From Paracoccaceae bacterium (GTDB lineage: Bacteria; Pseudomonadota; Alphaproteobacteria; Rhodobacterales; Rhodobacteraceae), in the NCBI GenBank assembly GCA_019429405.1, contig JAHYIZ010000004.1, forward strand, positions 1 to 64,000: DNA of 64,000 bases. Reading direction: 5' to 3'. Below, in pieces: positions 1-64,000 of this stretch. A program made the translations under genes and the position numbers. A model generated the notes under the pieces. That model searched no databases. It was not told the origin of the DNA and saw only the letters and a program-made list of their open reading frames with translations. Every line of letters begins with the position of its first letter. Within the stretch, counting starts at the first letter, position 1.

Positions 1-127
1 CATAGGCCTTGAAGTCACCAAAATACTTGGTGATCGCCGCCGTCAGCGTCGTCTTGCCGTGGTCAACGTGGCCAATCGTGCCAATGTTGATATGCGGCTT
101 GTTACGTTCAAACTTTGCCTTTGCCAT
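1..127 (-). CDS. tuf: Elongation factor Tu, N-terminal fragment (cut by window edge)
   Basis: The reverse strand from the ATG at 127 encodes the N-terminus of EF-Tu, the GTPase that carries aminoacyl-tRNA to the ribosome. About 42 residues are visible, beginning [16 protein letters not shown] and including the P-loop [11 protein letters not shown], which is diagnostic for translational GTPases. The rest of the gene lies to the left of the window. No tRNA gene is visible in the bases just upstream (128-235). Confidence 0.97.
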
Positions 128-235
128 CGCGGCGCCTCATGCGTAAGGGGGCCTGCGGCGGCCCGGTGGAAACTTGCGCGCTTGCCTATTGGGAAAGCGG
201 GGGAAAATCAAGCCCGCTTCGGCCCCGCCCCAGCG

Positions 236-2467
236 TCAGCAAAACCGGTTGTCACGTGGAAAGCCGCGCGGCGCCATGCGGCCTGCGGTGGCGCGTTTGG
301 CCAGCCATTCGCCAAGGTCGGTCTCGGTGCGGGTGCGCCCGGCCGGGTCTTTCCATGTCAGCCCATCTGCAAGGCGGAAGGTGGTGGCATCGCAAAGCCC
401 GCCATCCTTGAACTTTTGCAGCCGCACCCCCTTGCCGCGCGCCATCTCGGGCAATTCGGCCAGCGGGAACACCAGCAGTTTGCGGTTTTCACCGACCACC
501 GCCACGGTATCGCCCGCGACCTTGCGGCAGACCTGTGTGCGCGCGCTGCCCGAAAGGTTCAGCACCTGCTTGCCCGTCCGCGTCTGTGCGAGCAGTTCTT
601 CCGACGCGACCAGGAATCCGTTTCCGTCCGAAGATGCCACGAGGTATTTCTCACCCGCCCGGAACAGCACCATCTCGACGATTTCGGCCTCGTTTGGCAG
701 GTCGAGCATCAGCCGCAGCGGTTCGCCCATGCCGCGCCCGCCGGGCAGGTTTGCGCCCAAGAGCGTGTAGAAGCGGCCATTCGAAGCGGCGAGCAGGATG
801 CGGTCGGTGGTTTCGGCCAGCAGCGTAAAGCGCGCCTCGTCGCCATCCTTGAACTTCAGCTCGGTGCCCGGCGTCTGGTGCCCCTTCATCGCGCGCACCC
901 AGCCCATTTTTGAGACGATCACGGTAATCGGCTCGCGCTCGATCATCGCCTCGATCGGCACCTCGGCCACTTCGCCGGCCTCGGCAAAGCCGGTGCGCCG
1001 CGCGCCGCCGGGGGCGGTCTTGCCAAAGGCCTTGCGCACCTCGCCCAGTTGCCGGGTGATGGCCTTCCACTGACCGGCGGGGCTTGCAAGCAGGTCTTCC
1101 AGCCCAGCGCGTTCAAGCATCAGCGCATCACGCTCGCGCACGAGTTCCATTTCCTCAAGCTTGCGCAGGCTGCGCAGCCGCATGTTGAGGATCGCCTCGG
1201 CCTGCACGTCGCTCAGCTCAAACTCGGCCATCAACACCGACTTCGGCTCATCCTCATAGCGGATGATCGCAATCACCCGGTCAAGGTTGAGGTAGGCGAT
1301 GATGTAGCCTTCGAGCACCTCAAGCCGCGCATCGATCTTTTCCACGCGGTGCTGGCTGCGGCGCAGCAACACCTCGCGGCGGTGGTCAAGAAACGCCCGC
1401 AGCACCTCTTTGAGGCTGCACACCTTGGGCACGCGACCGTCAATCAACACGTTCATGTTGAGCGAAAACCGGGTTTCGAGGTCAGAATTGCGAAACAGCA
1501 TGCCCATCAGCATTTCGGGGTCAACCGTGCGGGCGCGGGGTTCCAGAATGATGCGAATGTCGTCGGCGGATTCGTCGCGCACGTCGGCCAGCGCGGGCAC
1601 TTTTTTTGTCTGGATCAGCTCGGCCAGCCGTTCGATCAGCTTCGATTTCTGCACCTGAAACGGAATTTCGCTGACGACAATCTGCCAGGTGCCACGGCCC
1701 ATGTCTTCGACCGACCAGCGCGCGCGCAGCCGGAACGCGCCGCGCCCGGTGCGGTAGGCCTCAAGGATGTTTTCGCGCGGCTCTACCAGCACACCGCCGG
1801 TGGGAAAATCGGGGCCGGGCACCAGTGCCACCAGCGCGTCATCGCTGGCCTCGGGGGTCTTGATCAACAGCAGGCAGGCCTCGATCAACTCATCAAGGTT
1901 GTGCGGTGGAATGTTGGTCGCCATGCCCACGGCAATGCCGCTGGCGCCATTGGCCAGAAGGTTCGGGAAGGCGGCGGGTAGCACGATCGGTTCTTCCAGC
2001 GTGCCATCGTAGTTGGGCCTGTAATCAACCGCGTTTTCCGCCAGGCCTTCGAGCAGCGATTCCGATGGGGCAGCAAGGCGGGCTTCGGTATAGCGCGCGG
2101 CGGCGGGGTTATCGCCATCGATGTTGCCAAAGTTGCCCTGACCATCAACCAGCGGGTAGCGCATGTTGAAGTCTTGCGCCAAGCGCGCCATCGCATCGTA
2201 AATGGCGACGTCGCCATGCGGGTGATAGTTGCCCATCACATCGCCGGAAATCTTGGCCGACTTGCGAAAGCCCCCGGTCGATGTCAGCTTCAGCTCGCGC
2301 ATCGCGAACAGAATGCGCCTGTGCACCGGCTTGAGGCCATCACGCGCGTCGGGCAGGGCGCGGTGCATGATGGTGGAAAGCGCATAGGTCAGATACCGCT
2401 CGCCGATGGCGCGGCTCAGCGGTTCGGAATGGGTGCTGGCGGTGGGGGGAACATTCGGTTCGCTCAT
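236..2467 (-). CDS. parC: DNA topoisomerase IV subunit A
   Basis: This 743-residue protein is the DNA-cleaving subunit of topoisomerase IV, which decatenates daughter chromosomes together with ParE. The breakage-reunion domain starts near residue 20 and holds the catalytic tyrosine in the motif ARYTEARL (Tyr126). The C-terminal part has degenerate beta-pinwheel repeats rather than the regular GyrA-box set. Length and the short C-terminal domain favour ParC over GyrA. I chose the ATG at 2467 (MSEPNVPP) because homology begins soon after it; an ATG at 2563 would add 32 unalignable residues. In the quinolone-determining segment, [12 protein letters not shown] has Val where E. coli ParC has Ser80. 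Confidence 0.93.
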
Positions 2468-2577
2468 GACCCGCTGATGTAATGCGCGCGGCGGCGCCGG
2501 TCCAGCGCGATTTGCCACAAGGGGTGGTTGCATGGGCGCCCGAAACCCCCTAGCCCTGCGCAAAACGGGGGTTTGCG

Positions 2578-3402
2578 ATGAAATCCATTCTGATCACCGG
2601 CTGTTCTTCGGGTATCGGCTATGATGCGGCCCATGGGCTGAAGCGCGCGGGCTGGCGGGTGTTTGCCACCTGTCGGCGCGAGGCTGATTGTGCGCGGCTG
2701 CGTGGCGAGGGGCTTGAAAGCTTTTTGCTTGATGTGGACAGCAGCGAAAGCATTGCAACGGGTGTGAATGAGGCGCTGGCGCGCACCGGCGGCACGCTTG
2801 ACGCGCTTTACAACAACGCGGCCTTCGCCTGCCCCGGCGCGGTCGAAGACCTGCCCCGTGGCGCATTGCGCGAGATCTTCGAGACCAATGTGTTCGGCCT
2901 GCATGAGCTGACGTGCCGTGTCATTCCGGTGATGCGCGCGCAGGGGCATGGCAGGATCGTCAACTGTTCCTCGGTGCTCGGCATTGTCGGCATTCGCTGG
3001 CGCGGCGCCTATGCCGCCACCAAATTCGCGCTGGAAGGGCTGACCGACATCTTGCGGATCGAAATGGCCGACACCCCGATCAAGATCATCCTGATCGAGC
3101 CCGGCCCCATCGCAAGCCGCATCCGCGCAAATTCCATTCCGCATTTTGAACGCTGGATAAACTGGCGCGCCTCGCCGCGCCGGGCAGAGTATGAGGCGGG
3201 CCTGCTTAAGCGCCTATATGAAGGCGGCAAGCCCGACTACTGGCAGCTGCCGCCCTCAGCCGTCACCGCCAAGTTGTTACGCGCGCTCGAAAGCAAGAAC
3301 CCTCGGCCCCGTTATTATATCACCACGCCCACCTATGTTTCGGGCATTGCGCGGCGGCTGCTGCCCACCCGCTTACTTGATCGGGCTGTAGGCGGGCGCT
3401 GA
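2578..3402 (+). CDS. Short-chain dehydrogenase/reductase
   Basis: A 274-residue classical SDR, probably an NAD(P)-dependent oxidoreductase of unknown substrate. It has the dinucleotide motif TGCSSGIG (residues 7-14), the NNAA motif near 79-82, and the catalytic Ser131/132, Tyr145 and Lys149 in YAATK. The extended C-terminal part, with a Pro/Arg-rich stretch and hydrophobic end, resembles SDRs often annotated as SDR family oxidoreductases near membrane lipids, but that does not fix the substrate. It starts 110 bp from and diverges from parC. It appears to be transcribed alone. Confidence 0.88.
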
Positions 3403-3463
3403 AATATCGGTTCGCTTTTTGGCGCGGCAGGGCTACATCTGGGCAGAGACCAAGGGGGATATC

Positions 3464-3661
3464 ATGCGTTTTGGCGCAACGGAAATCGTCACTGTCGCTG
3501 CGGTGCTGGCGGTGCTGGCAGTGTTGGCGTTCGGCCTTGGCGGGTTTGCGCGCGGCGCCGACCCCAAGACCGCAAATCGCCGCATGTGGTGGCGCGTGAT
3601 CGCGCAAGCGGTGGCGGTGGCGCTGATCCTGTTCACCGTCTGGCTACGGGGGAGGGGCTGA
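3464..3661 (+). CDS. Small HIG1-like twin-transmembrane protein
   Basis: A 65-residue protein with two predicted membrane helices (about residues 6-25 and 43-60) joined by a short polar loop containing DPKTANRRMWWRV. Alphaproteobacteria often carry such HIG1-domain twin-transmembrane proteins just upstream of the cobalamin adenosyltransferase gene, as here; HIG1 homologues in mitochondria associate with respiratory complexes. The ATG at 3464 has a purine-rich site (AAGGGGG) at good spacing, so I prefer it over the longer frame from 3419. Its stop lies one base before the next start, implying translational coupling. The function is not established. Confidence 0.78.
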   Translation: MRFGATEIVTVAAVLAVLAVLAFGLGGFARGADPKTANRRMWWRVIAQAVAVALILFTVWLRGRG

Positions 3662-3662
3662 C

Positions 3663-4235
3663 ATGGTCGTTCTAAACCGCATCTACACACGCACCGGAGA
3701 CGCCGGTGAAACCGCGCTTTCTGATGGCACCCGCGTGGCCAAACACGCGCCCCGCGTGGCTGCCTACGGCACGGTCGATGAAACCAACGCCACGCTTGGC
3801 CTTGCGCGGCTGCATGCAACGGGCGAGATCGACGCGCAGCTTGCCCGCATCCAGAATGACCTCTTTGACCTTGGCGCCGACCTCGCCCGCCCCGATATGG
3901 AGCGCGACGGCGAGGCAGGCTACCCGGTGCTACGCGTCAGCCCGGCGCAGGTGACGCGGCTGGAAACCGAGATTGACGCCATGATCGCCCGGCTGGAACC
4001 GCTGCGCAGCTTCATCTTGCCCGGTGGCTCGGCGCTCTCGGCCTATCTCCACCTCTGCCGCACCGTGTGCCGGCGCGCCGAGCGCTGCACGGTCGAGCTT
4101 GCCACAATGGAATCGGTCAACGAGGCGGCGGTGAAATATCTCAATCGCCTTTCGGACTGGTTCTTTGTCGCTGCCCGGATCGCCAACGACGAAGGCCGCG
4201 CCGACGTGCTCTGGGTGCCGGGCGCCAATCGTTAG
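3663..4235 (+). CDS. Cob(I)alamin adenosyltransferase, PduO type
   Basis: This 190-residue enzyme transfers the adenosyl group from ATP to cob(I)alamin, making adenosylcobalamin. The N-terminal ATP-binding signature is clear (RIYTRTGDAGETAL, then GTVDETNATLGLAR), followed by the helical bundle and the typical C-terminal LSDWFFVAAR. This is the PduO/MMAB fold, not CobA/BtuR. It follows the HIG1-like gene with one base between stop and start. The product is the cofactor required by the ethylmalonyl-CoA mutase encoded at 8.0-10.0 kb, so the local context fits coenzyme supply for the ethylmalonyl-CoA pathway. Confidence 0.95.
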   Translation: MVVLNRIYTRTGDAGETALSDGTRVAKHAPRVAAYGTVDETNATLGLARLHATGEIDAQLARIQNDLFDLGADLARPDMERDGEAGYPVLRVSPAQVTRLETEIDAMIARLEPLRSFILPGGSALSAYLHLCRTVCRRAERCTVELATMESVNEAAVKYLNRLSDWFFVAARIANDEGRADVLWVPGANR

Positions 4236-4381
4236 CGCCACCTTGTGCAAAACGTGACGTTCGCGCGCGCCGGGGTGGTGATTTTGGGCTGTTCCTGCCG
4301 GGCATGAGCGGGTAACAAAATTGCCGAACGCTGGTTCGCCGCCTCTGGGGTGGCTGCAATACAAAAGGGAGACCCTCGCCA

Positions 4382-5143
4382 ATGAAGGTTCTGGTGCCTG
4401 TAAAGCGCGTGATCGACTACAACGTGAAAGTTCGCGTGAAGGCGGACGGTTCGGGCGTCGATCTTGCCAACGTCAAGATGTCGATGAACCCGTTTGACGA
4501 GATCGCGGTGGAAGAGGCGATCCGGCTGCGCGAAAAGGGCGTGGCCTCAGAAATCGTCGTGGTGTCGATCGGCGTAAAACAGGCGCAGGAAACCTTGCGC
4601 ACCGCGCTGGCTATGGGGGCTGACCGCGCCATCCTGATCGTCGCCGCTGACGATGTGCACCAGGATATCGAGCCGCTCGCGGTGGCCAAACTGCTTGCCG
4701 CTGTGGTGGCCGAAGAACAACCGGGCCTCATCATCGCGGGCAAACAGGCCATCGACAATGACATGAACGCGACCGGGCAGATGCTGGCCGCCCTTCTGGG
4801 CTGGAGCCAGGCGACCTTCGCCAGCGAGATTGCCATCGAGGGCGACAAGGCCGTTGTCACGCGTGAGGTTGACGGCGGCTTGCAGACCATTTCGGTTGCC
4901 CTGCCCGCGATCATCACCGCCGATCTGCGCCTGAATGAACCGCGCTACGCGAGCCTTCCCAACATCATGAAGGCCAAGAAAAAGCAGCTCGACGAAAAGA
5001 CCGCCGCCGATTACGGCGTTGATGTAACGCCGCGTCTTCAGGTGGTGAAGACCGTTGAACCGGCGGGCCGCAAGGCGGGGGTCAAGGTGGCCTCGGTTGA
5101 TGCGCTGATTGCCAAACTCAAAGACGAAGCGGGGGTGCTCTGA
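4382..5143 (+). CDS. etfB: Electron transfer flavoprotein, beta subunit
   Basis: This 253-residue subunit binds AMP and pairs with EtfA to form the soluble electron transfer flavoprotein, which carries electrons from acyl-CoA and related dehydrogenases to ETF-quinone oxidoreductase. The family sequence is recognisable throughout: [14 protein letters not shown] at the start, [12 protein letters not shown], and [10 protein letters not shown]. It is the first gene of a two-gene operon; its TGA overlaps the ATG of etfA by one base. The upstream 146 bases hold no other gene. Confidence 0.97.
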
Positions 5144-6069
5144 TGGCCGTTCTTCTTCTTGCCGACGTGAACGACGGCACGCTTGCGGCCGATGCGGTTG
5201 CCAAGACCCTGTCAGCCGTCAAGGCGCTTGGTGACGTGCATGTGCTGGTCGCGGGCGCTGGTGGTGATGCCGCCGCAGCCGAAGCCGCCAAACTTGACGG
5301 TGTCGCCAAGGTGCTGTTTGCCGCCGATCACGCCTATGACCATGGGCTAGCGGAACCCACCGCAGCGCTGATCGTGTCGCTTGCTGGCGAGTATGACCAC
5401 ATCTGCGGCGCGGCAACGGCGTTCAACAAGAACGTTTTGCCCCGTGTGGCCGCGCTGCTTGATGTCATGGTCGTCTCGGAGGTGACGGCCGTCATTGACG
5501 CAGACACGTTTGAGCGCCCGATCTATGCCGGGAACGCCGTTCAAACTGTGAAATCGGTTGATGCAAAAAAGGTGTTCACCGTCCGCACCGCGAATTTCTC
5601 GGTCGTGGCCGGGGGCGGCTCGGCGGCGGTTTCACCCGTGTCCGGGCCCGCCGATGCCGGTCTTTCCACGTGGGTCGAAGACAAGGTTGCGGCCTCTGAC
5701 CGGCCCGAACTGACCTCGGCCAAGATCGTGGTTTCGGGCGGGCGTGGTGTCGGCTCGGAAAAGAGCTTCGCGCTTATCGTTGATCTCGCCGACAAGCTTG
5801 GCGCGGCGGTGGGTGCCAGCCGCGCGGCGGTTGACAGCGGCTACGCCCCGAACGACTGGCAAGTGGGGCAGACCGGCAAGGTCGTGGCACCTGCGCTCTA
5901 CGTCGCCGTCGGCATTTCGGGCGCAATCCAGCACCTTGCCGGGATGAAGGATTCCAAGGTCATCGTGGCGATCAACAAGGACGAGGAAGCACCCATTTTC
6001 CAAGTCGCCGACTACGGGCTGGTTGCCGACCTCTTTCAGGCCGTGCCGGAACTGATCAGCAAACTCTGA
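5143..6069 (+). CDS. etfA: Electron transfer flavoprotein, alpha subunit
   Basis: A 308-residue FAD-binding subunit of the electron transfer flavoprotein. The C-terminal FAD domain is evident: [14 protein letters not shown], then [20 protein letters not shown], then [18 protein letters not shown]. The N-terminal half has the alternating beta/alpha pattern shared with EtfB. The ATG overlaps the etfB stop (TGATG), so the two subunits are co-translated. No ETF-quinone oxidoreductase gene lies in this window, so the membrane partner must be elsewhere. Confidence 0.97.
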
Positions 6070-6466
6070 CGGAAGCCGGGGCGTCGATCGTTCATGCGAA
6101 AAGCGGCCGTGTCGCGAAGGTGGTAGCAGTTTGAAGGTGACGTAATCTCCGGGTGCACAAAATAACCCAACCCGGAGCACGTCGCCAACGAATTTCCACG
6201 ACGTTCGAGCCGCCACCCTTGGCGGGTGAGAGCCATTCGGTCTGCTCGGCCGTTGGGCATGGTGGACGGCGCTCTGGGCCTATGCCGCGGCGGTGTTGGT
6301 CACTGCGCGGACCGCGCCCAAGGCCCTGCGGTGAAGAGCAGGCCGCCGGTGTGGCCGGGGGTCAGCGCGGAAGATTTTCGACAAAACGGAAACTTCCGCA
6401 TCTGCGTAAACGGCTTGTTAACCGATTCACCCCCAGATTGAGCGGGCGAATGAGGCGGAGGGTCGG
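6070..6466. other. Non-coding stretch between etfA and dprA
   Basis: No convincing gene is visible in these 397 bases; the open frames here lack ribosome-binding sites and recognisable protein character. A perfect 8-bp inverted repeat, CTCCGGGT (6147-6154) and ACCCGGAG (6170-6177), with a 15-base loop could end the etf transcript, but no run of T follows it, so it is not a textbook intrinsic terminator. The last 100 bases, relatively AT-rich (around GGAAACTTCC), may carry the dprA promoter. Confidence 0.5.
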
Positions 6467-7624
6467 ATGGAAAGCGGTTTGTTTGCTCTTCCCACCCCCT
6501 TCACCCCACCCACCACGGAAGAAGATGAACTCGCGGCGCTTCGCCTCATTCGCTCCCGCAGGGTTGGCCCTGTAACCTATTTCAGACTGCTTGCCGAATA
6601 CGGCTCTGCGCAGGCGGCACTCGCCGCACTGCCCGAGGTGGCGCGGGCGGCCGGGGTTGCGGGCTATGCGCCGTGCCCCAAACCCGTGGCGCTTGCGGAA
6701 CTGCGCGCGGGTCGGCGCACTGGGGCGCGGCTGATATGCCACGGCCAGCCCAGCTACCCAGCCACCCTCGCTGAAATTCCGGATGCGCCACCGGCCCTGT
6801 GGGCGCAGGGCGACGTGGCTTTGCTTTCGCGGCCAATGGTGGCTCTGGTGGGCGCGCGCAATGCCTCGTCGCTCGGCTTGCGGATGGCGCGCAAACTGGC
6901 TGAGGGGCTGGGTGCGGCGGGCCTTGTTGTGGTTTCGGGCCTCGCGCGCGGGATCGATGCGGCGGCGCATTCCGCCGCGATCGACACCGGCACCATCGCG
7001 GCGCTTGCGGGCGGGATTGACGTGATTTACCCGCTCGAAAACGCCGACTTGGCCCAGGCGATTGCGGCTCGCGGTTTGCTGCTTTCCGAGCAACCGATGG
7101 GGCTTGATCCGCAGGCGCGCCACTTTCCGATGCGCAACCGAATCATCTCGGGACTGGTGCGGCTGGTGGTGGTGGTCGAGGCGGCGGGCAGTTCGGGCAG
7201 CCTGATCACCGCGCGGCTGGCGCTCGATCAGGGGCGTGAGGTTATGGCGGTGCCGGGCCACCCGCTTGATGCCCGCGCGGCGGGCTGCAACGCGCTGATC
7301 CGCGATGGCGCGGTGCTGGTGCGCAGCCCAGAGGATGTGCTGGCGTTGCTCGACGGGTTGCCGGGGCGTCGCGACGCGGTTGCGGATGCCGGAGCAGGTG
7401 CCTGTGTTGACGGCACCGCTACCGCAGGCGCCACACCGCGCGGCCCGGCCGTGCCGCTGCAGGCAACCATTCTGGATCGGCTCGGGCCGAGCCCGCTGGC
7501 CGAAGACCAGCTGATCCGCGACCTCGCGCTACCTGCCAGCCAGATCGCGCCGGAATTGCTGGCACTGGAAATCGAGGGCCGGATCGAACGCCAGCCCGGC
7601 GGCATGCTTGCGCGCGTGGTGTAG
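6467..7624 (+). CDS. dprA: DNA-processing protein DprA
   Basis: A 385-residue DprA (Smf) protein, which protects incoming single-stranded DNA and loads RecA during transformation. It has an N-terminal SAM-like part, then the Rossmann-like DNA-binding core with VALVGARNASSLG, SGLARGIDAAAHSAA and the SEQP...RHFPMRNRIISGL segment, and a C-terminal winged-helix domain (about residues 320-385) ending RIERQPGGMLARV. The ATG at 6467 follows GGAGGGTCGG. The gene seems monocistronic and converges on the small gene at 7791-7955. Confidence 0.95.
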   Translation: MESGLFALPTPFTPPTTEEDELAALRLIRSRRVGPVTYFRLLAEYGSAQAALAALPEVARAAGVAGYAPCPKPVALAELRAGRRTGARLICHGQPSYPATLAEIPDAPPALWAQGDVALLSRPMVALVGARNASSLGLRMARKLAEGLGAAGLVVVSGLARGIDAAAHSAAIDTGTIAALAGGIDVIYPLENADLAQAIAARGLLLSEQPMGLDPQARHFPMRNRIISGLVRLVVVVEAAGSSGSLITARLALDQGREVMAVPGHPLDARAAGCNALIRDGAVLVRSPEDVLALLDGLPGRRDAVADAGAGACVDGTATAGATPRGPAVPLQATILDRLGPSPLAEDQLIRDLALPASQIAPELLALEIEGRIERQPGGMLARVV

Positions 7625-7790
7625 CGGGCGGCGGCGCGCCGATGCGATGTCGTTCTTTTCCAGAGGTCCGGCTTCGGGCGCGAAATGCCTGGGCGGTCCG
7701 GGTTGGCAGTCTAGCTAATTCCGGGCTCGACCTGTCAGCGGGCGGCTGTTGCGGCCTGCGGTTGCCGCCAGCCTGTCCGGGGGCGTCCAG

Positions 7791-7955
7791 TCAGCGGCGC
7801 CGCGAGAGCAGGTATTCCGTGACGTAGAGCGTGATAATAGCGGCAAGGCCGACCAGGGCGACCTTTGCGACATCGCCCAGCGCCGTTGCGCGCAGCGCCA
7901 GCCCCGCGACAAGGGCAGCGGCCAGCGCGGCGGCGTAGGGCAACTGGCGGCGCAT
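7791..7955 (-). CDS. Small two-helix membrane protein (54 residues)
   Basis: A short reverse-strand frame that encodes 54 residues beginning MRRQLPYAAALAA and ending EYLLSRRR. A hydrophobic N-terminal helix (about 7-25) is followed by a polar turn and a second helix (about 31-50), with basic residues at both ends: a hairpin membrane protein. A strong ribosome-binding site (GGCAGGAG) lies 7 bases before the ATG at 7955. It sits 55 bases downstream of ecm on the same strand and could be co-transcribed with it. I do not recognise the family. The remaining bases between dprA and this gene (7625-7790) show nothing. Confidence 0.68.
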   Translation of the reverse strand: MRRQLPYAAALAAALVAGLALRATALGDVAKVALVGLAAIITLYVTEYLLSRRR

Positions 7956-8010
7956 CCGGTTTCTCCTGCCGTTGGGTGACGGCGCATCTTCGCCCCTGTC
8001 GGAGCGTCGA

Positions 8011-9984
8011 TCAAGCCCCCGCCGGGGCGGGTGGGCTGGCCAGATCCACGATTTCAGCCATGATTCGGTTCAACTCAAAATCCTTGGGGGTGTAAACGCG
8101 CGCCACGCCGAAGCCGCGCAGCTTTTCGGCATCTTCTTCGGGGATGATGCCGCCCACCACCACCGGCACCGCGCCAAGGCCCGCCGCGCGCATGCGCGCC
8201 ATCACCTCTTCGATCAGCGGCAGGTGGCTGCCCGACAGGATCGACAGGCCGACCACATGTGCGCGGTCTTCTAGTGCCCGCGCCACGATCTGCTCTGGGG
8301 TCAGGCGGATGCCTTCGTAGGTAATGTCCATGCCACAATCGCGGGCACGAAAGGCGATCTGCTCGGCGCCGTTCGAGTGGCCATCAAGCCCCGGCTTGCC
8401 GACCACGAACTTGAGCCTGCGCCCCAGGCGCGCGCTGGCTGCATCGACCGCATCGCGCAGCGTTTCCAGCCCTTCAGTGCGGTTTGATGGCGCGGCCGAA
8501 ACACCGGTCGGCCCCCGGTATTCGCCATGCACCGCGCGCATCACGCCAGCCCATTCGCCCGTAGTAGCCCCGGCCTTTGCCGCCGCTACCGAAGCGGGCA
8601 AGATATTTTGCCCCGCAGTCGCTGCCGCCCGAAGGGCGGCCAGCGCTGCGGCCACCGCGCCAGCGTCGCGCCCCGCGCGCCAAGCATTCAGCCGCGCCAC
8701 CTGATCGGCCTCGACCCCCGGATCGACGATCAGAATGCCACCATCGCCCGCCGTCAGCGGCGAGGGCTCTGCCTCGGTCCAGCGGTTGACGCCGACCACC
8801 ACGGTCTCGCCCGCCTCGATCCGCGCGAGGCGTTCGGCGTTAGCCTCGACCAGCCGCCGCTTCATGTAATCAATCGCGGCAATCGCCCCACCCATCGCAT
8901 CAAGCGTGGCGAGCTCATCGCGCGCGCCTGCCTTCAGCGCCTCGACCTTGGCCGCGATCGCCGGGTTGCCGTCAAAGAGGTCGCCGTATTCCAGCAGGTC
9001 GGTTTCATAGGCGAGGATTTGCTGCATCCGCAGCGACCATTGCTGGTCCCACGGGCGCGGCAGGCCCAGCGCCTCGTTCCATGCGGGCAGTTGCACGGCG
9101 CGGGCACGGGCGTTCTTCGACAGCGTCACCGCGAGCATTTCCAGCAAGATGCGGTAAACGTTGTTTTCGGGCTGCTGTTCGGTCAGGCCAAGGCTGTTGA
9201 CCTGCACACCATAGCGAAAGCGGCGGTAGCGTTCCTCGGTTATGCCATATCGGTCGCGGCAGATCTCATCCCAAAGTTCGGTAAAGGCGCGCATCTTGCA
9301 CAGCTCGGTGACAAAGCGGATACCGGCGTTCACGAAAAACGAAATGCGCCCGACCATGGCGGGAAATGCCTCGGCCGCCACCTTGCCGCGCAGGTCATCA
9401 AGCACCGCAATGGCTGTGGCCAGTGCATAGGCCAGCTCCTGCTCGGGCGTCGCCCCGGCCTCTTGCAGGTGGTAGGAACAGACATTCATCGGGTTCCATT
9501 TGGGCATATGTTCGGCGGTGTAGGCGGCCACATCGGTGATCAGGCGCAGGCTGGCCTTGGGCGGGCAAATATAGGTGCCGCGCGAGAGGTATTCCTTGAT
9601 GATGTCGTTTTGCACGGTGCCTTGCAGTGCGGTCACGTCGGCGCCCTGTTCCTCGGCCACAGCGATGTAAAGCGCCAGCAGCCACGGCGCGGTGGCATTG
9701 ATCGTCATCGATGTGTTCATCTGATCGAGTGGGATGCCGTCAAACAGCGCGCGCATGTCGCCCAGATGGCAGACCGGCACGCCTACCTTGCCAACTTCGC
9801 CGCGCGCCAGCACATGGTCGCTGTCGTAGCCGGTCTGGGTCGGCAGGTCGAAGGCGACCGAAAGCCCGGTTTGCCCACGCGCGAGGTTAGCGCGGTAAAG
9901 CGCGTTTGACGCATGCGCGGTCGAATGCCCCGCATAGGTGCGAAACAGCCACGGGGCGTCTTTGCGCGCGGCGGGGGTGGTCAT
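8011..9984 (-). CDS. ecm: Ethylmalonyl-CoA mutase (B12-dependent)
   Basis: A 657-residue adenosylcobalamin-dependent mutase converting (2R)-ethylmalonyl-CoA to (2S)-methylsuccinyl-CoA in the ethylmalonyl-CoA pathway for acetyl-CoA assimilation. The catalytic barrel occupies about residues 1-480 (RTYAGHSTAHASN, then FDLPTQTGYDSDH), and the C-terminal B12 domain holds the base-off motif DGHSNG followed by GLSILSGSH and VVVGGIIPEEDAE. The identity rests on the sequence being a single-chain MeaA-like mutase and on the neighbouring crotonyl-CoA carboxylase/reductase gene; a methylmalonyl-CoA mutase is less likely because that is normally larger or two-subunit. The ATG at 9984 has GGAGG nearby. Bases 9985-10211 are the divergent promoter region. 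Confidence 0.93.
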   Translation of the reverse strand: MTTPAARKDAPWLFRTYAGHSTAHASNALYRANLARGQTGLSVAFDLPTQTGYDSDHVLARGEVGKVGVPVCHLGDMRALFDGIPLDQMNTSMTINATAPWLLALYIAVAEEQGADVTALQGTVQNDIIKEYLSRGTYICPPKASLRLITDVAAYTAEHMPKWNPMNVCSYHLQEAGATPEQELAYALATAIAVLDDLRGKVAAEAFPAMVGRISFFVNAGIRFVTELCKMRAFTELWDEICRDRYGITEERYRRFRYGVQVNSLGLTEQQPENNVYRILLEMLAVTLSKNARARAVQLPAWNEALGLPRPWDQQWSLRMQQILAYETDLLEYGDLFDGNPAIAAKVEALKAGARDELATLDAMGGAIAAIDYMKRRLVEANAERLARIEAGETVVVGVNRWTEAEPSPLTAGDGGILIVDPGVEADQVARLNAWRAGRDAGAVAAALAALRAAATAGQNILPASVAAAKAGATTGEWAGVMRAVHGEYRGPTGVSAAPSNRTEGLETLRDAVDAASARLGRRLKFVVGKPGLDGHSNGAEQIAFRARDCGMDITYEGIRLTPEQIVARALEDRAHVVGLSILSGSHLPLIEEVMARMRAAGLGAVPVVVGGIIPEEDAEKLRGFGVARVYTPKDFELNRIMAEIVDLASPPAPAGA

Positions 9985-10211
9985 GGCGGCCTCCGGTTCA
10001 TGTCGCAAGAAAGTTGCGGTTGACGCTGGTTTAGGCGAAAGATTGTGTCTCTGTCAATTCGCCGCGCCGCAGCGAGATGCGTTGCGCTGCGGCAGGGGAT
10101 TTATGTTGCAAATTATCGTGAGCAGGCAAATTCTGCCAGCATGGGCGTAGGGGTAGCGCCCTGGCCTTGGCGCGGGGATTGGCGCGCTGCAAGATATTGA
10201 GGGGTCTGATC

Positions 10212-10544
10212 ATGCTACATCGTTCCATGCTGCGTTTAGGGGTTGCCGCCGCGCTGATGGCGGCCACCGCACTTCCCGCCGCCGCGCTCGACCGTCGGGT
10301 GAGGATCGTCAACAACACCGGCTATACGATTGTCGAGTTCTATGGCTCGCATACCGATGCGCGCAGCTGGCAAGAAGACATTCTGGGCCGCGACGTGCTG
10401 CCCTCGGGGTCTTCGGTGAACATCAATTTTGACGATGGCACCGGCTACTGCATCTTCGATTTCAAGGCGGTTTTCAGCGACGGCGACGTTTTGACCAAAT
10501 ACGGGGTCAACGTGTGCGAGATCGGCACCTACACCTACCACTGA
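10212..10544 (+). CDS. Small secreted protein of unknown function
   Basis: A 110-residue exported protein. The signal peptide covers about residues 1-26, ending in ALPAAA before LDRRVRI. The mature part is beta-rich (RIVNNTGYTIVEFYGS, then LPSGSSVNINFDDGTGYCIFDFKAVF) and has two cysteines that could pair. Similar proteins are common in Rhodobacterales and have sometimes been mislabelled argininosuccinate lyase; there is no lyase motif here. The ATG at 10212 follows GAGGGG at 7 bases, so I prefer it to the ORF start at 10167. It sits between ecm and ccr but there is no evidence of a role in that pathway. Confidence 0.82.
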   Translation: MLHRSMLRLGVAAALMAATALPAAALDRRVRIVNNTGYTIVEFYGSHTDARSWQEDILGRDVLPSGSSVNINFDDGTGYCIFDFKAVFSDGDVLTKYGVNVCEIGTYTYH

Positions 10545-10730
10545 TCTTTGCCCCGAAGGCCGAGGGCCGGGTGCGCCAGCGCCCACCCTGCTTTGCGTTC
10601 GTGAAGTCATAAAATTACAAAATAACCACGTCAGGCATTGCATTATTGCGCGGGCAACCGTATTCCCTGTGCAAACGCCCCGATTCTGCGCTGCGGCATT
10701 GCCCGCGCGCACCTGCCGCAGGAGTGACGC

Positions 10731-12026
10731 ATGGCTCTCGACCCCAAACCCGAAATCGCCCCTTACGACGCGCTGCGGAAAGACCTTTACGAGATCGGCG
10801 AGATGCCCCCGTTGGGGCATGTTCCGGCCAAGATGTATGCCTGGGCGATCCGGCGTGAGCGCCACGGCGAGCCGGAACGCGCGATGCAGGTCGAGGTGGT
10901 CGATACCTGGCAGGTCGACAGCCACGAGGTGCTGGTGATGGTGATGGCCGCCGGGGTTAACTACAATGGCGTCTGGGCCGGGCTTGGCACCCCTGTCAGC
11001 CCGTTTGACGGCCATAAGCAGCCCTATCACATTGCCGGGTCTGATGCCTCGGGGATCATCTGGGCGGTGGGCGACAAGGTCAAACGCTGGAAGGTGGGCG
11101 ACGAGGTCGTGATCCACTGCAATCAGGATGATGGCGACGACGAGGAATGCAACGGCGGCGACCCGATGTTCAGCCCCAGCCAGCGGATCTGGGGCTATGA
11201 AACGCCCGACGGAAGTTTTGCGCAGTTCACGCGTGTGCAGGCGCAGCAGTTGATGGCGCGGCCGCGCCATCTGACGTGGGAAGAATCGGCTTGCTACACA
11301 CTGACGCTGGCCACCGCCTACCGCATGTTGTTCGGCCACCGCCCGCATGTGCTCAAACCCGGCGACAATGTGCTGGTGTGGGGCGCCTCGGGGGGGCTGG
11401 GGTCATTCGCGATTCAGCTGATAAACGCCGCCGGAGCCAACGCGATCGGCGTGATTTCCGAAGAGGACAAGCGCCAGTTTGTGATGGATATGGGCGCCAA
11501 GGGCGTGATCAACCGCAAGAATTTCAGTTGCTGGGGGCAGATGCCGAAAGTGGGCACCCCCGAATATGCCGCATGGTTCAAGGAAACCCGCAAGTTCGGC
11601 GCCGCGATCTGGGAAATCACCGGCAAGGGCAACAATGTGGACATGGTGTTTGAACACCCCGGCGAGGCGACATTTCCGGTTTCGGTATTCGTGGTCAAGC
11701 GCGGCGGCATGGTGGTGATCTGCGCCGGCACCACGGGCTACAACCTGACCTTCGACGTGCGTTACCTCTGGATGCACCAGAAGCGTGTGCAGGGCAGCCA
11801 TTTTGCAAACCTCAAGCAGGCGAGTGCTGCCAACAAGCTGATGCTGGAGCGGCGGCTGGACCCGGCGATGAGCGAGGTCTTCCCCTGGGCCGAAATACCG
11901 GCGGCGCATACCAAGATGTACAAGAACCTGCATAAACCGGGCAACATGGCGGTGCTGGTGCAGGCACCGCGCCCCGGCCTGCGCACCTTTGAAGATGCGC
12001 TGGAGGCGGGGCAAGAGCAGCTCTGA
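10731..12026 (+). CDS. ccr: Crotonyl-CoA carboxylase/reductase
   Basis: A 431-residue MDR-superfamily enzyme that reductively carboxylates crotonyl-CoA with NADPH and CO2 to (2S)-ethylmalonyl-CoA, the key step of the ethylmalonyl-CoA pathway. Recognisable segments include MAAGVNYNGVWAGLGTPV, the GSDASGIIWAVGD substrate domain, and the nucleotide motif VLVWGASGGLGSFAIQL. The C-terminal QGSHFANLKQASAANKLM is typical of Ccr. The ATG follows CAGGAG. Ecm lies just beyond on the opposite strand, the arrangement expected for this pathway. Confidence 0.97.
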   Translation: MALDPKPEIAPYDALRKDLYEIGEMPPLGHVPAKMYAWAIRRERHGEPERAMQVEVVDTWQVDSHEVLVMVMAAGVNYNGVWAGLGTPVSPFDGHKQPYHIAGSDASGIIWAVGDKVKRWKVGDEVVIHCNQDDGDDEECNGGDPMFSPSQRIWGYETPDGSFAQFTRVQAQQLMARPRHLTWEESACYTLTLATAYRMLFGHRPHVLKPGDNVLVWGASGGLGSFAIQLINAAGANAIGVISEEDKRQFVMDMGAKGVINRKNFSCWGQMPKVGTPEYAAWFKETRKFGAAIWEITGKGNNVDMVFEHPGEATFPVSVFVVKRGGMVVICAGTTGYNLTFDVRYLWMHQKRVQGSHFANLKQASAANKLMLERRLDPAMSEVFPWAEIPAAHTKMYKNLHKPGNMAVLVQAPRPGLRTFEDALEAGQEQL

Positions 12027-12214
12027 CACGCGCCCTGATAAGTCGCCCACGCGATTGTGAATATGGCATGTGCGGGCGTGCCGTTGCGGGCGGCGCCCCT
12101 GCCGGTCCGCGTTGGCGCAGTTAATTATATGACGATAATAGATATTTCTTTCGATGCGGCAGGGCCGGGCGTGGCCGCGCGCCGCCGCGCCGCTGCCCTG
12201 CGCGCATTTGGCAC

Positions 12215-12228
12215 TTGATTTGGGTCAT
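12215..12228. promoter_or_regulatory. Fnr/Dnr-type box upstream of the CcdA-like gene
   Basis: The sequence TTGATTTGGGTCAT matches the Crp/Fnr-superfamily pattern TTGAT-N4-rTCAA at all but the last position of the right half. It lies 113 bases before the start codon at 12342, within the 315-base non-coding stretch 12027-12341, in which I see no other feature. A nearly identical box occurs at 15143-15156 before the secreted propeller gene. FnrL, Dnr and NnrR proteins bind such sites under low oxygen or NO; which one acts here cannot be told from the site alone. Confidence 0.55.
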
Positions 12229-12341
12229 GTTCCGGGTTGAACGCTTCGCCTAGGTCAGCGCCATCATCTGGCGCACGCGCCGCAGCAAATTGCCCGGCCG
12301 GGCGCCTGACAGCCGAAACCAGGCGATTGAGGAAAAAGAAC

Positions 12342-13757
12342 ATGACGATTGCAACCAATGACGCAAAATCGGCTGGCGTGACCCCGCCGAAATCCGGGAA
12401 ACCCGGTTTTGGCAAGGCGGTTCTGCTTGCCGTAACACTTGTTGTGACGCTTATTCTGGCCTCGGGTTGGCTGGTCATGCCCTATTTCTTCGAGGGCAAG
12501 ACGATCCTGACCGACATCTCGGAACAGGTTTCCTCGGGGCGCTCGGCGCAGCAGCGCACGCTTGGCCAGTTCATGACGCGCGCGCATAACGCGATCAGTG
12601 AAGATGGCGGGCAGGGGTTCGACGTCGATGCCATGTATGCCTCGCCCACCTATTTTGAGCGCACCAGTTCCGCCAAGGTGCGCGAGCGGTACGAACTCGA
12701 CAAGAACATCGTGTTCTTTGTCAATGAGGTCACCCATATCGATCTGTTGAATCAGGAACTGCCGCGGTTTGAGTTGCAGGTGGACGGGGTGCCCTATGAG
12801 CCGATCTTTCTTGATGGCCCGGTCTTTACCGACCACCACCGCACCACCGATGTGCGCTTTGCCCTGCAAGATGCGGCGGGCAACGACATCATCACCGATG
12901 CCACGAAAGAGCTGAAGCTTCTGGTCTGGAACAAATATGACGCCGAAGACGCGCCGCGCTCGCTGGTCTGGAACCTGCCGATCGAATACCCGGCGGCTGA
13001 AAACGTGCTGTCGTCGCCGACGCTGATTGCGGCACTTTCGGCGGGGCTGCTGTCGGCCACGCTGACGCCCTGCCTGCTGCAACTGCTGATCGTCTACATG
13101 GCGACGCTGACCGGGCTGAGTGCCGAGCAGATGTCGCGCGGCGATTCGGTGCCTGCGGTCACGCGGCGGCGGATGATTCTGATCGCCTTGACGTTTGTGG
13201 CGGGGTTCACGGCCTTCTACACCTTTGCGGGCGCGGTGATCGGCTATGCCGGGCGTTCGGCGCAGATCATCTTCGATTCCGCCAGCCGCGAAATGGCTGT
13301 GGGAACCGGCATTCTGGTGATCGTCATGGGTCTCTGGATGGGGATCAAGTCGCGCGCGCCGCTGGTATGCCGGATGCCGATGCCCAAGCAGGTCAGCGGC
13401 GGTGACAGCGGCGGTTATGTGCGCTCTTTCCTGCTTTCGGTCGGCTTCTCTCTGGGCTGCATGGTCTGCTTTTCGGGCGCCATCGTGGCCACGCTGCTGG
13501 TCTATGTCGGCATGCTCGGCTCGGCCACGGTGGGTGCCACGATCCTGTTCGTGTTCTCGATGGGGGTGGCGATTCCCTTCCTTGCCGCCGCTTTCTTCCT
13601 GTCGCGCACGATGAGCGCGATGCAGTGGCTCAGCCGCTACACGCCGCAGATCGGATTTGTCAGCATGGTCGTGATCGTCGCATTTGGTCTGGTGCTGGTG
13701 ACCGATAACTTCCACACGGTCAGCGACATCATCTACCCGTGGCTTGGGCTGAACTGA
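12342..13757 (+). CDS. CcdA/DsbD-like membrane protein with N-terminal periplasmic domain
   Basis: A 471-residue membrane protein. One N-terminal helix (about 25-46) is followed by a roughly 170-residue beta-rich extracytoplasmic domain (about 50-220, with a THVDL-like segment and TDHHRTTDVRF), then a multi-helix domain of the CcdA/DsbD type. The thiol pair expected for electron transfer across the membrane is present: Cys244 in LTPCLLQLL and Cys373/Cys376 in GFSLGCMVCFSG. There is no thioredoxin domain at the C-terminus, unlike DsbD. CcdA proteins pass reductant to periplasmic thiols, for instance for cytochrome c or copper-site assembly, which fits the cytochromes downstream. Start chosen at 12342 because GAGGAA lies 7 bases upstream. 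An Fnr/Dnr-type box precedes it. Confidence 0.8.
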   Translation: MTIATNDAKSAGVTPPKSGKPGFGKAVLLAVTLVVTLILASGWLVMPYFFEGKTILTDISEQVSSGRSAQQRTLGQFMTRAHNAISEDGGQGFDVDAMYASPTYFERTSSAKVRERYELDKNIVFFVNEVTHIDLLNQELPRFELQVDGVPYEPIFLDGPVFTDHHRTTDVRFALQDAAGNDIITDATKELKLLVWNKYDAEDAPRSLVWNLPIEYPAAENVLSSPTLIAALSAGLLSATLTPCLLQLLIVYMATLTGLSAEQMSRGDSVPAVTRRRMILIALTFVAGFTAFYTFAGAVIGYAGRSAQIIFDSASREMAVGTGILVIVMGLWMGIKSRAPLVCRMPMPKQVSGGDSGGYVRSFLLSVGFSLGCMVCFSGAIVATLLVYVGMLGSATVGATILFVFSMGVAIPFLAAAFFLSRTMSAMQWLSRYTPQIGFVSMVVIVAFGLVLVTDNFHTVSDIIYPWLGLN

Positions 13758-13801
13758 TCGGTCGGGGCGCAACTTCAAAACGCAAGAAAAGGAAAATGGC
13801 A

Positions 13802-14974
13802 ATGAACGGCAAGGTTCTTGCGGGAATTGTGGTGGTCGCGTTGGCCGCAGCCGCTGCGGCGGGGTATTACTATTTCGCCGCGCCCAAAGCGGTGACGCTG
13901 GGCGACATCAAGCAATATGTCTTCGTTCAAAGCACGACCAAGCCCGAAATCGCGGTGATCGACGTGACCAAGGATGAACTGGTGACGCGCCTGCAACTTT
14001 CCCTGGTGCCCGACGATCTGCTGGTCGCCAAGGAACCCGAGCGCGTGATCTATTCGAACCGCGCCAGCAAAACGGTGCATGTCTACGATATTGCGACCCA
14101 GGCTGACGAGGCGGTGCTGACCTTACCGTTCAGCCCCGATACGTTGGTGCTCAGCCCTGACAGCCTGCTCTTGGTGGTTACCGACAGCACCACCGGCCAG
14201 CTTGGCATCATCAACCTTGATGACAACACCATCGCGCGGGTGCTGGAGCAGACCTTTACCCGGCCAAGCGCAGTCGCGTTTTCGGCGGATTCGATGCAGG
14301 TGCACCTTACCGACAGTGTGAAGGGCCAGATCGTGACCGTGGACGTGCTGTCGGGCTATGTGCTGGACCCGATCCAGATGTCGCTGGCCGTTGACCCTGC
14401 GCAAACGCCAAAAGGCGATGAGATGAGCGCGCTGACGCGCACGCCGAATTCACTTTTCGGGCTGGTGACCCTGAAGGCCGAGGGGCATCTTTCTGTCGTC
14501 AACATGCGGCAGTGGGCCGAGGAGTATCGGTTGCAGGTGGGCAAGGGTGCTTCGCGCGCCTATGGCACCGCCGATGGTGTCTTCATGATGGTCGGCAATG
14601 ACATCGACCGCACGGTTACCGTGATTTCCACCGATCCTTGGCAAGAGGTCGCCACGCTGCCGGGGGTTGGCGGTGTCACCTCGATTTCTACCGGATTCTT
14701 CGAGACGCTGGCTTTCGTCGTGTCGAATACAGAGAACAAGGTGGCGGTGATCGATCTGGAAAAGTTGGAGACGGTCGCGTTTCTTGATCTGCCGGGCGGG
14801 CCGGCCGAGGGCATTGCCGATGCCGACGGCAAGAAGCTCTATGTGCCGCTGCACGATTCGGGCGGGTTGGCGGTGATCGACATCTACAACAAGACGGTGC
14901 ACAAGATCATTGCGAACGTCACCGATGCGCCTTGGGGTGTGGCGATGGCGGCCACCAACAATTACTGCCACTGA
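13802..14974 (+). CDS. Membrane-anchored YVTN-type beta-propeller protein
   Basis: About 390 residues. A single N-terminal hydrophobic helix (about 5-25) acts as anchor or uncleaved signal, and the rest is a run of beta-propeller blades with repeats such as PEIAVIDVTKDELVTRL, KTVHVYDIATQ, GQLGIINLDDNTIARV and NKVAVIDLEKLETVAFLDLP. Family membership (YVTN/YncE-like) gives a fold, not an activity. No haem motif is present; the only cysteine and a histidine lie in the extreme C-terminus NNYCH. It starts 44 bases after the CcdA-like gene, so the two likely form one operon, closed by a strong terminator at 15000-15029. ATG 13802 has AAGG at better spacing than ATG 13796. Confidence 0.82.
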   Translation: MNGKVLAGIVVVALAAAAAAGYYYFAAPKAVTLGDIKQYVFVQSTTKPEIAVIDVTKDELVTRLQLSLVPDDLLVAKEPERVIYSNRASKTVHVYDIATQADEAVLTLPFSPDTLVLSPDSLLLVVTDSTTGQLGIINLDDNTIARVLEQTFTRPSAVAFSADSMQVHLTDSVKGQIVTVDVLSGYVLDPIQMSLAVDPAQTPKGDEMSALTRTPNSLFGLVTLKAEGHLSVVNMRQWAEEYRLQVGKGASRAYGTADGVFMMVGNDIDRTVTVISTDPWQEVATLPGVGGVTSISTGFFETLAFVVSNTENKVAVIDLEKLETVAFLDLPGGPAEGIADADGKKLYVPLHDSGGLAVIDIYNKTVHKIIANVTDAPWGVAMAATNNYCH

Positions 14975-14999
14975 CAGTTTGGCAAGCTGAAATGAACCG

Positions 15000-15029
15000 G
15001 GGCGTCGGCGGGTGCCGGCGCCCATTTTT
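15000..15029 (+). terminator. Rho-independent terminator after the membrane-anchored propeller
   Basis: A GC-rich hairpin with 9 of 10 pairs, GGGCGTCGGC (15000-15009) and GCCGGCGCCC (15014-15023), with a 4-base loop, is followed directly by ATTTTTC. It separates the CcdA-like/propeller unit from the secreted propeller gene. Confidence 0.8.
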
Positions 15030-15142
15030 CATGCGTGCTGCCCGCGAATCGGGCAAGTAGCGATGTTTGCGCTCGCAGATCAAAGATATGTGCAGCCTGC
15101 GTCAAAATGGCCAACCGATCACGCCGCCGCGAGCACCTAAAC

Positions 15143-15156
15143 TTGATCTATGTCAT
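15143..15156. promoter_or_regulatory. Fnr/Dnr-type box upstream of the secreted propeller
   Basis: The sequence TTGATCTATGTCAT has the same TTGAT-N4-GTCAT form as the box at 12215-12228, and both are preceded by AC. It ends 99 bases before the start codon of the secreted propeller gene, which leaves room for a class II promoter and a leader of about 60 bases. The recurrence in front of two transcription units of one cluster makes chance less likely. Confidence 0.6.
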
Positions 15157-15255
15157 ATAGTCGTGACCCCAATGCCTCTAGGTTCCGCCCAGACGTCAGT
15201 ACAGTCGGTTGACGCACAGCCTTCTGTGTCTGGCGCATTTTGAGAGGATCAACCC

Positions 15256-16746
15256 ATGAAACTTCGTGCTACTTCCTTTGCTTTGCTTGCGGGCGCTTCG
15301 ATGTTCGCGATGGCGTCTGCCGCCAGCGCCGACACCGCCGACATCCCCGGCTATGCCGAGGCCGTCGCCGCCGCGCAAAGCGGCGCCGCTGCTGCCTGGG
15401 CCAATGCTGAATCCGATCGTGGCGGCCTCTACCTGGTCGCCCAATTCGATTCGTCGGGCCCCGATGCCTGGGACCCGGTTGCCCACCCGCTGATCTACGC
15501 GACCTCGGAATCGCACGCCAACCCGAACCCGAACAAGGCGCTTGCGGGTGGCTGGGGCGGCTTCCAGCTGATCGACGCGATGACCAAGGAAAACGTCTAC
15601 GGCTTCGTCGGCGTCCAAACCGAGAAGACCTCGAAACTGCGCGGCGCGCCGCACGGTGTGGCGCTGTCGCCCGACGGCAAATGGGCCTACATCGGCTGGT
15701 CGGAAGTTGCCAACCCCGACGACGCCAGCGTGAACGCGTTCTCGTCCGTGGCCAACCCTTCGGCGACCGGCTTCGCGTCTTACGTCGCCGTCGTGAACGT
15801 TCGCACGATGAAGATCGACAAGCTGATGGTGCAAGAATCGCGCTTCCGCGGCGCCCCGCGCGCCCAGCGTCTGCACCACATCCAGTCGTGGACCGACGTT
15901 GACGGCAACGATCGCGTGGTTCTGCAGTGGGGCTTTGGCGCTGACGGCGGCCCGCACCATATCCTCGACCCGAAAGACAACAACCGCGTCGCGCGTTCGA
16001 TCACCTACGAAGACGTGCAGGTTATGGGTCACCCGTTCACCACGCCTTCGCCCGATGGCAAGACGCTCTATGTCTCGATCGGCTCGCCTGAAATCCGTGA
16101 CGCCGATTCGCACCACGCGGCGGGCATTGCCAAGGTCAACCTCGACACCGGCGCCGTGAAGAACATCATGGGCTTCGGCAACCACCCGATCGGCATCACC
16201 CACACCGAAGATGGCAAGTTCACCTATGTCATCGACGGCCACGGCTCGATGGTGTTCAAGCTTGATGACGAAAACAACAAAATCGTTGGCCGCACCTCGG
16301 CTGGCGTTGGCGGCCCCTACGGGATCTGCATGAACTGGGATGAAACCCTGGGCTTCGCGGTCGGCAAGGGCGAAGGCTCGCACAACATCGGTTCGGTGCT
16401 GGGTGTGCTCGACCTCAAGACCTTCACCCCGAAGCGCGCTGGCCTGTTCCAGCAGCCGATCTTCCTCGGCGGTTCGGCCAACTCGGTTGACCACTGCATC
16501 CTGCATCCCGATCCGGCTGTGAACGAACTCTGGATTTCGAACATGAACGGCTGGGAAACCATCGTTCTTGATCTGAACACCATGGCCCCGAAAGCCTGGA
16601 TCCCGACGGCGCACGGCGGCGACACCCACTCGGGCGGCTTCTACCGCTTTGACGGCTGGAATGCCCGCGTCGAATCCGACATGGGCGGCGTGAAATCGGA
16701 AGAAATGCGCGAACTGGTTCGCGCCGCGAAAGCCGCAGCGAAGTAA
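15256..16746 (+). CDS. Secreted His-rich seven-bladed beta-propeller protein, possible metalloenzyme
   Basis: A 496-residue exported protein with a Sec signal peptide (cleavage near ASA at 23-25). It reads as a beta-propeller in which histidines recur near blade starts: His133 (APHGVALSPDG), His207/208 (RLHHIQSW), His259 (GHPFTTPSPDG), His310 and His316 (GNHPIGITHTEDG), His413/417 (DHCILHPDP) and His453/458 (AHGGDTHSGG), at mostly 40-60 residue spacing. Copper propeller enzymes such as nitrous oxide reductase and thiocyanate dehydrogenase place their copper ligands in this way, so a metal site is a fair inference, but I do not recognise a characterised family. There is no CuA motif and no haem motif. 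It has its own Fnr/Dnr-type box, a good ribosome site (AGAGGATCAACCC), and its own terminator. Confidence 0.85.
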   Translation: MKLRATSFALLAGASMFAMASAASADTADIPGYAEAVAAAQSGAAAAWANAESDRGGLYLVAQFDSSGPDAWDPVAHPLIYATSESHANPNPNKALAGGWGGFQLIDAMTKENVYGFVGVQTEKTSKLRGAPHGVALSPDGKWAYIGWSEVANPDDASVNAFSSVANPSATGFASYVAVVNVRTMKIDKLMVQESRFRGAPRAQRLHHIQSWTDVDGNDRVVLQWGFGADGGPHHILDPKDNNRVARSITYEDVQVMGHPFTTPSPDGKTLYVSIGSPEIRDADSHHAAGIAKVNLDTGAVKNIMGFGNHPIGITHTEDGKFTYVIDGHGSMVFKLDDENNKIVGRTSAGVGGPYGICMNWDETLGFAVGKGEGSHNIGSVLGVLDLKTFTPKRAGLFQQPIFLGGSANSVDHCILHPDPAVNELWISNMNGWETIVLDLNTMAPKAWIPTAHGGDTHSGGFYRFDGWNARVESDMGGVKSEEMRELVRAAKAAAK

Positions 16747-16777
16747 GCCGCGCCTGAGCGACTACCGAAACGACATG

Positions 16778-16811
16778 GCCCGCAGCATCGCAAGGTGCTG
16801 CGGGCATCTTT
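16778..16811 (+). terminator. Rho-independent terminator after the His-rich propeller gene
   Basis: A perfect 10-bp stem, GCCCGCAGCA (16778-16787) with TGCTGCGGGC (16796-16805), has an 8-base loop and is followed by ATCTTT. The stem is strong although the T-run is short. It makes the propeller gene monocistronic. Confidence 0.75.
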
Positions 16812-16964
16812 CACCGGGGCCGGATCGCCGGGCGGTGTGCAGAGCGGGGCAGGATCATGCCTCACATCTGCCCGACTGCCCGTTTGGCCCGCTTTCAATT
16901 TTCGAGGTGGCTGCTATGGTTCCGCCAAAGTGATGAACCGGGTCACCACCAAGCGAGGGAACTG

Positions 16965-17597
16965 ATGCAGCAGCACAAGAAATACGAGTGGCATGTGCCT
17001 TTCATGAAAACCGGCATGGCGGCAGTCGTGGCCTTGACCCTGGGCAGCGGCGGCGCCTTGGCGCAATCCGCCCCGGCGGTGCTTTTTCCCGAGATGAACG
17101 AGCAGGAGCTTCGCGGCAAGCATATCTATGACGAATCGGCGGGCGATGTCGGGTGCCAGATGTGCCACGGTCCGCTCGGCAACGGCTCGATCGAACAGGG
17201 TGCGCCGGGGATCAAGGGTGTCTTGCGGTCCGCATTCGACAGCGCGCTGTCGGGTGCCGTTCCGATGATGGAGTTCTTCACGCTGAACGGAAAAGAGCAG
17301 GACGATGTCTTTGCCTACCTTCAGGTGCTGAGCAAGGTCGAGGTGCTGACCTACGACCCCGAGGCGACCGAGGGCCAGAAGATCTACGAGGAGCTCGCAG
17401 GCGGTGTTGGCTGCCAGGCCTGCCACGGCATGGATGCGGCGGGCATCATCGGCCCCGATATTCGCGGCAAGGACCCGGTCGCGATCATGGCAGCTATGAA
17501 GGCCGTGCCCGACATGGGCATTATCGAGCTGACCGAAGCGCAAGTTGACCAGGTCGCAGCCTACCTGCGCCAGCTGCACGAAGCAGAATCGCACTAG
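16965..17597 (+). CDS. Di-haem cytochrome c
   Basis: A 210-residue secreted cytochrome with two CXXCH haem sites: CQMCH (Cys64-His68) and CQACH (Cys150-His154). An N-terminal signal peptide ends near GGALAQ (residue 34). Each haem site begins a small class-I-like domain of about 80 residues; the second domain closely resembles the mono-haem cytochrome encoded at 17951. I use the ATG at 16965, preceded by GAGGGA, because the frame from 16857 would place about 36 odd residues before the signal. It lies 218 bases after the propeller gene, with a terminator between, so it has its own promoter. It probably shuttles electrons with the propeller protein; no direct proof. Confidence 0.88.
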   Translation: MQQHKKYEWHVPFMKTGMAAVVALTLGSGGALAQSAPAVLFPEMNEQELRGKHIYDESAGDVGCQMCHGPLGNGSIEQGAPGIKGVLRSAFDSALSGAVPMMEFFTLNGKEQDDVFAYLQVLSKVEVLTYDPEATEGQKIYEELAGGVGCQACHGMDAAGIIGPDIRGKDPVAIMAAMKAVPDMGIIELTEAQVDQVAAYLRQLHEAESH

Positions 17598-17950
17598 GCC
17601 AGAGTACAACAGATTCGGGCGCGCGGTTCCCTCAAGCGGATCTGCGCGCCTGAAACATTAGCGCACGCACTTGTGAAGCTCGCGCAGACGACCCTATATC
17701 ATTGTTTTATCTAATGTAATATTGCGAGTGGCGAAAACATATATGTTGCCTGCGACATTCCCGCGCGTTGGCAGGGGGCGCATTTGATGCAATATCTGCA
17801 CTGTGCCCGCCGCAATGACTGGCAGCACCCGTGAGGGGTGGTGGCGGGCCGGGTTCGGGAGCGGCGCTTGCCCCGCCCTGAGGCGCCAGGGACGATCAGA
17901 AAGACCCGAAGCCCAAGCCGGGTTAGGGCCAGAAAAAGGTGGAACGCACG
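17598..17950. other. Non-coding stretch between the two cytochrome genes, with a palindrome
   Basis: No gene is visible in these 353 bases. An AT-rich patch (about 17697-17750) in otherwise GC-rich DNA includes the perfect 12-bp palindrome AACATATATGTT at 17736-17747, about 200 bases before the mono-haem cytochrome gene. This is a plausible promoter or operator area. A weak GC hairpin (GGCGCGC with GCGCGCC, about 17620-17650) follows the di-haem gene without a T-run. Confidence 0.4.
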
Positions 17951-18265
17951 ATGATTTATAACGCAAAGATTGCCGCTGCACTGGTCGGCATGTTCGCGCT
18001 GGCGACACCGGCGCTTGCCCAGGCGCCCGAGCTGACTGCGGATGAAGCTGCGGGCAAGGTGATTTTTGAGGAGACCGCAGGCGGCGTCGGCTGCGCCTCG
18101 TGCCACGGCATGAAAGGCCAAGGCGACATCGGCCCCGCGATTGCGGGCCAGACTGTCGAGAACATCAAGCTGCAGATGGAAACCAACGAAAACATGGGTT
18201 TCATCGAGCTGACCGATGATGAATTGACGCAGGTCGAGGCCTATCTGGCCGTGCTCAACCGCTAG
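17951..18265 (+). CDS. Mono-haem cytochrome c, class I-like
   Basis: A 104-residue exported cytochrome. The signal peptide ends at ATPALAQ (residue 24), and the single haem site CASCH starts at Cys48. The sequence around it, GKVIFEETAGGVGCASCHG, is close to the second haem domain of the upstream di-haem protein (GQKIYEELAGGVGCQACHG), and both end in FIELT/IIELT plus a helix, so one probably arose by duplication of the other. A ribosome site (AAGGTGG) sits 8 bases before the ATG at 17951, better placed than the GTG at 17939. A strong terminator follows. Confidence 0.88.
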   Translation: MIYNAKIAAALVGMFALATPALAQAPELTADEAAGKVIFEETAGGVGCASCHGMKGQGDIGPAIAGQTVENIKLQMETNENMGFIELTDDELTQVEAYLAVLNR

Positions 18266-18288
18266 GGCGCACTCGCGCAAACCTCTGG

Positions 18289-18331
18289 CTTCAGCCGCCG
18301 TGGCGCTTCGCCGCAGGCGGCTGAAGTTTTT
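18289..18331 (+). terminator. Rho-independent terminator after the mono-haem cytochrome
   Basis: A perfect 11-bp stem, CTTCAGCCGCC (18289-18299) with GGCGGCTGAAG (18316-18326), is followed by five T. It cleanly separates the cytochrome units from the flavin unit that starts at 18417. Confidence 0.87.
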
Positions 18332-18416
18332 CTGGCAGGGCAAAACACCCGTTCACCTGCGCCCCGCAATCGCGTAGTCTGGCCGCCAGCGTCCCCGACC
18401 CGTTACGGAGATCTCG

Positions 18417-18914
18417 ATGCGCCATCGCCCCGTGCCCCCCGTATTGGCCACGCTGGCCCTGACCCTGACCCTTGCGCTCGCGGCGCCCGCCGCTGCGCGC
18501 GAGATCAGGTTGACCACCACCTTGGCGCGCAACTTCATCGGCGGTGCCTATGCGGCGGTCTATCTGGTCGATGCCGAGGGTAAATACGTCCAGACGCTGC
18601 ATGTGTTCGGCTACAACACCCGTTATTATTCGCATTTCCGCAATTGGTGGCGCGCGACCGATCAGGCCGGGGCAGACCGCGCCGCCGAAGTTGATGGCAA
18701 ATCGGGCGCCAGTGTGCGGCGCGGCGAGGTGGCGGAACTGACGCTTGATCTGGCGGACGAGCTTTTCGACGCGGGATTTGTGCTGCGCATCGACAGCACG
18801 CTTTATGAGGGGCGCGACTACGGCACCGACGCCGAGGTACCTCTGGCCGCAGCTTCGGCCGGGGTGGAGGTGGACGGGCGCGGCTACGTCAAAAGCCTTC
18901 GGTTCGACCTCTAG
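18417..18914 (+). CDS. DUF2271 periplasmic protein with flavinylation motif
   Basis: A 165-residue exported protein with a signal peptide ending near PAAAR (residue 28) and the beta-rich DUF2271 fold. Residues 93-99 read DGKSGAS, which matches the Dxx[S/T]GA[S/T] motif that ApbE enzymes modify by attaching FMN through a phosphoester bond; Ser99 would carry the flavin. DUF2271 proteins have been reported in flavinylation gene clusters. The gene starts an operon (GGAG before the ATG) with a PepSY flavoprotein reductase and an ApbE-type flavin transferase, so it probably receives FMN and relays electrons in the periplasm. The FMN attachment itself is inferred. Confidence 0.85.
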   Translation: MRHRPVPPVLATLALTLTLALAAPAAAREIRLTTTLARNFIGGAYAAVYLVDAEGKYVQTLHVFGYNTRYYSHFRNWWRATDQAGADRAAEVDGKSGASVRRGEVAELTLDLADELFDAGFVLRIDSTLYEGRDYGTDAEVPLAAASAGVEVDGRGYVKSLRFDL

Positions 18915-18931
18915 GCGGGGCCGGGCAGCAC

Positions 18932-21160
18932 ATGCAGCGCAGGCTTCACGCGGTTTTGGGGGTTGCTGCGGCGCTATTGCTGGTGGCGCTGGCGGTCTCG
19001 GGGGCGCTGCTGGCGCCCGGCCCGGCCTATGACCGCGCGCAGGTTTCGGTGCCGCCGCGCGGCGCGGTGCGTGTGGCTGACCTCGCCGCGGCGGTGGTGG
19101 CGCGCTACCCCATGGCGGAACAGATCAGCCGCAAGCCCTCTGGCCGGGTGGTGGTCGATTATACCGAGGGTGATGAGCCGCTGAGCATGACGGTTGACCC
19201 GATGACGGCCGAACCGATTTCGCGCTATGCGCCGTCGGCTTTTACCACCCGTGTCGGCGATCTTCACCGCGCCTTCGGGATGGGCGACGCGCGCCTTGGG
19301 CACGGGCTTGCGGGCCTTGGCGCGGTGGCGCTAGTGCTGGTGGCGCTGTCGGGGTTCAGGCTTCTTGTCACCCGCATGGGCGGGCTGCGAATGCTGCGCG
19401 CGCCAGTGCGCGGCACACCGCTGCAACGGCTGCATGTGGTCTTGAGCCGGTCGAGCTTTCTGGCGCTGCTGCTGCTGGCGCTAAGCGGCGGATACATGTC
19501 CGCCGCCTTCTTCGGCCTGCTTCCGAGCGGAATGGAGGCGCAGCCCGGCTACCCCGCAACGCTCGGCGGCACGGCGCCGCTGCCGGTGGACCAGATGCCG
19601 GCGTTGCAGGCGGTCGACCTGCGCGATCTGCGCAAGCTGGTCTTCCCCTATGACGGCGACCCGACCGAGCCTTATGAGCTGCTGACCAGCACTGGCGCAG
19701 GTTTCATTGATCAGGCAAGCGGCGAAGTGGTTTCGTGGTTGCCGCATTCGGGCGCGCGGCGCGCCTATGCGGTGGTGCTGGCGCTGCACACCGGGCAGGG
19801 TCTCTGGTGGCTGGCGCTGCTGACCGGGGCGGCGGCGCTGGCAGTTCCGCCACTTGCCTTTTCGGGGGTGGTGCTGTGGTGGCGGCGGCGGCGCGCGCGC
19901 CCGCGCATTCGGCGCAACGTGGCGCTGGCCAATGCCGATACGGTCATTCTGGTCGGGTCTGAGGGCAACTCGACCTGGGGCTTTGCCTATACGCTGCAAA
20001 ACGCGCTGACGGCGGCGGGGCATTTTGTGCATGTGGCCGAGATGAACCAGCTTTCGGCGGCGCATTGCGGTGATCGGCGGATGTTCATTCTGACCGCGAC
20101 CTATGGCGATGGCGCGGCCCCTGCCACCGCGCGCAGGTTCCTTGAGGTATTGCCCAAGCTTCGGGCAACGCCAAAGCGTGGCGTGACGTTGTTGGGCTTT
20201 GGCGACCGCGATTTTGGCCATTTCTGCTATTTCGCGGTTGAGGTCGAGGCGGCGCTGATTGCCAAGGGTTGGCCGATCTTTTCGCACCTCGAAACCATCA
20301 ACCGCGAATCGCCGCAGGAGTTCGCGCGATGGGGCGATGCCATTGCGCCGCATTTGGGGCATGAGTTGCGGCTGGTGCATATTGCCGAAACGCCGCGCCG
20401 CCAGCCGTTCGAGCTGATCTCACGGCAGGATTACGGCGCCGACGTGGGCGCGCCCTCGGCAATCATGCGCTTTGGCGCGCCGCCCGATGCGCGACAGGGC
20501 TTTTGGCAAAAGCTGACCGGGCGCGCCGCGCTGCCCTATTTTGAGGCGGGCGATCTGATTGGCATCGTGCCACCGGGTTCCAACATGCCGCGCTATTATT
20601 CGATCGGCTCGGCCTCGGCGGATGGCTTTCTGGAGTTTTCGGTGCGTGAGCATGAACACGGGCTGTGTTCGCGATTTCTGCACGGGCTGAAACCGGGCGA
20701 CCGGATTTCGGCCTTTGTGCGGCCCAACCCCGAATTCCGGCTCGATGCCGGGCGCAACCCGGTGATCATGGTGGGCGCGGGCTGCGGTGTGGGGCCGCTG
20801 GCCGGGTTCATCCGCGCCAACAAGGCGCGACGCCCGATGCGTCTCTACTTTGGCGCGCGCGACCCGGATTCGGATTTTCTCTACCGCGCCGAAATGATGC
20901 AGTGGCTTTCCGAGGGCAAGTTGGGCGCGCTGGTCACCGCCTTCAGCCGCAGCTCTGAAAAGGCCTATCTGCAAGACAAACTGCGCGCCGATGCCGAGGT
21001 GCTGCGTACCATGGTCAAGGCGGGCGCGCAGGTAATGGTGGTGGGCAGCCGCGAAATGGCGCGCGATGTGATGGCGGCGATGGATGATGTACTGGCGCCG
21101 GTCGGTCTATCGGCCGCCAAGCTGAAAGCCGATGGCCGCTATGTCGAAGACATCTACTGA
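18932..21160 (+). CDS. PepSY-membrane / flavodoxin / ferredoxin-reductase fusion
   Basis: A 742-residue transmembrane reductase. The first about 330 residues are PepSY-associated membrane helices (signal-like helix at 8-30, others near 132-150, 177-203, 288-325), with His122, His134, His178 and His296 in helices as possible haem ligands. A flavodoxin domain follows (about 345-490; VGSEGNSTW, TYGDG), then an FAD/NAD(P)H module of CysJ type (about 500-742; RYYSIGSA, VGAGCGVGPLAGF, ending YVEDIY). The soluble part should face the cytoplasm and take electrons from NAD(P)H to the membrane and beyond. It starts 17 bases after the DUF2271 gene and overlaps the flavin transferase gene. Iron-uptake PepSY reductases share this design, so ferric reduction is an alternative. 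Confidence 0.87.
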   Translation: MQRRLHAVLGVAAALLLVALAVSGALLAPGPAYDRAQVSVPPRGAVRVADLAAAVVARYPMAEQISRKPSGRVVVDYTEGDEPLSMTVDPMTAEPISRYAPSAFTTRVGDLHRAFGMGDARLGHGLAGLGAVALVLVALSGFRLLVTRMGGLRMLRAPVRGTPLQRLHVVLSRSSFLALLLLALSGGYMSAAFFGLLPSGMEAQPGYPATLGGTAPLPVDQMPALQAVDLRDLRKLVFPYDGDPTEPYELLTSTGAGFIDQASGEVVSWLPHSGARRAYAVVLALHTGQGLWWLALLTGAAALAVPPLAFSGVVLWWRRRRARPRIRRNVALANADTVILVGSEGNSTWGFAYTLQNALTAAGHFVHVAEMNQLSAAHCGDRRMFILTATYGDGAAPATARRFLEVLPKLRATPKRGVTLLGFGDRDFGHFCYFAVEVEAALIAKGWPIFSHLETINRESPQEFARWGDAIAPHLGHELRLVHIAETPRRQPFELISRQDYGADVGAPSAIMRFGAPPDARQGFWQKLTGRAALPYFEAGDLIGIVPPGSNMPRYYSIGSASADGFLEFSVREHEHGLCSRFLHGLKPGDRISAFVRPNPEFRLDAGRNPVIMVGAGCGVGPLAGFIRANKARRPMRLYFGARDPDSDFLYRAEMMQWLSEGKLGALVTAFSRSSEKAYLQDKLRADAEVLRTMVKAGAQVMVVGSREMARDVMAAMDDVLAPVGLSAAKLKADGRYVEDIY

Positions 21161-22067
21161 ACGCGTCACCCTGCGCGGCCCGGCGATGGCGGCGGAATGG
21201 ACTGCGGTTTGCCATGGCGTCTGGCCGGGGCTGCGTGCGGCGCTGGCGACGGCGGTCGAGGATGTCGAACAGCAGATGTCGAACTGGCGGCAGGGGTCTG
21301 ACCTCAATCGGCTGAACGCGGCGGCGCCCGGCGCATGGGTGGCGCTGCCCGCCGATCTGATGGCGGTGCTGGCGATGGGGTTGGAAATTGGCGCGGCGTC
21401 GGGTGGTGCGTTCGACATGGCGCTGGGCGATCTGGTGGCGGCGTGGGGTTTTGGCCCGCCTGCGCGGCGCCCCGATGAGGCCGCGATTCGTGCGTTGACT
21501 GGGCGCCCCCGCCGCCCTTGTGCCGAGGTGCTGCAACTTGGCGCGGGGTGCGCGCGGCGGCTGGAAGCGGTGCGGTTCGATCTGTCGGGCATCGCCAAAG
21601 GGTTTGGCGTTGATGCTTTGGCGCGGGTGATGGCGGCGTGGGGCATTGCCGACTACCTTGTGGGCATTGACGGCGAAATGCGCGCGGGCGGCACCAAGCC
21701 CGGCGGTGTGCCGTGGAGCGTGGCAATTGAGGCGCCCGATTATGACGCGCCGGGGGTTGCTGGCACGGTGGCGCTGCACGACCGCGCCATTGCCACCTCT
21801 GGCGACACGCGCAATTTCGTGCGCGTCGGCACCGCGCGGGTGGGCCATACCATGCACCCCGCCCGCGCCGCACCGCTGCAAAACGGGGTCGCGGCGGTCA
21901 GCGTGCTGGCCGCGACCTGTGCTGCGGCCGATGCCTGGGCCACGGCGCTGATGGTGCTTGGCGAGCAAGCCGGGGCGGCGCTGGCACAGCGGCAGGGGCT
22001 GGATGCGCTGTTTCAGATGCGCGTGGGCAAGGGGTTGCGGCGCATCGGGGTCGGGCTTTTTGCCTGA
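21141..22067 (+). CDS. apbE: FAD:protein FMN transferase (ApbE family)
   Basis: About 308 residues with ApbE features: GGAFDMALGDLVAAWGF, FDLSGIAKGFGVDALARV (flavin-binding loop), the metal-binding TSGDTRNF and the ADAWATALMVLG segment near the end. ApbE proteins attach FMN from FAD to Thr/Ser of target proteins; the DUF2271 product encoded two genes upstream carries a matching motif. The start is uncertain: ATGs at 21132, 21141 and 21186 are possible, and the gene overlaps the preceding one. None of them gives a signal peptide or lipobox, which is unusual because most ApbE enzymes act in the periplasm; see the findings. Confidence 0.88.
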   Translation: MSKTSTERVTLRGPAMAAEWTAVCHGVWPGLRAALATAVEDVEQQMSNWRQGSDLNRLNAAAPGAWVALPADLMAVLAMGLEIGAASGGAFDMALGDLVAAWGFGPPARRPDEAAIRALTGRPRRPCAEVLQLGAGCARRLEAVRFDLSGIAKGFGVDALARVMAAWGIADYLVGIDGEMRAGGTKPGGVPWSVAIEAPDYDAPGVAGTVALHDRAIATSGDTRNFVRVGTARVGHTMHPARAAPLQNGVAAVSVLAATCAAADAWATALMVLGEQAGAALAQRQGLDALFQMRVGKGLRRIGVGLFA

Positions 22068-22114
22068 CCCTTTTCGCTTTGCGCCTGCGTTGCGCCACAG
22101 TTAGGGTCCGCGCC

Positions 22115-23647
22115 ATGAGCCTTGCCCCCGCCTTGCAGTTTTCGCACGATCAGGCCGACGCCTGGGACCAGATCGCCGAGGCGCTTGGGGCGGCGGGAGT
22201 GGACCTTCTCAATGGCACGCTGACGCCTGAGGGCGGCAGCCGCCGGGTGCTGGCGGTGGTGGGCAAGGCCGGGTCGGGCAAGACCATGCTCTTGGCCGAG
22301 CTTTGCAAGGCGCTGGCCGCCGCCGGGGTCGATACCGTTTCGGGCGATTGGGAGGGGCGGCGGCGCAAAGACCGGCGCACACTGGCGATACTCGCCCCCA
22401 CCAACAAGGCGGCATCAGTGCTGCGCGGGCGCGGCGTGCCCGCCACGACCATTCACCGCATTCTCTACACCCCCGTTTACGACCCGCAATATGAACGCAT
22501 TGCGGAATGGCTGGCCGGGCAGGGCACCCGGCCTGTGGTAGAAGGTTTGGGCGAGGCGGCGCTTGACCGTGCCAAGGCGTTTTACGATGTGGTGAAGTCT
22601 ATCCCCGGCGCGCTGGCGGCGGCGGGGCTGCGCGGCAGCGATTTCATCAAGGGCTGGAAGCGGCGCGATGAGCCGCTCGATATCGGGCTGGTCGATGAGG
22701 CTTCGATGCTCGATGAGCGCCAATTCGACGACCTGCGCGAGATTTTCCCGACCCTGATCATCTTTGGCGACCCGGCGCAGTTGGCGCCGGTGGGGCAATC
22801 AGGCGAGATGGTGTTTGACCGGTTGGGCGATGGCCGCAGGCTCGATCTGACGCGCATTCACCGGCAGGCGCAGGATAACCCCATTCTGGACCTCGCACAT
22901 GCGCTTGGCGATGAAAACATCGGCTTTGAGGCGTTTGAGCGGATGGTGGAAGTGGCCGCGCGGCGCGACCCCCGCGTGGTCTGGGCCGAAAGGGTGGAGT
23001 GTGACCTGATGGCGCGCAGCCCGGTGCTGGTCTGGCGCAATGTCACCCGCGTGCGGCTGATCGCGGCCTTTCGCGCGGCACACGGCGCCCCGGCAGATGC
23101 GCTGCTGCCGGGCGAGCCGCTCATCTGCGATGGCATCGAGCTGCCCTTGAAGCACCGCAAGAAGCGGATTGACCTTGAGGCGCGCGGGCTGATCAAGGGC
23201 GCGCAGGTGATCTATCTTGGCCCCGGCACCAAGCCTGGTTTCTCGCGCCTGCATGTGATGGGCGCGGAAGACCCGAGGCTTTCGGCGGCCTCGATCATCA
23301 AGATCGAAATCCCCGATAGTGACGAGCCGTTCATTCCCTTTGCCGCGCGCATGGGGGCGGCATTTCTGCATGGCGCGGCGGTCACCATCCACAAGGCGCA
23401 GGGCAGCCAGTGGGACAGTGTGCAGGTCTTCGCCCCCGATCTATACGCCGCCGCACGGGCAGGGCGGATCGAGGCGGGAATCCCGCTTTGGAAGCGGCTG
23501 GCCTATGTCGCGATTACGCGGGCCGAAAACCGCCTGCTCTGGGTGGTGCGCAACCGCCTTGCGCGGCCTACGGCGCCCTTGGGTGTCGATGATTTGCCGC
23601 GCGGCGGGGCGGCGCTGGTGCTGGGGGCGGGCGCGGACGACGGCTGA
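22115..23647 (+). CDS. RecD-like ATP-dependent DNA helicase
   Basis: A 510-residue superfamily 1 helicase. It has the Walker A motif VGKAGSGKTMLL, a LAPTNKAASVLRGRG segment, DEASMLDE as Walker B, a FGDPAQLAPVGQSGE motif III, and a C-terminal UvrD-type motif (TIHKAQGSQWDSVQVF) with YVAITRAENRL. No N-terminal nuclease domain is visible. It is a stand-alone RecD-like protein, common in Rhodobacterales, of unclear biological role. The ATG at 22115 is preferred over the frame start at 22079. It starts about 50 bases after apbE and could be read through from it, but it is probably unrelated to it. Confidence 0.85.
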   Translation: MSLAPALQFSHDQADAWDQIAEALGAAGVDLLNGTLTPEGGSRRVLAVVGKAGSGKTMLLAELCKALAAAGVDTVSGDWEGRRRKDRRTLAILAPTNKAASVLRGRGVPATTIHRILYTPVYDPQYERIAEWLAGQGTRPVVEGLGEAALDRAKAFYDVVKSIPGALAAAGLRGSDFIKGWKRRDEPLDIGLVDEASMLDERQFDDLREIFPTLIIFGDPAQLAPVGQSGEMVFDRLGDGRRLDLTRIHRQAQDNPILDLAHALGDENIGFEAFERMVEVAARRDPRVVWAERVECDLMARSPVLVWRNVTRVRLIAAFRAAHGAPADALLPGEPLICDGIELPLKHRKKRIDLEARGLIKGAQVIYLGPGTKPGFSRLHVMGAEDPRLSAASIIKIEIPDSDEPFIPFAARMGAAFLHGAAVTIHKAQGSQWDSVQVFAPDLYAAARAGRIEAGIPLWKRLAYVAITRAENRLLWVVRNRLARPTAPLGVDDLPRGGAALVLGAGADDG

Positions 23648-23653
23648 GCGCTG

Positions 23654-24538
23654 TCAGCTGCCGCCGCGCTGGCCGTAATATAGCCCCACCACATGCTCGG
23701 CCTCGGCAAAGAACAGCCAGCGCGCGGCCAGTGCGCCGGGCAGATGCAGCGCGGTCGCCAGCACCACGGTTAGCGGCCCCGGCGGCAGGCCAAGCACCAC
23801 GGCCAGCGGCGCCACCACCGCAAGCCCGAAGGCAATGGCGCGCAGCTTTTGCGCGTGCTTGCGCGCGACGATGTAGATCATCTCGCGCATCAGGTAGTTC
23901 GGCCCGGTGTGTGGCTGCTCGAACACCCGCACGGTGCCGATTGTGCCAAGCCCTGTGGCTGAACCGATGCTGGCCCCCACTGCTGCAAAGCGCCCGTCGC
24001 CAATGCGCCAGTGTGCGGTCAGCAGGGCGCCCAGAACCACCAGCATAACCGCAGCCCAAAGCCGATTGCCCGCCAGTATCGCGCCCCCGGCCAGCGCGAA
24101 GAACTGGAACATGACAGGCGTGCCCCAGTGGTTCCAGCGCGGCACAGTCTTTAGCTGTGCGTAGATCATCGAGGTGGTGAAAACGGTGGCAAGGCACATC
24201 ACCGCCCCCGCCAAACCCCATGCGCGCGGCCAGCCAAGGCCGAGCCAGTCCGACAGCGCCATGGGCGCGAGGAACACGAGTGTTGCCACCGAGGCCCATG
24301 CCTCGCGGCTCAGCCAGCTGCTGCGCCACTGGCTAAAGGCTCGCAGCGCACGCTGCGGGTTGCCAAGGTGAAAGGCCGAGGCCAGAAGCCCGACAACCGC
24401 CAGCCCGTAGCCGATAAACCAAAGCGCGAAGGCGGCCCAGCCGCTGGCGCCAACCAGCCCAGCGGCAAGGAATGCAAGAAACCCGAACCCCAGCCCCGAA
24501 AGCACCGTGAACAGAATGACCGAGGGCGCGGGGTGCAT
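23654..24538 (-). CDS. soeC: Sulfite dehydrogenase membrane anchor subunit
   Basis: A 294-residue DmsC/NrfD-family membrane protein with about eight helices, ending AEHVVGLYYGQRGGS. It anchors the SoeAB catalytic subunits to the inner face of the cytoplasmic membrane and passes electrons to quinone. The ATG at 24538 overlaps the soeB stop (ATGA), so it is the last gene of soeABC. The gene identity is inferred from operon position and subunit type; DmsC-family anchors look alike, so DMSO reductase remains an alternative that the neighbouring sulfur genes argue against. Confidence 0.85.
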   Translation of the reverse strand: MHPAPSVILFTVLSGLGFGFLAFLAAGLVGASGWAAFALWFIGYGLAVVGLLASAFHLGNPQRALRAFSQWRSSWLSREAWASVATLVFLAPMALSDWLGLGWPRAWGLAGAVMCLATVFTTSMIYAQLKTVPRWNHWGTPVMFQFFALAGGAILAGNRLWAAVMLVVLGALLTAHWRIGDGRFAAVGASIGSATGLGTIGTVRVFEQPHTGPNYLMREMIYIVARKHAQKLRAIAFGLAVVAPLAVVLGLPPGPLTVVLATALHLPGALAARWLFFAEAEHVVGLYYGQRGGS

Positions 24539-25272
24539 CAGATCTTGCCCAACATGCGGTCAAGCCACCCGGCAAGCCCGGTGGTGGCAAGATCAACCAG
24601 TGGCGCCAGCGGCGTGTTGGCCGCTTGGTCTTTGCGGCGCGGCGGCAGGTAGCGGTTGACCGGCGCGGTGCCCATTTCGGGCATCAGCGCCACGCCGCCA
24701 CGGTCGCGCGAAAGGCGGCTGACATTGCTTTCGGGGTCGGCAAAATCGCCAAAATGGCGCGCCCCGGTGGGGCAGGTGCGCACGCAGGCGGGTTCGCGGT
24801 CAGCCTCGGGCAGGGTGTCGTTATAGATCCGGTCAATGCAGAGCGTGCATTTCTTCATCACCCCCGCCGCCGCATCCATCTCGCGCGCGCCGTAGGGACA
24901 GGCCCATGCGCAAAGGCCGCAGCCGATGCAGGCATCTTCATTCACCAGCACGATGCCGTCTTCGGTGCGTTTGTAGCTGGCCCCGGTCGGGCACACGGTC
25001 ACGCAGGGCGCGTTATCGCAATGCAGGCATGAGCGGGGAAAGTTGATGATCTGCGGTGGGGTGTCGGCGGGTGTCACCTCATAGGAATGCACCCGGTTGA
25101 GGAAGGTGCCCGAAGGCTCGGCGCCGTAGGGGTCTTGGTCTGACAGGGGGGCGCCGTAGCCCTGATCGTTCCAGCCCTTGCAGGCGGTCACGCAGGCCTG
25201 ACAGCCAACGCAAGTGTCAAGGTCGATAACCAGACCCAGCTTCTTGTCGGTTTTGGCGGGCAGGCAGGTCAT
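24538..25272 (-). CDS. soeB: Sulfite dehydrogenase iron-sulfur subunit
   Basis: A 244-residue ferredoxin-like subunit with four [4Fe-4S] cluster motifs: CVGCQACVTAC near residue 21, SCLHCDNAPCVTVC, CIGCGLCAWAC, and KCTLC with a later CVRTC. It shares the DmsB/NrfC architecture and wires the molybdenum subunit to the membrane anchor. I use the ATG at 25272, which overlaps the soeA stop codon by four bases (ATGA); the longer frame from 25377 has no ribosome site and lies inside soeA. Electrons from sulfite pass through its clusters. Confidence 0.93.
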   Translation of the reverse strand: MTCLPAKTDKKLGLVIDLDTCVGCQACVTACKGWNDQGYGAPLSDQDPYGAEPSGTFLNRVHSYEVTPADTPPQIINFPRSCLHCDNAPCVTVCPTGASYKRTEDGIVLVNEDACIGCGLCAWACPYGAREMDAAAGVMKKCTLCIDRIYNDTLPEADREPACVRTCPTGARHFGDFADPESNVSRLSRDRGGVALMPEMGTAPVNRYLPPRRKDQAANTPLAPLVDLATTGLAGWLDRMLGKI

Positions 25273-28049
25273 GCGCGCGCGCCCCCTTTGGGCACCACGC
25301 GCGGGATCGGCGCAAAGGCGGGTTCGGCGTGGTCGCGCGGCCCCACCCGTTCGATGCGCACGCGCAGATCGAACCACGCCGCCTGCCCGGTGACGGGGTC
25401 CGAGTTCGACCAGCGTCGGCCGTCGCCCCGCTCGGGCAGCAGTTCGGAAATCAGATGGTTGAGCAAGAACCCTTCTTTCGCCTCGGGCGCGCCGTTATCA
25501 AGTGCCCATGCCGCGCGGCGCTTGCCGATCGCATTCCAGGTCCAGACGGTGTGTTCGTTCAGCGCCGCCATATGCGCCACCGGAACCACAATCTCGCCGC
25601 TGGGGCTGGTGACGCGGGCATAATCGCCGGCTTCAAACCCATGTTCCGCCCAGACTTTGGTGGGCAGATACAGGAAATTGCGCCCCCGGATCTGGCGCAG
25701 CCAGGCGTTTTGCGCGCCCCAGGAATGATACATGTCCATTGGCCGTTGCGTCAGCGCGTGCAGCGGGTAGGCGGTGGCGGTTTCCTCGCCAAACGGCGGA
25801 TACCAGATCGGAAGCGGGTCCATCGCCTCTGCCAGCTGCGCGCGCAAATGTTCGGGCGGCTGCGCGGGCCCGTGCCCCTCGGCGGCCAGCTGAAAGCGGC
25901 GCATCGGTTCGGACCAGAGCGCGAACAGATAGGGCTTCGGCGCGTCAAAGAACCCGGTCTTCACCGCCCATTCCTGATAGGCGGCGTTCCATGGTTTGTA
26001 AAACGCCGCCTCGGCAGGCACATGCGCCTGGTAGAACCCGCCGTTTTCGATGTAGCGGGCAAGCTGGTCGGGGTTTGGCGCGCCGCGCCCCTCTTGCGCC
26101 CCATCGGCCCCGCGCCAGCCGATCAGCGGCCCGATGCCGGGGCGGCGCTGATGGTGCACGATGTAATCGGCGTAGTTGGCGTATTTCGGGCTGCCATCCT
26201 CGGCCACCATGCCGGGCAGGCCCAGCCGCGCGCCAAGGTCAAGAAGCACCGACTGAAAGCCGCGCACGTCGCGATCGGGCGCGATGACCGGCCAGCGGAT
26301 ACTGTCGCCCGCCGCATCGGGTTCAGAAATCGGGCGGTCGAGCAGGCTGATACAGTCGTGCCGTTCCAGATAGGTGGTGTCAGGCAGGATCAGATCGGAA
26401 TAGGCGACCATCTCGCTGGCGTAGGCATCAGAATAGATGATGTGGGGGATCACATATTCGCCGTCGGCGCGCCTGTCGGTCAGCATCTCCATCACCCGCG
26501 CGGTGTTCATCGACGAATTCCACGCCATGTTGGCCATATAGAGAAAGAGCGTGTCGATCGGGTAGGGGTCGCCCGCGTGGGCGTTGGAAATGACCATGTG
26601 CATCAGGCCATGCGCCGAAAACGGGTTTTCCCAGGTAAATGCCTTGTCGATGCGGGCGGGGGTGCCATCGCGGGTAAGCGCCAGATGTTCGGGCCCGCGC
26701 ACATAGCCCAGCACCGGGCCGGGCAGCGGGGTGCCGGGCCGGGCGGCAAAGTGCGGCACCGCATGCGCTTCAACCGGCTTGGGGTAGGGCGGTTTCAGCC
26801 GGTAGCCGCCCGGCACCTCGACCGACCCGAGGATAATCTGCAACAGGTGCAGCGCGCGGGCGGTCTGAAAGCCGTTGGAGTGGGCCGAAATGCCGCGCAT
26901 CGCATGAAACGAAACCGGGCGGCCGGTCATTCCGGCGTGGCGGATACCGCGAAAATCGGTCCAGGGCTGGGCGACATCGATCGCCTCGTCAAAGGCCACG
27001 CGGGCCAGTTCGGCAGCCAACGACCGGATGCGCGGGGCGGCAATGCCGCAGCGCGCCGCCACCGCCTCGGGCGCGTATTCGGGGGCGAGGTAACGCTCTG
27101 CCATGTGCTGAAACACGGTTCGGTTACCCGCCCATGTGGCCCCCAGATCGGGTTCTACCCCGGCGCTATCCCAAGGCGCCGGTGCGCCGGTGCGCCGGTC
27201 GATGACGATCGGCGTGCCATCGCCATTGCGTGCCAACAGACCCTTTTCGGGGCCCTCGGCGGCGTTGACCAGCAAGGGCGCGTTGGTGAACCGCGCCAGA
27301 TAGGAATGGTCAATCTTGCCCGCCTCGAACAGGCAATGAATCAGCGCGAGGATGAAAAGGCCATCGGTGCCGGGCGTGATGCCATACCAGTCATCGGCGA
27401 TGGCATTGTAGCCGGTGCGGATCGGGTTCACCCCCACCACCCTCGCGCCCCGCGCCTTGAGCTTGCCCAGCCCGATCTTGATCGGGTTGCTGTCGTGATC
27501 TTCGGCCACGCCAAAGAGCACGAACAGCTTGGTGCGGTCCCAATCGGGTTGTCCAAATTCCCAGAACGCGCCGCCAATGGTGTAGATGCCCGCCGCCGCC
27601 ATGTTGACCGAGCAAAAGCCGCCATGCGCCGCGTAATTGGGGGTGCCAAAGGCCTGCGCCCACCAGCCTGTCAGCGATTGTGATTGGTCGCGCCCGGTGA
27701 AAAAGGCAAGCTTTTCGGGCGCGGTTTCGCGCAGCGGCTGCATCCAGGCCACCGCCAGTGCCAGCGCCTCATCCCAGCTGATCGGCACAAACGCGCCCGA
27801 CCCGCGCGGCCCGACCCGCTTCATCGGTTGGCGCAACCGGCTAGGCGCGGTGATCTGCATGATGCCGCTGGCGCCCTTGGCGCAGAGAACGCCCTTGTTC
27901 ACCGGGTGGTCGCGGTTGCCCTCGATGTAACTCACGCGGCCATCGCGCAGATGCACGTTGATGCCGCAACGGCAGGCGCACATGTAGCAGGTGGTCTGGC
28001 GCATGTCGTCCGATACGGCGCCTGATCGCGAAACGGTCGGCTGGGTCAT
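25269..28049 (-). CDS. soeA: Sulfite dehydrogenase molybdopterin subunit
   Basis: A 926-residue molybdopterin oxidoreductase of the PsrA/SoeA branch. An N-terminal [4Fe-4S] site is present (Cys21, Cys24, Cys28, Cys56). Cys146 in GGFCSVN is my candidate molybdenum ligand. There is no Tat signal, as expected for cytoplasmic SoeABC, which oxidises sulfite to sulfate. The C-terminal molybdopterin-binding domain is present (about residues 735-850). The gene is followed in an ATGA overlap by soeB. The identity as SoeA rather than polysulfide or thiosulfate reductase rests on the missing Tat signal and the sulfite exporter nearby. A GAGG site precedes ATG 28049. Confidence 0.85.
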   Translation of the reverse strand: MTQPTVSRSGAVSDDMRQTTCYMCACRCGINVHLRDGRVSYIEGNRDHPVNKGVLCAKGASGIMQITAPSRLRQPMKRVGPRGSGAFVPISWDEALALAVAWMQPLRETAPEKLAFFTGRDQSQSLTGWWAQAFGTPNYAAHGGFCSVNMAAAGIYTIGGAFWEFGQPDWDRTKLFVLFGVAEDHDSNPIKIGLGKLKARGARVVGVNPIRTGYNAIADDWYGITPGTDGLFILALIHCLFEAGKIDHSYLARFTNAPLLVNAAEGPEKGLLARNGDGTPIVIDRRTGAPAPWDSAGVEPDLGATWAGNRTVFQHMAERYLAPEYAPEAVAARCGIAAPRIRSLAAELARVAFDEAIDVAQPWTDFRGIRHAGMTGRPVSFHAMRGISAHSNGFQTARALHLLQIILGSVEVPGGYRLKPPYPKPVEAHAVPHFAARPGTPLPGPVLGYVRGPEHLALTRDGTPARIDKAFTWENPFSAHGLMHMVISNAHAGDPYPIDTLFLYMANMAWNSSMNTARVMEMLTDRRADGEYVIPHIIYSDAYASEMVAYSDLILPDTTYLERHDCISLLDRPISEPDAAGDSIRWPVIAPDRDVRGFQSVLLDLGARLGLPGMVAEDGSPKYANYADYIVHHQRRPGIGPLIGWRGADGAQEGRGAPNPDQLARYIENGGFYQAHVPAEAAFYKPWNAAYQEWAVKTGFFDAPKPYLFALWSEPMRRFQLAAEGHGPAQPPEHLRAQLAEAMDPLPIWYPPFGEETATAYPLHALTQRPMDMYHSWGAQNAWLRQIRGRNFLYLPTKVWAEHGFEAGDYARVTSPSGEIVVPVAHMAALNEHTVWTWNAIGKRRAAWALDNGAPEAKEGFLLNHLISELLPERGDGRRWSNSDPVTGQAAWFDLRVRIERVGPRDHAEPAFAPIPRVVPKGGARA

Positions 28050-28323
28050 TTGAAAGCCTCGGAAATGAAATCAGTTTTCGGCAATCCGTGAAACCCCGCT
28101 TCGTTCGCCGAGCATCCTATGCACATTTGCATCAAGGTGGCAGCGCAGATTGACTACAGGCGGAATTTAAGAGGATTCATTCCTGGGCTGGTCCGGCGGC
28201 GCAAGAAACTTACCCCCCGGAATGCCCCGGCGTGACGTGGATATTTGTGCCAAGGCAAGCGGCAGGGGTTTTCGCCGCCGCACCGCGCGGCTAGAGTTTG
28301 ACACAAGACAACAGGAGGCCGCG

Positions 28324-28560
28324 ATGCGCTGCGTGTTCGTTCAGGTAAGGTGCCAGCCCGGCAAGACCTATGAGGTGGCCGACGCCATCTATGACCGCGA
28401 GGTGGTGAGCGAGCTATACTCGACCTCGGGCGATTATGACCTGCTTGCCAAGGTTTATGTGCCCGATGACGCCGACGTGGGGCATTTTCTGACCGAGGCG
28501 CTGTTTGACATTCCGGGCATTAGCCGGACGCTCACGACGATGACATTCAAGGCGTTCTGA
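28324..28560 (+). CDS. Stand-alone Lrp/AsnC ligand-binding (RAM) domain protein
   Basis: A 78-residue protein that corresponds only to the regulatory domain of Lrp/AsnC regulators; no DNA-binding helix-turn-helix is present. The start MRCVFVQVRCQPGK and the GDYDLLAKVYVPDD segment are typical. Such one-domain proteins form decamers that bind amino acids or other small molecules and may modify full regulators. ATG 28324 has CAGGAGG upstream, so I reject the longer frame from 28222. It diverges from soeA with 274 bases between (28050-28323, no other feature seen) and may have a separate role. Confidence 0.85.
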   Translation: MRCVFVQVRCQPGKTYEVADAIYDREVVSELYSTSGDYDLLAKVYVPDDADVGHFLTEALFDIPGISRTLTTMTFKAF

Positions 28561-28563
28561 GGT

Positions 28564-29322
28564 TCAGGGGCGCAAAAAGCGGAACGCCGCCGAGGCCGCC
28601 CAGCCCGCCGCCACCGCGATAAAGAGCGAGAGAAGCCCATAGACCAGCGGGTTTTGCCGCGAGAGCACAAAGATCATGCGCTCGATACCGACCTTGTGCA
28701 CCGGCAATGCCGCGCGGTGGGCGTCAATCACGATGCCGCCCCGCAGCAGGAAGATGCGGGTCTTGTAGTCGCCCTCGACGAGGTTGGCGGGTAGCCGGAA
28801 GTCGGCGCGAAAGAGCGTACCCTCGACCAGTGTGACCGCGCCTTCGGCAAGCGAATATTGCCCCTCGGCCGCACGGATGCGCAGCAGGGCCTCGGTAAAG
28901 GGGCGCGCGTCTTCAACCTCAAGCGGGCCGGAAAAGGCGCGCACCGCAAGCGGCACCGAAATGCGCTGGCGCACGTCTTCGGCGGGGTCGAGAATTTCGG
29001 CCAGCGGGGCGGTGCTGGCCACCGCATAATAGCTTGGCGTCGCCGCCACGCCGACCTTTTCGGTATTTATCCAGATGCCCGCTTCACGGTTCTTCTTGCG
29101 GATCGTCACGGCGCCAGAGGGCCCTTCTAGCGTTACGATCACATGCAGCGGCGGCCCATCGGGTTCGGGCGCATCGCGCCGCACCGCGCCGTAGATCAGC
29201 ACTTCCGAGCCGTCAAAGCGCGCGGTAATGCCGATCTCGTCAAGCGAAAGCCCGGCCACCACGGTTTCGGCGCGCGCGGGAAGCGCGCCAAGCAGCAGCA
29301 TGAGGGCAAGCAGGCGGATCAT
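28564..29322 (-). CDS. TIGR02186 family membrane-associated protein
   Basis: A 252-residue protein with a signal peptide (ending PARAE, residue 19) and a C-terminal membrane helix (about 227-248). The middle is beta-rich (VAGLSLDEIGITARFDGSEVLIYG, then a long Ig-like region). It matches the TIGR02186 family, usually found beside TauE/SafE-type exporters; the biochemical function is unknown. The ATG at 29322 overlaps the stop of the tauE-like gene (ATGA), so the two are translationally coupled. Its partner context suggests a role in export or sensing of sulfur-containing anions. Confidence 0.83.
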   Translation of the reverse strand: MIRLLALMLLLGALPARAETVVAGLSLDEIGITARFDGSEVLIYGAVRRDAPEPDGPPLHVIVTLEGPSGAVTIRKKNREAGIWINTEKVGVAATPSYYAVASTAPLAEILDPAEDVRQRISVPLAVRAFSGPLEVEDARPFTEALLRIRAAEGQYSLAEGAVTLVEGTLFRADFRLPANLVEGDYKTRIFLLRGGIVIDAHRAALPVHKVGIERMIFVLSRQNPLVYGLLSLFIAVAAGWAASAAFRFLRP

Positions 29323-30239
29323 CGCAGCACCGTGGTGTGAAGCGAGTAAAGCTCAGCCGGGGTCAACAGCAGATCGAGCGCCAGCTTGGCCGCGACGGCC
29401 AGCACCAGCGCGGCCAGCAGAATGCGCAATTGTTCGGCCTTCAGACGCCCCGATAGCCGGGTGCCGATCTGCGCCCCCACCACGCCGCCCAAAATCAGCA
29501 GCAACGCCAGCACCACATCGACCGATTGGTTGGTGATCGCATGCGCCATGGTGGTGAAGGCCGAGACGAAGATGACCTGAAAGAGCGACGTTCCGATCAC
29601 CACCTTGGTGGGCATGCCCAGAAGGTAGATCATCGCGGGCACCATGATGAAACCGCCGCCGACCCCCATGATCGCCGCCAGCACGCCCACGATGAACCCC
29701 ACCGCCACCGGCGGAATGACCGAGATGTAAAGGCCTGAGGCGCGGAATTTCATCTTCAGCGGCAGGTTGTGCACCCAGTGGTGCTGGTGGCGTTTGGCAC
29801 GGGGGCCGCCGGGGCGGCGGGCGCGGCGCCATGCGCGCACCCCTTCTTGTGCCATCAAAAGGCCGATGAAGCCCAAGAACAGCACATAGGAAAGTTGCAC
29901 CACAAGGTCGATCTGGCCCAGCGCCTGCAACCAGTTGAAGGCAAAGATGCCGGCGCCCGCCCCCGCCACGCCGCCCACCAGCAGCACCATTCCCATCGGA
30001 ATATCGACCGATTTGCGCTTGAGATGCGCGAGCACCCCGGAAACCGACGAGGCCACGACCTGATTTGATCCGGTCGCCACCGCCACGCCGGGCGGGATGC
30101 CGATGAAGAACAGCAAGGGCGTGATCAAGAACCCGCCGCCGACCCCGAACAGGCCCGACAGCACGCCGACCACGCCGCCCAAGCCCAAGAGCAGCAGCGC
30201 GTTGACGGCAACCTCGGCGATGGGCAGATAAATCAGCAT
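29319..30239 (-). CDS. TauE/SafE family sulfite or sulfonate exporter
   Basis: A 306-residue membrane permease with about eight helices, of the TauE/SafE family, which moves sulfite or related anions out of the cell. Motifs include GVLSGLFGVGGGFLITPLL near the N-terminus and IMGVGGGFIMVPAMIYLLG, the duplicated family signature. The start is taken at 30239 (MLIYLPI), since the extra residues of the frame from 30284 are not membrane-like. It precedes the TIGR02186 gene, and soeABC lies 1.3 kb away on the same strand, so sulfite oxidation and sulfite export sit side by side. Confidence 0.9.
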   Translation of the reverse strand: MLIYLPIAEVAVNALLLLGLGGVVGVLSGLFGVGGGFLITPLLFFIGIPPGVAVATGSNQVVASSVSGVLAHLKRKSVDIPMGMVLLVGGVAGAGAGIFAFNWLQALGQIDLVVQLSYVLFLGFIGLLMAQEGVRAWRRARRPGGPRAKRHQHHWVHNLPLKMKFRASGLYISVIPPVAVGFIVGVLAAIMGVGGGFIMVPAMIYLLGMPTKVVIGTSLFQVIFVSAFTTMAHAITNQSVDVVLALLLILGGVVGAQIGTRLSGRLKAEQLRILLAALVLAVAAKLALDLLLTPAELYSLHTTVLR

Positions 30240-30310
30240 TCTTCGGTCTGTGCGGCTCGTTGGGGGAAACCTTGCGCCCGTCACCGGGCGCTGTCAAACC
30301 CCGCTGGGGG

Positions 30311-31114
30311 TCAGGCGAGGTCGCGCAGGTATCTTCGCAAAACACGTTCCAGTTTTGCCGCACCCAGCGGCGCCATGGCCTTGGTGTGTTCGTGGCTGAT
30401 CGCCTCTGCCGACATCCCAGCGCCCATGTTGGTCACCACTGAAACGGCGGCGACGCGCAGCCCGAGAAAGCGCGCAAGGATCACTTCGGGCACAGTCGAC
30501 ATGCCCACGGCATCAGCGCCCAGAACCTTGGCGGCCCTAATTTCGGCAGGGGTTTCAAACGAGGGGCCGGAAAACCAGCAGTAGACGCCTTCGGGCAGGT
30601 CTACCCCTTCGGCCTTGGCAGCGGCGCGCAGGGCGGCACGCAGCCTTCGGTCGTGCGCCTCGGTCATCGGCACGAAACGGGCATCATCGGCCTCGCCAAT
30701 CAGCGGGTTGGCGCCGGAAAGGTTGATGTGGTCGTTCAGCAGCATCAGGCCGCCCGGTGGAATATCGGGGCGCAGGCTGCCGGCCGCGTTGGTCAGCAGC
30801 ACGCAATCAGTGCCAAGCGCTTTCAGCACTTCGAGCGGCAGGCGCATTTCGGCGGGGTTGCCGCGTTCGTAGTAATGCGCGCGCCCGCCGAACACCGCCA
30901 CGCGCACGCCCTCCAGATCGCCGATTACCAGCTTGGGGTTGTGCCCCGAAACCCCGGCATGCGGAAAGCCCGGCAGGTCGGCATAGTCGATGGCCACACC
31001 CTGCACCGCCCCGGCAAGATGCCCGAGGCCGGAACCAAGGATCAGCCCCAACCGGGGCGGTTCGGACCCGGCGCGGGCGCGGATGAGGGCGGTAAGCTCA
31101 GCGCTCTTTGACAT
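30311..31114 (-). CDS. Purine nucleoside phosphorylase
   Basis: A 267-residue trimeric-type purine nucleoside phosphorylase that splits purine nucleosides with phosphate into a free base and pentose-1-phosphate. The phosphate-site motif GSGLGHL (residues 27-33), the GRAHYYE segment, the SGPSFETPAEIRAAK loop and TNMGAGMSAEAISHEHT are clear. It overlaps the stop of the ABC permease gene upstream by 17 bases and is the last gene of the operon, so imported nucleosides are probably degraded at once by this enzyme. Confidence 0.93.
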   Translation of the reverse strand: MSKSAELTALIRARAGSEPPRLGLILGSGLGHLAGAVQGVAIDYADLPGFPHAGVSGHNPKLVIGDLEGVRVAVFGGRAHYYERGNPAEMRLPLEVLKALGTDCVLLTNAAGSLRPDIPPGGLMLLNDHINLSGANPLIGEADDARFVPMTEAHDRRLRAALRAAAKAEGVDLPEGVYCWFSGPSFETPAEIRAAKVLGADAVGMSTVPEVILARFLGLRVAAVSVVTNMGAGMSAEAISHEHTKAMAPLGAAKLERVLRRYLRDLA

Positions 31115-32066
31115 AGGCTTCTCCTCCGGCGCGCGGCGGGGTGGCCTTGCCGATGAACCCGGCCAGAATGACCACGGTCAGAATATAGGGCAGCGCCTGC
31201 ATGAACTGCACCGGCACCACAAAGAGGCCGACGTCAATGTTCTGAAACCGGATTGCCACCGCCTCCAGCAAGCCGAAAAGCATGGTTGCGCCCAGTGCCC
31301 GCCATGGCCGCCAGTTGGCGAAGATGAGGGCGGCCAGCGCGATGAAGCCCTTGCCCGCCGTCATCTCTTTGCCAAAGCCCGCCGAGGGGGCAGAGGTGGC
31401 AAGATAGGCCCCTGCGATGCCGCACAAGAGGCCCGCCATCGCTACCGCCGTATAGCGCAACCGTACCACTGAAATGCCCGCAGTATCAACCGATTCAGGG
31501 TTTTCGCCCACCGCGCGCAGGCGCAACCCGAAGCGGGTGCGAAACAGCAGCCACCATGTCAGCGGCACGCAGGCGAAGGCGATATAAACCAGAATCGTGT
31601 GGCCCGAGATCAGGTCATGGTAGATCGGCCCGAACACAGGCACCCCGGCCAGCGCATCGGCGCCCGGCAGGGTGATCGATTCGAAGCGCGCGTCGCCCTT
31701 GATCGGCGGCGTGCGACCGCCAAGGTGAAACCAGCGCTGGCCGATCAGCACCGTCAGCCCCGAGGCCAGAAAGTTGATCGCCACGCCCGAAATCAGCTGG
31801 TTGCCGCGAAAGGTGATCGAGGCGATGCCGTGGATGATGGCCAACGACAGCGACCCGCCAATGCCCGCGATCAGCCCCAGCCAGGCCGAACCGGTAATCG
31901 AGGCCACGGCACCCGCAAAGAACGCGGCCATCAGCATCTTGCCTTCAAGCCCGATGTCGAACACGCCCGAGCGTTCCGAATAAAGCCCGGCGAGGCAGGC
32001 CAACAGCAGAGGCACGCCAAGGCGCACGCCAGAGTCGAGCACTTGTAGCAGCGTTGAAAGGTCCAT
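31098..32066 (-). CDS. BMP-type nucleoside ABC transporter, permease 2
   Basis: A 322-residue inner-membrane permease of the BMP (basic membrane protein) nucleoside/purine ABC family, with about ten helices and the conserved SGVFDIGLEGKMLMAAFFAG region followed by the GIASITFRGNQLISGVAINFLASGL stretch. It pairs with the other permease upstream to form the membrane channel. The ATG at 32066 overlaps the preceding gene's stop. It is followed by purine nucleoside phosphorylase, supporting a nucleoside import role. Confidence 0.9.
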   Translation of the reverse strand: MDLSTLLQVLDSGVRLGVPLLLACLAGLYSERSGVFDIGLEGKMLMAAFFAGAVASITGSAWLGLIAGIGGSLSLAIIHGIASITFRGNQLISGVAINFLASGLTVLIGQRWFHLGGRTPPIKGDARFESITLPGADALAGVPVFGPIYHDLISGHTILVYIAFACVPLTWWLLFRTRFGLRLRAVGENPESVDTAGISVVRLRYTAVAMAGLLCGIAGAYLATSAPSAGFGKEMTAGKGFIALAALIFANWRPWRALGATMLFGLLEAVAIRFQNIDVGLFVVPVQFMQALPYILTVVILAGFIGKATPPRAGGEAYVKER

Positions 32067-33160
32067 CAGGCTGCCCTCCTGCGCGCGAGGCCAAAGGCCC
32101 AGGCCACCGCCATGCGCATCATGTTATCAAGCGCCCCGGTGAAGAGGATCACCAGCGCCTGCACCACTGTGCGCAATTCGATCGGAATCGAGGTCCAGAG
32201 CCCAAGCTCGGCGCCGCCCTGATAGAGAAAGCCGAACAGGAGCGCTGCAAGGAACACCCCGAACGGGTGGTTGCGCCCCATCAGCGCCACGGCAATGCCG
32301 ATGAACCCGGCGCCCTCAACCGCGTTCAGCACCAGCCGTTCGGCCTCGCCCATGACGTTGTTGATGGCCATCATGCCCGACAGGCCACCCGAAATCAGCA
32401 TCACATACATCGTAATGCGAAACGGCGAGATGCCCGCGTAAACCGCGGCCGATTCCGATTTGCCAAATGCCCGGATCGCATAGCCAAGGCGCGAGCGGAA
32501 CATGAGATACCAGACCGCCACGCAGGCCGCGAGTGCAATGAACAGCGTGATGTTTGCCGGGGTGTTCTTGTCGAAATAGCTGCCGATCAGCGGCAGATCG
32601 TGAAGCGTGGGCAGATGCGCGCCCTTGGGGAAACGGGCGGTGGCGGGGTCCATGCTGCCTTTGGGGCGCAGGATGTTGACCAGCACATAATTCAGCACCG
32701 CCGCGCCGATGAAGTTGAACATCATCGTGGTAATCACGATGTGGCTGCCGCGCCGTGCCTGCAACCACGCCGGAATAGCGGCCCATGCTGCGCCAAACAC
32801 CACCGCCCCCAGCATCGCCGCAGGCAACGCCAGCGACCAGTGCGGCCACGGCACCGCCAGCGCCACCACCGCCACGCCAAGCCCGCCGAGCATCGCCTGC
32901 CCCTCGCCGCCAATGTTGAACAGGCTGGCGCGAAACGCGATGGAAACCGCAAGCCCGGTGAACATGAAGTTTGTGGCGTAATAGAGCGTGTAGCCCCAGC
33001 CGTAGGCCGACCCCAGCGCCCCATCGACCATGATTTTCAGCGCTTCCCAAGGGTTTTCGCCAATGTAGACGATGACCAGCGCCGAGATTGCAAAGGCCGC
33101 GATAACGCTCATCAGTGGAATCAGCACCACGTCGGCCCATGGTGGAAGTTTATGCATCAC
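32066..33160 (-). CDS. BMP-type nucleoside ABC transporter, permease 1
   Basis: A 364-residue membrane permease of the BMP nucleoside ABC family. It carries a family-typical FNIGGEGQAMLGGLGVAVV stretch and ends in hydrophobic helices. It overlaps both neighbours by a few bases, so the ATPase, both permeases and the phosphorylase form one tightly coupled operon. The residues MMHKLPPWADVV place the start at 33160, with no better alternative. Confidence 0.9.
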   Translation of the reverse strand: MMHKLPPWADVVLIPLMSVIAAFAISALVIVYIGENPWEALKIMVDGALGSAYGWGYTLYYATNFMFTGLAVSIAFRASLFNIGGEGQAMLGGLGVAVVALAVPWPHWSLALPAAMLGAVVFGAAWAAIPAWLQARRGSHIVITTMMFNFIGAAVLNYVLVNILRPKGSMDPATARFPKGAHLPTLHDLPLIGSYFDKNTPANITLFIALAACVAVWYLMFRSRLGYAIRAFGKSESAAVYAGISPFRITMYVMLISGGLSGMMAINNVMGEAERLVLNAVEGAGFIGIAVALMGRNHPFGVFLAALLFGFLYQGGAELGLWTSIPIELRTVVQALVILFTGALDNMMRMAVAWAFGLARRRAA

Positions 33161-34722
33161 GCGGCCTCTCCGCCAACACCTGCCATCAGAAGGCCCAATT
33201 CGCGCTGGTTGGTCTCATCCGGGTTGCGCTCGCCCATGATGCGGCCATCGAACATCACCGCGATACGGTCTGACACGCTGAGAATCTCATCAAGTTCGAC
33301 ACTGACCAACAGCACCGCCTTGCCCGCATCGCGCAGCGCGATGATCTGCTTGTGGATGAACTCGATCGCGCCGATATCGACGCCGCGCGTAGGCTGGCCC
33401 ACCAGCAACAGGTCGGGGTTGCGCTCGATCTCGCGCGCCAGCACCAGTTTTTGCTGGTTGCCGCCCGAGAAACTCTTGGCCGGAAGCATCGGGTTGGGCG
33501 GGCGCACGTCGAACCGCTCCATCTTTTTCGCCGCCTCGGCAATGATGCCCGCGTTATCCATCAAGATCGCGTTCGACTGGTATTCCGGCGCATTGTGGTA
33601 GCCGAAGACCAGATTTTCCCAAGCGGTGAAATCCATGATCAGGCCAAGGTGCTGGCGGTCTTCGGGCACATGCGCAATGCCGCGCGCGCGCCGGGTCTGG
33701 CCATCGGAATGGCGCCCGCCAAGGTCGATCTCCACCCCGTTGATGCGCACGGTGCCGGTCGCCTTCTGAAACCCCCCGAGAACTTTCAACAGCTCTGACT
33801 GGCCATTGCCCGATACGCCCGCAATGCCGAAAATCTCGCCCGCGCGGACCGTAAAGCTGATGCCCTTCACGCGTTCCACGCCGTCGGCATCGACCACGCG
33901 CAGGTTTTCCACCTCAAGCACATTGGCGCCGGGGGCGGCCTCGCCCTTTTGCACATCGAGCAGCACCTTGCGGCCCACCATCAGCTCGGCCAGCGCCTCG
34001 GGGCTGGTTTCGCTGGTCTTGACGGTCGCTGTCATCTCGCCGCGCCGCATGACGCTGACGGTATCGGTAATCTCCATGATCTCGCGTAGCTTGTGGGTGA
34101 TCAGGATGATGGTCTTGCCCTGTTCGCGCAGGTTTCGCAGAATGCGAAACAGATGGTCGGCCTCGTCGGGCGTCAGCACCCCGGTCGGCTCATCCAGAAT
34201 CAGCACCGCGGCATGGCGGTAGAGCGCCTTGAGAATTTCGACCCGCTGCAACTGCCCGACCGAAAGATCTTCGATCAGCGCGTCGGGGTCCACCTCAAGC
34301 GAGTATTCGCGCGCCAGCTCTTGCAGCGCTGTGCGGGCCTTGGCCAGTGACGGGCGCAGCAACATGCCGTCTTCGACGCCCAGAATGACATTTTCCAGCA
34401 CCGTAAAGTTCTGCACCAGCTTGAAGTGCTGAAACACCATGCCGATGCCCGCGCGGATCGCGGCCTGGCTGTCGTGAATGATGGTGGGCACGCCGCCGAT
34501 AAGAATCTCGCCAGCGTCGGCCTTGTAGAACCCGTAAAGGATCGACATCAGCGTCGATTTACCCGCGCCGTTTTCCCCGATGATGCCATGGATCGTGCCC
34601 GGCATCACCCGAATGGATATGTCTTTATTCGCTTGCACCGGCCCGAAGGCCTTGGAAATGCTGCGCAGTTCGATGGCGGGGGCGGCAGTTTCCTGCCGCC
34701 CCGAAGGTTGAGCCAGCGCCAT
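33157..34722 (-). CDS. BMP-type nucleoside ABC transporter, ATPase with two ABC domains
   Basis: A 521-residue double ABC ATPase driving nucleoside import. The N-terminal domain has Walker A GENGAGKST and signature LSVGQLQRVEI with ILDEPTGVLTPDEADH; the second domain has GVSGNGQSELL in place of a standard Walker A and signature FSGGNQQKLVLAREI. This degenerate second site is usual in the family. It follows the substrate-binding protein gene by a 6-base gap and overlaps the first permease gene. Confidence 0.93.
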   Translation of the reverse strand: MALAQPSGRQETAAPAIELRSISKAFGPVQANKDISIRVMPGTIHGIIGENGAGKSTLMSILYGFYKADAGEILIGGVPTIIHDSQAAIRAGIGMVFQHFKLVQNFTVLENVILGVEDGMLLRPSLAKARTALQELAREYSLEVDPDALIEDLSVGQLQRVEILKALYRHAAVLILDEPTGVLTPDEADHLFRILRNLREQGKTIILITHKLREIMEITDTVSVMRRGEMTATVKTSETSPEALAELMVGRKVLLDVQKGEAAPGANVLEVENLRVVDADGVERVKGISFTVRAGEIFGIAGVSGNGQSELLKVLGGFQKATGTVRINGVEIDLGGRHSDGQTRRARGIAHVPEDRQHLGLIMDFTAWENLVFGYHNAPEYQSNAILMDNAGIIAEAAKKMERFDVRPPNPMLPAKSFSGGNQQKLVLAREIERNPDLLLVGQPTRGVDIGAIEFIHKQIIALRDAGKAVLLVSVELDEILSVSDRIAVMFDGRIMGERNPDETNQRELGLLMAGVGGEAA

Positions 34723-34728
34723 GGCCGA

Positions 34729-35718
34729 TCAGTTGACCGGGCAGGTGTTGTCGCTCATGTAGTCGTGCACGACGATCTCGCCCGAGATGATCTTGGCGGC
34801 GGCGGCTTCGACCGCGGCCAGCATGTCGGCGGAGACGAGTGCGGCGTTGTTTTCGTCCATCGCGAAGCCAACGCCACCGGCGGCAAGGTCCATCACGTTG
34901 ATGCCGGTTTCCAGATCGGCGCCTGACATGAAGGCGTCATAGACCGCGTTATCGACGCGCTTGAGCATGGATGTCAGCACCTTGCCCGGTTGCAGGTGGT
35001 TCTGGTTGCTGTCCACGCCGATCGACAGGATGCCCGCATCGGCTGCCGCTTGCAGCACGCCGATACCGGTGCCGCCCGCCGCCGCATAGATCACGTCCGC
35101 GCCCTGGCTGGCCTGCGAGTTGGCCAGCTCGGCGCCTTTGACCGGGTCATTCCACGCGGTGGGCGTGGTGCCGGTCATGTTCTGGATGACCTTGGCTGCC
35201 GGGTTGGCCGCAACCACACCCTGCGCATAGCCGCAGCCGAATTTGCGGATCAGCGGAATGTCCATGCCACCGATGAACCCGACTGTGCCCGACTTCGATG
35301 CCATCGCAGCCATCACGCCGACGAGGTAGGACCCCTGTTCCTCGGTGAACACCACCGAGCGCACGTTGGGCTGGTCAACCACCATGTCGATAATGGCAAA
35401 CTTGGTGTTCGGGTAATCGGGAGCCACCGCGTTGAGCACGTCGCCGAAGGCAAAACCGGTCATCACGACCGGGTTGGCGCCGGTTTCGGCCAGCCGACGA
35501 AGCGCCTGTTCGCGCTGCGCTTCGGACTGCATCTCAAGTTCCTTGTAGCTGCCGCCGGTCTCGGCTTTCCAGCGCTCGGCCCCGCCAAAGGCCGCCTCGT
35601 TGAAGGATTTGTCAAATTTGCCGCCAAGATCGTAGATCAGTGCCGGCTCGGCCGTGGCAGCGCCTGCACAAAGCGCCAGCGTGGCTGCCGCGCCAAGGAA
35701 CTGTTTCATGAGTGTCAT
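34729..35718 (-). CDS. BMP family nucleoside-binding periplasmic protein
   Basis: A 329-residue exported substrate-binding protein of the BMP family. The signal peptide ends near GAATA (residue 23); there is no lipobox, so it is probably soluble in the periplasm. The conserved regions are YDLGGKFDKSFNEAAFGGAE, EEQGSYLVGVMAAMASK and IYAAAGGTGIGVLQAA. It is first in an operon with ATPase, two permeases and purine nucleoside phosphorylase, which points to purine nucleosides as ligands. Ribosome site GGGAG lies before ATG 35718. A possible promoter sits at 35796-35824. Confidence 0.92.
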   Translation of the reverse strand: MTLMKQFLGAAATLALCAGAATAEPALIYDLGGKFDKSFNEAAFGGAERWKAETGGSYKELEMQSEAQREQALRRLAETGANPVVMTGFAFGDVLNAVAPDYPNTKFAIIDMVVDQPNVRSVVFTEEQGSYLVGVMAAMASKSGTVGFIGGMDIPLIRKFGCGYAQGVVAANPAAKVIQNMTGTTPTAWNDPVKGAELANSQASQGADVIYAAAGGTGIGVLQAAADAGILSIGVDSNQNHLQPGKVLTSMLKRVDNAVYDAFMSGADLETGINVMDLAAGGVGFAMDENNAALVSADMLAAVEAAAAKIISGEIVVHDYMSDNTCPVN

Positions 35719-35795
35719 TGGTGTCTCCCGGTCTGTTGCGCGCCGCCCGCTTGGGAGGACGCCTGTTGGCGGGCGAAATGCCCGCAGACCAGATG

Positions 35796-35824
35796 ATTAG
35801 GGCGAGTTGCGGCGGGGCGGTCAA
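35796..35824 (-). promoter_or_regulatory. Putative sigma-70-type promoter of the nucleoside-transport operon
   Basis: On the reverse strand a -35 TTGACC (35819-35824) is followed after 17 bases by a -10 CCTAAT (35796-35801), about 80 bases before the BMP start. A small hairpin (GCGGGC with GCCCGC, 35769-35785) lies in the predicted leader. The match is moderate; no activator site is evident. Confidence 0.42.
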
Positions 35825-35849
35825 TAGCAAACTCGCGCCGCGCTGCGGC

Positions 35850-36269
35850 TCAGGGGGTGGCAAACGCGCGCGCCAGCACCAGCGCATCATCCGTGCCGCT
35901 GCCGGGCAGCTGGTAGTAGCCGCGCCTGCGCCCCGCCTCGCGCCAACCCGCGGCGGCATAGAGCGCGCGGGCGGGGGCATTTGCAGCGGCGACTTCCAGA
36001 TAGGCCACCCCGGCGCCCTCGGCCTGCGCCGCCGCTTCGAATGCCGCCAGAAGCGCGCGCCCCAGCCCCTGGCGCCGCAGCGCGGGGGCGACCGCAAGTG
36101 TCAGCAGTTCGGCTTCGCCCGCCGCCGCCCGCCCCAGCACAAAGCCGCGCGAATCGCCCAAGAGGAAGACACCGGGCAACACCAGCAGGCTGGCGAACTC
36201 CGCTGCGCTCCACGGTCGGGGAGTGGTAAAACATGCCGCGTGCAGAGCCGCCAAGGCTGCGGGTGTCAT
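35850..36269 (-). CDS. rimI: Ribosomal-protein-alanine N-acetyltransferase-like (GNAT)
   Basis: A 139-residue GNAT acetyltransferase with the acetyl-CoA motif RRQGLGRALLAAFEAAA and the ANAPARALYAAAGWREAGRR motif B. RimI acetylates the N-terminus of ribosomal protein S18, and alphaproteobacteria usually encode it right after tsaB, as here (ATGA overlap). It is last in the nfuA-tsaB-rimI series. It is a little shorter than the E. coli enzyme (148 residues). Confidence 0.88.
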   Translation of the reverse strand: MTPAALAALHAACFTTPRPWSAAEFASLLVLPGVFLLGDSRGFVLGRAAAGEAELLTLAVAPALRRQGLGRALLAAFEAAAQAEGAGVAYLEVAAANAPARALYAAAGWREAGRRRGYYQLPGSGTDDALVLARAFATP

Positions 36270-36910
36270 GCCAGAATCACCGGGAGCGGCTCGCTGGGCA
36301 GTGCGGCATCGGCACCGCGCAGATAGAGCGGCGCCGGTCGCGGCTGCGGCGTATCGCGCCGCGCCGCAGCAATGCGCGCGATTGCCTCGGGCAGCGGCAT
36401 CGCGGCCGTCAGTACTCGCGCGCCCGGAACGAGTGCCGCCAGTGCCAAAGCGCCCGATCCGGTCAGCGCACCGGCGCCGCGTGCCGCCAGCGCAGCCAGC
36501 GTGGTCAGCATCGCAGCCCCGTCAGGCCCGAAATCCTGCGCGTAAACCTCGGCGCGCCTTGCATCCATCACCACCCGCAAGGGCCTTGGCAGCCCCAGCG
36601 CCGCCGCCTCAAGCGCGCTTACCCCCAGCGCTGGCACCCCCAGCGAAAGCGCCAGCCCGCGCGCCGCCGCTACTGATATGCGCACGCCGGTAAAGTTGCC
36701 CGGCCCCACGCCGACGCCGATGGCCGCAAGGTCGCGCCAGACCGCGCCATGGCGCGCCAGCATCTCTTGCAGCATCGGCATCAGGCGCTCGGCCTGCCCC
36801 TTGGCCATGTCTTCAACGCGGCATTCCAGCACCGTGTCGCCGTGCAGCAAAGCGGCCGCGCAATGCGCGGCCGATGTGTCGAATGCCAGTATCAGCGGCT
36901 CAGAGCGCAA
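36266..36910 (-). CDS. tsaB: tRNA threonylcarbamoyladenosine biosynthesis protein TsaB
   Basis: A 214-residue ASKHA-fold protein that, with TsaD and TsaE, transfers the threonylcarbamoyl group to A37 of ANN-decoding tRNAs. The N-terminal LILAFDTSAAHCAAALL and GVGVGPGNFTGVRISVAAARGLA motifs are diagnostic. It overlaps the nfuA-like gene by 11 bases upstream and rimI downstream, the common alphaproteobacterial arrangement. Confidence 0.94.
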   Translation of the reverse strand: MRSEPLILAFDTSAAHCAAALLHGDTVLECRVEDMAKGQAERLMPMLQEMLARHGAVWRDLAAIGVGVGPGNFTGVRISVAAARGLALSLGVPALGVSALEAAALGLPRPLRVVMDARRAEVYAQDFGPDGAAMLTTLAALAARGAGALTGSGALALAALVPGARVLTAAMPLPEAIARIAAARRDTPQPRPAPLYLRGADAALPSEPLPVILA

Positions 36911-37463
36911 CGGGGCGCACCTCGCTCACCTCCGGAATGTAATGGCGCAGCAGGTTCTCGATGCCCATCTTCAGCGTCATCGTGCTCGACGGGCAGCCCG
37001 CGCAGGCGCCTTGCATGTGCAGGTAGACCACGCCCCGCTCAAAGCCATGAAACGTGATGTCGCCGCCATCCTGCGCCACCGCCGGGCGCACCCGCGTATC
37101 GAGTAATTCCTTGATCTGCGCCACGATCGCGCCATCGGGGCCGTCATGCCCCGCGTGGCCACCCGCCGCGCGCACCGCCCCTTCCATCACCGGCGCGCCC
37201 GATTGGAAATGCTCCATGATGGCGCCCAGAATGGCAGGTTTCACATGGTCCCACAGCACTTCATCGGTCTTGGTGACGGTGATGAAATCCGAGCCCAGAA
37301 ATACCCCCGCCACCCCGGCTTGCGCAAAGATGCGCCGGGCGAGCGGGGATGCTTCGGCGGCGGCTGCGGCGGGGAAATCGGCGGTGCCGGTTTCTAGCAC
37401 GGTCATGCCGGGCAGAAACTTCAGCGTTGCCGGGTTTGGGGTCGTCTCGGTCTGAATGAACAT
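36900..37463 (-). CDS. NfuA-type iron-sulfur carrier
   Basis: A 187-residue protein with an N-terminal Nfu_N domain (TETTPNPATLKFLPG, AQAGVAGVFLGSDFITVTK) and a C-terminal NifU-like domain containing the cluster-binding pair CAGC in HMQGACAGCPSSTMTLK. It accepts or delivers [4Fe-4S] clusters. The ATG at 37463 (MFIQTE) has GGAG six bases upstream, whereas the ATG at 37469 would lie directly on the ribosome site, so I choose the former. It begins the run with tsaB and rimI. Confidence 0.93.
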   Translation of the reverse strand: MFIQTETTPNPATLKFLPGMTVLETGTADFPAAAAAEASPLARRIFAQAGVAGVFLGSDFITVTKTDEVLWDHVKPAILGAIMEHFQSGAPVMEGAVRAAGGHAGHDGPDGAIVAQIKELLDTRVRPAVAQDGGDITFHGFERGVVYLHMQGACAGCPSSTMTLKMGIENLLRHYIPEVSEVRPVAL

Positions 37464-37585
37464 GCGCATCTCCGGGGTTCAGCCCACCATATGCGCTTCC
37501 CAAGTGTTTTCGTCAAGTTTGCGCCCCGTCAATTCCTGCAGCGCTGCACCTGCAAAATGCGCCCCCCTTGGCCGCGCCGTTCGGG

Positions 37586-38041
37586 TCAGGTGATTTCCTC
37601 AAGCCGCTCTCTTGCCAAATCGCCCGGCACAATGGTCAGCGGGCAGGGTAGGCTTGCCGCGTTGCGCGACAAATGGGTGACCAGCGGCCCCGGCCCCGCC
37701 TTGTCGGCCCCCGCGCCCAGCACCAGCACCCCGATCTGCGGGTCTTCGCGGATTGCGGCGAGGATCTCGGCGGCGGGTTCGCCTTCGCGGATGATCAGCT
37801 CGGGCATGATGCCCTGCTTGTCGCGCATCCATTTGGCGAAAACCTCGAAATGCGCCTCAATGCGCTCGCGCGCCTCATCGCGCATGATCTCGGCAACGCC
37901 GATCCAGTGCTGGTATTCCTCGGGCGGAATCACCGACAGAATCGTCACCCCCGCGCCGGTGCGCGCCGCGCGAAGCGCTGCAAAGCGCATCGCGTTCAAA
38001 CACTCGCGGGTGTCATCAAGCACCACCAGAAACTTGCGCAT
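37586..38041 (-). CDS. Universal stress protein
   Basis: A 151-residue UspA-domain protein (MRKFLVVLDDTRECLNAMR, then VLVLGAGADKAGPGPLVTHL, which replaces the usual G-2x-G-9x-G-S/T ATP loop). The final region resembles the family, with a degenerate nucleotide-binding loop, so ATP binding is uncertain. It lies alone between nfuA and the aminotransferase gene and has no clear pathway link. Confidence 0.86.
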   Translation of the reverse strand: MRKFLVVLDDTRECLNAMRFAALRAARTGAGVTILSVIPPEEYQHWIGVAEIMRDEARERIEAHFEVFAKWMRDKQGIMPELIIREGEPAAEILAAIREDPQIGVLVLGAGADKAGPGPLVTHLSRNAASLPCPLTIVPGDLARERLEEIT

Positions 38042-38110
38042 CAGGCCCCCCTCAGGTCGGCGCGATCATGGCCAGATCAACCGTATTTGGCAACCGTGCC
38101 AGCCACCAAA

Positions 38111-38974
38111 TCATGCCGCCGAATGCGCGAAGTCCCAGTAAAGCGCGCGCGCCCGTTTCGTGACCGGCCCGTGCTCGTAGCTCACCTCGTCAAACGCCCG
38201 CACCGGCGTGACCTTGGCAAAGTTGCCCGACAGGAACACTTCGTCGGCGGCGCGGAAATCTTCAATCGTCAGCACCGCCTCGCGCACTTCGATGCCATCA
38301 GCGCGCAGGTTGGCGATGTGGCGCGCCCGCGTGATGCCGGAAAGGAAGGTGCCGTTGGCAATCGGCGTAAAGACCACGCCATCGCGCACCATGAACACAT
38401 TGGCGGTGGCGGTTTCGGCCACATTGCCCATCGCGTCGCACACCAGCGCATTGCCAAAGCCCTTGCGCTGCGCCTCAACCAGCATGCGCGCGTTGTTGGG
38501 GTAAAGGCAGCCCGCCTTGGCGTTGCACACGTTGTCGGCCAGCACCGGGCGGCGGAACTGGGTGGTGGTCAGCGTCGTGGTGGCCTCGGGCGCCGGCATC
38601 GGCACCTGCTCAAGGCAGAGCGCAAAGCCCGTGACCCCCTCCATCGGCGCCACGCCAAGGTCAGAGCCGTGAATCGCCCAATACATCGGCCGCACATAGA
38701 CCGCAGCACCCTCGGCGTAGCGCGCCAGCCCCTCGCGTGCCATCGCCACCATTTCGGCGGTCTCGACCGTGGGCGTGATCATCAGCGCCACGGCCGAGCG
38801 GTTGACGCGGGCGCAATGCGCCTCAAGGTCGGGGGCGACGCCCTCGAAGTAACGCGCCCCGTCGAACACGGACGACCCTTGCCAGATGCCATGATCGGCG
38901 GCGCGCATCACCGCTACGTCGCCCTCGTGCCAGCGCCCGTCGAACCAGGTGCGGATATGCGTTCCGAATGCCAT
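38111..38974 (-). CDS. ilvE: Branched-chain amino acid aminotransferase
   Basis: A 287-residue fold-type IV PLP enzyme catalysing the last step of branched-chain amino acid synthesis. The PLP lysine is Lys153 in NAKAGCLYPN; other motifs are DHGIWQGSSVFDGARYF near the start and TATANVFMVRDGVVFTP with NGTFLSGITR. A D-amino acid aminotransferase or ADC lyase of the same fold is less likely because of the RPMYWA and VCNAK segments. It is transcribed with the downstream epimerase-like genes only if unusually far apart, so it is probably independent. Confidence 0.88.
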   Translation of the reverse strand: MAFGTHIRTWFDGRWHEGDVAVMRAADHGIWQGSSVFDGARYFEGVAPDLEAHCARVNRSAVALMITPTVETAEMVAMAREGLARYAEGAAVYVRPMYWAIHGSDLGVAPMEGVTGFALCLEQVPMPAPEATTTLTTTQFRRPVLADNVCNAKAGCLYPNNARMLVEAQRKGFGNALVCDAMGNVAETATANVFMVRDGVVFTPIANGTFLSGITRARHIANLRADGIEVREAVLTIEDFRAADEVFLSGNFAKVTPVRAFDEVSYEHGPVTKRARALYWDFAHSAA

Positions 38975-39071
38975 CAGCGGCTCTCCCTCTCTTGCGGCGT
39001 GGACTTAATCACTTTGCGGCGGCGTGGTCCAGCGGGCACCCCTTCGGCGCCAGCGCGCGTCGGGGAAGAGC

Positions 39072-39812
39072 TCAGATCTTGAGCTTCTTGAAGATCGGCT
39101 CGGGCACCATGCGGATGATCAGCATGATCCAGCGCCAGAAGGACGGCGCGTAGATCACGTTGCGCCTTTTGCGCGCGGCTTTCAGTATGGCGCGGGCGAC
39201 CGCCTCGGGCGGGGCCACCAGAAACATGCCGGGCAGGCCCCATGTCATCGCGGTATCGACAAAGCCGGGCTTGACCGTGACCACATGCGCCCCCGCCCGC
39301 GCCAGCCGGTTGCCCAGGCCTGAAAGATAGGTGTGAAACGCCGCCTTGGATGCGCCATAGGCGTAATTGCCCAGCCGTCCCCGGTCGCCCGCCACCGAGC
39401 CTACACCGACAATGGTGCCACCGCCGCGCGCCTCAAGCATCGGCGCCAGAAGATGCAGAAACTCGGCGGGACCGGTGAAGTTGTCGGCCAGCATGCCGCC
39501 GATCAGCGCCGGGTTGGTGTCGATCTCGGCTTGGGGCGGCATCGATCCGGTGAAAACGGCGGCGTTCAGCTCGCCCTCTTCGCCGCTCGCACGCGCCAGA
39601 AGCGGCGCGAAGGTGGCGGGGTCGCGTGCGTCAAAAGCCACCGCCTCGGCCATGCGCGCGCCGCGCAGGCGGCAGTCGGCAGCGATCAGCGCCAGCTCGT
39701 TCGTGTCACGGCCCGCCAGCAACAAGCCCGCGCCCTGCGCGGCCAGCGCCCGCGCGGTAGCGCGCGCCATGGCAGAGGTGGCACCAAGAATGATCCATGT
39801 CGTATCCATCAT
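39072..39812 (-). CDS. DprE2-like short-chain dehydrogenase (polyprenyl-pentose epimerase partner)
   Basis: A 246-residue SDR (WIILGATSAMARATARAL; Tyr/Lys in GNYAYGASKAAFHTYLSGL) that resembles DprE2, the NADH-dependent reductase completing epimerisation of decaprenylphosphoryl-ribose to -arabinose. Its start codon overlaps the stop of the oxidase gene upstream (39809-39812), and a flippase-like gene precedes that, giving a three-gene operon. The polyprenyl sugar substrate is inferred from pairing with a DprE1-like oxidase and not from the SDR itself. Confidence 0.8.
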   Translation of the reverse strand: MMDTTWIILGATSAMARATARALAAQGAGLLLAGRDTNELALIAADCRLRGARMAEAVAFDARDPATFAPLLARASGEEGELNAAVFTGSMPPQAEIDTNPALIGGMLADNFTGPAEFLHLLAPMLEARGGGTIVGVGSVAGDRGRLGNYAYGASKAAFHTYLSGLGNRLARAGAHVVTVKPGFVDTAMTWGLPGMFLVAPPEAVARAILKAARKRRNVIYAPSFWRWIMLIIRMVPEPIFKKLKI

Positions 39813-41107
39813 GCCGCACTCCTCAGCCCAAGCCTGCGCACCAGGTCGGTGATCAGGTTCCCGTCGGGATCAGCCTTGCGCACCTCGTCGCGCCATTCGG
39901 ACAATTCGGGGTACATGGCGCGCATGGCGGTACCTTCGGCGAGGCTGTCCTTGGCGAAATAGAGCCGCCCCCCCGCCTCGACCGCACGCCCCGCAAGCCG
40001 CCGGATCAGCGCGCGCGCCGCGTCGCGGTTGGGAAAGTCGATGGCAAGCGTGTAGCCCTCCATCGGAAAGCTCATGTACCCGGCGCGCCCCGGCCCCATG
40101 CGTTTGAGCACCGCCAGCGGCGAGCACAGGCCCGAGCCCGCAATTTCCTCCAGCATCTCGCGCAACGCTGGCGCCGATGCCAGCGGCACCACGCATTGAA
40201 ATTGATGAAACCCGCGTCGCCCGTAGAGCCGGTTCCATTCAAGGATCTTGTCGAGCGGAAAGAAGAAGGCGCCGACCGGCTTTACGCTGGTGCGCCCGCG
40301 CGCCGGAACCCGGCGGTAATAGACCTCGTTGAAGGCCCGCACGATGGGCGCCGACAGCGCGAAATGCGGCGCGTTCATCGGCACCGTGGCAACCGGGATG
40401 TGGTCTTTCACCAGCCCCGTGCTCGATTCTGCCTCTTCGACAATGCCCCGGCCGAGGGCTTCGCCCTTCGCGGTGCCGTCGATCCAGCCAACGGTGTAGG
40501 TCGCGGTGGAATTGTCGAGCATCGCAAGGTGTTCGTCCCAGTTTTCGGCCCGCCGCTCGGTCACCATCATCGCGGCGCCCTTGCAGGGCACCATTTGCAG
40601 GCTGGCCGATACGATCACCCCGGTCTGGCCAAGGCCCCCGGCGGTGGCACGAAACAAGGGGGTGCCTGCAGCGACCTCGACCAGTTCACCCCGCATGAGC
40701 AAGGTCAGCCGCGTGACATGCTGGGCAAAACTGCCGGCATTGTGGTGGTTCTTGCCGTGCACATCCTGCGCGATGCAGCCGCCGATGGTGGCAAAGCCGG
40801 TGCCCGGCATCACGGCGGGCAACCAGCCCATGGGCGCAAACAGCGCTGCCAGATCGCCGATGCGCACCCCGGCCTCGGCTTCCAGCAGGCCGGTGGCGGG
40901 GTCGAACGCGATCAGCCGGTCAAGCCGCGTCATGTCGATGGCCCGGCCACCGCCGTTGGTGACCGCATCGCCATAGCTGCGGCGCAGGCCAAAGGCGGGG
41001 GCAGGGGGAAGTGCCAAAAGGTCGCCCCGCCGCTCTGGCCGGGCCAGCTCGCCTGTAACCTTCAAGGCCCGGCCCCAGCCAGAATATTCGAGCGTCTTCC
41101 AGATCAT
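39809..41107 (-). CDS. DprE1-like FAD-binding oxidase
   Basis: A 432-residue FAD oxidase of the VAO/BBE superfamily, similar to decaprenylphosphoryl-beta-D-ribose 2'-oxidase (DprE1). The FAD-binding segment includes LEAEAGVRIGDLAALFAP, MPGTGFATIGGCIAQDVHGK and the NHHNAGSFAQHVTRL stretch. I start at the ATG at 41107 (MIWKTLEY), since the longer frame from 41176 adds 23 unlikely residues. It overlaps the flippase-like gene by 4 bases and the DprE2-like gene by 3-4 bases. It lacks an obvious signal peptide, so it acts in the cytoplasm or at the membrane surface. Confidence 0.83.
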   Translation of the reverse strand: MIWKTLEYSGWGRALKVTGELARPERRGDLLALPPAPAFGLRRSYGDAVTNGGGRAIDMTRLDRLIAFDPATGLLEAEAGVRIGDLAALFAPMGWLPAVMPGTGFATIGGCIAQDVHGKNHHNAGSFAQHVTRLTLLMRGELVEVAAGTPLFRATAGGLGQTGVIVSASLQMVPCKGAAMMVTERRAENWDEHLAMLDNSTATYTVGWIDGTAKGEALGRGIVEEAESSTGLVKDHIPVATVPMNAPHFALSAPIVRAFNEVYYRRVPARGRTSVKPVGAFFFPLDKILEWNRLYGRRGFHQFQCVVPLASAPALREMLEEIAGSGLCSPLAVLKRMGPGRAGYMSFPMEGYTLAIDFPNRDAARALIRRLAGRAVEAGGRLYFAKDSLAEGTAMRAMYPELSEWRDEVRKADPDGNLITDLVRRLGLRSAA

Positions 41108-42096
41108 GTCTTGCCCCTTAACGAAATGCGTTCGGCCAACGGAAAGACTGCAAGCCCGATGGCAATGGCGAACCACAGTGTTGTTACCCGGATCACGGCG
41201 GTGGCGGCAAGCGCCACCTCCATCGGCACCCCGTCAAGCGCCAGCAGTGCCACCATCGCCGCCTCGGCGCCGCCAAGCCCCCCCGGTGCCCCGGTCAGGC
41301 CCCCGGCGAGCGAGGCGAACAGAAAGATCGCCAGCGCCTTCCAAAGCCCCACATCGGCGCCCATCCAGCCCAACAGCAGGTGGAAGGCATAGCCTTCGGC
41401 GCCCCAGCCGATGAGGCCAAGGCCAAGTGCTGCCAGCATGGTGGGGGTGTGGCTGAACCGCGCAAGGCTGCGCGCGGCGGCGCGGCCGCGGGCAAAGCCG
41501 CGCGCGAAACGCCCGGTGGCGCGGTGTGCCAGCGTCAGTGCGCCCGCCAGCAGGCGCGGCCGGGTCACGATCACTCCGGCGCCAAACGCCAGCACCACCA
41601 CCGGAAATGCCCCCGTGATGCCCTTGGCCGCAAGCGATACCGAAACGCCCAGCAACAGGGCCATCGCCAGCAGGTCATAGGCGCGGTCCATCAGCACCAA
41701 CGGTGCGGACCGCGCAAACGGCCAGCCCGCCTCGCGCCCGATCCAGCGCATTCGCACCAATTCACCCACCCGCCCCGGTGTCACGCTCATCGCAAAACCG
41801 CCGAGGAAGTGGCGCAGACTGGCCGCTAGGCCCAAAGGCAGGCCAAGGCGGCGCGCGAACAGGTGCCAGCGCAGGCCGCGCAACAGGTAATTGGCCGTCG
41901 ACAGCGCCAGCAGCGCGGCCATTTGCAAAGCCGTCAGTCTGGCAATCTGCGCCCATGTCTCGCGCCAGCCGGTGGCGGTGGCAAGCCCCGCAAGGCCAAA
42001 GGCGACCAGCGCCAGAAGCCCGACCAAAAGCGCGCGGTCACGCCAGCGGCGGCGTGCGGTGGGTGGGGGGGCCAAGGGGGCGCTGCGCATGGTCAT
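41104..42096 (-). CDS. Flippase-like integral membrane protein (LPG-synthase TM family)
   Basis: About 330 residues with seven or more helices, ending GLAVFPLAERISLRGKT; it matches the lysylphosphatidylglycerol synthase transmembrane family (UPF0104), which includes flippase-like proteins. With the downstream DprE1/DprE2-like pair it could move a polyprenyl-phosphate pentose across the membrane. I start at 42096 (MTMRSAPLAPPP); an ATG at 42090 is equally possible, and the longer frame from 42210 is not supported. The final ATG/stop overlap with the oxidase gene shows coupling. Confidence 0.78.
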   Translation of the reverse strand: MTMRSAPLAPPPTARRRWRDRALLVGLLALVAFGLAGLATATGWRETWAQIARLTALQMAALLALSTANYLLRGLRWHLFARRLGLPLGLAASLRHFLGGFAMSVTPGRVGELVRMRWIGREAGWPFARSAPLVLMDRAYDLLAMALLLGVSVSLAAKGITGAFPVVVLAFGAGVIVTRPRLLAGALTLAHRATGRFARGFARGRAAARSLARFSHTPTMLAALGLGLIGWGAEGYAFHLLLGWMGADVGLWKALAIFLFASLAGGLTGAPGGLGGAEAAMVALLALDGVPMEVALAATAVIRVTTLWFAIAIGLAVFPLAERISLRGKT

Positions 42097-42219
42097 TACC
42101 GCGCGTTTAGCGACGGATTGGGGCAAGAATATGAAGCTGTTTCCAAAATGAAAACAGTGAAAACGCGCGCCATCGAAAAGGGCGGCCCCGGCACGCCGCT
42201 TCCATTCCAATTGCCGCGC

Positions 42220-42849
42220 TCAGTCGACCAGCGTTGCTTCGGTTGCGGCACGCAGTTCGGCCTCGGTCACGCCATCGGCCAGTTCGACAATCTTCAGCCC
42301 ACCCGGCACCACGTCGAGCACCCCGAGGTTGGTGATGATGCGGTGCACGCAGGCCTTGCCGGTCAGCGGCAGGGTGCATTCATGCAGCACCTTCGAGTCG
42401 CCGTGCTTGTTGGTGTGGTCCATCACCACCACAACGCGCTTGACGCCCGCGACCAGATCCATCGCGCCGCCCATGCCCTTTACGAGCTTGCCGGGGATCA
42501 TCCAGTTTGCAAGATCGCCGTTTTCGCTCACTTCCATAGCGCCCAGAATTGCCATGGCAATCTTGCCGCCACGGATCATGGCAAAACTTTGCGCAGAATC
42601 GAAATAGGCCGAATGCGGCAATTCGCTGATGGTTTGCTTGCCAGCGTTGATCAGGTCGGCATCTTCCTCGCCCGCCAGGGGGAAAGGCCCGATGCCCAGC
42701 ATGCCGTTTTCCGATTGCAGGGTTACGGTCATGCCTTCTGGAATGTAGTTGGCCACCAGCGTCGGAATGCCGATGCCGAGGTTCACATACATCCCGTCTT
42801 GCAGTTCTTTTGCCGCCCGCGCGGCCAGTTGGTTGCGATCCCAGGGCAT
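42220..42849 (-). CDS. scoB: 3-oxoacid CoA-transferase subunit B
   Basis: A 209-residue beta subunit of a two-component CoA-transferase, of the SCOT/AtoA type. It contains the catalytic glutamate in [12 protein letters not shown] and a [19 protein letters not shown] segment. It is separated from subunit A by one base. The complex activates acetoacetate or another 3-oxoacid with succinyl-CoA or acetyl-CoA; the exact pair cannot be told from sequence alone. Confidence 0.93.
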
Positions 42850-42850
42850 G

Positions 42851-43546
42851 TCAGGCGCTCCTTACCGTGCGTTGCTCGATGCGTTTCTCGTGCTGGCCCT
42901 GAATGATGCGGTGCACATAGATGCCGGGCAGGTGGATGCAGTCGGGGTTGAGGCTACCCACCGGCACGATCTCTTCGACCTCGGCCACGCAAACGCGGCC
43001 GCAGGTGGCGGCGGGCACGTTGAAGTTGCGCGCGGTCTTGCGGAAGATCAGGTTGCCGCTGGTGTCGGCCTTCCACGCTTTGACGATGGCAAGGTCGGTG
43101 ACAATGCCGGTTTCCAGAATATAGGTCTCGCCGCCGAAATCCTTGTGCTCCTTGCCCTCGGCAATCACGGTGCCAACGCCGGTCTTGGTGTAAAAGCCCG
43201 GAATGCCCGCGCCGCCCGCCCGCATCCGCTCGGCCAGCGTGCCTTGCGGGTTGAACTCCAGCTCCAGCTCGCCGCTTAGGAACTGGCGCATGAATTCGGC
43301 ATTTTCACCCACATAGGACGACTGCATCTTTTTGATCTGCTTGGTGGCAAGCAGCACCCCAAGCCCGAAATCATCGACCCCGCAGTTGTTCGAGGCAATG
43401 GTGATGTCGCGTGTGCCCGCTTGCTTGATCGCGGCAATCAGCAATTCTGGAATGCCGCAGAGGCCGAAACCCCCGGCGGCAATCGACATGCCGTCATGTA
43501 ACAGCCCTTCGAGCGCCGCGCTGGCGCTGGCATAGACCTTCTTCAT
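42851..43546 (-). CDS. scoA: 3-oxoacid CoA-transferase subunit A
   Basis: A 231-residue alpha subunit, starting [19 protein letters not shown]. The [16 protein letters not shown] segment is family-typical. The ATG at 43546 has GGGGGAG upstream; the frame from 43846 adds 100 residues with no ribosome site. Together with scoB it forms an operon of its own, divergent from the phospholipase gene at 43714. Confidence 0.93.
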
Positions 43547-43713
43547 CGAATACTCCCCCCAAGACCCGGTCGGTGAAGTTGTGACGCCGGGCGAGCGCCC
43601 TGTCAATTGCCGCGGCGCGGCAATCGGGGCACCAAATGCCGCAAACCAACGCTGCGCGGGCTTGCACTTGCAGCGGGTCTGCGTGATCTTGCAGATCAAG
43701 AGGGGATGGTTCG

Positions 43714-45561
43714 GTGCGTGTATTGCTCGCGGTATTCTGTCTAATCGCTCTGGCTGGCTGCGCCGCCGACCGTGGGTTTCAGACCATGTCGGCACAGGGC
43801 GAGGGGGCCGGGAGGCACGCCCACGCGCGGCTTTATCTTTCGGCATCCGGCCCGGCCGCCGGCGCCATGTCGTTTCGCTTTTCCGGGCTCGACGCCAGCC
43901 GCCGCTCGATCGCGCTCTATTCGATTGCCAACGGGGAGCTGACGATCGAGGGCACCTGCGACGGCCCGGTGCTGGTGAGTCATGAAACCAACCCTGACTT
44001 CGTTGCGCGCAGATATGCGGCGGGCGAGGGTTTTGCGGAAACGCTGGCGCACCGGTCGCGCGGCGATGTCTGGCTGGAACCAGCGGCCGAAACGCGGCGC
44101 TGCACCTTGTCGGTCACGCCGCAACGGGCACCCGCCTATGCGATCACGCTTGAGCGCGAGGACTTGGCAGACCCGGCGCTGGCGCTGTTCGATGCGCGCC
44201 GCGATACCTGCCGCCTGCCCGACCCGGCGCGGCTTTCACCGCTGGAACGGGTGTTCTATGCGCCGCGCAGCCTGTCGATGAGCTGCGAGATGGCGACCGG
44301 CACGCCGCGGCTTCTGGGCGATGCGATTGAAGCCTTCAACGCCAAGGTCGAGGCCCTGACAGGGTCGCGGATTTCGCAAGCGGCGCTCGATGCGGGCGAC
44401 CCGACCGCGCCGATTGATTTTTCGCGCGCGCCAAAGCTCGATTACATCTGGCTCTCATACCTCAACCTTCGCGCCGACTACTCGGGCTACATGATCTCGC
44501 GGATGCTTGAATATCATGCGGCGCGCGGCACCACGGTGCGAATCCTGCTGACCGATATGCTGATGCTGCCGCTCGACCGCGCGCTTCTCGAAAATCTCGC
44601 GGCGCGCTACCCGAACCTGCAGTTGCAGATGTTTCGATGGGAATCCGATCGTGCGCCCGGTTTCGATAACCCGCTGCACAGCATCCACCGCGACCAGCAC
44701 ATCAAGGTTTTCGCAACCCTCGCGCGTGACCCGTCGCGCTCGCGCCTGCTTATGGGTGGGCGCAACCTGCATGACCCGTTCGTCTTCGATACGCCGCGCG
44801 ATCTGTCGGCCTTTCCGTTCTTGCGGAACTACGACGCCAGAAAGCAGCTGACGCTGAGCTTTTTTGTGGCCTACGAGGATTTCGAGATCGAGTTTTCGGG
44901 CGATGCCACGGTGCGCAACATCGCGGCGCATATGGCAAGCTTCTGGCACCGCGACCATGACAGCCAGTTGCCGCGAACCTTCAGCGAGAACGCGCCCGGC
45001 GGGGTGGCGCGCGGCGGCATGCGGCATTTCATTTCGGTGCCCTATGCTGACGGGCACGCGCAGCAAGACCTGTTTGTCGAGCTGATAGATGCCGCGCGCG
45101 AAAGCATCGTGTTTACCGCGCCCTTCCTTAATCTGCCGACCGCGCTTGATGCCGCGTTCCGCAGGGCACAGGCGCGCGGTGTTGAGGTGCGCGTTATCGC
45201 GCGCATGGATATAGAAGAGCCGGCGGGCGTATTTTCCGCCTCGCTCAACAGACTGTTTTTTGAGGAATACGCGAACCTTTACGACATCATCGGCTATGAT
45301 CCGTCGCAGCGCAGTCTGCACACAAAAATCTATGTGTTTGACCGGCAACTGGCGGTGGTAACCTCGACCAACGTCAACCAGCGCAGCTTTTTGCACGACA
45401 CCGAGGATGGTGTGATGATACTCGACCCCGCACTGGTAGCGCGGCTGGAACAGGTGGTGGCCGCCTACGCCACGCGCGGCGTGGCACAGGGAACGGCGGT
45501 CAAGGTGCCGCTGGTATTGCGCGCACTGTTGCTGATACCCGGCGTGCGGCGCATCTTTTAG
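43714..45561 (+). CDS. Phospholipase D-like lipoprotein
   Basis: A 615-residue lipoprotein with signal peptide and lipobox LAGC (Cys16). It contains two HKD-type catalytic motifs of the phospholipase D superfamily: [10 protein letters not shown] (first, near residue 328) and HTKIYVFD (second, near residue 532), with GGRNLHD and TSTNVNQRS as the paired loops. The N-terminal 230 residues are unlike known domains. It might cleave or transfer phospholipids at the envelope (a cardiolipin synthase-like role) or act on an exported substrate. GTG start at 43714 is supported by AGGGG at 8 bases; no ATG is in frame close by. Confidence 0.85.
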
Positions 45562-45578
45562 CGCCTGCGCCGATGCGT

Positions 45579-46685
45579 TCAGCTGTCGCTGTCGGCGGTC
45601 ACCGGGGTGACGATGGCGCCAAGCAATTCTGGCAGATCTATGACCCCCAGCGTCTTGCCGCTGCGCCCGACGACATGCGCCGACGTGGCGCCTGCGTTGG
45701 TCATTCTGCGCGCGACCTTCTCCAACACCAGATAGCCCTGCACCGTCATTTCAGGCAGGACTTCGCCCGGTTTGCGCGCCCGCGCGATGGTTGCGGCGCG
45801 GATGACCCGGCCCCGGTTAACATCGCGCACAAACGAGGCAACGTAGTCGTTGGCGGGGCCAAGCACGATATCCTGCCCGGTGCCAACCTGTTCCAGCGCG
45901 CCGTCGCGCAGGATGGCGATCTTGTCGCCCAGCCGCAGCGCTTCATCGAGGTCATGCGTGATGAAGACGATGGTCTTGTGCAGCTCTTCCTGCAATTCCA
46001 GCAAGATCGCCTGCATATCCATGCGGATCAGAGGATCAAGCGCCGAAAACGCCTCGTCCATCAGCAGAATGTCGGCGTCGTTGGCGAGCGCCCGCGCCAG
46101 ACCCACGCGCTGCTGCATACCGCCCGAAAGCTGCGCCGGGTAGTGGCGCGCGAAGCCCTTGAGGCCGACCCGCTCGATCCAGTGCTTGGCCATCGGCTCG
46201 CTTTTCGCATGTGCGATGCCCTGAATGTCGAGCCCGTAGCGGACGTTTTCCAGCACCGTGCGGTGCGGCAGCAGCGCGAAACGCTGAAACACCATCGCGG
46301 TTTTCAGCCGGCGAAAGCGGCGAAGCTCGGCGGGTGACATGCGGCAGACATCGGCGCCGTCATAGAGCACCTCGCCAACGGTCGGCTCTATCAGGCCGTT
46401 GATGTGGCGGATCAGCGTTGATTTGCCCGAGCCGGAAAGGCCCATGATCACCGTGATCTTGCCGCCCGGCATGGTCAGGTTGATGTTCTGAAGGCCCAGC
46501 ACATGGCGGTGCTTTCGGTTCAGATCATCCTTGCTCATCCCGGCCTTGACGGCGGCAATGTGGCGTTTGGCGTCGGGGCCGAAGATCTTGTAAAGATCGC
46601 GGATCTCGATGCCCGCGCGCTCAGCTTCGTCATCGGGATCGGGGGCGGCGGCGGTCTGTGCCATGGTGCTTGTCATCTCATCCAT
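45579..46685 (-). CDS. proV: Glycine betaine/proline-type ABC transporter ATPase
   Basis: A 368-residue ProV/OpuA-type ATPase with Walker A GLSGSGKST, signature LSGGMQQRVGLARAL, Walker B LLMDEAFSALDPL, and a C-terminal CBS-like domain (about 285-368). It energises the ProW/ProX importer for compatible solutes such as glycine betaine. ATG 46685 has GGGAGG upstream at good distance and overlaps the end of proW; a second ATG is at 46676. Order is proX-proW-proV on the reverse strand. Confidence 0.92.
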   Translation of the reverse strand: MDEMTSTMAQTAAAPDPDDEAERAGIEIRDLYKIFGPDAKRHIAAVKAGMSKDDLNRKHRHVLGLQNINLTMPGGKITVIMGLSGSGKSTLIRHINGLIEPTVGEVLYDGADVCRMSPAELRRFRRLKTAMVFQRFALLPHRTVLENVRYGLDIQGIAHAKSEPMAKHWIERVGLKGFARHYPAQLSGGMQQRVGLARALANDADILLMDEAFSALDPLIRMDMQAILLELQEELHKTIVFITHDLDEALRLGDKIAILRDGALEQVGTGQDIVLGPANDYVASFVRDVNRGRVIRAATIARARKPGEVLPEMTVQGYLVLEKVARRMTNAGATSAHVVGRSGKTLGVIDLPELLGAIVTPVTADSDS

Positions 46686-47589
46686 GCCCTGCCTCCCGGT
46701 GTTTTTGCAACCGCTTGCCAAAGGCCTGGCTGGTGCGGTCAAAGATGATGGCAATCGCGACCAGCGCAAAGCCATTCAGAAAGCCGATCGTGAAGAACTG
46801 GTTGTTGATCGCCTGCAACACGTTGCGGCCAAGCCCGCCGACCCCCACCATCGAGGCCACCACCACCATTGCCAGCGACATCATGATGGTCTGGTTGACC
46901 CCGGTCATGATCGTGGGCAGCGCCAGCGGCAGTTGCACATTGACCAGCTTTTGTGTGCGCGATGACCCGAAGGCATCCGCCGCCTCGGTCACTTCCGGGT
47001 CAACCAGCCGGATGCCGAGGTTGGTCAGCCGGATCATCGGCGGCACTGCATAGATTACCACCGCGATCATCCCCGGCACCTTGCCGATGCCAAAGATCAC
47101 CACCACCGGGATCAGGTAGACAAAGCTGGGCAAGGTCTGCATCACGTCGAGCACCGGGTTTACGACGCTTTGCACCCGGTCAGACCGCGCGGTGACAATG
47201 CCGACCGGCAGCCCCAGCGCAACCGCGAATATGGTGCACACCGTAACCATTGCCAGCGTTACCATCGTATCGGCCCAAAGCCCGACCCAGCCGATGGCCA
47301 GCATCGCCAGCGCCGCGCCGAGCACGGTCTTCCAGTTTCGGCTTGCGGCCCAGACCACAACCAGCAGCACCGCCAGCACGACCACCCAGGGGGCGCCTAC
47401 AAAACTGCGCTCAAGCATGTTGAGGAAACTTTGCAGCGGCGCCGTGGTGGCGTCGATCACATCGGACCATTCGCGCACCAGCCCGCGAAAGCCGGTGTCG
47501 ATGGTGCGGCGCATCTCGCGCATGGTGGTGGTATCAATTGCGGGAAAGGTGCAGATCACCTCGGGCAGTCCCCAGCACGTTGTTGCCAT
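46678..47589 (-). CDS. proW: Glycine betaine/proline-type ABC transporter permease
   Basis: A 303-residue permease with about seven helices. The conserved EAA-type region LPLALPTIMTGVNQTIMMSL is present, as is the TLAMVTVCTIFAVALGLPVGI stretch near the first helices. The ATG at 47589 follows AAGGAA at 7 bases; the frame from 47640 has no such site. Together with ProV and ProX it forms a betaine-type uptake system. Confidence 0.91.
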   Translation of the reverse strand: MATTCWGLPEVICTFPAIDTTTMREMRRTIDTGFRGLVREWSDVIDATTAPLQSFLNMLERSFVGAPWVVVLAVLLVVVWAASRNWKTVLGAALAMLAIGWVGLWADTMVTLAMVTVCTIFAVALGLPVGIVTARSDRVQSVVNPVLDVMQTLPSFVYLIPVVVIFGIGKVPGMIAVVIYAVPPMIRLTNLGIRLVDPEVTEAADAFGSSRTQKLVNVQLPLALPTIMTGVNQTIMMSLAMVVVASMVGVGGLGRNVLQAINNQFFTIGFLNGFALVAIAIIFDRTSQAFGKRLQKHREAGHG

Positions 47590-47687
47590 CGGGGGTTCCT
47601 TTTCGGGCCGTTCAGTTGCCGCGCCACGCCGGCGCGCCATGGCACAGGGCGGGAAAATGCGTCCCGCCCTGTGCGCCTGTCATGCGC

Positions 47688-48689
47688 TTAGAGTGCGCCC
47701 TGCACCTTGTCGGCAACTTCGGGCGAAAGCCACGCGCGCCACATGTCGCCGTAGTTTTCGAGGAAGTAATAGGCCGCGTCTTCATTGGTGCCCTGGTTTT
47801 CGTCCATCCACGCAAGCACCTGGCCGACGGTCTGGTTGCTCCATTTGCGGGTCTGAATGTAATCCATCGCCACGCCGGCCTTTTCGGCAAAGCTGTCGGT
47901 TACGACCGTAAAGACATCCGACACCGGGTAGGTGTTGATCTTTGGGTCGGGGCAATCGGGCTGCGAGGTGCAGCGGTCGAATTCCGCCTTGTCGAGCGGC
48001 ACGCCGAAATCAAGCCGCACCATTTCGTATTTTCCCAGAATCGCGGTTGGCGCCCAGTAATAGCCAAGCCAGCCCTGCTTGCGCTCATAGGCGCCGGCGA
48101 TCGAGCCATCAAGCCCGGCGGCCGATCCGGTATCGACCAGATCAAAGCCCTTTTCGCCTGCGTTCAGCGCGCGATAAAGGTTTTCGGTCGTGATCTGGCA
48201 GTTCCAGCCCGAGGGGCAGTTGTGCACGGCGCCACGGCTGGCGTCTTCGGGTGCGGGGAACAGGTCGGGGCGTTCCAGCGCGGCCTGCACCGTGGTGATC
48301 TCGGGGTGCGCGTCAACGATGTATTTGGGCACCCACCAGCCTTCGACCCCGCCATCCTGCAGCATCGGCGCGGCAATCACCATGCGGCCTTCGGCAACGG
48401 CGGCATCAAGCGCGATCCGCACCGCGTTGACCCAAAGCTCGGGCGCCATGTCGGGTTCGCCCTTTTCGTTCATCGAGGTAAAGGTGGGCATGGTGTCGCC
48501 AGTCACCAGTTCGACGTCACAGCCATACCCTGCCTCAAGAATGATCTTGTCGACTTGCGCTGCCACACCGGCCGAAGCCCAGTTCATTTCCGAAATCGAA
48601 ACCCGCCCGCATTCTTCCTGCGCCAGCGCCGGTGCGGCGGCAGTGCAGAGAATTGCGGCAAGCCAGGTTGAAGCGTTGAGCTTAACCAT
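47688..48689 (-). CDS. proX: Glycine betaine-type ABC transporter substrate-binding protein
   Basis: A 333-residue exported OpuAC/ProX-like binding protein with a signal peptide ending ALAQE (residue 23). Mature sequence begins CGRVSISEMNWASAG. The aromatic-rich ligand pocket motifs (GGVEGWWVPKYIVDA and KQGWLGYYWAPTAIL) fit quaternary-amine binding through Trp/Tyr boxes. The AAGGAG ribosome site precedes ATG 48689. It is the first gene of proXWV. An AT-rich palindrome lies 23-34 bases upstream. Confidence 0.91.
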   Translation of the reverse strand: MVKLNASTWLAAILCTAAAPALAQEECGRVSISEMNWASAGVAAQVDKIILEAGYGCDVELVTGDTMPTFTSMNEKGEPDMAPELWVNAVRIALDAAVAEGRMVIAAPMLQDGGVEGWWVPKYIVDAHPEITTVQAALERPDLFPAPEDASRGAVHNCPSGWNCQITTENLYRALNAGEKGFDLVDTGSAAGLDGSIAGAYERKQGWLGYYWAPTAILGKYEMVRLDFGVPLDKAEFDRCTSQPDCPDPKINTYPVSDVFTVVTDSFAEKAGVAMDYIQTRKWSNQTVGQVLAWMDENQGTNEDAAYYFLENYGDMWRAWLSPEVADKVQGAL

Positions 48690-48711
48690 GTGCTGTCTCC
48701 TTGGTTTGCGG

Positions 48712-48723
48712 TGAAAATTTTCA
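48712..48723. promoter_or_regulatory. AT-rich palindrome upstream of proX
   Basis: A perfect 12-bp palindrome, TGAAAATTTTCA, lies 23-34 bases before the proX start. It could be an operator, but no regulator is recognised. The rest of 48690-48943 holds only weak hairpins, such as CCTGCCG/CGGCGGG (about 48922-48942), which might end topA transcription. Confidence 0.3.
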
Positions 48724-48943
48724 TGGCCACAGGTGCACCGCATTCACCTATGGGCCCGATTGCTGTTTTTTCCCCGAACCATTGCCCCCCAACGGGGCGC
48801 CAGGGCTTGCGTCGGACAAACAGGGCGCGAGCGCGCAGGCGTCACGCGTCAGGGCGCCCCTTGCGGACGTCCAATTCCGACATTTGGTGTCGTAAACGTG
48901 TAATGCGAGAAAAGCAACCCTGCCGTGAAAATCGGCGGGGCGC

Positions 48944-51613
48944 TCAGGTCTCGGCGGCCTTGGGTTTGGCTACCGTTTTTGGTTTGGCCGCCGCCTTGGG
49001 TTTGGCTACCGCCTTCGGCTTTGCTGCCGCCTTCGGCTTTGCTGCCGCCTTCGGCTTTGCTGCCGCCTTCGGCTTTGCTGCCGCCTTCGGCTTTGCTGCG
49101 GCCTTCCGCTTTGCAGCCGCCTTGGGCTTGGTCGCCTTGCCCTTGCCACCCTTCGCCGCGCGCTCGGCCAAAAGCGGAAGCGCCTCGGCCAGCGTCAGCG
49201 CTTCTGGCACCATATCATTGGGCACCGTGGCGTTGATCTTGCCCCACTTCACATAAGGCCCGTAGCGCCCCGGCATCACCACCACCGCGCCGCCCTCGGG
49301 GTGCTCTCCCAATTCGGCCAGCGCTGCCGTGGCCGCGCCACGCCCCGGCCCTCGCGCCGCCTTTTGCGCCAGCACTTCGATGGCGCGGTTCATGCCGATG
49401 GTGAAGACCTCGTCGGCGTCCTTGAGGTTGGCATAGGTGCTGCCGTGCTTGATGTAGGGGCCATAACGCCCGATTGCCGCCTCGATAAGCACGCCGTCCT
49501 CGGGGTGGTTACCAACCGCGCGCGGCAGGTTGAGCAGCGCCAGCGCCCGCTCCAGATCAATGCCTTCTGGCGACCAGCCTTTGGGAAGGCTGGCGCGCGG
49601 CGGTTTGGGCATCTCTTCGGTGGCCTCGCCGCGCTGAACGTAGGGGCCAAAGCGCCCGGCGCGCAAGGTGATCGGTTCGCCCGCATCTTCGCCCAGAACC
49701 TTGCCGTCGATCGCTGCCGCTTCGCCATTCGGCGCCGAAAGCGGGCGGGTATAGCGGCACTCGGGGTAGCTGGAGCATCCGATGAACGCCCCGCCCGACC
49801 GCGCGGTGCGCAAGCTCAGCCGGCCCTTGCCGCAATTCGGGCACAGCCTCGGGTCGCCGCCATCTTCACGCAGCGGGTAGAGATGCGGGCTGAGCACGTC
49901 GTCGATCTTTTCCAGCACCTCGCTCATGCGCAGTTCGGCGGTGCCCGCCAGCGCCGCCGAAAAATCACGCCAGAAGTGCGCCAGAACCTCTCGGTAATCG
50001 CGCGAGCCTGCCGAGATGTCATCAAGCTGGTCTTCAAGGTCGGCGGTGAAATCGTATTCGACGTATTTGCCAAAGTAGTTGGTCAGAAATGCTGTCACCA
50101 GCCGCCCGGTATCGGCGGCGGCAAGGCGGTTCTTGTCACGGGTCACATAGCCACGATCCTGAATCGTGGTGACGATGCTGGCGTAGGTCGAGGGGCGGCC
50201 GATGCCCAGCTCCTCCATCCGCTTGACCAGCGTGGCTTCGGTGTAGCGCGGCGGGGGTTGGGTGAAGTGCTGCTCGGGTGTCACCGAGCGCTTTGCGGCC
50301 GCCTCGCCCGCCACGATCACCGGCAGGCGGGTGCCGTCTTCGCCCTCGTCGTCATCGCGGCCCTGGTCGTAGACTTTCAGGAAGCCGTCAAACAGCACGA
50401 CCTGGCCCGTCGCGCGCAGTTCCACCTCGCCGTCGGCGCTGGCAACATCGACTGTGGTACGCTCCAGCCGTGCCGCGGCCATCTGGCTGGCAATCGTGCG
50501 CTTCCAGATCAGCTCATAGAGGCGGCGCTGGTCGGCCTCGAGATGCAGTTTCTCGGGCGAAGCGGCCATGTCGGTGGGGCGGATGCATTCATGCGCTTCC
50601 TGCGCGTTCTTGGCCTTGTTCTTGTACATGCGCGGGCTGGCAGGCACATAGGCCTCGCCAAAGCGGCGCTTGATTTCATCGCGCGCGGCCATCACCGCTT
50701 CGGGCGCCATGTCGATGCCGTCGGTACGCATGTAGGTGATGTGCCCGGCCTCATAGAGCCTTTGTGCGGCACTCATGCAGGCCTTGGCGCCCATGCCCAT
50801 CTTGCGGCTGGCTTCTTGCTGCAGCGTCGAGGTCATGAACGGCGCCCAGGGGTTGCGCGCGGCGGGCTTGGCTTCGACCGATTTCACGGTGAAGGTGCGC
50901 GAGTTGACCGCCTGCACCGCCAGTTCGGCCTCGGCGGCACTGCCGATGTCGAACTTGTCGAGCTTGCGCCCGCCGAGCACGGTCAGTCGCGCGTCATACT
51001 CCTGCCCGGCAGGGGAGGCGAAAACGGCGCCCACGCTCCAGTATTCGCGGGCGCGGAAGGCCTCGATCTCCATTTCGCGCTCGACGATCAGCCGCAGGCA
51101 GACCGATTGCACGCGCCCGGCGGATTTCGCGCCCGGCAGCTTGCGCCAGAGCACCGGCGAAAGGTTGAAACCTACGAGGTAATCAAGCGCGCGGCGCGCC
51201 AGATAGGCCTCGACCAGCGCGGTATCAACCTCGCGCGGGTGCGCCATCGCCTCGGTCACCGCCGCCTTGGTGATCGCGTTGAAGGTAACGCGGCTGACGG
51301 TCTTGCCCTTTTTCAGTGCGCTTGCCAGAACCTGCTGCAGATGCCACGAAATCGCCTCGCCCTCGCGGTCGGGGTCGGTTGCGAGGATCAGCGCATCGTC
51401 GGTTTTCAGCGCTTCGGTAATGGCGCGAATGTGCTTGCGGCTTTCGGGCGCCACTTCCCACTGCATCGCAAAATCCGCATTGGTATCGACCGAGCCATCC
51501 TTGGCAGGCAGATCGCGGACATGGCCATAGGAGGCGAGCACGGTGTAATCCGAGCCGAGGTACTTGTTGATTGTCTTGGCCTTGGCTGGGGATTCAACGA
51601 CGACAACGGCCAT
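48944..51613 (-). CDS. topA: DNA topoisomerase I with Lys/Ala-rich repeat tail
   Basis: An 889-residue type IA topoisomerase that relaxes negative supercoils. The TOPRIM domain has VVVVESPAKAKTI and TDPDREGEAISWHLQQ; the active-site Tyr lies in ITYMRTDG; a cysteine-rich zinc-ribbon segment (CPNCGKGRLSLRT, then FIGCSSYPEC) comes near residue 590, followed by further topoisomerase C-terminal repeats. The last about 65 residues consist of KPKAAA repeats encoded by a tandem 18-bp unit. Start ATG 51613 has AGAGGTAGCC upstream. The tail is common in alphaproteobacterial TopA, but its length varies. Confidence 0.95.
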   Translation of the reverse strand: MAVVVVESPAKAKTINKYLGSDYTVLASYGHVRDLPAKDGSVDTNADFAMQWEVAPESRKHIRAITEALKTDDALILATDPDREGEAISWHLQQVLASALKKGKTVSRVTFNAITKAAVTEAMAHPREVDTALVEAYLARRALDYLVGFNLSPVLWRKLPGAKSAGRVQSVCLRLIVEREMEIEAFRAREYWSVGAVFASPAGQEYDARLTVLGGRKLDKFDIGSAAEAELAVQAVNSRTFTVKSVEAKPAARNPWAPFMTSTLQQEASRKMGMGAKACMSAAQRLYEAGHITYMRTDGIDMAPEAVMAARDEIKRRFGEAYVPASPRMYKNKAKNAQEAHECIRPTDMAASPEKLHLEADQRRLYELIWKRTIASQMAAARLERTTVDVASADGEVELRATGQVVLFDGFLKVYDQGRDDDEGEDGTRLPVIVAGEAAAKRSVTPEQHFTQPPPRYTEATLVKRMEELGIGRPSTYASIVTTIQDRGYVTRDKNRLAAADTGRLVTAFLTNYFGKYVEYDFTADLEDQLDDISAGSRDYREVLAHFWRDFSAALAGTAELRMSEVLEKIDDVLSPHLYPLREDGGDPRLCPNCGKGRLSLRTARSGGAFIGCSSYPECRYTRPLSAPNGEAAAIDGKVLGEDAGEPITLRAGRFGPYVQRGEATEEMPKPPRASLPKGWSPEGIDLERALALLNLPRAVGNHPEDGVLIEAAIGRYGPYIKHGSTYANLKDADEVFTIGMNRAIEVLAQKAARGPGRGAATAALAELGEHPEGGAVVVMPGRYGPYVKWGKINATVPNDMVPEALTLAEALPLLAERAAKGGKGKATKPKAAAKRKAAAKPKAAAKPKAAAKPKAAAKPKAAAKPKAVAKPKAAAKPKTVAKPKAAET
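48950..49125. repeat. 18-bp tandem repeat in topA tail
   Basis: Within topA the unit GCCTTCGGCTTTGCTGCC recurs. Five near-identical copies begin at 49011, 49029, 49047, 49065 and 49083 at exact 18-base spacing, with degenerate copies on both sides. It encodes AAKPKA units on the reverse strand. Copy number may vary between strains. Confidence 0.88.
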
Positions 51614-51760
51614 GGCTACCTCTGGCTAGATCGGGCAAAGCGCTTTGGGCGCGGAACATGGGGGGCGTCAAGGGGCAATGTCAATGCGCCATCGCCACCG
51701 CAGCAGTTGACGCGGGCGCGCCAGGGTGGCCCAATGGCGACAACAGCATAGGGGGCAGCA

Positions 51761-52204
51761 ATGCGTTTGGCGATGGTGGCGGCGGGGCTGGTAGCGGTTT
51801 TGGCGGGGGCGGCTTCGGCGCAAGGCTGGGTCACGCCCGCACGCGGTACGGCCACCCGCGCCGCGTTGATGGATGCCATCCGCCCGCATGCCGAATGGAT
51901 GCTGGGCGCCCCGGTCGAATTCGTGGTAAACGAGTTGCGGCTGTCTGGCGACCGTGCATTCGCCATGCTGGAGGCGCAGCGCCCCGGCGGCAGTGTAATT
52001 GACGTGCTGCAAACGCCGATGGTCGAACGTGGCGAGTTTGACCCCTACATCGCTGACACCCCGCATATCGAGGTGCTCTACGTCAAGTCGGGCGACACCT
52101 GGGTGGCGCTGCACTGGGCGATTGGCGCCACCGATGTGTGGTATGCATGGGAACCGCTCTGCGCCCCGTTCCGCGCGTTGATCCCCGAGGTCTGCCCCTA
52201 CTGA
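51761..52204 (+). CDS. Small secreted protein of unknown function
   Basis: A 147-residue exported protein with a signal peptide (cleavage near ASA, residue 19). The mature sequence contains LMDAIRPHAEWMLGAPVEFVV, then PHIEVLYVKSGDTWVALHWA and two cysteines in the last 15 residues (PLCAPFRALIPEVCPY). I do not recognise a family. GGGGCAGC before ATG 51761 is a usable ribosome site. It sits between topA and mnmH, divergent from topA, and is not clearly linked to either. Confidence 0.78.
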   Translation: MRLAMVAAGLVAVLAGAASAQGWVTPARGTATRAALMDAIRPHAEWMLGAPVEFVVNELRLSGDRAFAMLEAQRPGGSVIDVLQTPMVERGEFDPYIADTPHIEVLYVKSGDTWVALHWAIGATDVWYAWEPLCAPFRALIPEVCPY

Positions 52205-52216
52205 GCCTGCTTCAGG

Positions 52217-52237
52217 TCAAATATCCCCGCCGGAGGC
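52217..52237. repeat. Short intergenic repeat (GGGGATATTTG family)
   Basis: This sequence, whose reverse complement reads GGCGGGGATATTTG, resembles an element recurrent between genes in Rhodobacterales. The element at 53424-53480 shares the GGGG-TATTTG core. I could not count genome copies, so the assignment is from memory of related genomes. Confidence 0.35.
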
Positions 52238-52295
52238 GTCGTCTTGCGCCCAAGGTTCCCTGCGACTAGTCTGAGCGCCCCATCGGAGCCCGACC

Positions 52296-53387
52296 ATGAA
52301 CCGCACCGACGCGCAGCCCTCTGCCGGGCGCGACACCACCAGATGGCAAATGACCGCCATAGCCGATCTCGACTCGCTTGACTTCGATGCGATCATTGAC
52401 GTGCGCAGCCCCGCCGAGTTCGCCGAAGACCATGTGCCCGGTGCGATCAATCTGCCGGTGCTGAGCGACGCCGAACGCGCCCTTGTCGGAACCATCTACA
52501 AGCAGGTTTCGGCGTTCGATGCGCGCAAGACCGGCGCCGCGCTGGTGGCGCGCAATGCGGCGGTGCATCTCGAAGGGCCGCTCGCCGGGCTCAAGGGCGG
52601 CTGGCGCCCGCTTGTCTATTGCTGGCGCGGTGGGCAGCGGTCAGGCTCGTTCGCCTCGATCCTGTCGCAGGTCGGCTGGCGGGTCACGCTGCTGGAAGGC
52701 GGCTACAAAAGCTGGCGCAGGCTGGTGGTGGCCGAGGTGCAGGAAACCCCGGTGCGCCCGCCAGTGGTCGTGCTCGACGGCAACACCGGCAGTGCCAAGA
52801 CCGACGTGCTGGCGGCGGTGGCGGCGGCGGGCGGGCAGGTGATCGACCTTGAGGGGCTGGCCAACCACCGTGGATCGTTGTTCGGGGCGATGCCGGGCGG
52901 GCAGCCCAGCCAGAAGGCGTTTGAGGGGCGGCTGGCGCGGGTGCTGGCGCGGCTTGACCCCGCGCGCCCGGTGCTGGTCGAGGCCGAAAGCAGCCGTGTG
53001 GGCGATCTGATCGTGCCGCGCAAGCTTTGGGCGGCGATGTGCGCCGCACCCCGTGTGCGGCTGGCGGTGCCGCTGGCGGCGCGGGCCGAATACCTTGCGC
53101 GCGCCTATGCCGGGGTGGCGGCCGAGCCGGGGCGGCTGGTGGACACGATCACCCGGATGCACCGTCTGCACCCGGCGGAGATCATCGCAGAATGGCTGGC
53201 GCTTGCCGAAGCGGGCGCGCATGAGGCGCTGGCCGCCGCGCTGATGGCTGAACACTATGACCCGCGATATGCCCGCCAGCGCGCGCGCCACGCGGTTGCG
53301 GGCGAGATCGAGCTGGCTGCTGGGCGGCTCGCGCCCGACGATCTGCCCGTCATCGCCCGGAAGGTGATGGCGGCGGCGGGGATGTAG
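52296..53387 (+). CDS. mnmH: tRNA 2-selenouridine synthase
   Basis: A 363-residue rhodanese-P-loop protein that replaces sulfur with selenium in the wobble 2-thiouridine of tRNAs, using selenophosphate. The rhodanese catalytic Cys is Cys109 in YCWRGGQRS, and the P-loop is GNTGSAKT (162-169). MnmH (SelU) first geranylates and then selenates. The selenophosphate is supplied by SelD, encoded next on the opposite strand, so the two make a selenium-tRNA module. GGAG lies 7 bases before the ATG. Confidence 0.94.
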   Translation: MNRTDAQPSAGRDTTRWQMTAIADLDSLDFDAIIDVRSPAEFAEDHVPGAINLPVLSDAERALVGTIYKQVSAFDARKTGAALVARNAAVHLEGPLAGLKGGWRPLVYCWRGGQRSGSFASILSQVGWRVTLLEGGYKSWRRLVVAEVQETPVRPPVVVLDGNTGSAKTDVLAAVAAAGGQVIDLEGLANHRGSLFGAMPGGQPSQKAFEGRLARVLARLDPARPVLVEAESSRVGDLIVPRKLWAAMCAAPRVRLAVPLAARAEYLARAYAGVAAEPGRLVDTITRMHRLHPAEIIAEWLALAEAGAHEALAAALMAEHYDPRYARQRARHAVAGEIELAAGRLAPDDLPVIARKVMAAAGM

Positions 53388-53423
53388 CGGGCGGAGAGAT
53401 CAGCGCAGTCGGGCGCGCTTGCG

Positions 53424-53480
53424 GGGCCGGTGCCGGGGGCCAGCCCCCGGACCCCCGGGGTATTTGTGCGTTGAAGATGG
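53424..53480. repeat. Intergenic palindromic element
   Basis: A GC-rich palindromic stretch between convergent mnmH and selD, with the stem CCGGGGG (53433-53439) and CCCCCGG (53444-53450), then a CCCCCGGGG-TATTTG end. Similar GGGGTATTTG elements occur in many intergenic spaces of Rhodobacterales. It could act as a bidirectional terminator, but this is not proven. Confidence 0.45.
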
Positions 53481-53502
53481 TGTGGCGCCGGTGGGGCGCA
53501 CT

Positions 53503-55680
53503 TCAGACCACGGTCAAATGTGGGGAGCCCGCGGTCAGCGTGCCGATGATCGCCGCTTCGGCACCGCAATCAAGGAGTGCCTGTAAGGTGCGCGTGGCCG
53601 CCTCGGCGGGCACCGACGCCAAAAGGCCGCCCGCTGTCTGCGGGTCAGCCAGCAGCGCGGTATGCGGCCCCGGTGGCGCGGTCATCCGTTCTGAGAGTGC
53701 CGCGAGGTTGGCAGGCAGCAGCGACGATGCATGCCCCGCCTCGGCCAGCGCTAGCGCGCCCGGCAATAGCGGCACCGCAGCGAGTTCCAACCGCGCGCCC
53801 AGCCCCGAGGCGTCAAGCATGCCCAGCAGGTGCCCGGCCAGCCCGAAGCCGGTGACATCGGTCATCGCGTGGGCAACGGGCGCCAGAATTGCCGCTTCTG
53901 CCGTTTGGGCGCGGCACATCGAGTCCAGCGCGGCGGCCACCGCCCGGCCCGGCGCCTGACCGATCATCTCGGCGGCCAGCACCACGCCGGTGCCGATCGG
54001 CTTGGTCAGGATCAGCACATCCCCCGCCAGCGCCCCGGCCTGCCCCAGTGCAGCACCGTTGCACAGGCCCGTTGCGGTGAAGCCGAGTGTCAGTTCGGCC
54101 CCGGTTGCGGTGTGGCCGCCGGCCAGATCGGCACCTGCTTCAGCGCAAACACCGGCTGCGGCGGCGAGGATTTCGGTCAGGCTGCGTGCCTGCAATTCCT
54201 CTGACATCGGCGGCAACGTGACCTGTGCCAGCATCGCCTGTGGTGCCGCGCCCATAGCCCAGACATCGCCAAGCGCATGCACGGCGGCAATGCGCGCCGC
54301 CAGCCACGGGTCGGGGGTGAAGGCGCGCATATGGTCGGTGGTGATGACCTGCGCCCCCGTGCCGCAGCGCAGCACCGCCGCATCATCGCCAGCGCCCGCC
54401 AGCACATCGGCGCGCTGTGGCGCGGGCAGCGTGGCAAGTGCTGCGCGCAACACCTGCCCGCCCATCTTGCCGCCGCAGCCACCGCAAAGCGGCTTGCCGC
54501 CCGCCAGCGCCACGCGCACGCCATCGGCCACATGGGCGGGCACCGGCGGCGCGGGCATTGCGGGCAGATCATGCACCTTGGCCATGAACCGCAGGTCGAT
54601 CCGCTGTTTCCAGCGCCAGAGCCAGCGGCCATGCAGAGGCAGCTGCCATTTGTCGGCCACCGCCGTGCCGCCACCCGCGAAGATCAGCTTGAGGTAATCG
54701 CGCTGCGGCGTATAGGGCAGCATCTTGCCGCCGGTCAGCGCCGCGCGCAGGTTGGCCAGCAGCACTGGCGCCTGGCGCACTGCGTAGACCCCGGCCTTGG
54801 GGCGCGGGGCAAAGCCCATATGCGCAATGTCACCTGCCGCGAAAATCAGCGGGTCGGTCAGGGTCTGCAGGGTGGGGCCGATGTGCACGAAGCCTTTTTC
54901 CAGAGCCAGCCCAGTGTCGGCCAGCCAACCTTGCGGCCTTGTGGCGGCGCTGCCGATGATGAAATCGGCCTCAACCACGCGCCCGTCGGCCAGATGCACT
55001 GCCCCCGGCCCCACCCGCACCGCGCCTGAACCACGCAGAATTCTGGCGCCCGCCGCCTCGATCTGGGCGCAAAGCCGGTGCCGTGCGCCACGCCCGAGCA
55101 GCGACAACGGCACCCCGGCCTCGATCACGCTGACATCAGCGGCAGCCCCCAGCCGTTCGCAAGCGGCCAGTGCCAGCTCTACCCCGGCCACGCCGCCGCC
55201 GATTACCGCCACCCGGCCCCGGTTCTGCCCCGCCGCGACGCTTTGTGCGAAGGCTTGCCAGCGGTCGGCAAAATCGTCGAGTGGCTTGACCGGCACCGCA
55301 TGTTCGGCAAAGCCCGCAAGCATCGGCATTTCGGACGATATGCCGATGTCGATCGAGGCCACGTCATAGGCCACGGCGCCGCGCCCTTCGACCTGCACCA
55401 TGCGCGCCGCGCGGTCGATGCCGCTGGCGCGCCCGAGGATGAGGCGCGCACCTGCGTGCCGGGCCAGCTTTGCCAGATCAAGCTCCAGCGCCGCACGCGG
55501 GTAGACACCTGCCACATGGCCTGGCAACATGCCCGAATAGGCGGCCGTGGCGGTGGGCGAGATCAGCGTAAGGCGGGCACCGGGCAGCGGGTTCATGCCC
55601 CACATCCGCAGCACTAGCGCATGTGTGTGTCCGCCGCCGATCAGCACGAGGTCACGGGTCAGGGGCAGGGGGTGTTGCAT
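53503..55680 (-). CDS. selD: Selenophosphate synthetase fused to NADH-dehydrogenase-like domain
   Basis: A 725-residue fusion. Residues 1 to about 380 form an FAD-dependent pyridine nucleotide-disulfide oxidoreductase of the Ndh type (LVLIGGGHTHALVL, then VAVIGGGVAGVELALAA, and IFAAGDIAHM). Residues about 385-725 are selenide, water dikinase, with the active-site segment CGGCGGK (Cys399, Cys402, Lys405) in place of the Sec or Cys motif of SelD, followed by DDAAVLRC, GDVWAMGA and GGHTATGAELTLGF. The fusion is known in several bacteria; a role for the oxidoreductase in selenium reduction is inferred. It is convergent with mnmH. Confidence 0.93.
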   Translation of the reverse strand: MQHPLPLTRDLVLIGGGHTHALVLRMWGMNPLPGARLTLISPTATAAYSGMLPGHVAGVYPRAALELDLAKLARHAGARLILGRASGIDRAARMVQVEGRGAVAYDVASIDIGISSEMPMLAGFAEHAVPVKPLDDFADRWQAFAQSVAAGQNRGRVAVIGGGVAGVELALAACERLGAAADVSVIEAGVPLSLLGRGARHRLCAQIEAAGARILRGSGAVRVGPGAVHLADGRVVEADFIIGSAATRPQGWLADTGLALEKGFVHIGPTLQTLTDPLIFAAGDIAHMGFAPRPKAGVYAVRQAPVLLANLRAALTGGKMLPYTPQRDYLKLIFAGGGTAVADKWQLPLHGRWLWRWKQRIDLRFMAKVHDLPAMPAPPVPAHVADGVRVALAGGKPLCGGCGGKMGGQVLRAALATLPAPQRADVLAGAGDDAAVLRCGTGAQVITTDHMRAFTPDPWLAARIAAVHALGDVWAMGAAPQAMLAQVTLPPMSEELQARSLTEILAAAAGVCAEAGADLAGGHTATGAELTLGFTATGLCNGAALGQAGALAGDVLILTKPIGTGVVLAAEMIGQAPGRAVAAALDSMCRAQTAEAAILAPVAHAMTDVTGFGLAGHLLGMLDASGLGARLELAAVPLLPGALALAEAGHASSLLPANLAALSERMTAPPGPHTALLADPQTAGGLLASVPAEAATRTLQALLDCGAEAAIIGTLTAGSPHLTVV

Positions 55681-55818
55681 GGGCGCTCCGGGGGTTGGCG
55701 CGCGCCGGGTGGCGCGGGCGGGTCGACACTAACGATGGCGCCGGGCGATGCAACCGCCGCTGGGATCGGGCGCGCAGACGTGATCGTAGAATGTTGCCAA
55801 AAACTGCGTAATCATGGT

Positions 55819-55846
55819 TTGACATATCGATCACGATGTATATTAC
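55819..55846 (+). promoter_or_regulatory. Putative promoter of the XRE-Ehr operon
   Basis: A consensus -35 TTGACA (55819-55824) is followed after 16 bases by TATTAC (55841-55846), in an unusually AT-rich stretch (about 55795-55860) within GC-rich DNA. The first gene of the operon starts at 55880. Flanking ATCATG (55811) and CATGAT (55853) form an inverted repeat that could be an operator for the XRE regulator. Confidence 0.45.
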
Positions 55847-55879
55847 ATGCCGCATGATAGTTGGCAGCGGAGTCTGTAG

Positions 55880-56161
55880 ATGATCACGTCGGCCCAGATC
55901 AGGGCAGCGCGCGCGCTGCTTGGTATCGACCAGAGGCGGCTGGCGGCGCTGGCCGAGGTTTCGGTGCCCACCATTCAGCGGATGGAATCGAGCGCGGGCA
56001 ACGTGCGCGGCTGGGTTGGCAGCCTGACCAAAGTCGTTGAGGCGTTGAACCGTGCGGGGGTCGAGCTGATCGCCGAGGGCACCGCGAGTGCTCCGGCGGG
56101 CCGCGGCGTGCGCTTGCGCGCGCCCGAGTCGAAAGCGGAGGGCGGCAATGTCCGCAGTTGA
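55880..56161 (+). CDS. Small XRE-family regulator
   Basis: A 93-residue protein with a helix-turn-helix of the XRE/Cro type (residues about 3-55: QIRAARALLGIDQRRLAAL, then SVPTIQRMESS). No ligand domain is present, only a short Arg-rich tail. Its last 14 bases overlap the start of the first antiporter subunit gene (ATG 56148), so it is translationally coupled to the Ehr operon and probably regulates it. A good promoter sits just upstream. Confidence 0.84.
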   Translation: MITSAQIRAARALLGIDQRRLAALAEVSVPTIQRMESSAGNVRGWVGSLTKVVEALNRAGVELIAEGTASAPAGRGVRLRAPESKAEGGNVRS

Positions 56162-58160
56162 CCTGTCGCTATATTGCGTCGCGGCGCTGCTGGCGCTCGG
56201 TCTGGCAGCCATAGCGCTGCGCCGCTCTGCGGCGATTTCGGCGCTGGTCTATTTTGGTTCGGCGCTGCTCAGTCTGGTGCTGGCGGGCGCGGGCGTGGCG
56301 GTGCTGGCGGGAGCGGCCGAGATTACCGGCCGCGTGCTGCCTGTCGGCCTGCCGTGGCTCGGGTCGCATTGGCGGATAGATGCACTGTCGGCCTTTTTCC
56401 TGCTGGTGGTCGGTTTTGGCGGCGCGGCAGCCAGCGTCTATGCCGTGGGCTATGGGCGCCATGAATCCGAGCCGCAGCGGGTGTTGCCTTTCTACCCGGC
56501 CTTTCTGGGCGCGATGGCGCTGGTAGTGATGGCGAATGACGCCTTTTCCTTCCTGCTTTCGTGGGAAGTGATGTCGCTTTTGTCCTGGGCGCTGGTGATG
56601 GCGCATCACCGTGCGGCGGGCACGCAACACGCGGGCTATGTCTACCTTGTAATGGCGGGTTTCGGCACGATGGCGCTGCTGCTGGCCTTTGGTCTTCTGG
56701 CTGGAAGTGCTGGGGATTATGCCTTTGAGGCGATGCGCGCTGCCGCCCGCTCGCCCGCGATGGCGGCGGTGATACTGGCGCTGATGCTGGTCGGGGCGGG
56801 GTCAAAGGCGGGGCTGGTGCCGCTGCATGTCTGGCTGCCGCTGGCGCACCCCGCCGCCCCCAGCCACGTTTCGGCATTGATGAGCGGGGTCATGACCAAG
56901 GTCGCGCTCTACGGCCTGATCCGCGTGGTGTTCGACCTTGTCGGGCCGCTGGAGTGGTGGGCAAGCCCGGCGGTGATCGTGCTGGGCGCGGGCACGGCGG
57001 TGCTGGGCATCCTCAACGCGCTCGTGGCCAGCGACATCAAGAAGATCCTCGCCTATTCGACCATCGAGAACATCGGGGTTATAGTTGCGGCCCTTGGCCT
57101 TGCGCTAGCCTTTCGTGCCAATGGCATGGCCGCCACATCAGCGCTGGCATTTTCCGCCGCGCTGTTCCACATCGTCAACCATGCCGCATTCAAAAGCCTG
57201 TTGTTCATGGGTGCGGGCAATGTGCTGGTGGCCACCGGCCAACGCGAGCTGGATGTGCTGGGTGGGCTGATCCACCGGATGCCGGTCACAGCGTTTCTGG
57301 TGCTGGTGGGGGCTCTGGCGATTTCGGCACTGCCGCCGCTGAACGGGTTTGCCTCGGAATGGCTGCTGTTTCAGTCAGTGCTGAAAAGCCCGGAACTGCC
57401 GCAGGCGGGCCTGCAGATCATCGTGCCCGCTGCGGGCGCCATGCTGGCGCTGGCGGCGGCGCTGGCGGCGGCGGCCTTTGTGCGGCTTTACGGGGTGGGC
57501 TTTTTGGGCCGCCCGCGCAGCGACGTCGCGGCGAAAGCGATCGAGGTTGACCGCTTTGCGCTGGCCGCGATGGGCGCGCTGGCGCTGGTCTGCGTGCTTG
57601 CGGGGATCTTTCCCGGCGTGATGCTCGACCTGATGGCACCCGCCGCTGAGGCGATGGTGAACGGGCGGCTGCCGGTGCAGGCCGATGAAGCCTGGCAAAC
57701 GCTGGTGCCGATTGCCGAGACGCGCAGCACCTACAGCGGGCTGCTGGTGTTCCTGTTCATCGTGTTTTCGGCCACCTCGTCGGCGTGGCTGGTGCACCGC
57801 CTCGCCTCGCGCCGCCTGCGTCGGGGCCCGGCGTGGGACTGCGGCTTTCCTTCGAATATCGCCAACACGCAATACGGCGCGGGCAGTTTTGTGCAGCCTC
57901 TGCGCCGGGTGCTGGGCACCATTCTGCTTGGCGCGCGCGAAGAGGTGGCCATGCCGCCGCCGGGCGACAATCGCCCGGCACGGCTGCTCGTGACTCTGCG
58001 TGACGTGATCTGGGATGGCGGCTATCTGCGGCTTGCGGCGCTTATCAACAGCGCTGCCACACAGATGAACCGGCTGCAGTTCCTGACAATCCGCCGCTAC
58101 CTGAGCCTTGTCGTTGGGTCGCTCGTATCCTTGCTTCTGGTGCTGACGATATGGAATTGA
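56148..58160 (+). CDS. Ehr/HyfB-like proton-antiporter subunit
   Basis: A 670-residue NuoL/HyfB-type membrane protein with about 15 helices. Family segments include AFSFLLSWEVMSLLSWAL, KAGLVPLHVWLPLAHPAAPS, ASDIKKILAYSTIENIGVI and ALPPLNGFASEWLLFQSVL. It carries the proton-translocating lysines expected of NuoL/M/N-like units. Start ATG 56148 has GGAGGG upstream and overlaps the XRE gene; the frame start at 56088 is not needed. First structural gene of the complex. Confidence 0.9.
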   Translation: MSAVDLSLYCVAALLALGLAAIALRRSAAISALVYFGSALLSLVLAGAGVAVLAGAAEITGRVLPVGLPWLGSHWRIDALSAFFLLVVGFGGAAASVYAVGYGRHESEPQRVLPFYPAFLGAMALVVMANDAFSFLLSWEVMSLLSWALVMAHHRAAGTQHAGYVYLVMAGFGTMALLLAFGLLAGSAGDYAFEAMRAAARSPAMAAVILALMLVGAGSKAGLVPLHVWLPLAHPAAPSHVSALMSGVMTKVALYGLIRVVFDLVGPLEWWASPAVIVLGAGTAVLGILNALVASDIKKILAYSTIENIGVIVAALGLALAFRANGMAATSALAFSAALFHIVNHAAFKSLLFMGAGNVLVATGQRELDVLGGLIHRMPVTAFLVLVGALAISALPPLNGFASEWLLFQSVLKSPELPQAGLQIIVPAAGAMLALAAALAAAAFVRLYGVGFLGRPRSDVAAKAIEVDRFALAAMGALALVCVLAGIFPGVMLDLMAPAAEAMVNGRLPVQADEAWQTLVPIAETRSTYSGLLVFLFIVFSATSSAWLVHRLASRRLRRGPAWDCGFPSNIANTQYGAGSFVQPLRRVLGTILLGAREEVAMPPPGDNRPARLLVTLRDVIWDGGYLRLAALINSAATQMNRLQFLTIRRYLSLVVGSLVSLLLVLTIWN

Positions 58161-59107
58161 TCTTCGGTCTTCTCGTTCAGGGCGCCCAGATGGCGCTGGT
58201 GGTGGCGCTCGCGCCGGCGCTGGTGGGGCTGGTGCGCAAGGTCAGGGCGCGGATGCTGCGGCGGCGGGGGGCCTCAATCTTGCAGCCATACCGCGATATT
58301 CTGCGGCTGATGCGCAAAGAGGTAGTGCTGGCCGAAAACGCCTCGTGGCTGTTTCGCGTGGTGCCCTACATGGTGTTTGCCGCCACCTGGGTGGCGGCGG
58401 CGCTGGTGCCGACCTTTGCCACCGGGCTGCAATTCAACTGGACCGCAGACCTCATCGCCATTGTCGCCTTGCTGGGGTCGGCACGGTTCTTTCTGGCGCT
58501 GGCCGGCATGGATGTGGGCACTTCTTTTGGCGGCATCGGTGCCAGCCGCGAAATGATGATTGCTGCGATGGCCGAGCCTGCCTTGCTGCTGGCTGCCTTC
58601 TCGGTGTCTTTGGTGGCGGGGTCCACGCAGCTTTCGACCGTTGCCGCCTTCATGGCGACCGAAGATGTGGGCCTGCGGGTCTCGCTTGGGCTTGCACTGG
58701 TGGCGCTGGTGATCGTGGCGCTTGCCGAAAACGCGCGCATCCCGGTTGATAACCCCACCACCCACCTTGAACTGACAATGGTGCACGAGGCGATGGTGCT
58801 GGAGTATTCGGGCCGCCACCTTGCGATGATCGAGATCGCGGCGGCGCTGAAGCTCTTGCTCTACATCTCGCTGATTGGCTGCATCTTCGTGCCCTGGGGC
58901 ATCGCCAGCGGCGGTTCGGGTGTTGCGGCCTACCCACTGTCGCTTGCCTTCTACCTTGGCAAGCTGGCGGTCGGTGGCGTGCTGCTGGGCGTTTTCGAGG
59001 TGTCGATTGCCAAGATGCGGGTGTTCCGGGTGCCCGATTTCCTCGGTGCCGCGTTGATGCTCGGGCTGCTTGGCATGCTGCTGTTGTTCGTATCGCGGAG
59101 TCTTTGA
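58151..59107 (+). CDS. Ehr/HyfC-like (NuoH-type) membrane subunit
   Basis: A 318-residue NuoH/HyfC-type subunit with about eight helices. The motif ENARIPVDNPTTHLELTMVHE, with many acidic residues near the quinone-like chamber, is typical. It links the membrane arm to the soluble arm. Its start overlaps the previous gene by 10 bases, and its stop overlaps the next start (TGATG). Confidence 0.92.
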   Translation: MELIFGLLVQGAQMALVVALAPALVGLVRKVRARMLRRRGASILQPYRDILRLMRKEVVLAENASWLFRVVPYMVFAATWVAAALVPTFATGLQFNWTADLIAIVALLGSARFFLALAGMDVGTSFGGIGASREMMIAAMAEPALLLAAFSVSLVAGSTQLSTVAAFMATEDVGLRVSLGLALVALVIVALAENARIPVDNPTTHLELTMVHEAMVLEYSGRHLAMIEIAAALKLLLYISLIGCIFVPWGIASGGSGVAAYPLSLAFYLGKLAVGGVLLGVFEVSIAKMRVFRVPDFLGAALMLGLLGMLLLFVSRSL

Positions 59108-59769
59108 TGGATCGCATCGCCTTTGACATCGCGCATTTGCTGGCGGGCGGGCTGGTGCTTGTCAGCTTCATGATGATCTATCAGGATCGGCTCTACGCGC
59201 TGCTCAACGTATTCGCGCTGCACGCGGTCCTGCTGTCGCTTTCGGTCTCGTGGCAAGCCTATACGCAGCATGCGCCGCACCTTTATGTCACCGCCGCGAT
59301 TGCGCTGATCTTCAAGGCAATTGTCATTCCGGGTGTGCTGCACCGGATCATCCGCCAAATGGGCATTCACCGTGAGGTCGAAAAGGTGGTGGGGGTGGGC
59401 GTTACCATGCTGGCAGGCATGGGGCTTGTGGCGATGTCGATCGTGCTGATGCTGGGTCTGACCGAGGCCGCCGATGCCTTTGCGCGGGAAGACCTCGCGT
59501 TTGCGCTGTCGGTGGTGCTGCTTGGCCTCTTGATGATGGTCACACGCCGTAACGCGGTCAGTCAGGTGGTGGGGTTCATGTCGCTGGAAAATGGCCTGAT
59601 CCTCGCTGCAACCGGCGCCAAGGGCATGCCGCTGGTGGTGGAAATCAGCGTTGCGTTCTCGGTTCTGATCGCCTTCATCGTCATCGGAGTGTTCCTGTTC
59701 CGCATCCGTGAGCGGTTCGACACCGTCGACGACGTAGCGCTGGAAGACTATCGCGGAGAAGTGGAATGA
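59107..59769 (+). CDS. Ehr/HyfE-like membrane subunit
   Basis: A 220-residue membrane protein with about six helices similar to HyfE, which combines NuoK-like features (GFMSLENGLILAATGAKG is a NuoK-like stretch with a conserved Glu). I start at ATG 59107, overlapping the upstream TGA, instead of the TTG at 59104. It is part of the same tightly packed operon. Confidence 0.9.
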   Translation: MDRIAFDIAHLLAGGLVLVSFMMIYQDRLYALLNVFALHAVLLSLSVSWQAYTQHAPHLYVTAAIALIFKAIVIPGVLHRIIRQMGIHREVEKVVGVGVTMLAGMGLVAMSIVLMLGLTEAADAFAREDLAFALSVVLLGLLMMVTRRNAVSQVVGFMSLENGLILAATGAKGMPLVVEISVAFSVLIAFIVIGVFLFRIRERFDTVDDVALEDYRGEVE

Positions 59770-61217
59770 TCGGGCTTTTCGCCAACCCCGCCCATGTCAT
59801 TCTGGTGATACCAGCGGTTTTTGCGGTGCTGCTGGCGGTGCTGCCGGGGTATCGTTTGACCGCGCGACTGAACGTGCTGGCAAGCCTGCTGACGTTGATC
59901 GCGGCACTTTCGCTGTTTGTGGTGCCACGCGCGGCCCCCGGCGCTTTCCTACTGGTCGATGACCTCAACATCGTCTTCGTGGTGCTCAACACCTTTGTCG
60001 GCTTCACCGCCGCCGCCTTTTCGGCCAGTTACATCAGCCACGAGATCGAGACCGGCAAACTGACGCCTGCCTATGTGCGGTTCTACCACGGTATGTACCA
60101 GCTGATGATGTTCGGCATGAACCTTGCGCTTTTGTCCAACAACATCGGGTTGATGTGGGTGGCGATCGAGGTGGCGACACTGACCACCGTGCTGATGGTC
60201 GGCATCTACCGCACCCATGCGGCGCTCGAGGCGGCGTGGAAATACTTCATTCTTGGTTCGGTCGGCATCGCGCTGGCGCTGTTCGGTACCATTCTCGTCT
60301 ATCTGGCCGCACAGCCGGTGCTGGGCGAGGGCGAGGCGGCGATGATCTGGTCCAACCTGATCGTGCGCGCGGCCGAGTTTGACCCCAAGATCCTGAACCT
60401 TGCCTTTGTGTTCCTGCTGCTGGGCTATGGCACCAAGGTCGGTCTTGCGCCGCTGCATGCCTGGCTGCCCGATGCCCACGCCGAGGGGCCGACGCCGATT
60501 TCGGCAGTGCTCTCGGGCCTGCTGCTCAACGTCGCGCTTTACGCGGTGCTGCGCTTCAAGATGCTGATTGCAACCCACCCCGAGGCATTGGCACCGGGGC
60601 CGCTGATGGTCGCGATGGGCCTTTTGTCGGTGATCTTCGCCGCCTTCATGCTTTATCGGCGGCGCGACATCAAACGGCTGTTCGCCTATTCGTCAATCGA
60701 GCATATGGGCATCATCGTGTTCGCCTTTGGCATGGGCGGGCCGCTGGCAAACTTCGCCGGGCTTTTGCACATGGTCATGCACAGCCTCACCAAGTCGGCC
60801 ATCTTCTATTCGGTCGGCCATGTCGCGCAGATCAAGGGCACGCAGAAGATCGAGGGCATCCGCGGGTTGACACAAAGCCACCCGGTGCTGGGCTGGGGCC
60901 TTGCGCTTGGCGTGCTGGCGATTGCGGGCATGCCGCCCTTCGGGGTGTTCATGAGCGAATTCCTGATCGTGACCTCGACCTTTGCGCGCGAACCGCTGCT
61001 GGCGCTGCTGCTGGTATTTGGTCTGCTGGTTGCGTTTGGCGCGCTTCTGATGCGCCTTGCGGGCTTCATCTTTGGCGAGCCGACCGGCAAGGTCGGCCCC
61101 GCCGAGGCATCGTTTGTGCCACTTTACGCGCATCTGGCGCTGGTGCTGGCGGCGGGCATCTATCTGCCCGGCCCGGTGGTGGCGTGGTTCCAATCCGTTG
61201 CGGCGTTGTTGGGCTAG
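59766..61217 (+). CDS. Ehr/HyfF-like proton-antiporter subunit
   Basis: A 483-residue NuoM/HyfF-type subunit with about fourteen helices. Conserved motifs include YGTKVGLAPLHAWLPDAHAEGPTPISAVLSG and RRDIKRLFAYSSIEHMGII. Together with the HyfB-like protein this gives the complex two antiporter-like modules. Its start overlaps the HyfE-like stop (ATGA). Energy coupling to ion translocation is inferred from these subunits. Confidence 0.92.
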   Translation: MIGLFANPAHVILVIPAVFAVLLAVLPGYRLTARLNVLASLLTLIAALSLFVVPRAAPGAFLLVDDLNIVFVVLNTFVGFTAAAFSASYISHEIETGKLTPAYVRFYHGMYQLMMFGMNLALLSNNIGLMWVAIEVATLTTVLMVGIYRTHAALEAAWKYFILGSVGIALALFGTILVYLAAQPVLGEGEAAMIWSNLIVRAAEFDPKILNLAFVFLLLGYGTKVGLAPLHAWLPDAHAEGPTPISAVLSGLLLNVALYAVLRFKMLIATHPEALAPGPLMVAMGLLSVIFAAFMLYRRRDIKRLFAYSSIEHMGIIVFAFGMGGPLANFAGLLHMVMHSLTKSAIFYSVGHVAQIKGTQKIEGIRGLTQSHPVLGWGLALGVLAIAGMPPFGVFMSEFLIVTSTFAREPLLALLLVFGLLVAFGALLMRLAGFIFGEPTGKVGPAEASFVPLYAHLALVLAAGIYLPGPVVAWFQSVAALLG

Positions 61218-61226
61218 GGGGCAGGC

Positions 61227-62729
61227 ATGGAACATCGCACACCAGCAGCACCACAGCCCTTCCGCAGCCAACCGATGCTGCGCCAGACCGTGTCCGCCAC
61301 CGAATGGGAACTGGCGGCGGTCGAGGCGGCGCGCGGGCGGTTTGAACTGCTCGGCCTCTGGGCAACCGACGATGCCGCGCACATGGCGCTGCGGCAGGCA
61401 GACACCGGCCTGATTGACATTCTCAGCTACCCGCTCGCCGAACGGCACTTTCCTTCGGTCGCAGCACAGCACCCCGCCGCGCAGCGGCTGGAGCGGGCCA
61501 TGGTCGACCTGCACGGCCATATCGCTGATGGCTTGCCTGACACCCGCGCATGGCTTGACCATGGCCGATGGGGCATGACCGCACCACTGGGTGCCGCCGC
61601 GCCGGGGCCAGACTTGCCTCCCTATGCCTTTTTGCCCGTTGAAGGCGAAAGCCTGCATCAGGTCGCGGTCGGCCCGGTGCATGCGGGCATCATCGAGCCG
61701 GGGCATTTCCGGTTTACCGCGCAGGGCGAAACCGTGGTTCGGCTGGAAGAACGTCTGGGCTACACGCACAAGGGCGTCGATGCGCTGATGCGCGGCGCGA
61801 GCGTGGCACGCGGCGCAGAGCTGGCGGGCCGGGTTTCGGGTGACAGCACCGTGGCCTACGCATGGGCCTATGCGCAGGCGGTCGAGTCGGCACTTGGCAC
61901 CGAAGTGCCTGCGCGCGCGCTTTGTCTGCGCGCCATCATGGCCGAGCTGGAGCGGTTGGCGAACCATTTGGGCGACATTGGTGGAATCTGCAACGACGCT
62001 GCCTTTGCGATGATGCCGGCGCAAACCGGCGTGCTGCGCGAAGAGGTGCTGCGCTGCGCCGCCGCAGCCTTCGGCCACCGCTTCATGCGCGACCGGATTG
62101 TGCCGGGCGGCGTGACGCAGGATATCGACGCGCGCGGCATCGGCCTGATTGCGGCGTTGAACAGGCGCCTGCGCGACCGCTTCCCGCAGCTTGTCGTGCT
62201 TTACGACAACACCCCCTCGCTTCTCGCCCGTACCGTGTCAACGGGGTATCTTGCCCCCGATCTGGCGCGCCGGTTTGCTGCCGGGGGGCATGTGGGCCGC
62301 GCTTCGGGCCGCGACTTTGACACCCGGCGGGACTGCGCCTACGCGCCCTATGACGATCTGACTTTCACGGTTCCGCAGCGCAGCGACGGCGATGTGAACG
62401 CCCGCATCTGGATTCGCATTCGCGAAGTGGAACAAAGCCTTGCGCTGATCGAGCAATGCCTTGCTCGGCTGCCCGAGGGCCCGGTCCTTGCGGCGCCCAC
62501 GCCTGCAGGCGAGGCGCGCGAAGGGCTGGGGCTGGTTGAAAGTTTCCGCGGCGATGTGCTTGTCTGGCTGGCGCTGTCTGCAGACGGCACGATTGCGAGG
62601 TGCCACCTGCGCGACCCCTCGTGGTTTCAATGGCCGCTGCTTGAGGCGGTGATCGAAGGCAACATCATCGCCGATTTTCCGCTCTGCAACAAATCCTTCA
62701 ACTGCTCATACTCGGGGCACGACCTTTAA
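61227..62729 (+). CDS. Ehr large subunit, NuoCD-like, lacking NiFe ligands
   Basis: A 500-residue fusion of a short NuoC-like domain (about 1-115) and a NuoD/NiFe-large-subunit-like domain (about 130-500). In true hydrogenases the first metal-binding motif reads RxCGxC; here it is GRVSGDSTVAYAW (201-213), with Ser204 and Ser207 where cysteines are needed. The second motif DPCxxC is replaced by PLCNKSFNCSYSGHDL at the end, keeping only Cys487 and Cys493, six residues apart. So no NiFe centre can form by known rules. This defines the energy-converting-hydrogenase-related group. Confidence 0.9.
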   Translation: MEHRTPAAPQPFRSQPMLRQTVSATEWELAAVEAARGRFELLGLWATDDAAHMALRQADTGLIDILSYPLAERHFPSVAAQHPAAQRLERAMVDLHGHIADGLPDTRAWLDHGRWGMTAPLGAAAPGPDLPPYAFLPVEGESLHQVAVGPVHAGIIEPGHFRFTAQGETVVRLEERLGYTHKGVDALMRGASVARGAELAGRVSGDSTVAYAWAYAQAVESALGTEVPARALCLRAIMAELERLANHLGDIGGICNDAAFAMMPAQTGVLREEVLRCAAAAFGHRFMRDRIVPGGVTQDIDARGIGLIAALNRRLRDRFPQLVVLYDNTPSLLARTVSTGYLAPDLARRFAAGGHVGRASGRDFDTRRDCAYAPYDDLTFTVPQRSDGDVNARIWIRIREVEQSLALIEQCLARLPEGPVLAAPTPAGEAREGLGLVESFRGDVLVWLALSADGTIARCHLRDPSWFQWPLLEAVIEGNIIADFPLCNKSFNCSYSGHDL

Positions 62730-62738
62730 GGGGGGGTA

Positions 62739-63257
62739 ATGCGCAAGTTTCTACTCGAAGGGGTGCTGCGGAAGCCGTTGACCGAGGCGGCACCGACCGA
62801 CCCCGAAATTGCGGCTCTGGCGTTGGCCACGGGCCAGGCGGCGCGCCGCAGGCTTGGCCGGTCGCTTTCGATCCGGCAGGTGGATGCCGGGTCGTGCAAC
62901 GGCTGCGAGCTGGAAATTCAGGCGCTTGGCAATGCGTTTTACGACATGGAGCGGTTCGGCCTGCATTTTGTCGCCTCGCCGCGCCATGCCGATGTGCTGC
63001 TGGTCACCGGCCCGGTCACCAAGAACATGGCCGAGGCGCTGCGCCGCACCTATGCCGCAACGCCCGACCCGAAATGGGTCATCGCGGTTGGCGATTGCGG
63101 CCGCGACGGGGGCTGCTTTGCGGGGTCTTACGCGGTCGAGGGCGGGGTTTCGGCGGTGGTGCCGGTTGACCTTGTCATCCCCGGCTGCCCGCCCGAACCG
63201 AAGGCGTTGCTGACCGGGCTGCTTGCCCTGCTCGACGAAGTCGGGGGCAAGGCCTAG
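62739..63257 (+). CDS. Ehr small subunit with one [4Fe-4S] site
   Basis: A 172-residue NuoB/HyfI-like subunit. The four cluster cysteines are retained: Cys53 and Cys56 (SCNGCE), Cys120 (GDC), Cys150 (GCPPEP), with a further Cys126. It would carry the proximal [4Fe-4S] cluster facing the large subunit. It follows the large subunit by 9 bases and ends overlapping an opposite-strand Lrp gene by 4 bases. No ferredoxin-like HyfA/HyfH subunit is encoded in the operon, so the electron donor is unknown. Confidence 0.92.
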   Translation: MRKFLLEGVLRKPLTEAAPTDPEIAALALATGQAARRRLGRSLSIRQVDAGSCNGCELEIQALGNAFYDMERFGLHFVASPRHADVLLVTGPVTKNMAEALRRTYAATPDPKWVIAVGDCGRDGGCFAGSYAVEGGVSAVVPVDLVIPGCPPEPKALLTGLLALLDEVGGKA

Positions 63258-63715
63258 CGGCCAAGCGGCGCGATCAGGGGGCGGCCTTCCAGCATGGTTT
63301 CCATCGAAAAGAACCCTGTCACCTTTTCCAGATCGAGAGTGCCAATCAGCGCCTGATAGACGCGGTCGTAACCTGCCATGCCGTTGGTCACGATCTTGAG
63401 CAGATAGTCCCAGTCGCCGCCGATCCGGTGCAACTCGACAATTTCGGGGATTGCCTCGACCCGCTGGCGGAAGATCCGCGCCCAGTCGGCGTTGTGGTGG
63501 CGGGTGCGCACCATCATGAAAACCGTCAGGTCGAGCCCCAGCGCTTTCGCGTCGATCCGCGCGGTTGTGCCCTGCAGCACGCCCAGGTCGGTCAGCCGCT
63601 GCACCCGCCGCCAACAGGCGTTCTGCGACAGCCCTACCCGCTCGGCCAGCGCGCGCTGCGACAAAGACCCGTCGCGCTGCAACGCGGCAATGATCGCTTG
63701 GTCAATTCTATCCAT
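63254..63715 (-). CDS. Lrp/AsnC family transcriptional regulator
   Basis: A 153-residue regulator with an N-terminal helix-turn-helix (about 1-60: LSQRALAERVGLSQNACWRRVQRL) and a C-terminal RAM ligand-binding domain (about 65-150, with IGGDWDYLLKIVT). It is convergent with the Ehr operon (4-base overlap) and divergent from the aminotransferase gene, suggesting that it may regulate that aminotransferase. The 118 bases between 63716 and 63833 hold the AT-rich divergent promoter region. Confidence 0.9.
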   Translation of the reverse strand: MDRIDQAIIAALQRDGSLSQRALAERVGLSQNACWRRVQRLTDLGVLQGTTARIDAKALGLDLTVFMMVRTRHHNADWARIFRQRVEAIPEIVELHRIGGDWDYLLKIVTNGMAGYDRVYQALIGTLDLEKVTGFFSMETMLEGRPLIAPLGR

Positions 63716-63833
63716 TTATGGCCTCTGCGCTGCGCGTATGATAGAAAATTAGGCTGTATAGTAGCTCATATGTGCGCATTTTCGCAGACAGTATAGGTCA
63801 AACTCCGCGCATACCAACAGCCGAAAGCCCAGC

Positions 63834-64000
63834 ATGACCAGCCAAGCCCCCTTTCTCGCGCGTTTTCGAGCCAGCCTTGGCGCGGGCGACGTGCCAGCCG
63901 CACTTCATGCGCAGCTTATTGGCAGCGATCTGGAGATCGAAGGCCCGTTCGGCCCGCAGCAAATGCTTTACGCAGACTACGTCGCTTCGGGCCGCGCGCT
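63834..64000 (+). CDS. PLP-dependent class V aminotransferase, N-terminal fragment
   Basis: The reading frame from ATG 63834 to the window end gives about 55 residues, containing ...QQMLYADYVASGRA, an N-terminal segment typical of class V aminotransferases related to cysteine desulfurases. The rest of the gene is outside the window, so substrate and active-site lysine cannot be checked. Confidence 0.7.
   Translation, partial: MTSQAPFLARFRASLGAGDVPAALHAQLIGSDLEIEGPFGPQQMLYADYVASGRA

Follow-up and report, generated by a model that had tools for sequence, protein, structure and literature searches.

A gene cluster of Phaeovulum, a relative of the purple bacteria, encodes a secreted histidine-rich propeller protein, P0001, whose type, judged from residue conservation and a predicted model, probably constitutes a new family of propeller oxidoreductases that hold a metal, probably copper, in the pore and exchange electrons with cytochrome c. 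The cluster is rare and lies at positions 12342-22067 of the stretch of 64,000 nucleotides that was analysed (the window), where eight genes, all on the forward strand, follow one another with no foreign gene between them; the one-direction set of eight claimed in the initial annotation was recovered with every member as named:

12342..13757, + strand: P0002, DsbD/CcdA-type membrane protein (DsbD_TM match)
13802..14974, + strand: P0003, membrane-anchored YncE-like propeller (PF21783)
15000..15023, + strand: terminator-like hairpin and T run between P0003 and P0001 (10 pairs, 9 of them G-C)
15256..16746, + strand: P0001, secreted His-rich seven-bladed propeller (homologue set, conservation, predicted model)
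16778-16805: palindrome
16965..17597, + strand: P0004, secreted di-haem cytochrome c (CQMCH, CQACH)
17939..18265, + strand: P0005, secreted mono-haem cytochrome c with one CXXCH (CASCH)
18417..18914, + strand: P0006, DUF2271 protein (PF10029, 82 bits; SGAS motif)
18932..21160, + strand: P0007, PepSY membrane domain fused to flavodoxin and FAD/NAD(P) reductase (PF03929, PF00258, PF00970, PF00175)
21132..22067, + strand: P0008, ApbE flavin transferase (PF02424, 236 bits)
22047..22071, + strand: terminator-like hairpin and T run at the cluster end

The start of P0002 is the ATG at 12342, as in its orthologues, the TTG at 12237 being an artefact, and P0004 probably starts at the ATG at 16965, not at 16857. 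The two hairpins and the palindrome suggest that the P0002-P0008 region is more than one transcription unit, so that the term cluster is apt and operon goes too far; 14 terminator-like hairpin sites were observed in the region versus 9.2 expected. The gene order is kept in UBA6213 (L002/L052) and in a Phaeovulum MAG (L001), and the arrangement in the window is therefore not due to chance. A SoeABC/PhsA-like enzyme flanks the cluster.

P0001 contains 18 histidines and ends directly after the propeller. It belongs to no Pfam family and has no NCBIfam match near cut-off, and a sequence search against solved structures returned generic YVTN propellers only, giving no specific identity. Homologues with 46-82% identity occur in Rhodobacteraceae, Acidobacteriota, Gemmatimonadota, Chloroflexota and Actinomycetota, thus in five phyla, and a second subfamily shares about 26-31% identity; no homologue of this type was found in the plasmid collection. 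Across 33 diverse propellers, His207, His413, His458, Asp412 and Lys371 are present in all 33, His133, His208 and Glu373 in 32 and Tyr355 in 30, the stretch Lys371-Gly-Glu373 being near-invariant, and the 13-14 window-type propellers additionally conserve His259, 316, 376 and 417. The candidate site is composed as follows:

P0001, putative pore residues: His133, 207, 208, 259, 310, 413 and 458; further Tyr355, Lys371-Gly-Glu373 and Asp412

None of the pore histidines is conserved in P0003, which served as control propeller. In the predicted model (mean pLDDT 74, with residues 373-378 and 404-411 below 50) the conserved histidines are found where the innermost strands begin, at their N-terminal ends or directly beside them, the strands being modelled at 135-137, 206-213, 257-264, 311-316, 411-416 and 460-466, and these positions suggest that the side chains would converge in the pore. 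His259 and His310 are missing from subfamily II, whose propellers may hold a differing set of metals or a cofactor of another kind.

It is proposed, with moderate confidence, that the His-rich propeller acts as catalytic subunit in a so far undescribed periplasmic oxidoreductase family with a pore metal cluster, most probably of copper, and cytochrome c as exchange partner. One His-His pair and single histidines that other blades contribute through their innermost strands would bind the cluster at the pore entrance, most probably copper held as in nitrous oxide reductase (NosZ) and thiocyanate dehydrogenase (TcDH), and electrons would pass between it and cytochrome c, provided by separate cytochromes in Phaeovulum and by a fused domain in relatives, with a cupredoxin nearby in some Chloroflexota and Actinomycetota. 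P0002, with its Cys-free, His-bearing domain, and P0003, with its C-terminal Cys-His, would build the metal site, load it or maintain it in the reduced state. The flavin relay added in Phaeovulum would run from NAD(P)H through the PepSY-flavodoxin-reductase protein to the flavinylated DUF2271 protein, ApbE attaching the flavin, and may supply electrons to the same periplasmic pool. The analysis itself provides the gene set, the family, the conservation of the pore histidines, the predicted fold, the linkage and the cytochrome fusions; we infer the copper, the catalysis and the assembly roles in this scheme. The periplasmic oxidoreductase role that the initial annotation had given to the propeller is supported as a probable, predicted one.

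The association with cytochrome c is observed directly in the genomes. A cytochrome c adjoins the propeller or is fused to it, at either end depending on the lineage: the domain is C-terminal in Acidobacteriota and in the Rhodobacteraceae genome G1006, and N-terminal in other Rhodobacteraceae propellers. These fusions support the suggestion that cytochromes c are the electron carriers, and when the refuting condition of the initial annotation was applied to the neighbours of propeller homologues, the cytochromes recurred and the flavin genes, outside the Phaeovulum clade, did not. The copper context is more scattered: SCO1 occurs twice together with PCu(A)C in L007, the sole locus behind the link to these chaperones, cupredoxins lie near propeller homologues in L048 and L074, a CcdA-like protein in L004 carries a weak cupredoxin-like domain as a fusion, and the window cluster contains no copper chaperone gene. 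Chaperones and cupredoxins near some loci would also suit propellers that bind metal without catalysis, for copper storage, delivery or sensing on behalf of cytochromes or oxidases, and in the third of four tandem propellers of one genome (L046) the histidines are lost, so that a site is dispensable in one copy at least. Such a role is nevertheless unlikely, since the fusion of cytochrome c to both ends in different lineages points to electron transfer, and Lys371, Glu373, Tyr355 and Asp412, as invariant as the histidines, are more in keeping with an active site than with a store.

P0002 is the most constant companion of the propeller. Its homologue directly adjoins the propeller in 15 of 18 informative loci, in Rhodobacteraceae as well as in Acidobacteriota and Chloroflexota, and among 342 genomes of the order a full-length P0002 is encoded in three, each time with the propeller adjoining. 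The protein matches DsbD_TM with 47 bits (cut-off 27), and all its four cysteines (244, 343, 373 and 376) are in the membrane domain. The extracytosolic domain is predicted to be an Ig-like beta-sandwich; its fold search gave only Ig-like sandwiches with Z below 8, CopC being one among many at E 0.05. Because this domain has no cysteine and shows invariant E129, H132 and H165-H166-R167 in a nine-sequence alignment across phyla, it is plausible that the role of P0002 is shifted from thiol chemistry towards the metal site or membrane electron transfer. The CcdA-like protein is a true, dedicated partner kept across phyla, and the earlier idea that it serves assembly is plausible with this shift. 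P0003, which has an N-terminal anchor and matches PF21783 with 52.8 bits, is a partner of the His-propeller in Rhodobacteraceae loci: its homologue lies between P0002 and the propeller in G210 and in each of the four clusters of G1006, and the C-terminal Cys-His is found in nine of nine homologues.

A different cofactor has also to be considered. The propeller could bind or process a tetrapyrrole such as haem d1, in the manner of NirS, NirN or NirF, and not a copper cluster; all three are among the best Foldseek matches of the P0001 model, the superfamily profile weakly matches NirF (E 6e-7), and a radical SAM gene lies upstream in L007. NirF and NirN have one or two axial histidines, however, and the five to seven pore histidines with one His-His pair follow the pattern of NosZ and TcDH; moreover, the window cluster contains no nir gene, and in sequence searches NirF ranks below generic YVTN propellers, which makes a tetrapyrrole site improbable.

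The flavin genes bear on the scheme of the initial annotation, a single pathway in which the flavin unit hands NAD(P)H electrons out to the propeller and the cytochromes. P0006-P0008 correspond to a described flavinylation system, with PepSY, DUF2271 carrying [ST]GA[ST] (SGAS, residues 96-99 of P0006) and ApbE all above cut-off (PMC8238504), and they lie directly downstream in the window, L001 and L002, an arrangement that, with the flavinylation site, speaks for one pathway. Elsewhere, however, the same flavin set has been tied to iron reduction (PMC8238504). Flavin genes stand beside the propeller in Phaeovulum-clade loci only (the window, L001 and L002/L052) and are absent from every other propeller cluster examined, including L069, nearest among the subfamily-I clusters from outside the clade. 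The unit is a clade-specific add-on, the Phaeovulum cluster consisting of a core module, P0001 with P0002, and this local addition; the claim that it belongs to the pathway was not borne out, and the single scheme is about as improbable as the tetrapyrrole site. A quinone-cofactor complex, in which the propeller would correspond to the large subunit of methylamine or quinohemoprotein amine dehydrogenase and work with a DsbD-like maturation protein and a di-haem cytochrome, is very improbable: relatives are weakly similar to TIGR03907 and TIGR02658 (NCBIfam), and a propeller together with a DsbD-like protein, a di-haem cytochrome and a cupredoxin is reminiscent of the mau set, but no cluster gap holds an ORF for the small Cys/Trp-rich, quinone-bearing subunit, and the conserved pore histidines have no known role in such enzymes.

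The copper oxidoreductase reading matters since few known enzymes hold a multi-copper site in a propeller pore, and these carry out hard small-molecule chemistry, reducing N2O or oxidising thiocyanate. Another such lineage, with its set ligand pattern, cytochrome c as natural partner and a membrane protein as constant companion, would open to direct test both what the enzyme acts on and how the metal cluster is assembled. As many as four clusters run in parallel in a single genome, which suggests one chassis for several substrates, and probable enzymes hide among proteins now labelled YncE-like or not at all. The initial annotation knew no described pathway with this gene set, and the literature search likewise found no described system that has it.

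Among known systems, NosZ of clades I and II offers the closest comparison. Both proteins are seven-bladed propellers with pore-end histidines on the innermost strands, arranged as one His-His pair plus single residues, and both contain a PHG..(S)PDGK-type motif. The NosZ chains 5i5j, 5i5i, 5i5m and 1fwx align end to end with residues 75-470 of the model (Z 25-27) at 15-16% identity, among the highest identities in the matches listed, while YncE-type propellers that lack NosZ-like sites are likewise placed high in the fold search. In the profile comparison, the linear blade order scored 44, other rotations 35 and the control propeller 34-40; the rotated registers were rejected as no better than the control. 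Sequence similarity is marginal (hhalign probability 63-82%). The profiles pair His133 with His129/130 of the CuZ site, His207/208 with His178, His310 with His326 and His413 with His433; set against the seven CuZ histidines, the ring lies at matching strand ends with four sites paired, but in a shifted pattern, the His-His pair being on the second blade and Tyr standing where NosZ has His382. P0001 furthermore lacks the C-terminal CuA cupredoxin domain, with cytochrome c in its place and partner genes of its own, and does not match TIGR04246 (cut-off 625 bits) at E 0.01, L007 reaching 15.5 bits, on which grounds an identity with NosZ was rejected; a separate, true NosZ is encoded in the same genome on contig C16. 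The lactonase-type clade III enzyme, L-NosZ, is likewise of propeller type and annotated as N2O reductase, but its model NF052460, itself similar to clade II NosZ, does not match P0001, relatives score 24-41 bits where the cut-off is 700, and local similarity to the family is weak; membership in L-NosZ was rejected.

TcDH is a seven-bladed propeller with three pore coppers and cytochrome c as acceptor (PMC9456337), the coppers being held by seven histidines with Lys and Glu (PMC6504805). P0001 resembles it as a secreted seven-bladed propeller with a cytochrome c partner (PMC6504805, PMC9456337) in which a His pair, single histidines, Lys and Glu are conserved, as in the published ligand list (PMC6504805). 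The signal of P0001, however, is of Sec type and that of TcDH of Tat type, and TcDH loci carry Cop or Cus, an ABC transporter and a sigma54 regulator (PMC5328954, PMC6504805), from which the neighbours of P0001 differ. Phmmer gave no match between P0001 and TcDH (PDB 5F75), the profile comparison stayed below significance (E 0.17-0.27 over one stretch), and TcDH is not among the matches listed in the PDB fold searches, which excludes nothing. Cyanase is absent from 16 of 16 propeller genomes, but this says little, since Thioalkalivibrio hosts of TcDH are reported to lack it too (PMC6504805). The P0001 family is not NosZ and, within the tests made, not TcDH either. A role in sulfur oxidation was considered, since in one Acidobacteriota locus Sulf_transp and a SoxY-like gene adjoin the propeller and the window cluster is flanked by the SoeABC/PhsA-like enzyme, but it was rejected, SoxY being missing from 14 of 16 propeller genomes, that of the window included.

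The partners compare in a similar way. P0002 shares with DsbD/CcdA thiol-electron transporters the cysteine-bearing membrane domain, but adds a cysteine pattern of its own (C343, C373xxC376) and, in place of the extracytosolic cysteine pair of DsbD, has the invariant His and Glu. P0006-P0008 are like PepSY/DUF2271/ApbE systems in domains and SGAS motif, and differ in standing beside a propeller cluster with no TonB, DUF4198 or VIT1 partner. More tentatively, there may be, beside NosZ and TcDH, a further class of pore-copper propeller enzymes with two assembly partners of its own, spread thinly over at least five phyla, with several clusters per genome in some Rhodobacteraceae, and engaged in periplasmic redox chemistry on a small nitrogen or sulfur compound.

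All eight genes described in the initial annotation are present: they lie on the + strand from 12342 to 22067 without an intervening gene, and are listed here in window coordinates with the features that accompany them.

P0002, + strand, membrane protein with a DsbD_TM domain
P0003, 13802-14974, + strand, membrane-anchored propeller with a YncE-like domain
P0001, 15256-16746, + strand, secreted His-rich propeller, no domain assignment
P0004, + strand, cytochrome c with two CXXCH motifs
P0005, + strand, cytochrome c with one CXXCH motif
P0006, + strand, DUF2271 protein
P0007, + strand, PepSY_TM, Flavodoxin_1, FAD_binding_6 and NAD_binding_1 domains
P0008, + strand, ApbE
15000-15023 and 22047-22071, hairpins with T runs
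23654-28049, - strand, SoeABC/PhsA-type molybdoenzyme operon adjoining the cluster downstream

Because of the two hairpins with T runs, the cluster is not established as one operon. It is bordered on the 5' side by genes that read as ethylmalonyl-CoA-mutase-like and crotonyl-CoA-carboxylase-like, and on the 3' side by a RecD-like helicase (AAA_30). Further along, the window holds a putative membrane complex of the hydrogenase-4/group-4 type (56088-63257, +; Proton_antipo_M, Complex1_49kDa, Oxidored_q6) and, at 52296-55680, a rhodanese-domain protein (SelU-like by reading) convergent with or adjoining a Pyr_redox_2 and AIR-synthase fusion (SelD-like), likely a selenium-modification pair.

The P0001 propeller has no Pfam family and no NCBIfam family near cut-off, its nearest homologue is found in a Phaeovulum MAG, in agreement with that being the genus of the window's genome, and its family is rare. 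Short peptide patterns run against 84,980 species genomes picked up ten loci of this type, with 76-82% identity in Rhodobacteraceae and 46-63% in Acidobacteriota, Gemmatimonadota, Chloroflexota and Actinomycetota; among 296 sampled genomes of the bacterial family, only the window's genome and one other (G012) carry a close relative. Wider profiles placed members in at least 2 of 398 Pseudomonadota, 3 of 297 Acidobacteriota and 5 of 251 Chloroflexota genomes; only a handful of top-ranked candidates was scored in each genome, which makes these counts lower bounds. The same searches turned up a second subfamily (II), with ~26-31% identity to the window type (subfamily I); in the tree, the window type splits from the remaining propellers.

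In a 33-sequence alignment spanning both subfamilies, every propeller has His207, Asp412, His413, His458 and Lys371; 32 keep each of His133, His208 and Glu373, and 30 keep Tyr355. Window-type sequences conserve the additional His259, His316, His376 and His417, and have His or Asn at position 310. The structure prediction (mean pLDDT 74, pTM 0.81) places His133, the 207/208 pair, His259, His310, His413, His458 and Tyr355 at or beside the N-terminal ends of the innermost blade strands, all at one mouth of the pore. No pore His is conserved in the control propeller P0003.

The expectation that the same neighbours would recur across genomes held for P0002 and for cytochrome c, fused or adjoining, but not for the flavin genes, which as propeller neighbours are confined to the Phaeovulum clade. 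A P0002 homologue adjoins the propeller in 15 of the 18 loci with sufficient flank (the window, L002, L008, L047, L067, L068, L069, L070, L004, L049, L050, L051, L007, L009 and L074), the others being L046, L048 and L075; full-length P0002 occurs in 3 of 342 genomes of the order, each time with the propeller alongside. Glu129, His132, His165-His166-Arg167, Cys244, Cys343, Cys373 and Cys376 are invariant among its homologues. The Rhodobacteraceae genome G1006 has four P0002-propeller clusters (L067, L068, L069 and L070), each made up of the CcdA-like P0002 homologue, an anchored propeller and a cytochrome-propeller; their differing outside neighbours suggest that these parallel clusters serve several substrates. 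Every Rhodobacteraceae cluster holding P0002 also has a P0003 homologue, with identity as low as 24%; all nine proteins of this family, P0003 and eight homologues, end in Cys-His at the extreme C-terminus within an invariant Asn-Tyr/Ile-Cys-His (Ile in the Tat group), and four of the nine read as having a twin-Arg signal. Acidobacteriota propellers and two subfamily-I propellers of G1006 carry cytochrome c fused to the C-terminus, and subfamily-II propellers of G1006 and of G210, also Rhodobacteraceae, carry it at the N-terminus; it is separate and adjoining in the window, L001, L002, L009 and L046. Since the fusions have opposite orientations in different lineages, these gene arrangements are good evidence that propeller and cytochrome c exchange electrons directly. 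Copper-related genes include a pair of SCO1 genes and a PCu(A)C gene in the L007 neighbourhood, a cupredoxin gene near the propeller in L048 and L074, and, in L004, a P0002 homologue fused to a domain that matches cupredoxin weakly. Beside subfamily-II propellers, secreted proteins of L050 (8016-8651) and L051 (5543-6820) carry C-x4-C-H (CAGAGCH, CNQAGCH), an unusual motif that may be a haem site; the L051 protein has a Reeler domain.

The DUF2271 protein with an SGAS motif, the PepSY-reductase fusion and ApbE correspond to a described extracytosolic flavin relay (PMC8238504). This unit was not found at any propeller locus examined beyond the Phaeovulum clade and reads best as a local add-on, which may share a periplasmic electron pool with the propeller system.

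The window's genome carries a second propeller cluster, L046, ~95 kb from the first:

G000:C61:104000-120378, 9456-16130, four subfamily-II propellers in tandem and a cytochrome c, faced by a P0003-like propeller

The third of the four has Gln133, Gln208 and Asp355 in place of three site residues. L046 runs to its contig end, and a second P0002 paralogue (L071, 12503-13397), truncated where contig C17 ends, may belong with it.

What the analysis shows is a predicted fold, a conserved site, gene linkage and cytochrome fusions. The best-supported scheme takes the propeller as a probable periplasmic oxidoreductase with a metal, putatively copper, in its pore, which would work together with cytochrome c; P0002 and P0003 may act as assembly or electron-supply factors. 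Genome context gives mixed hints on the substrate: in the acidobacterial L051 the propeller-P0002 pair is followed, at 10910-12633, by SoxY/desulfoferrodoxin-like and Sulf_transp (YeeE/YedE type) genes; SoxY was not found in 14 of 16 propeller genomes, nor cyanase in any of the 16. N2O reduction by the propeller would be redundant in the window's genome, because a separate NosZ is encoded on contig C16, though the propeller may still carry it out.

The CuZ ligands of nitrous oxide reductase sit at innermost-strand ends of the same kind. The P0001 model (residues 75-470) resembles NosZ in linear order, with a VIA-align Z of 25-27 and 15-16% identity. Profile-profile alignment of 33 propellers with 11 NosZ sequences scored 44 in linear order, against 35 in other rotations and 34-40 for the control propeller P0003; it sets His133 opposite the NosZ pair 129/130, the 207/208 pair opposite His178, His310 opposite His326 and His413 opposite His433, while His458 and NosZ His494, each in the last blade, are matched by order. 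This similarity is marginal and could stem from convergence. P0001 itself is neither a NosZ, as it lacks CuA and matches no NosZ model, nor an L-NosZ (no match against a 700-bit cut-off); judged by sequence, it is also not a thiocyanate dehydrogenase (E ~0.2). Its mode of action probably resembles theirs, and it would form one more lineage of this kind.
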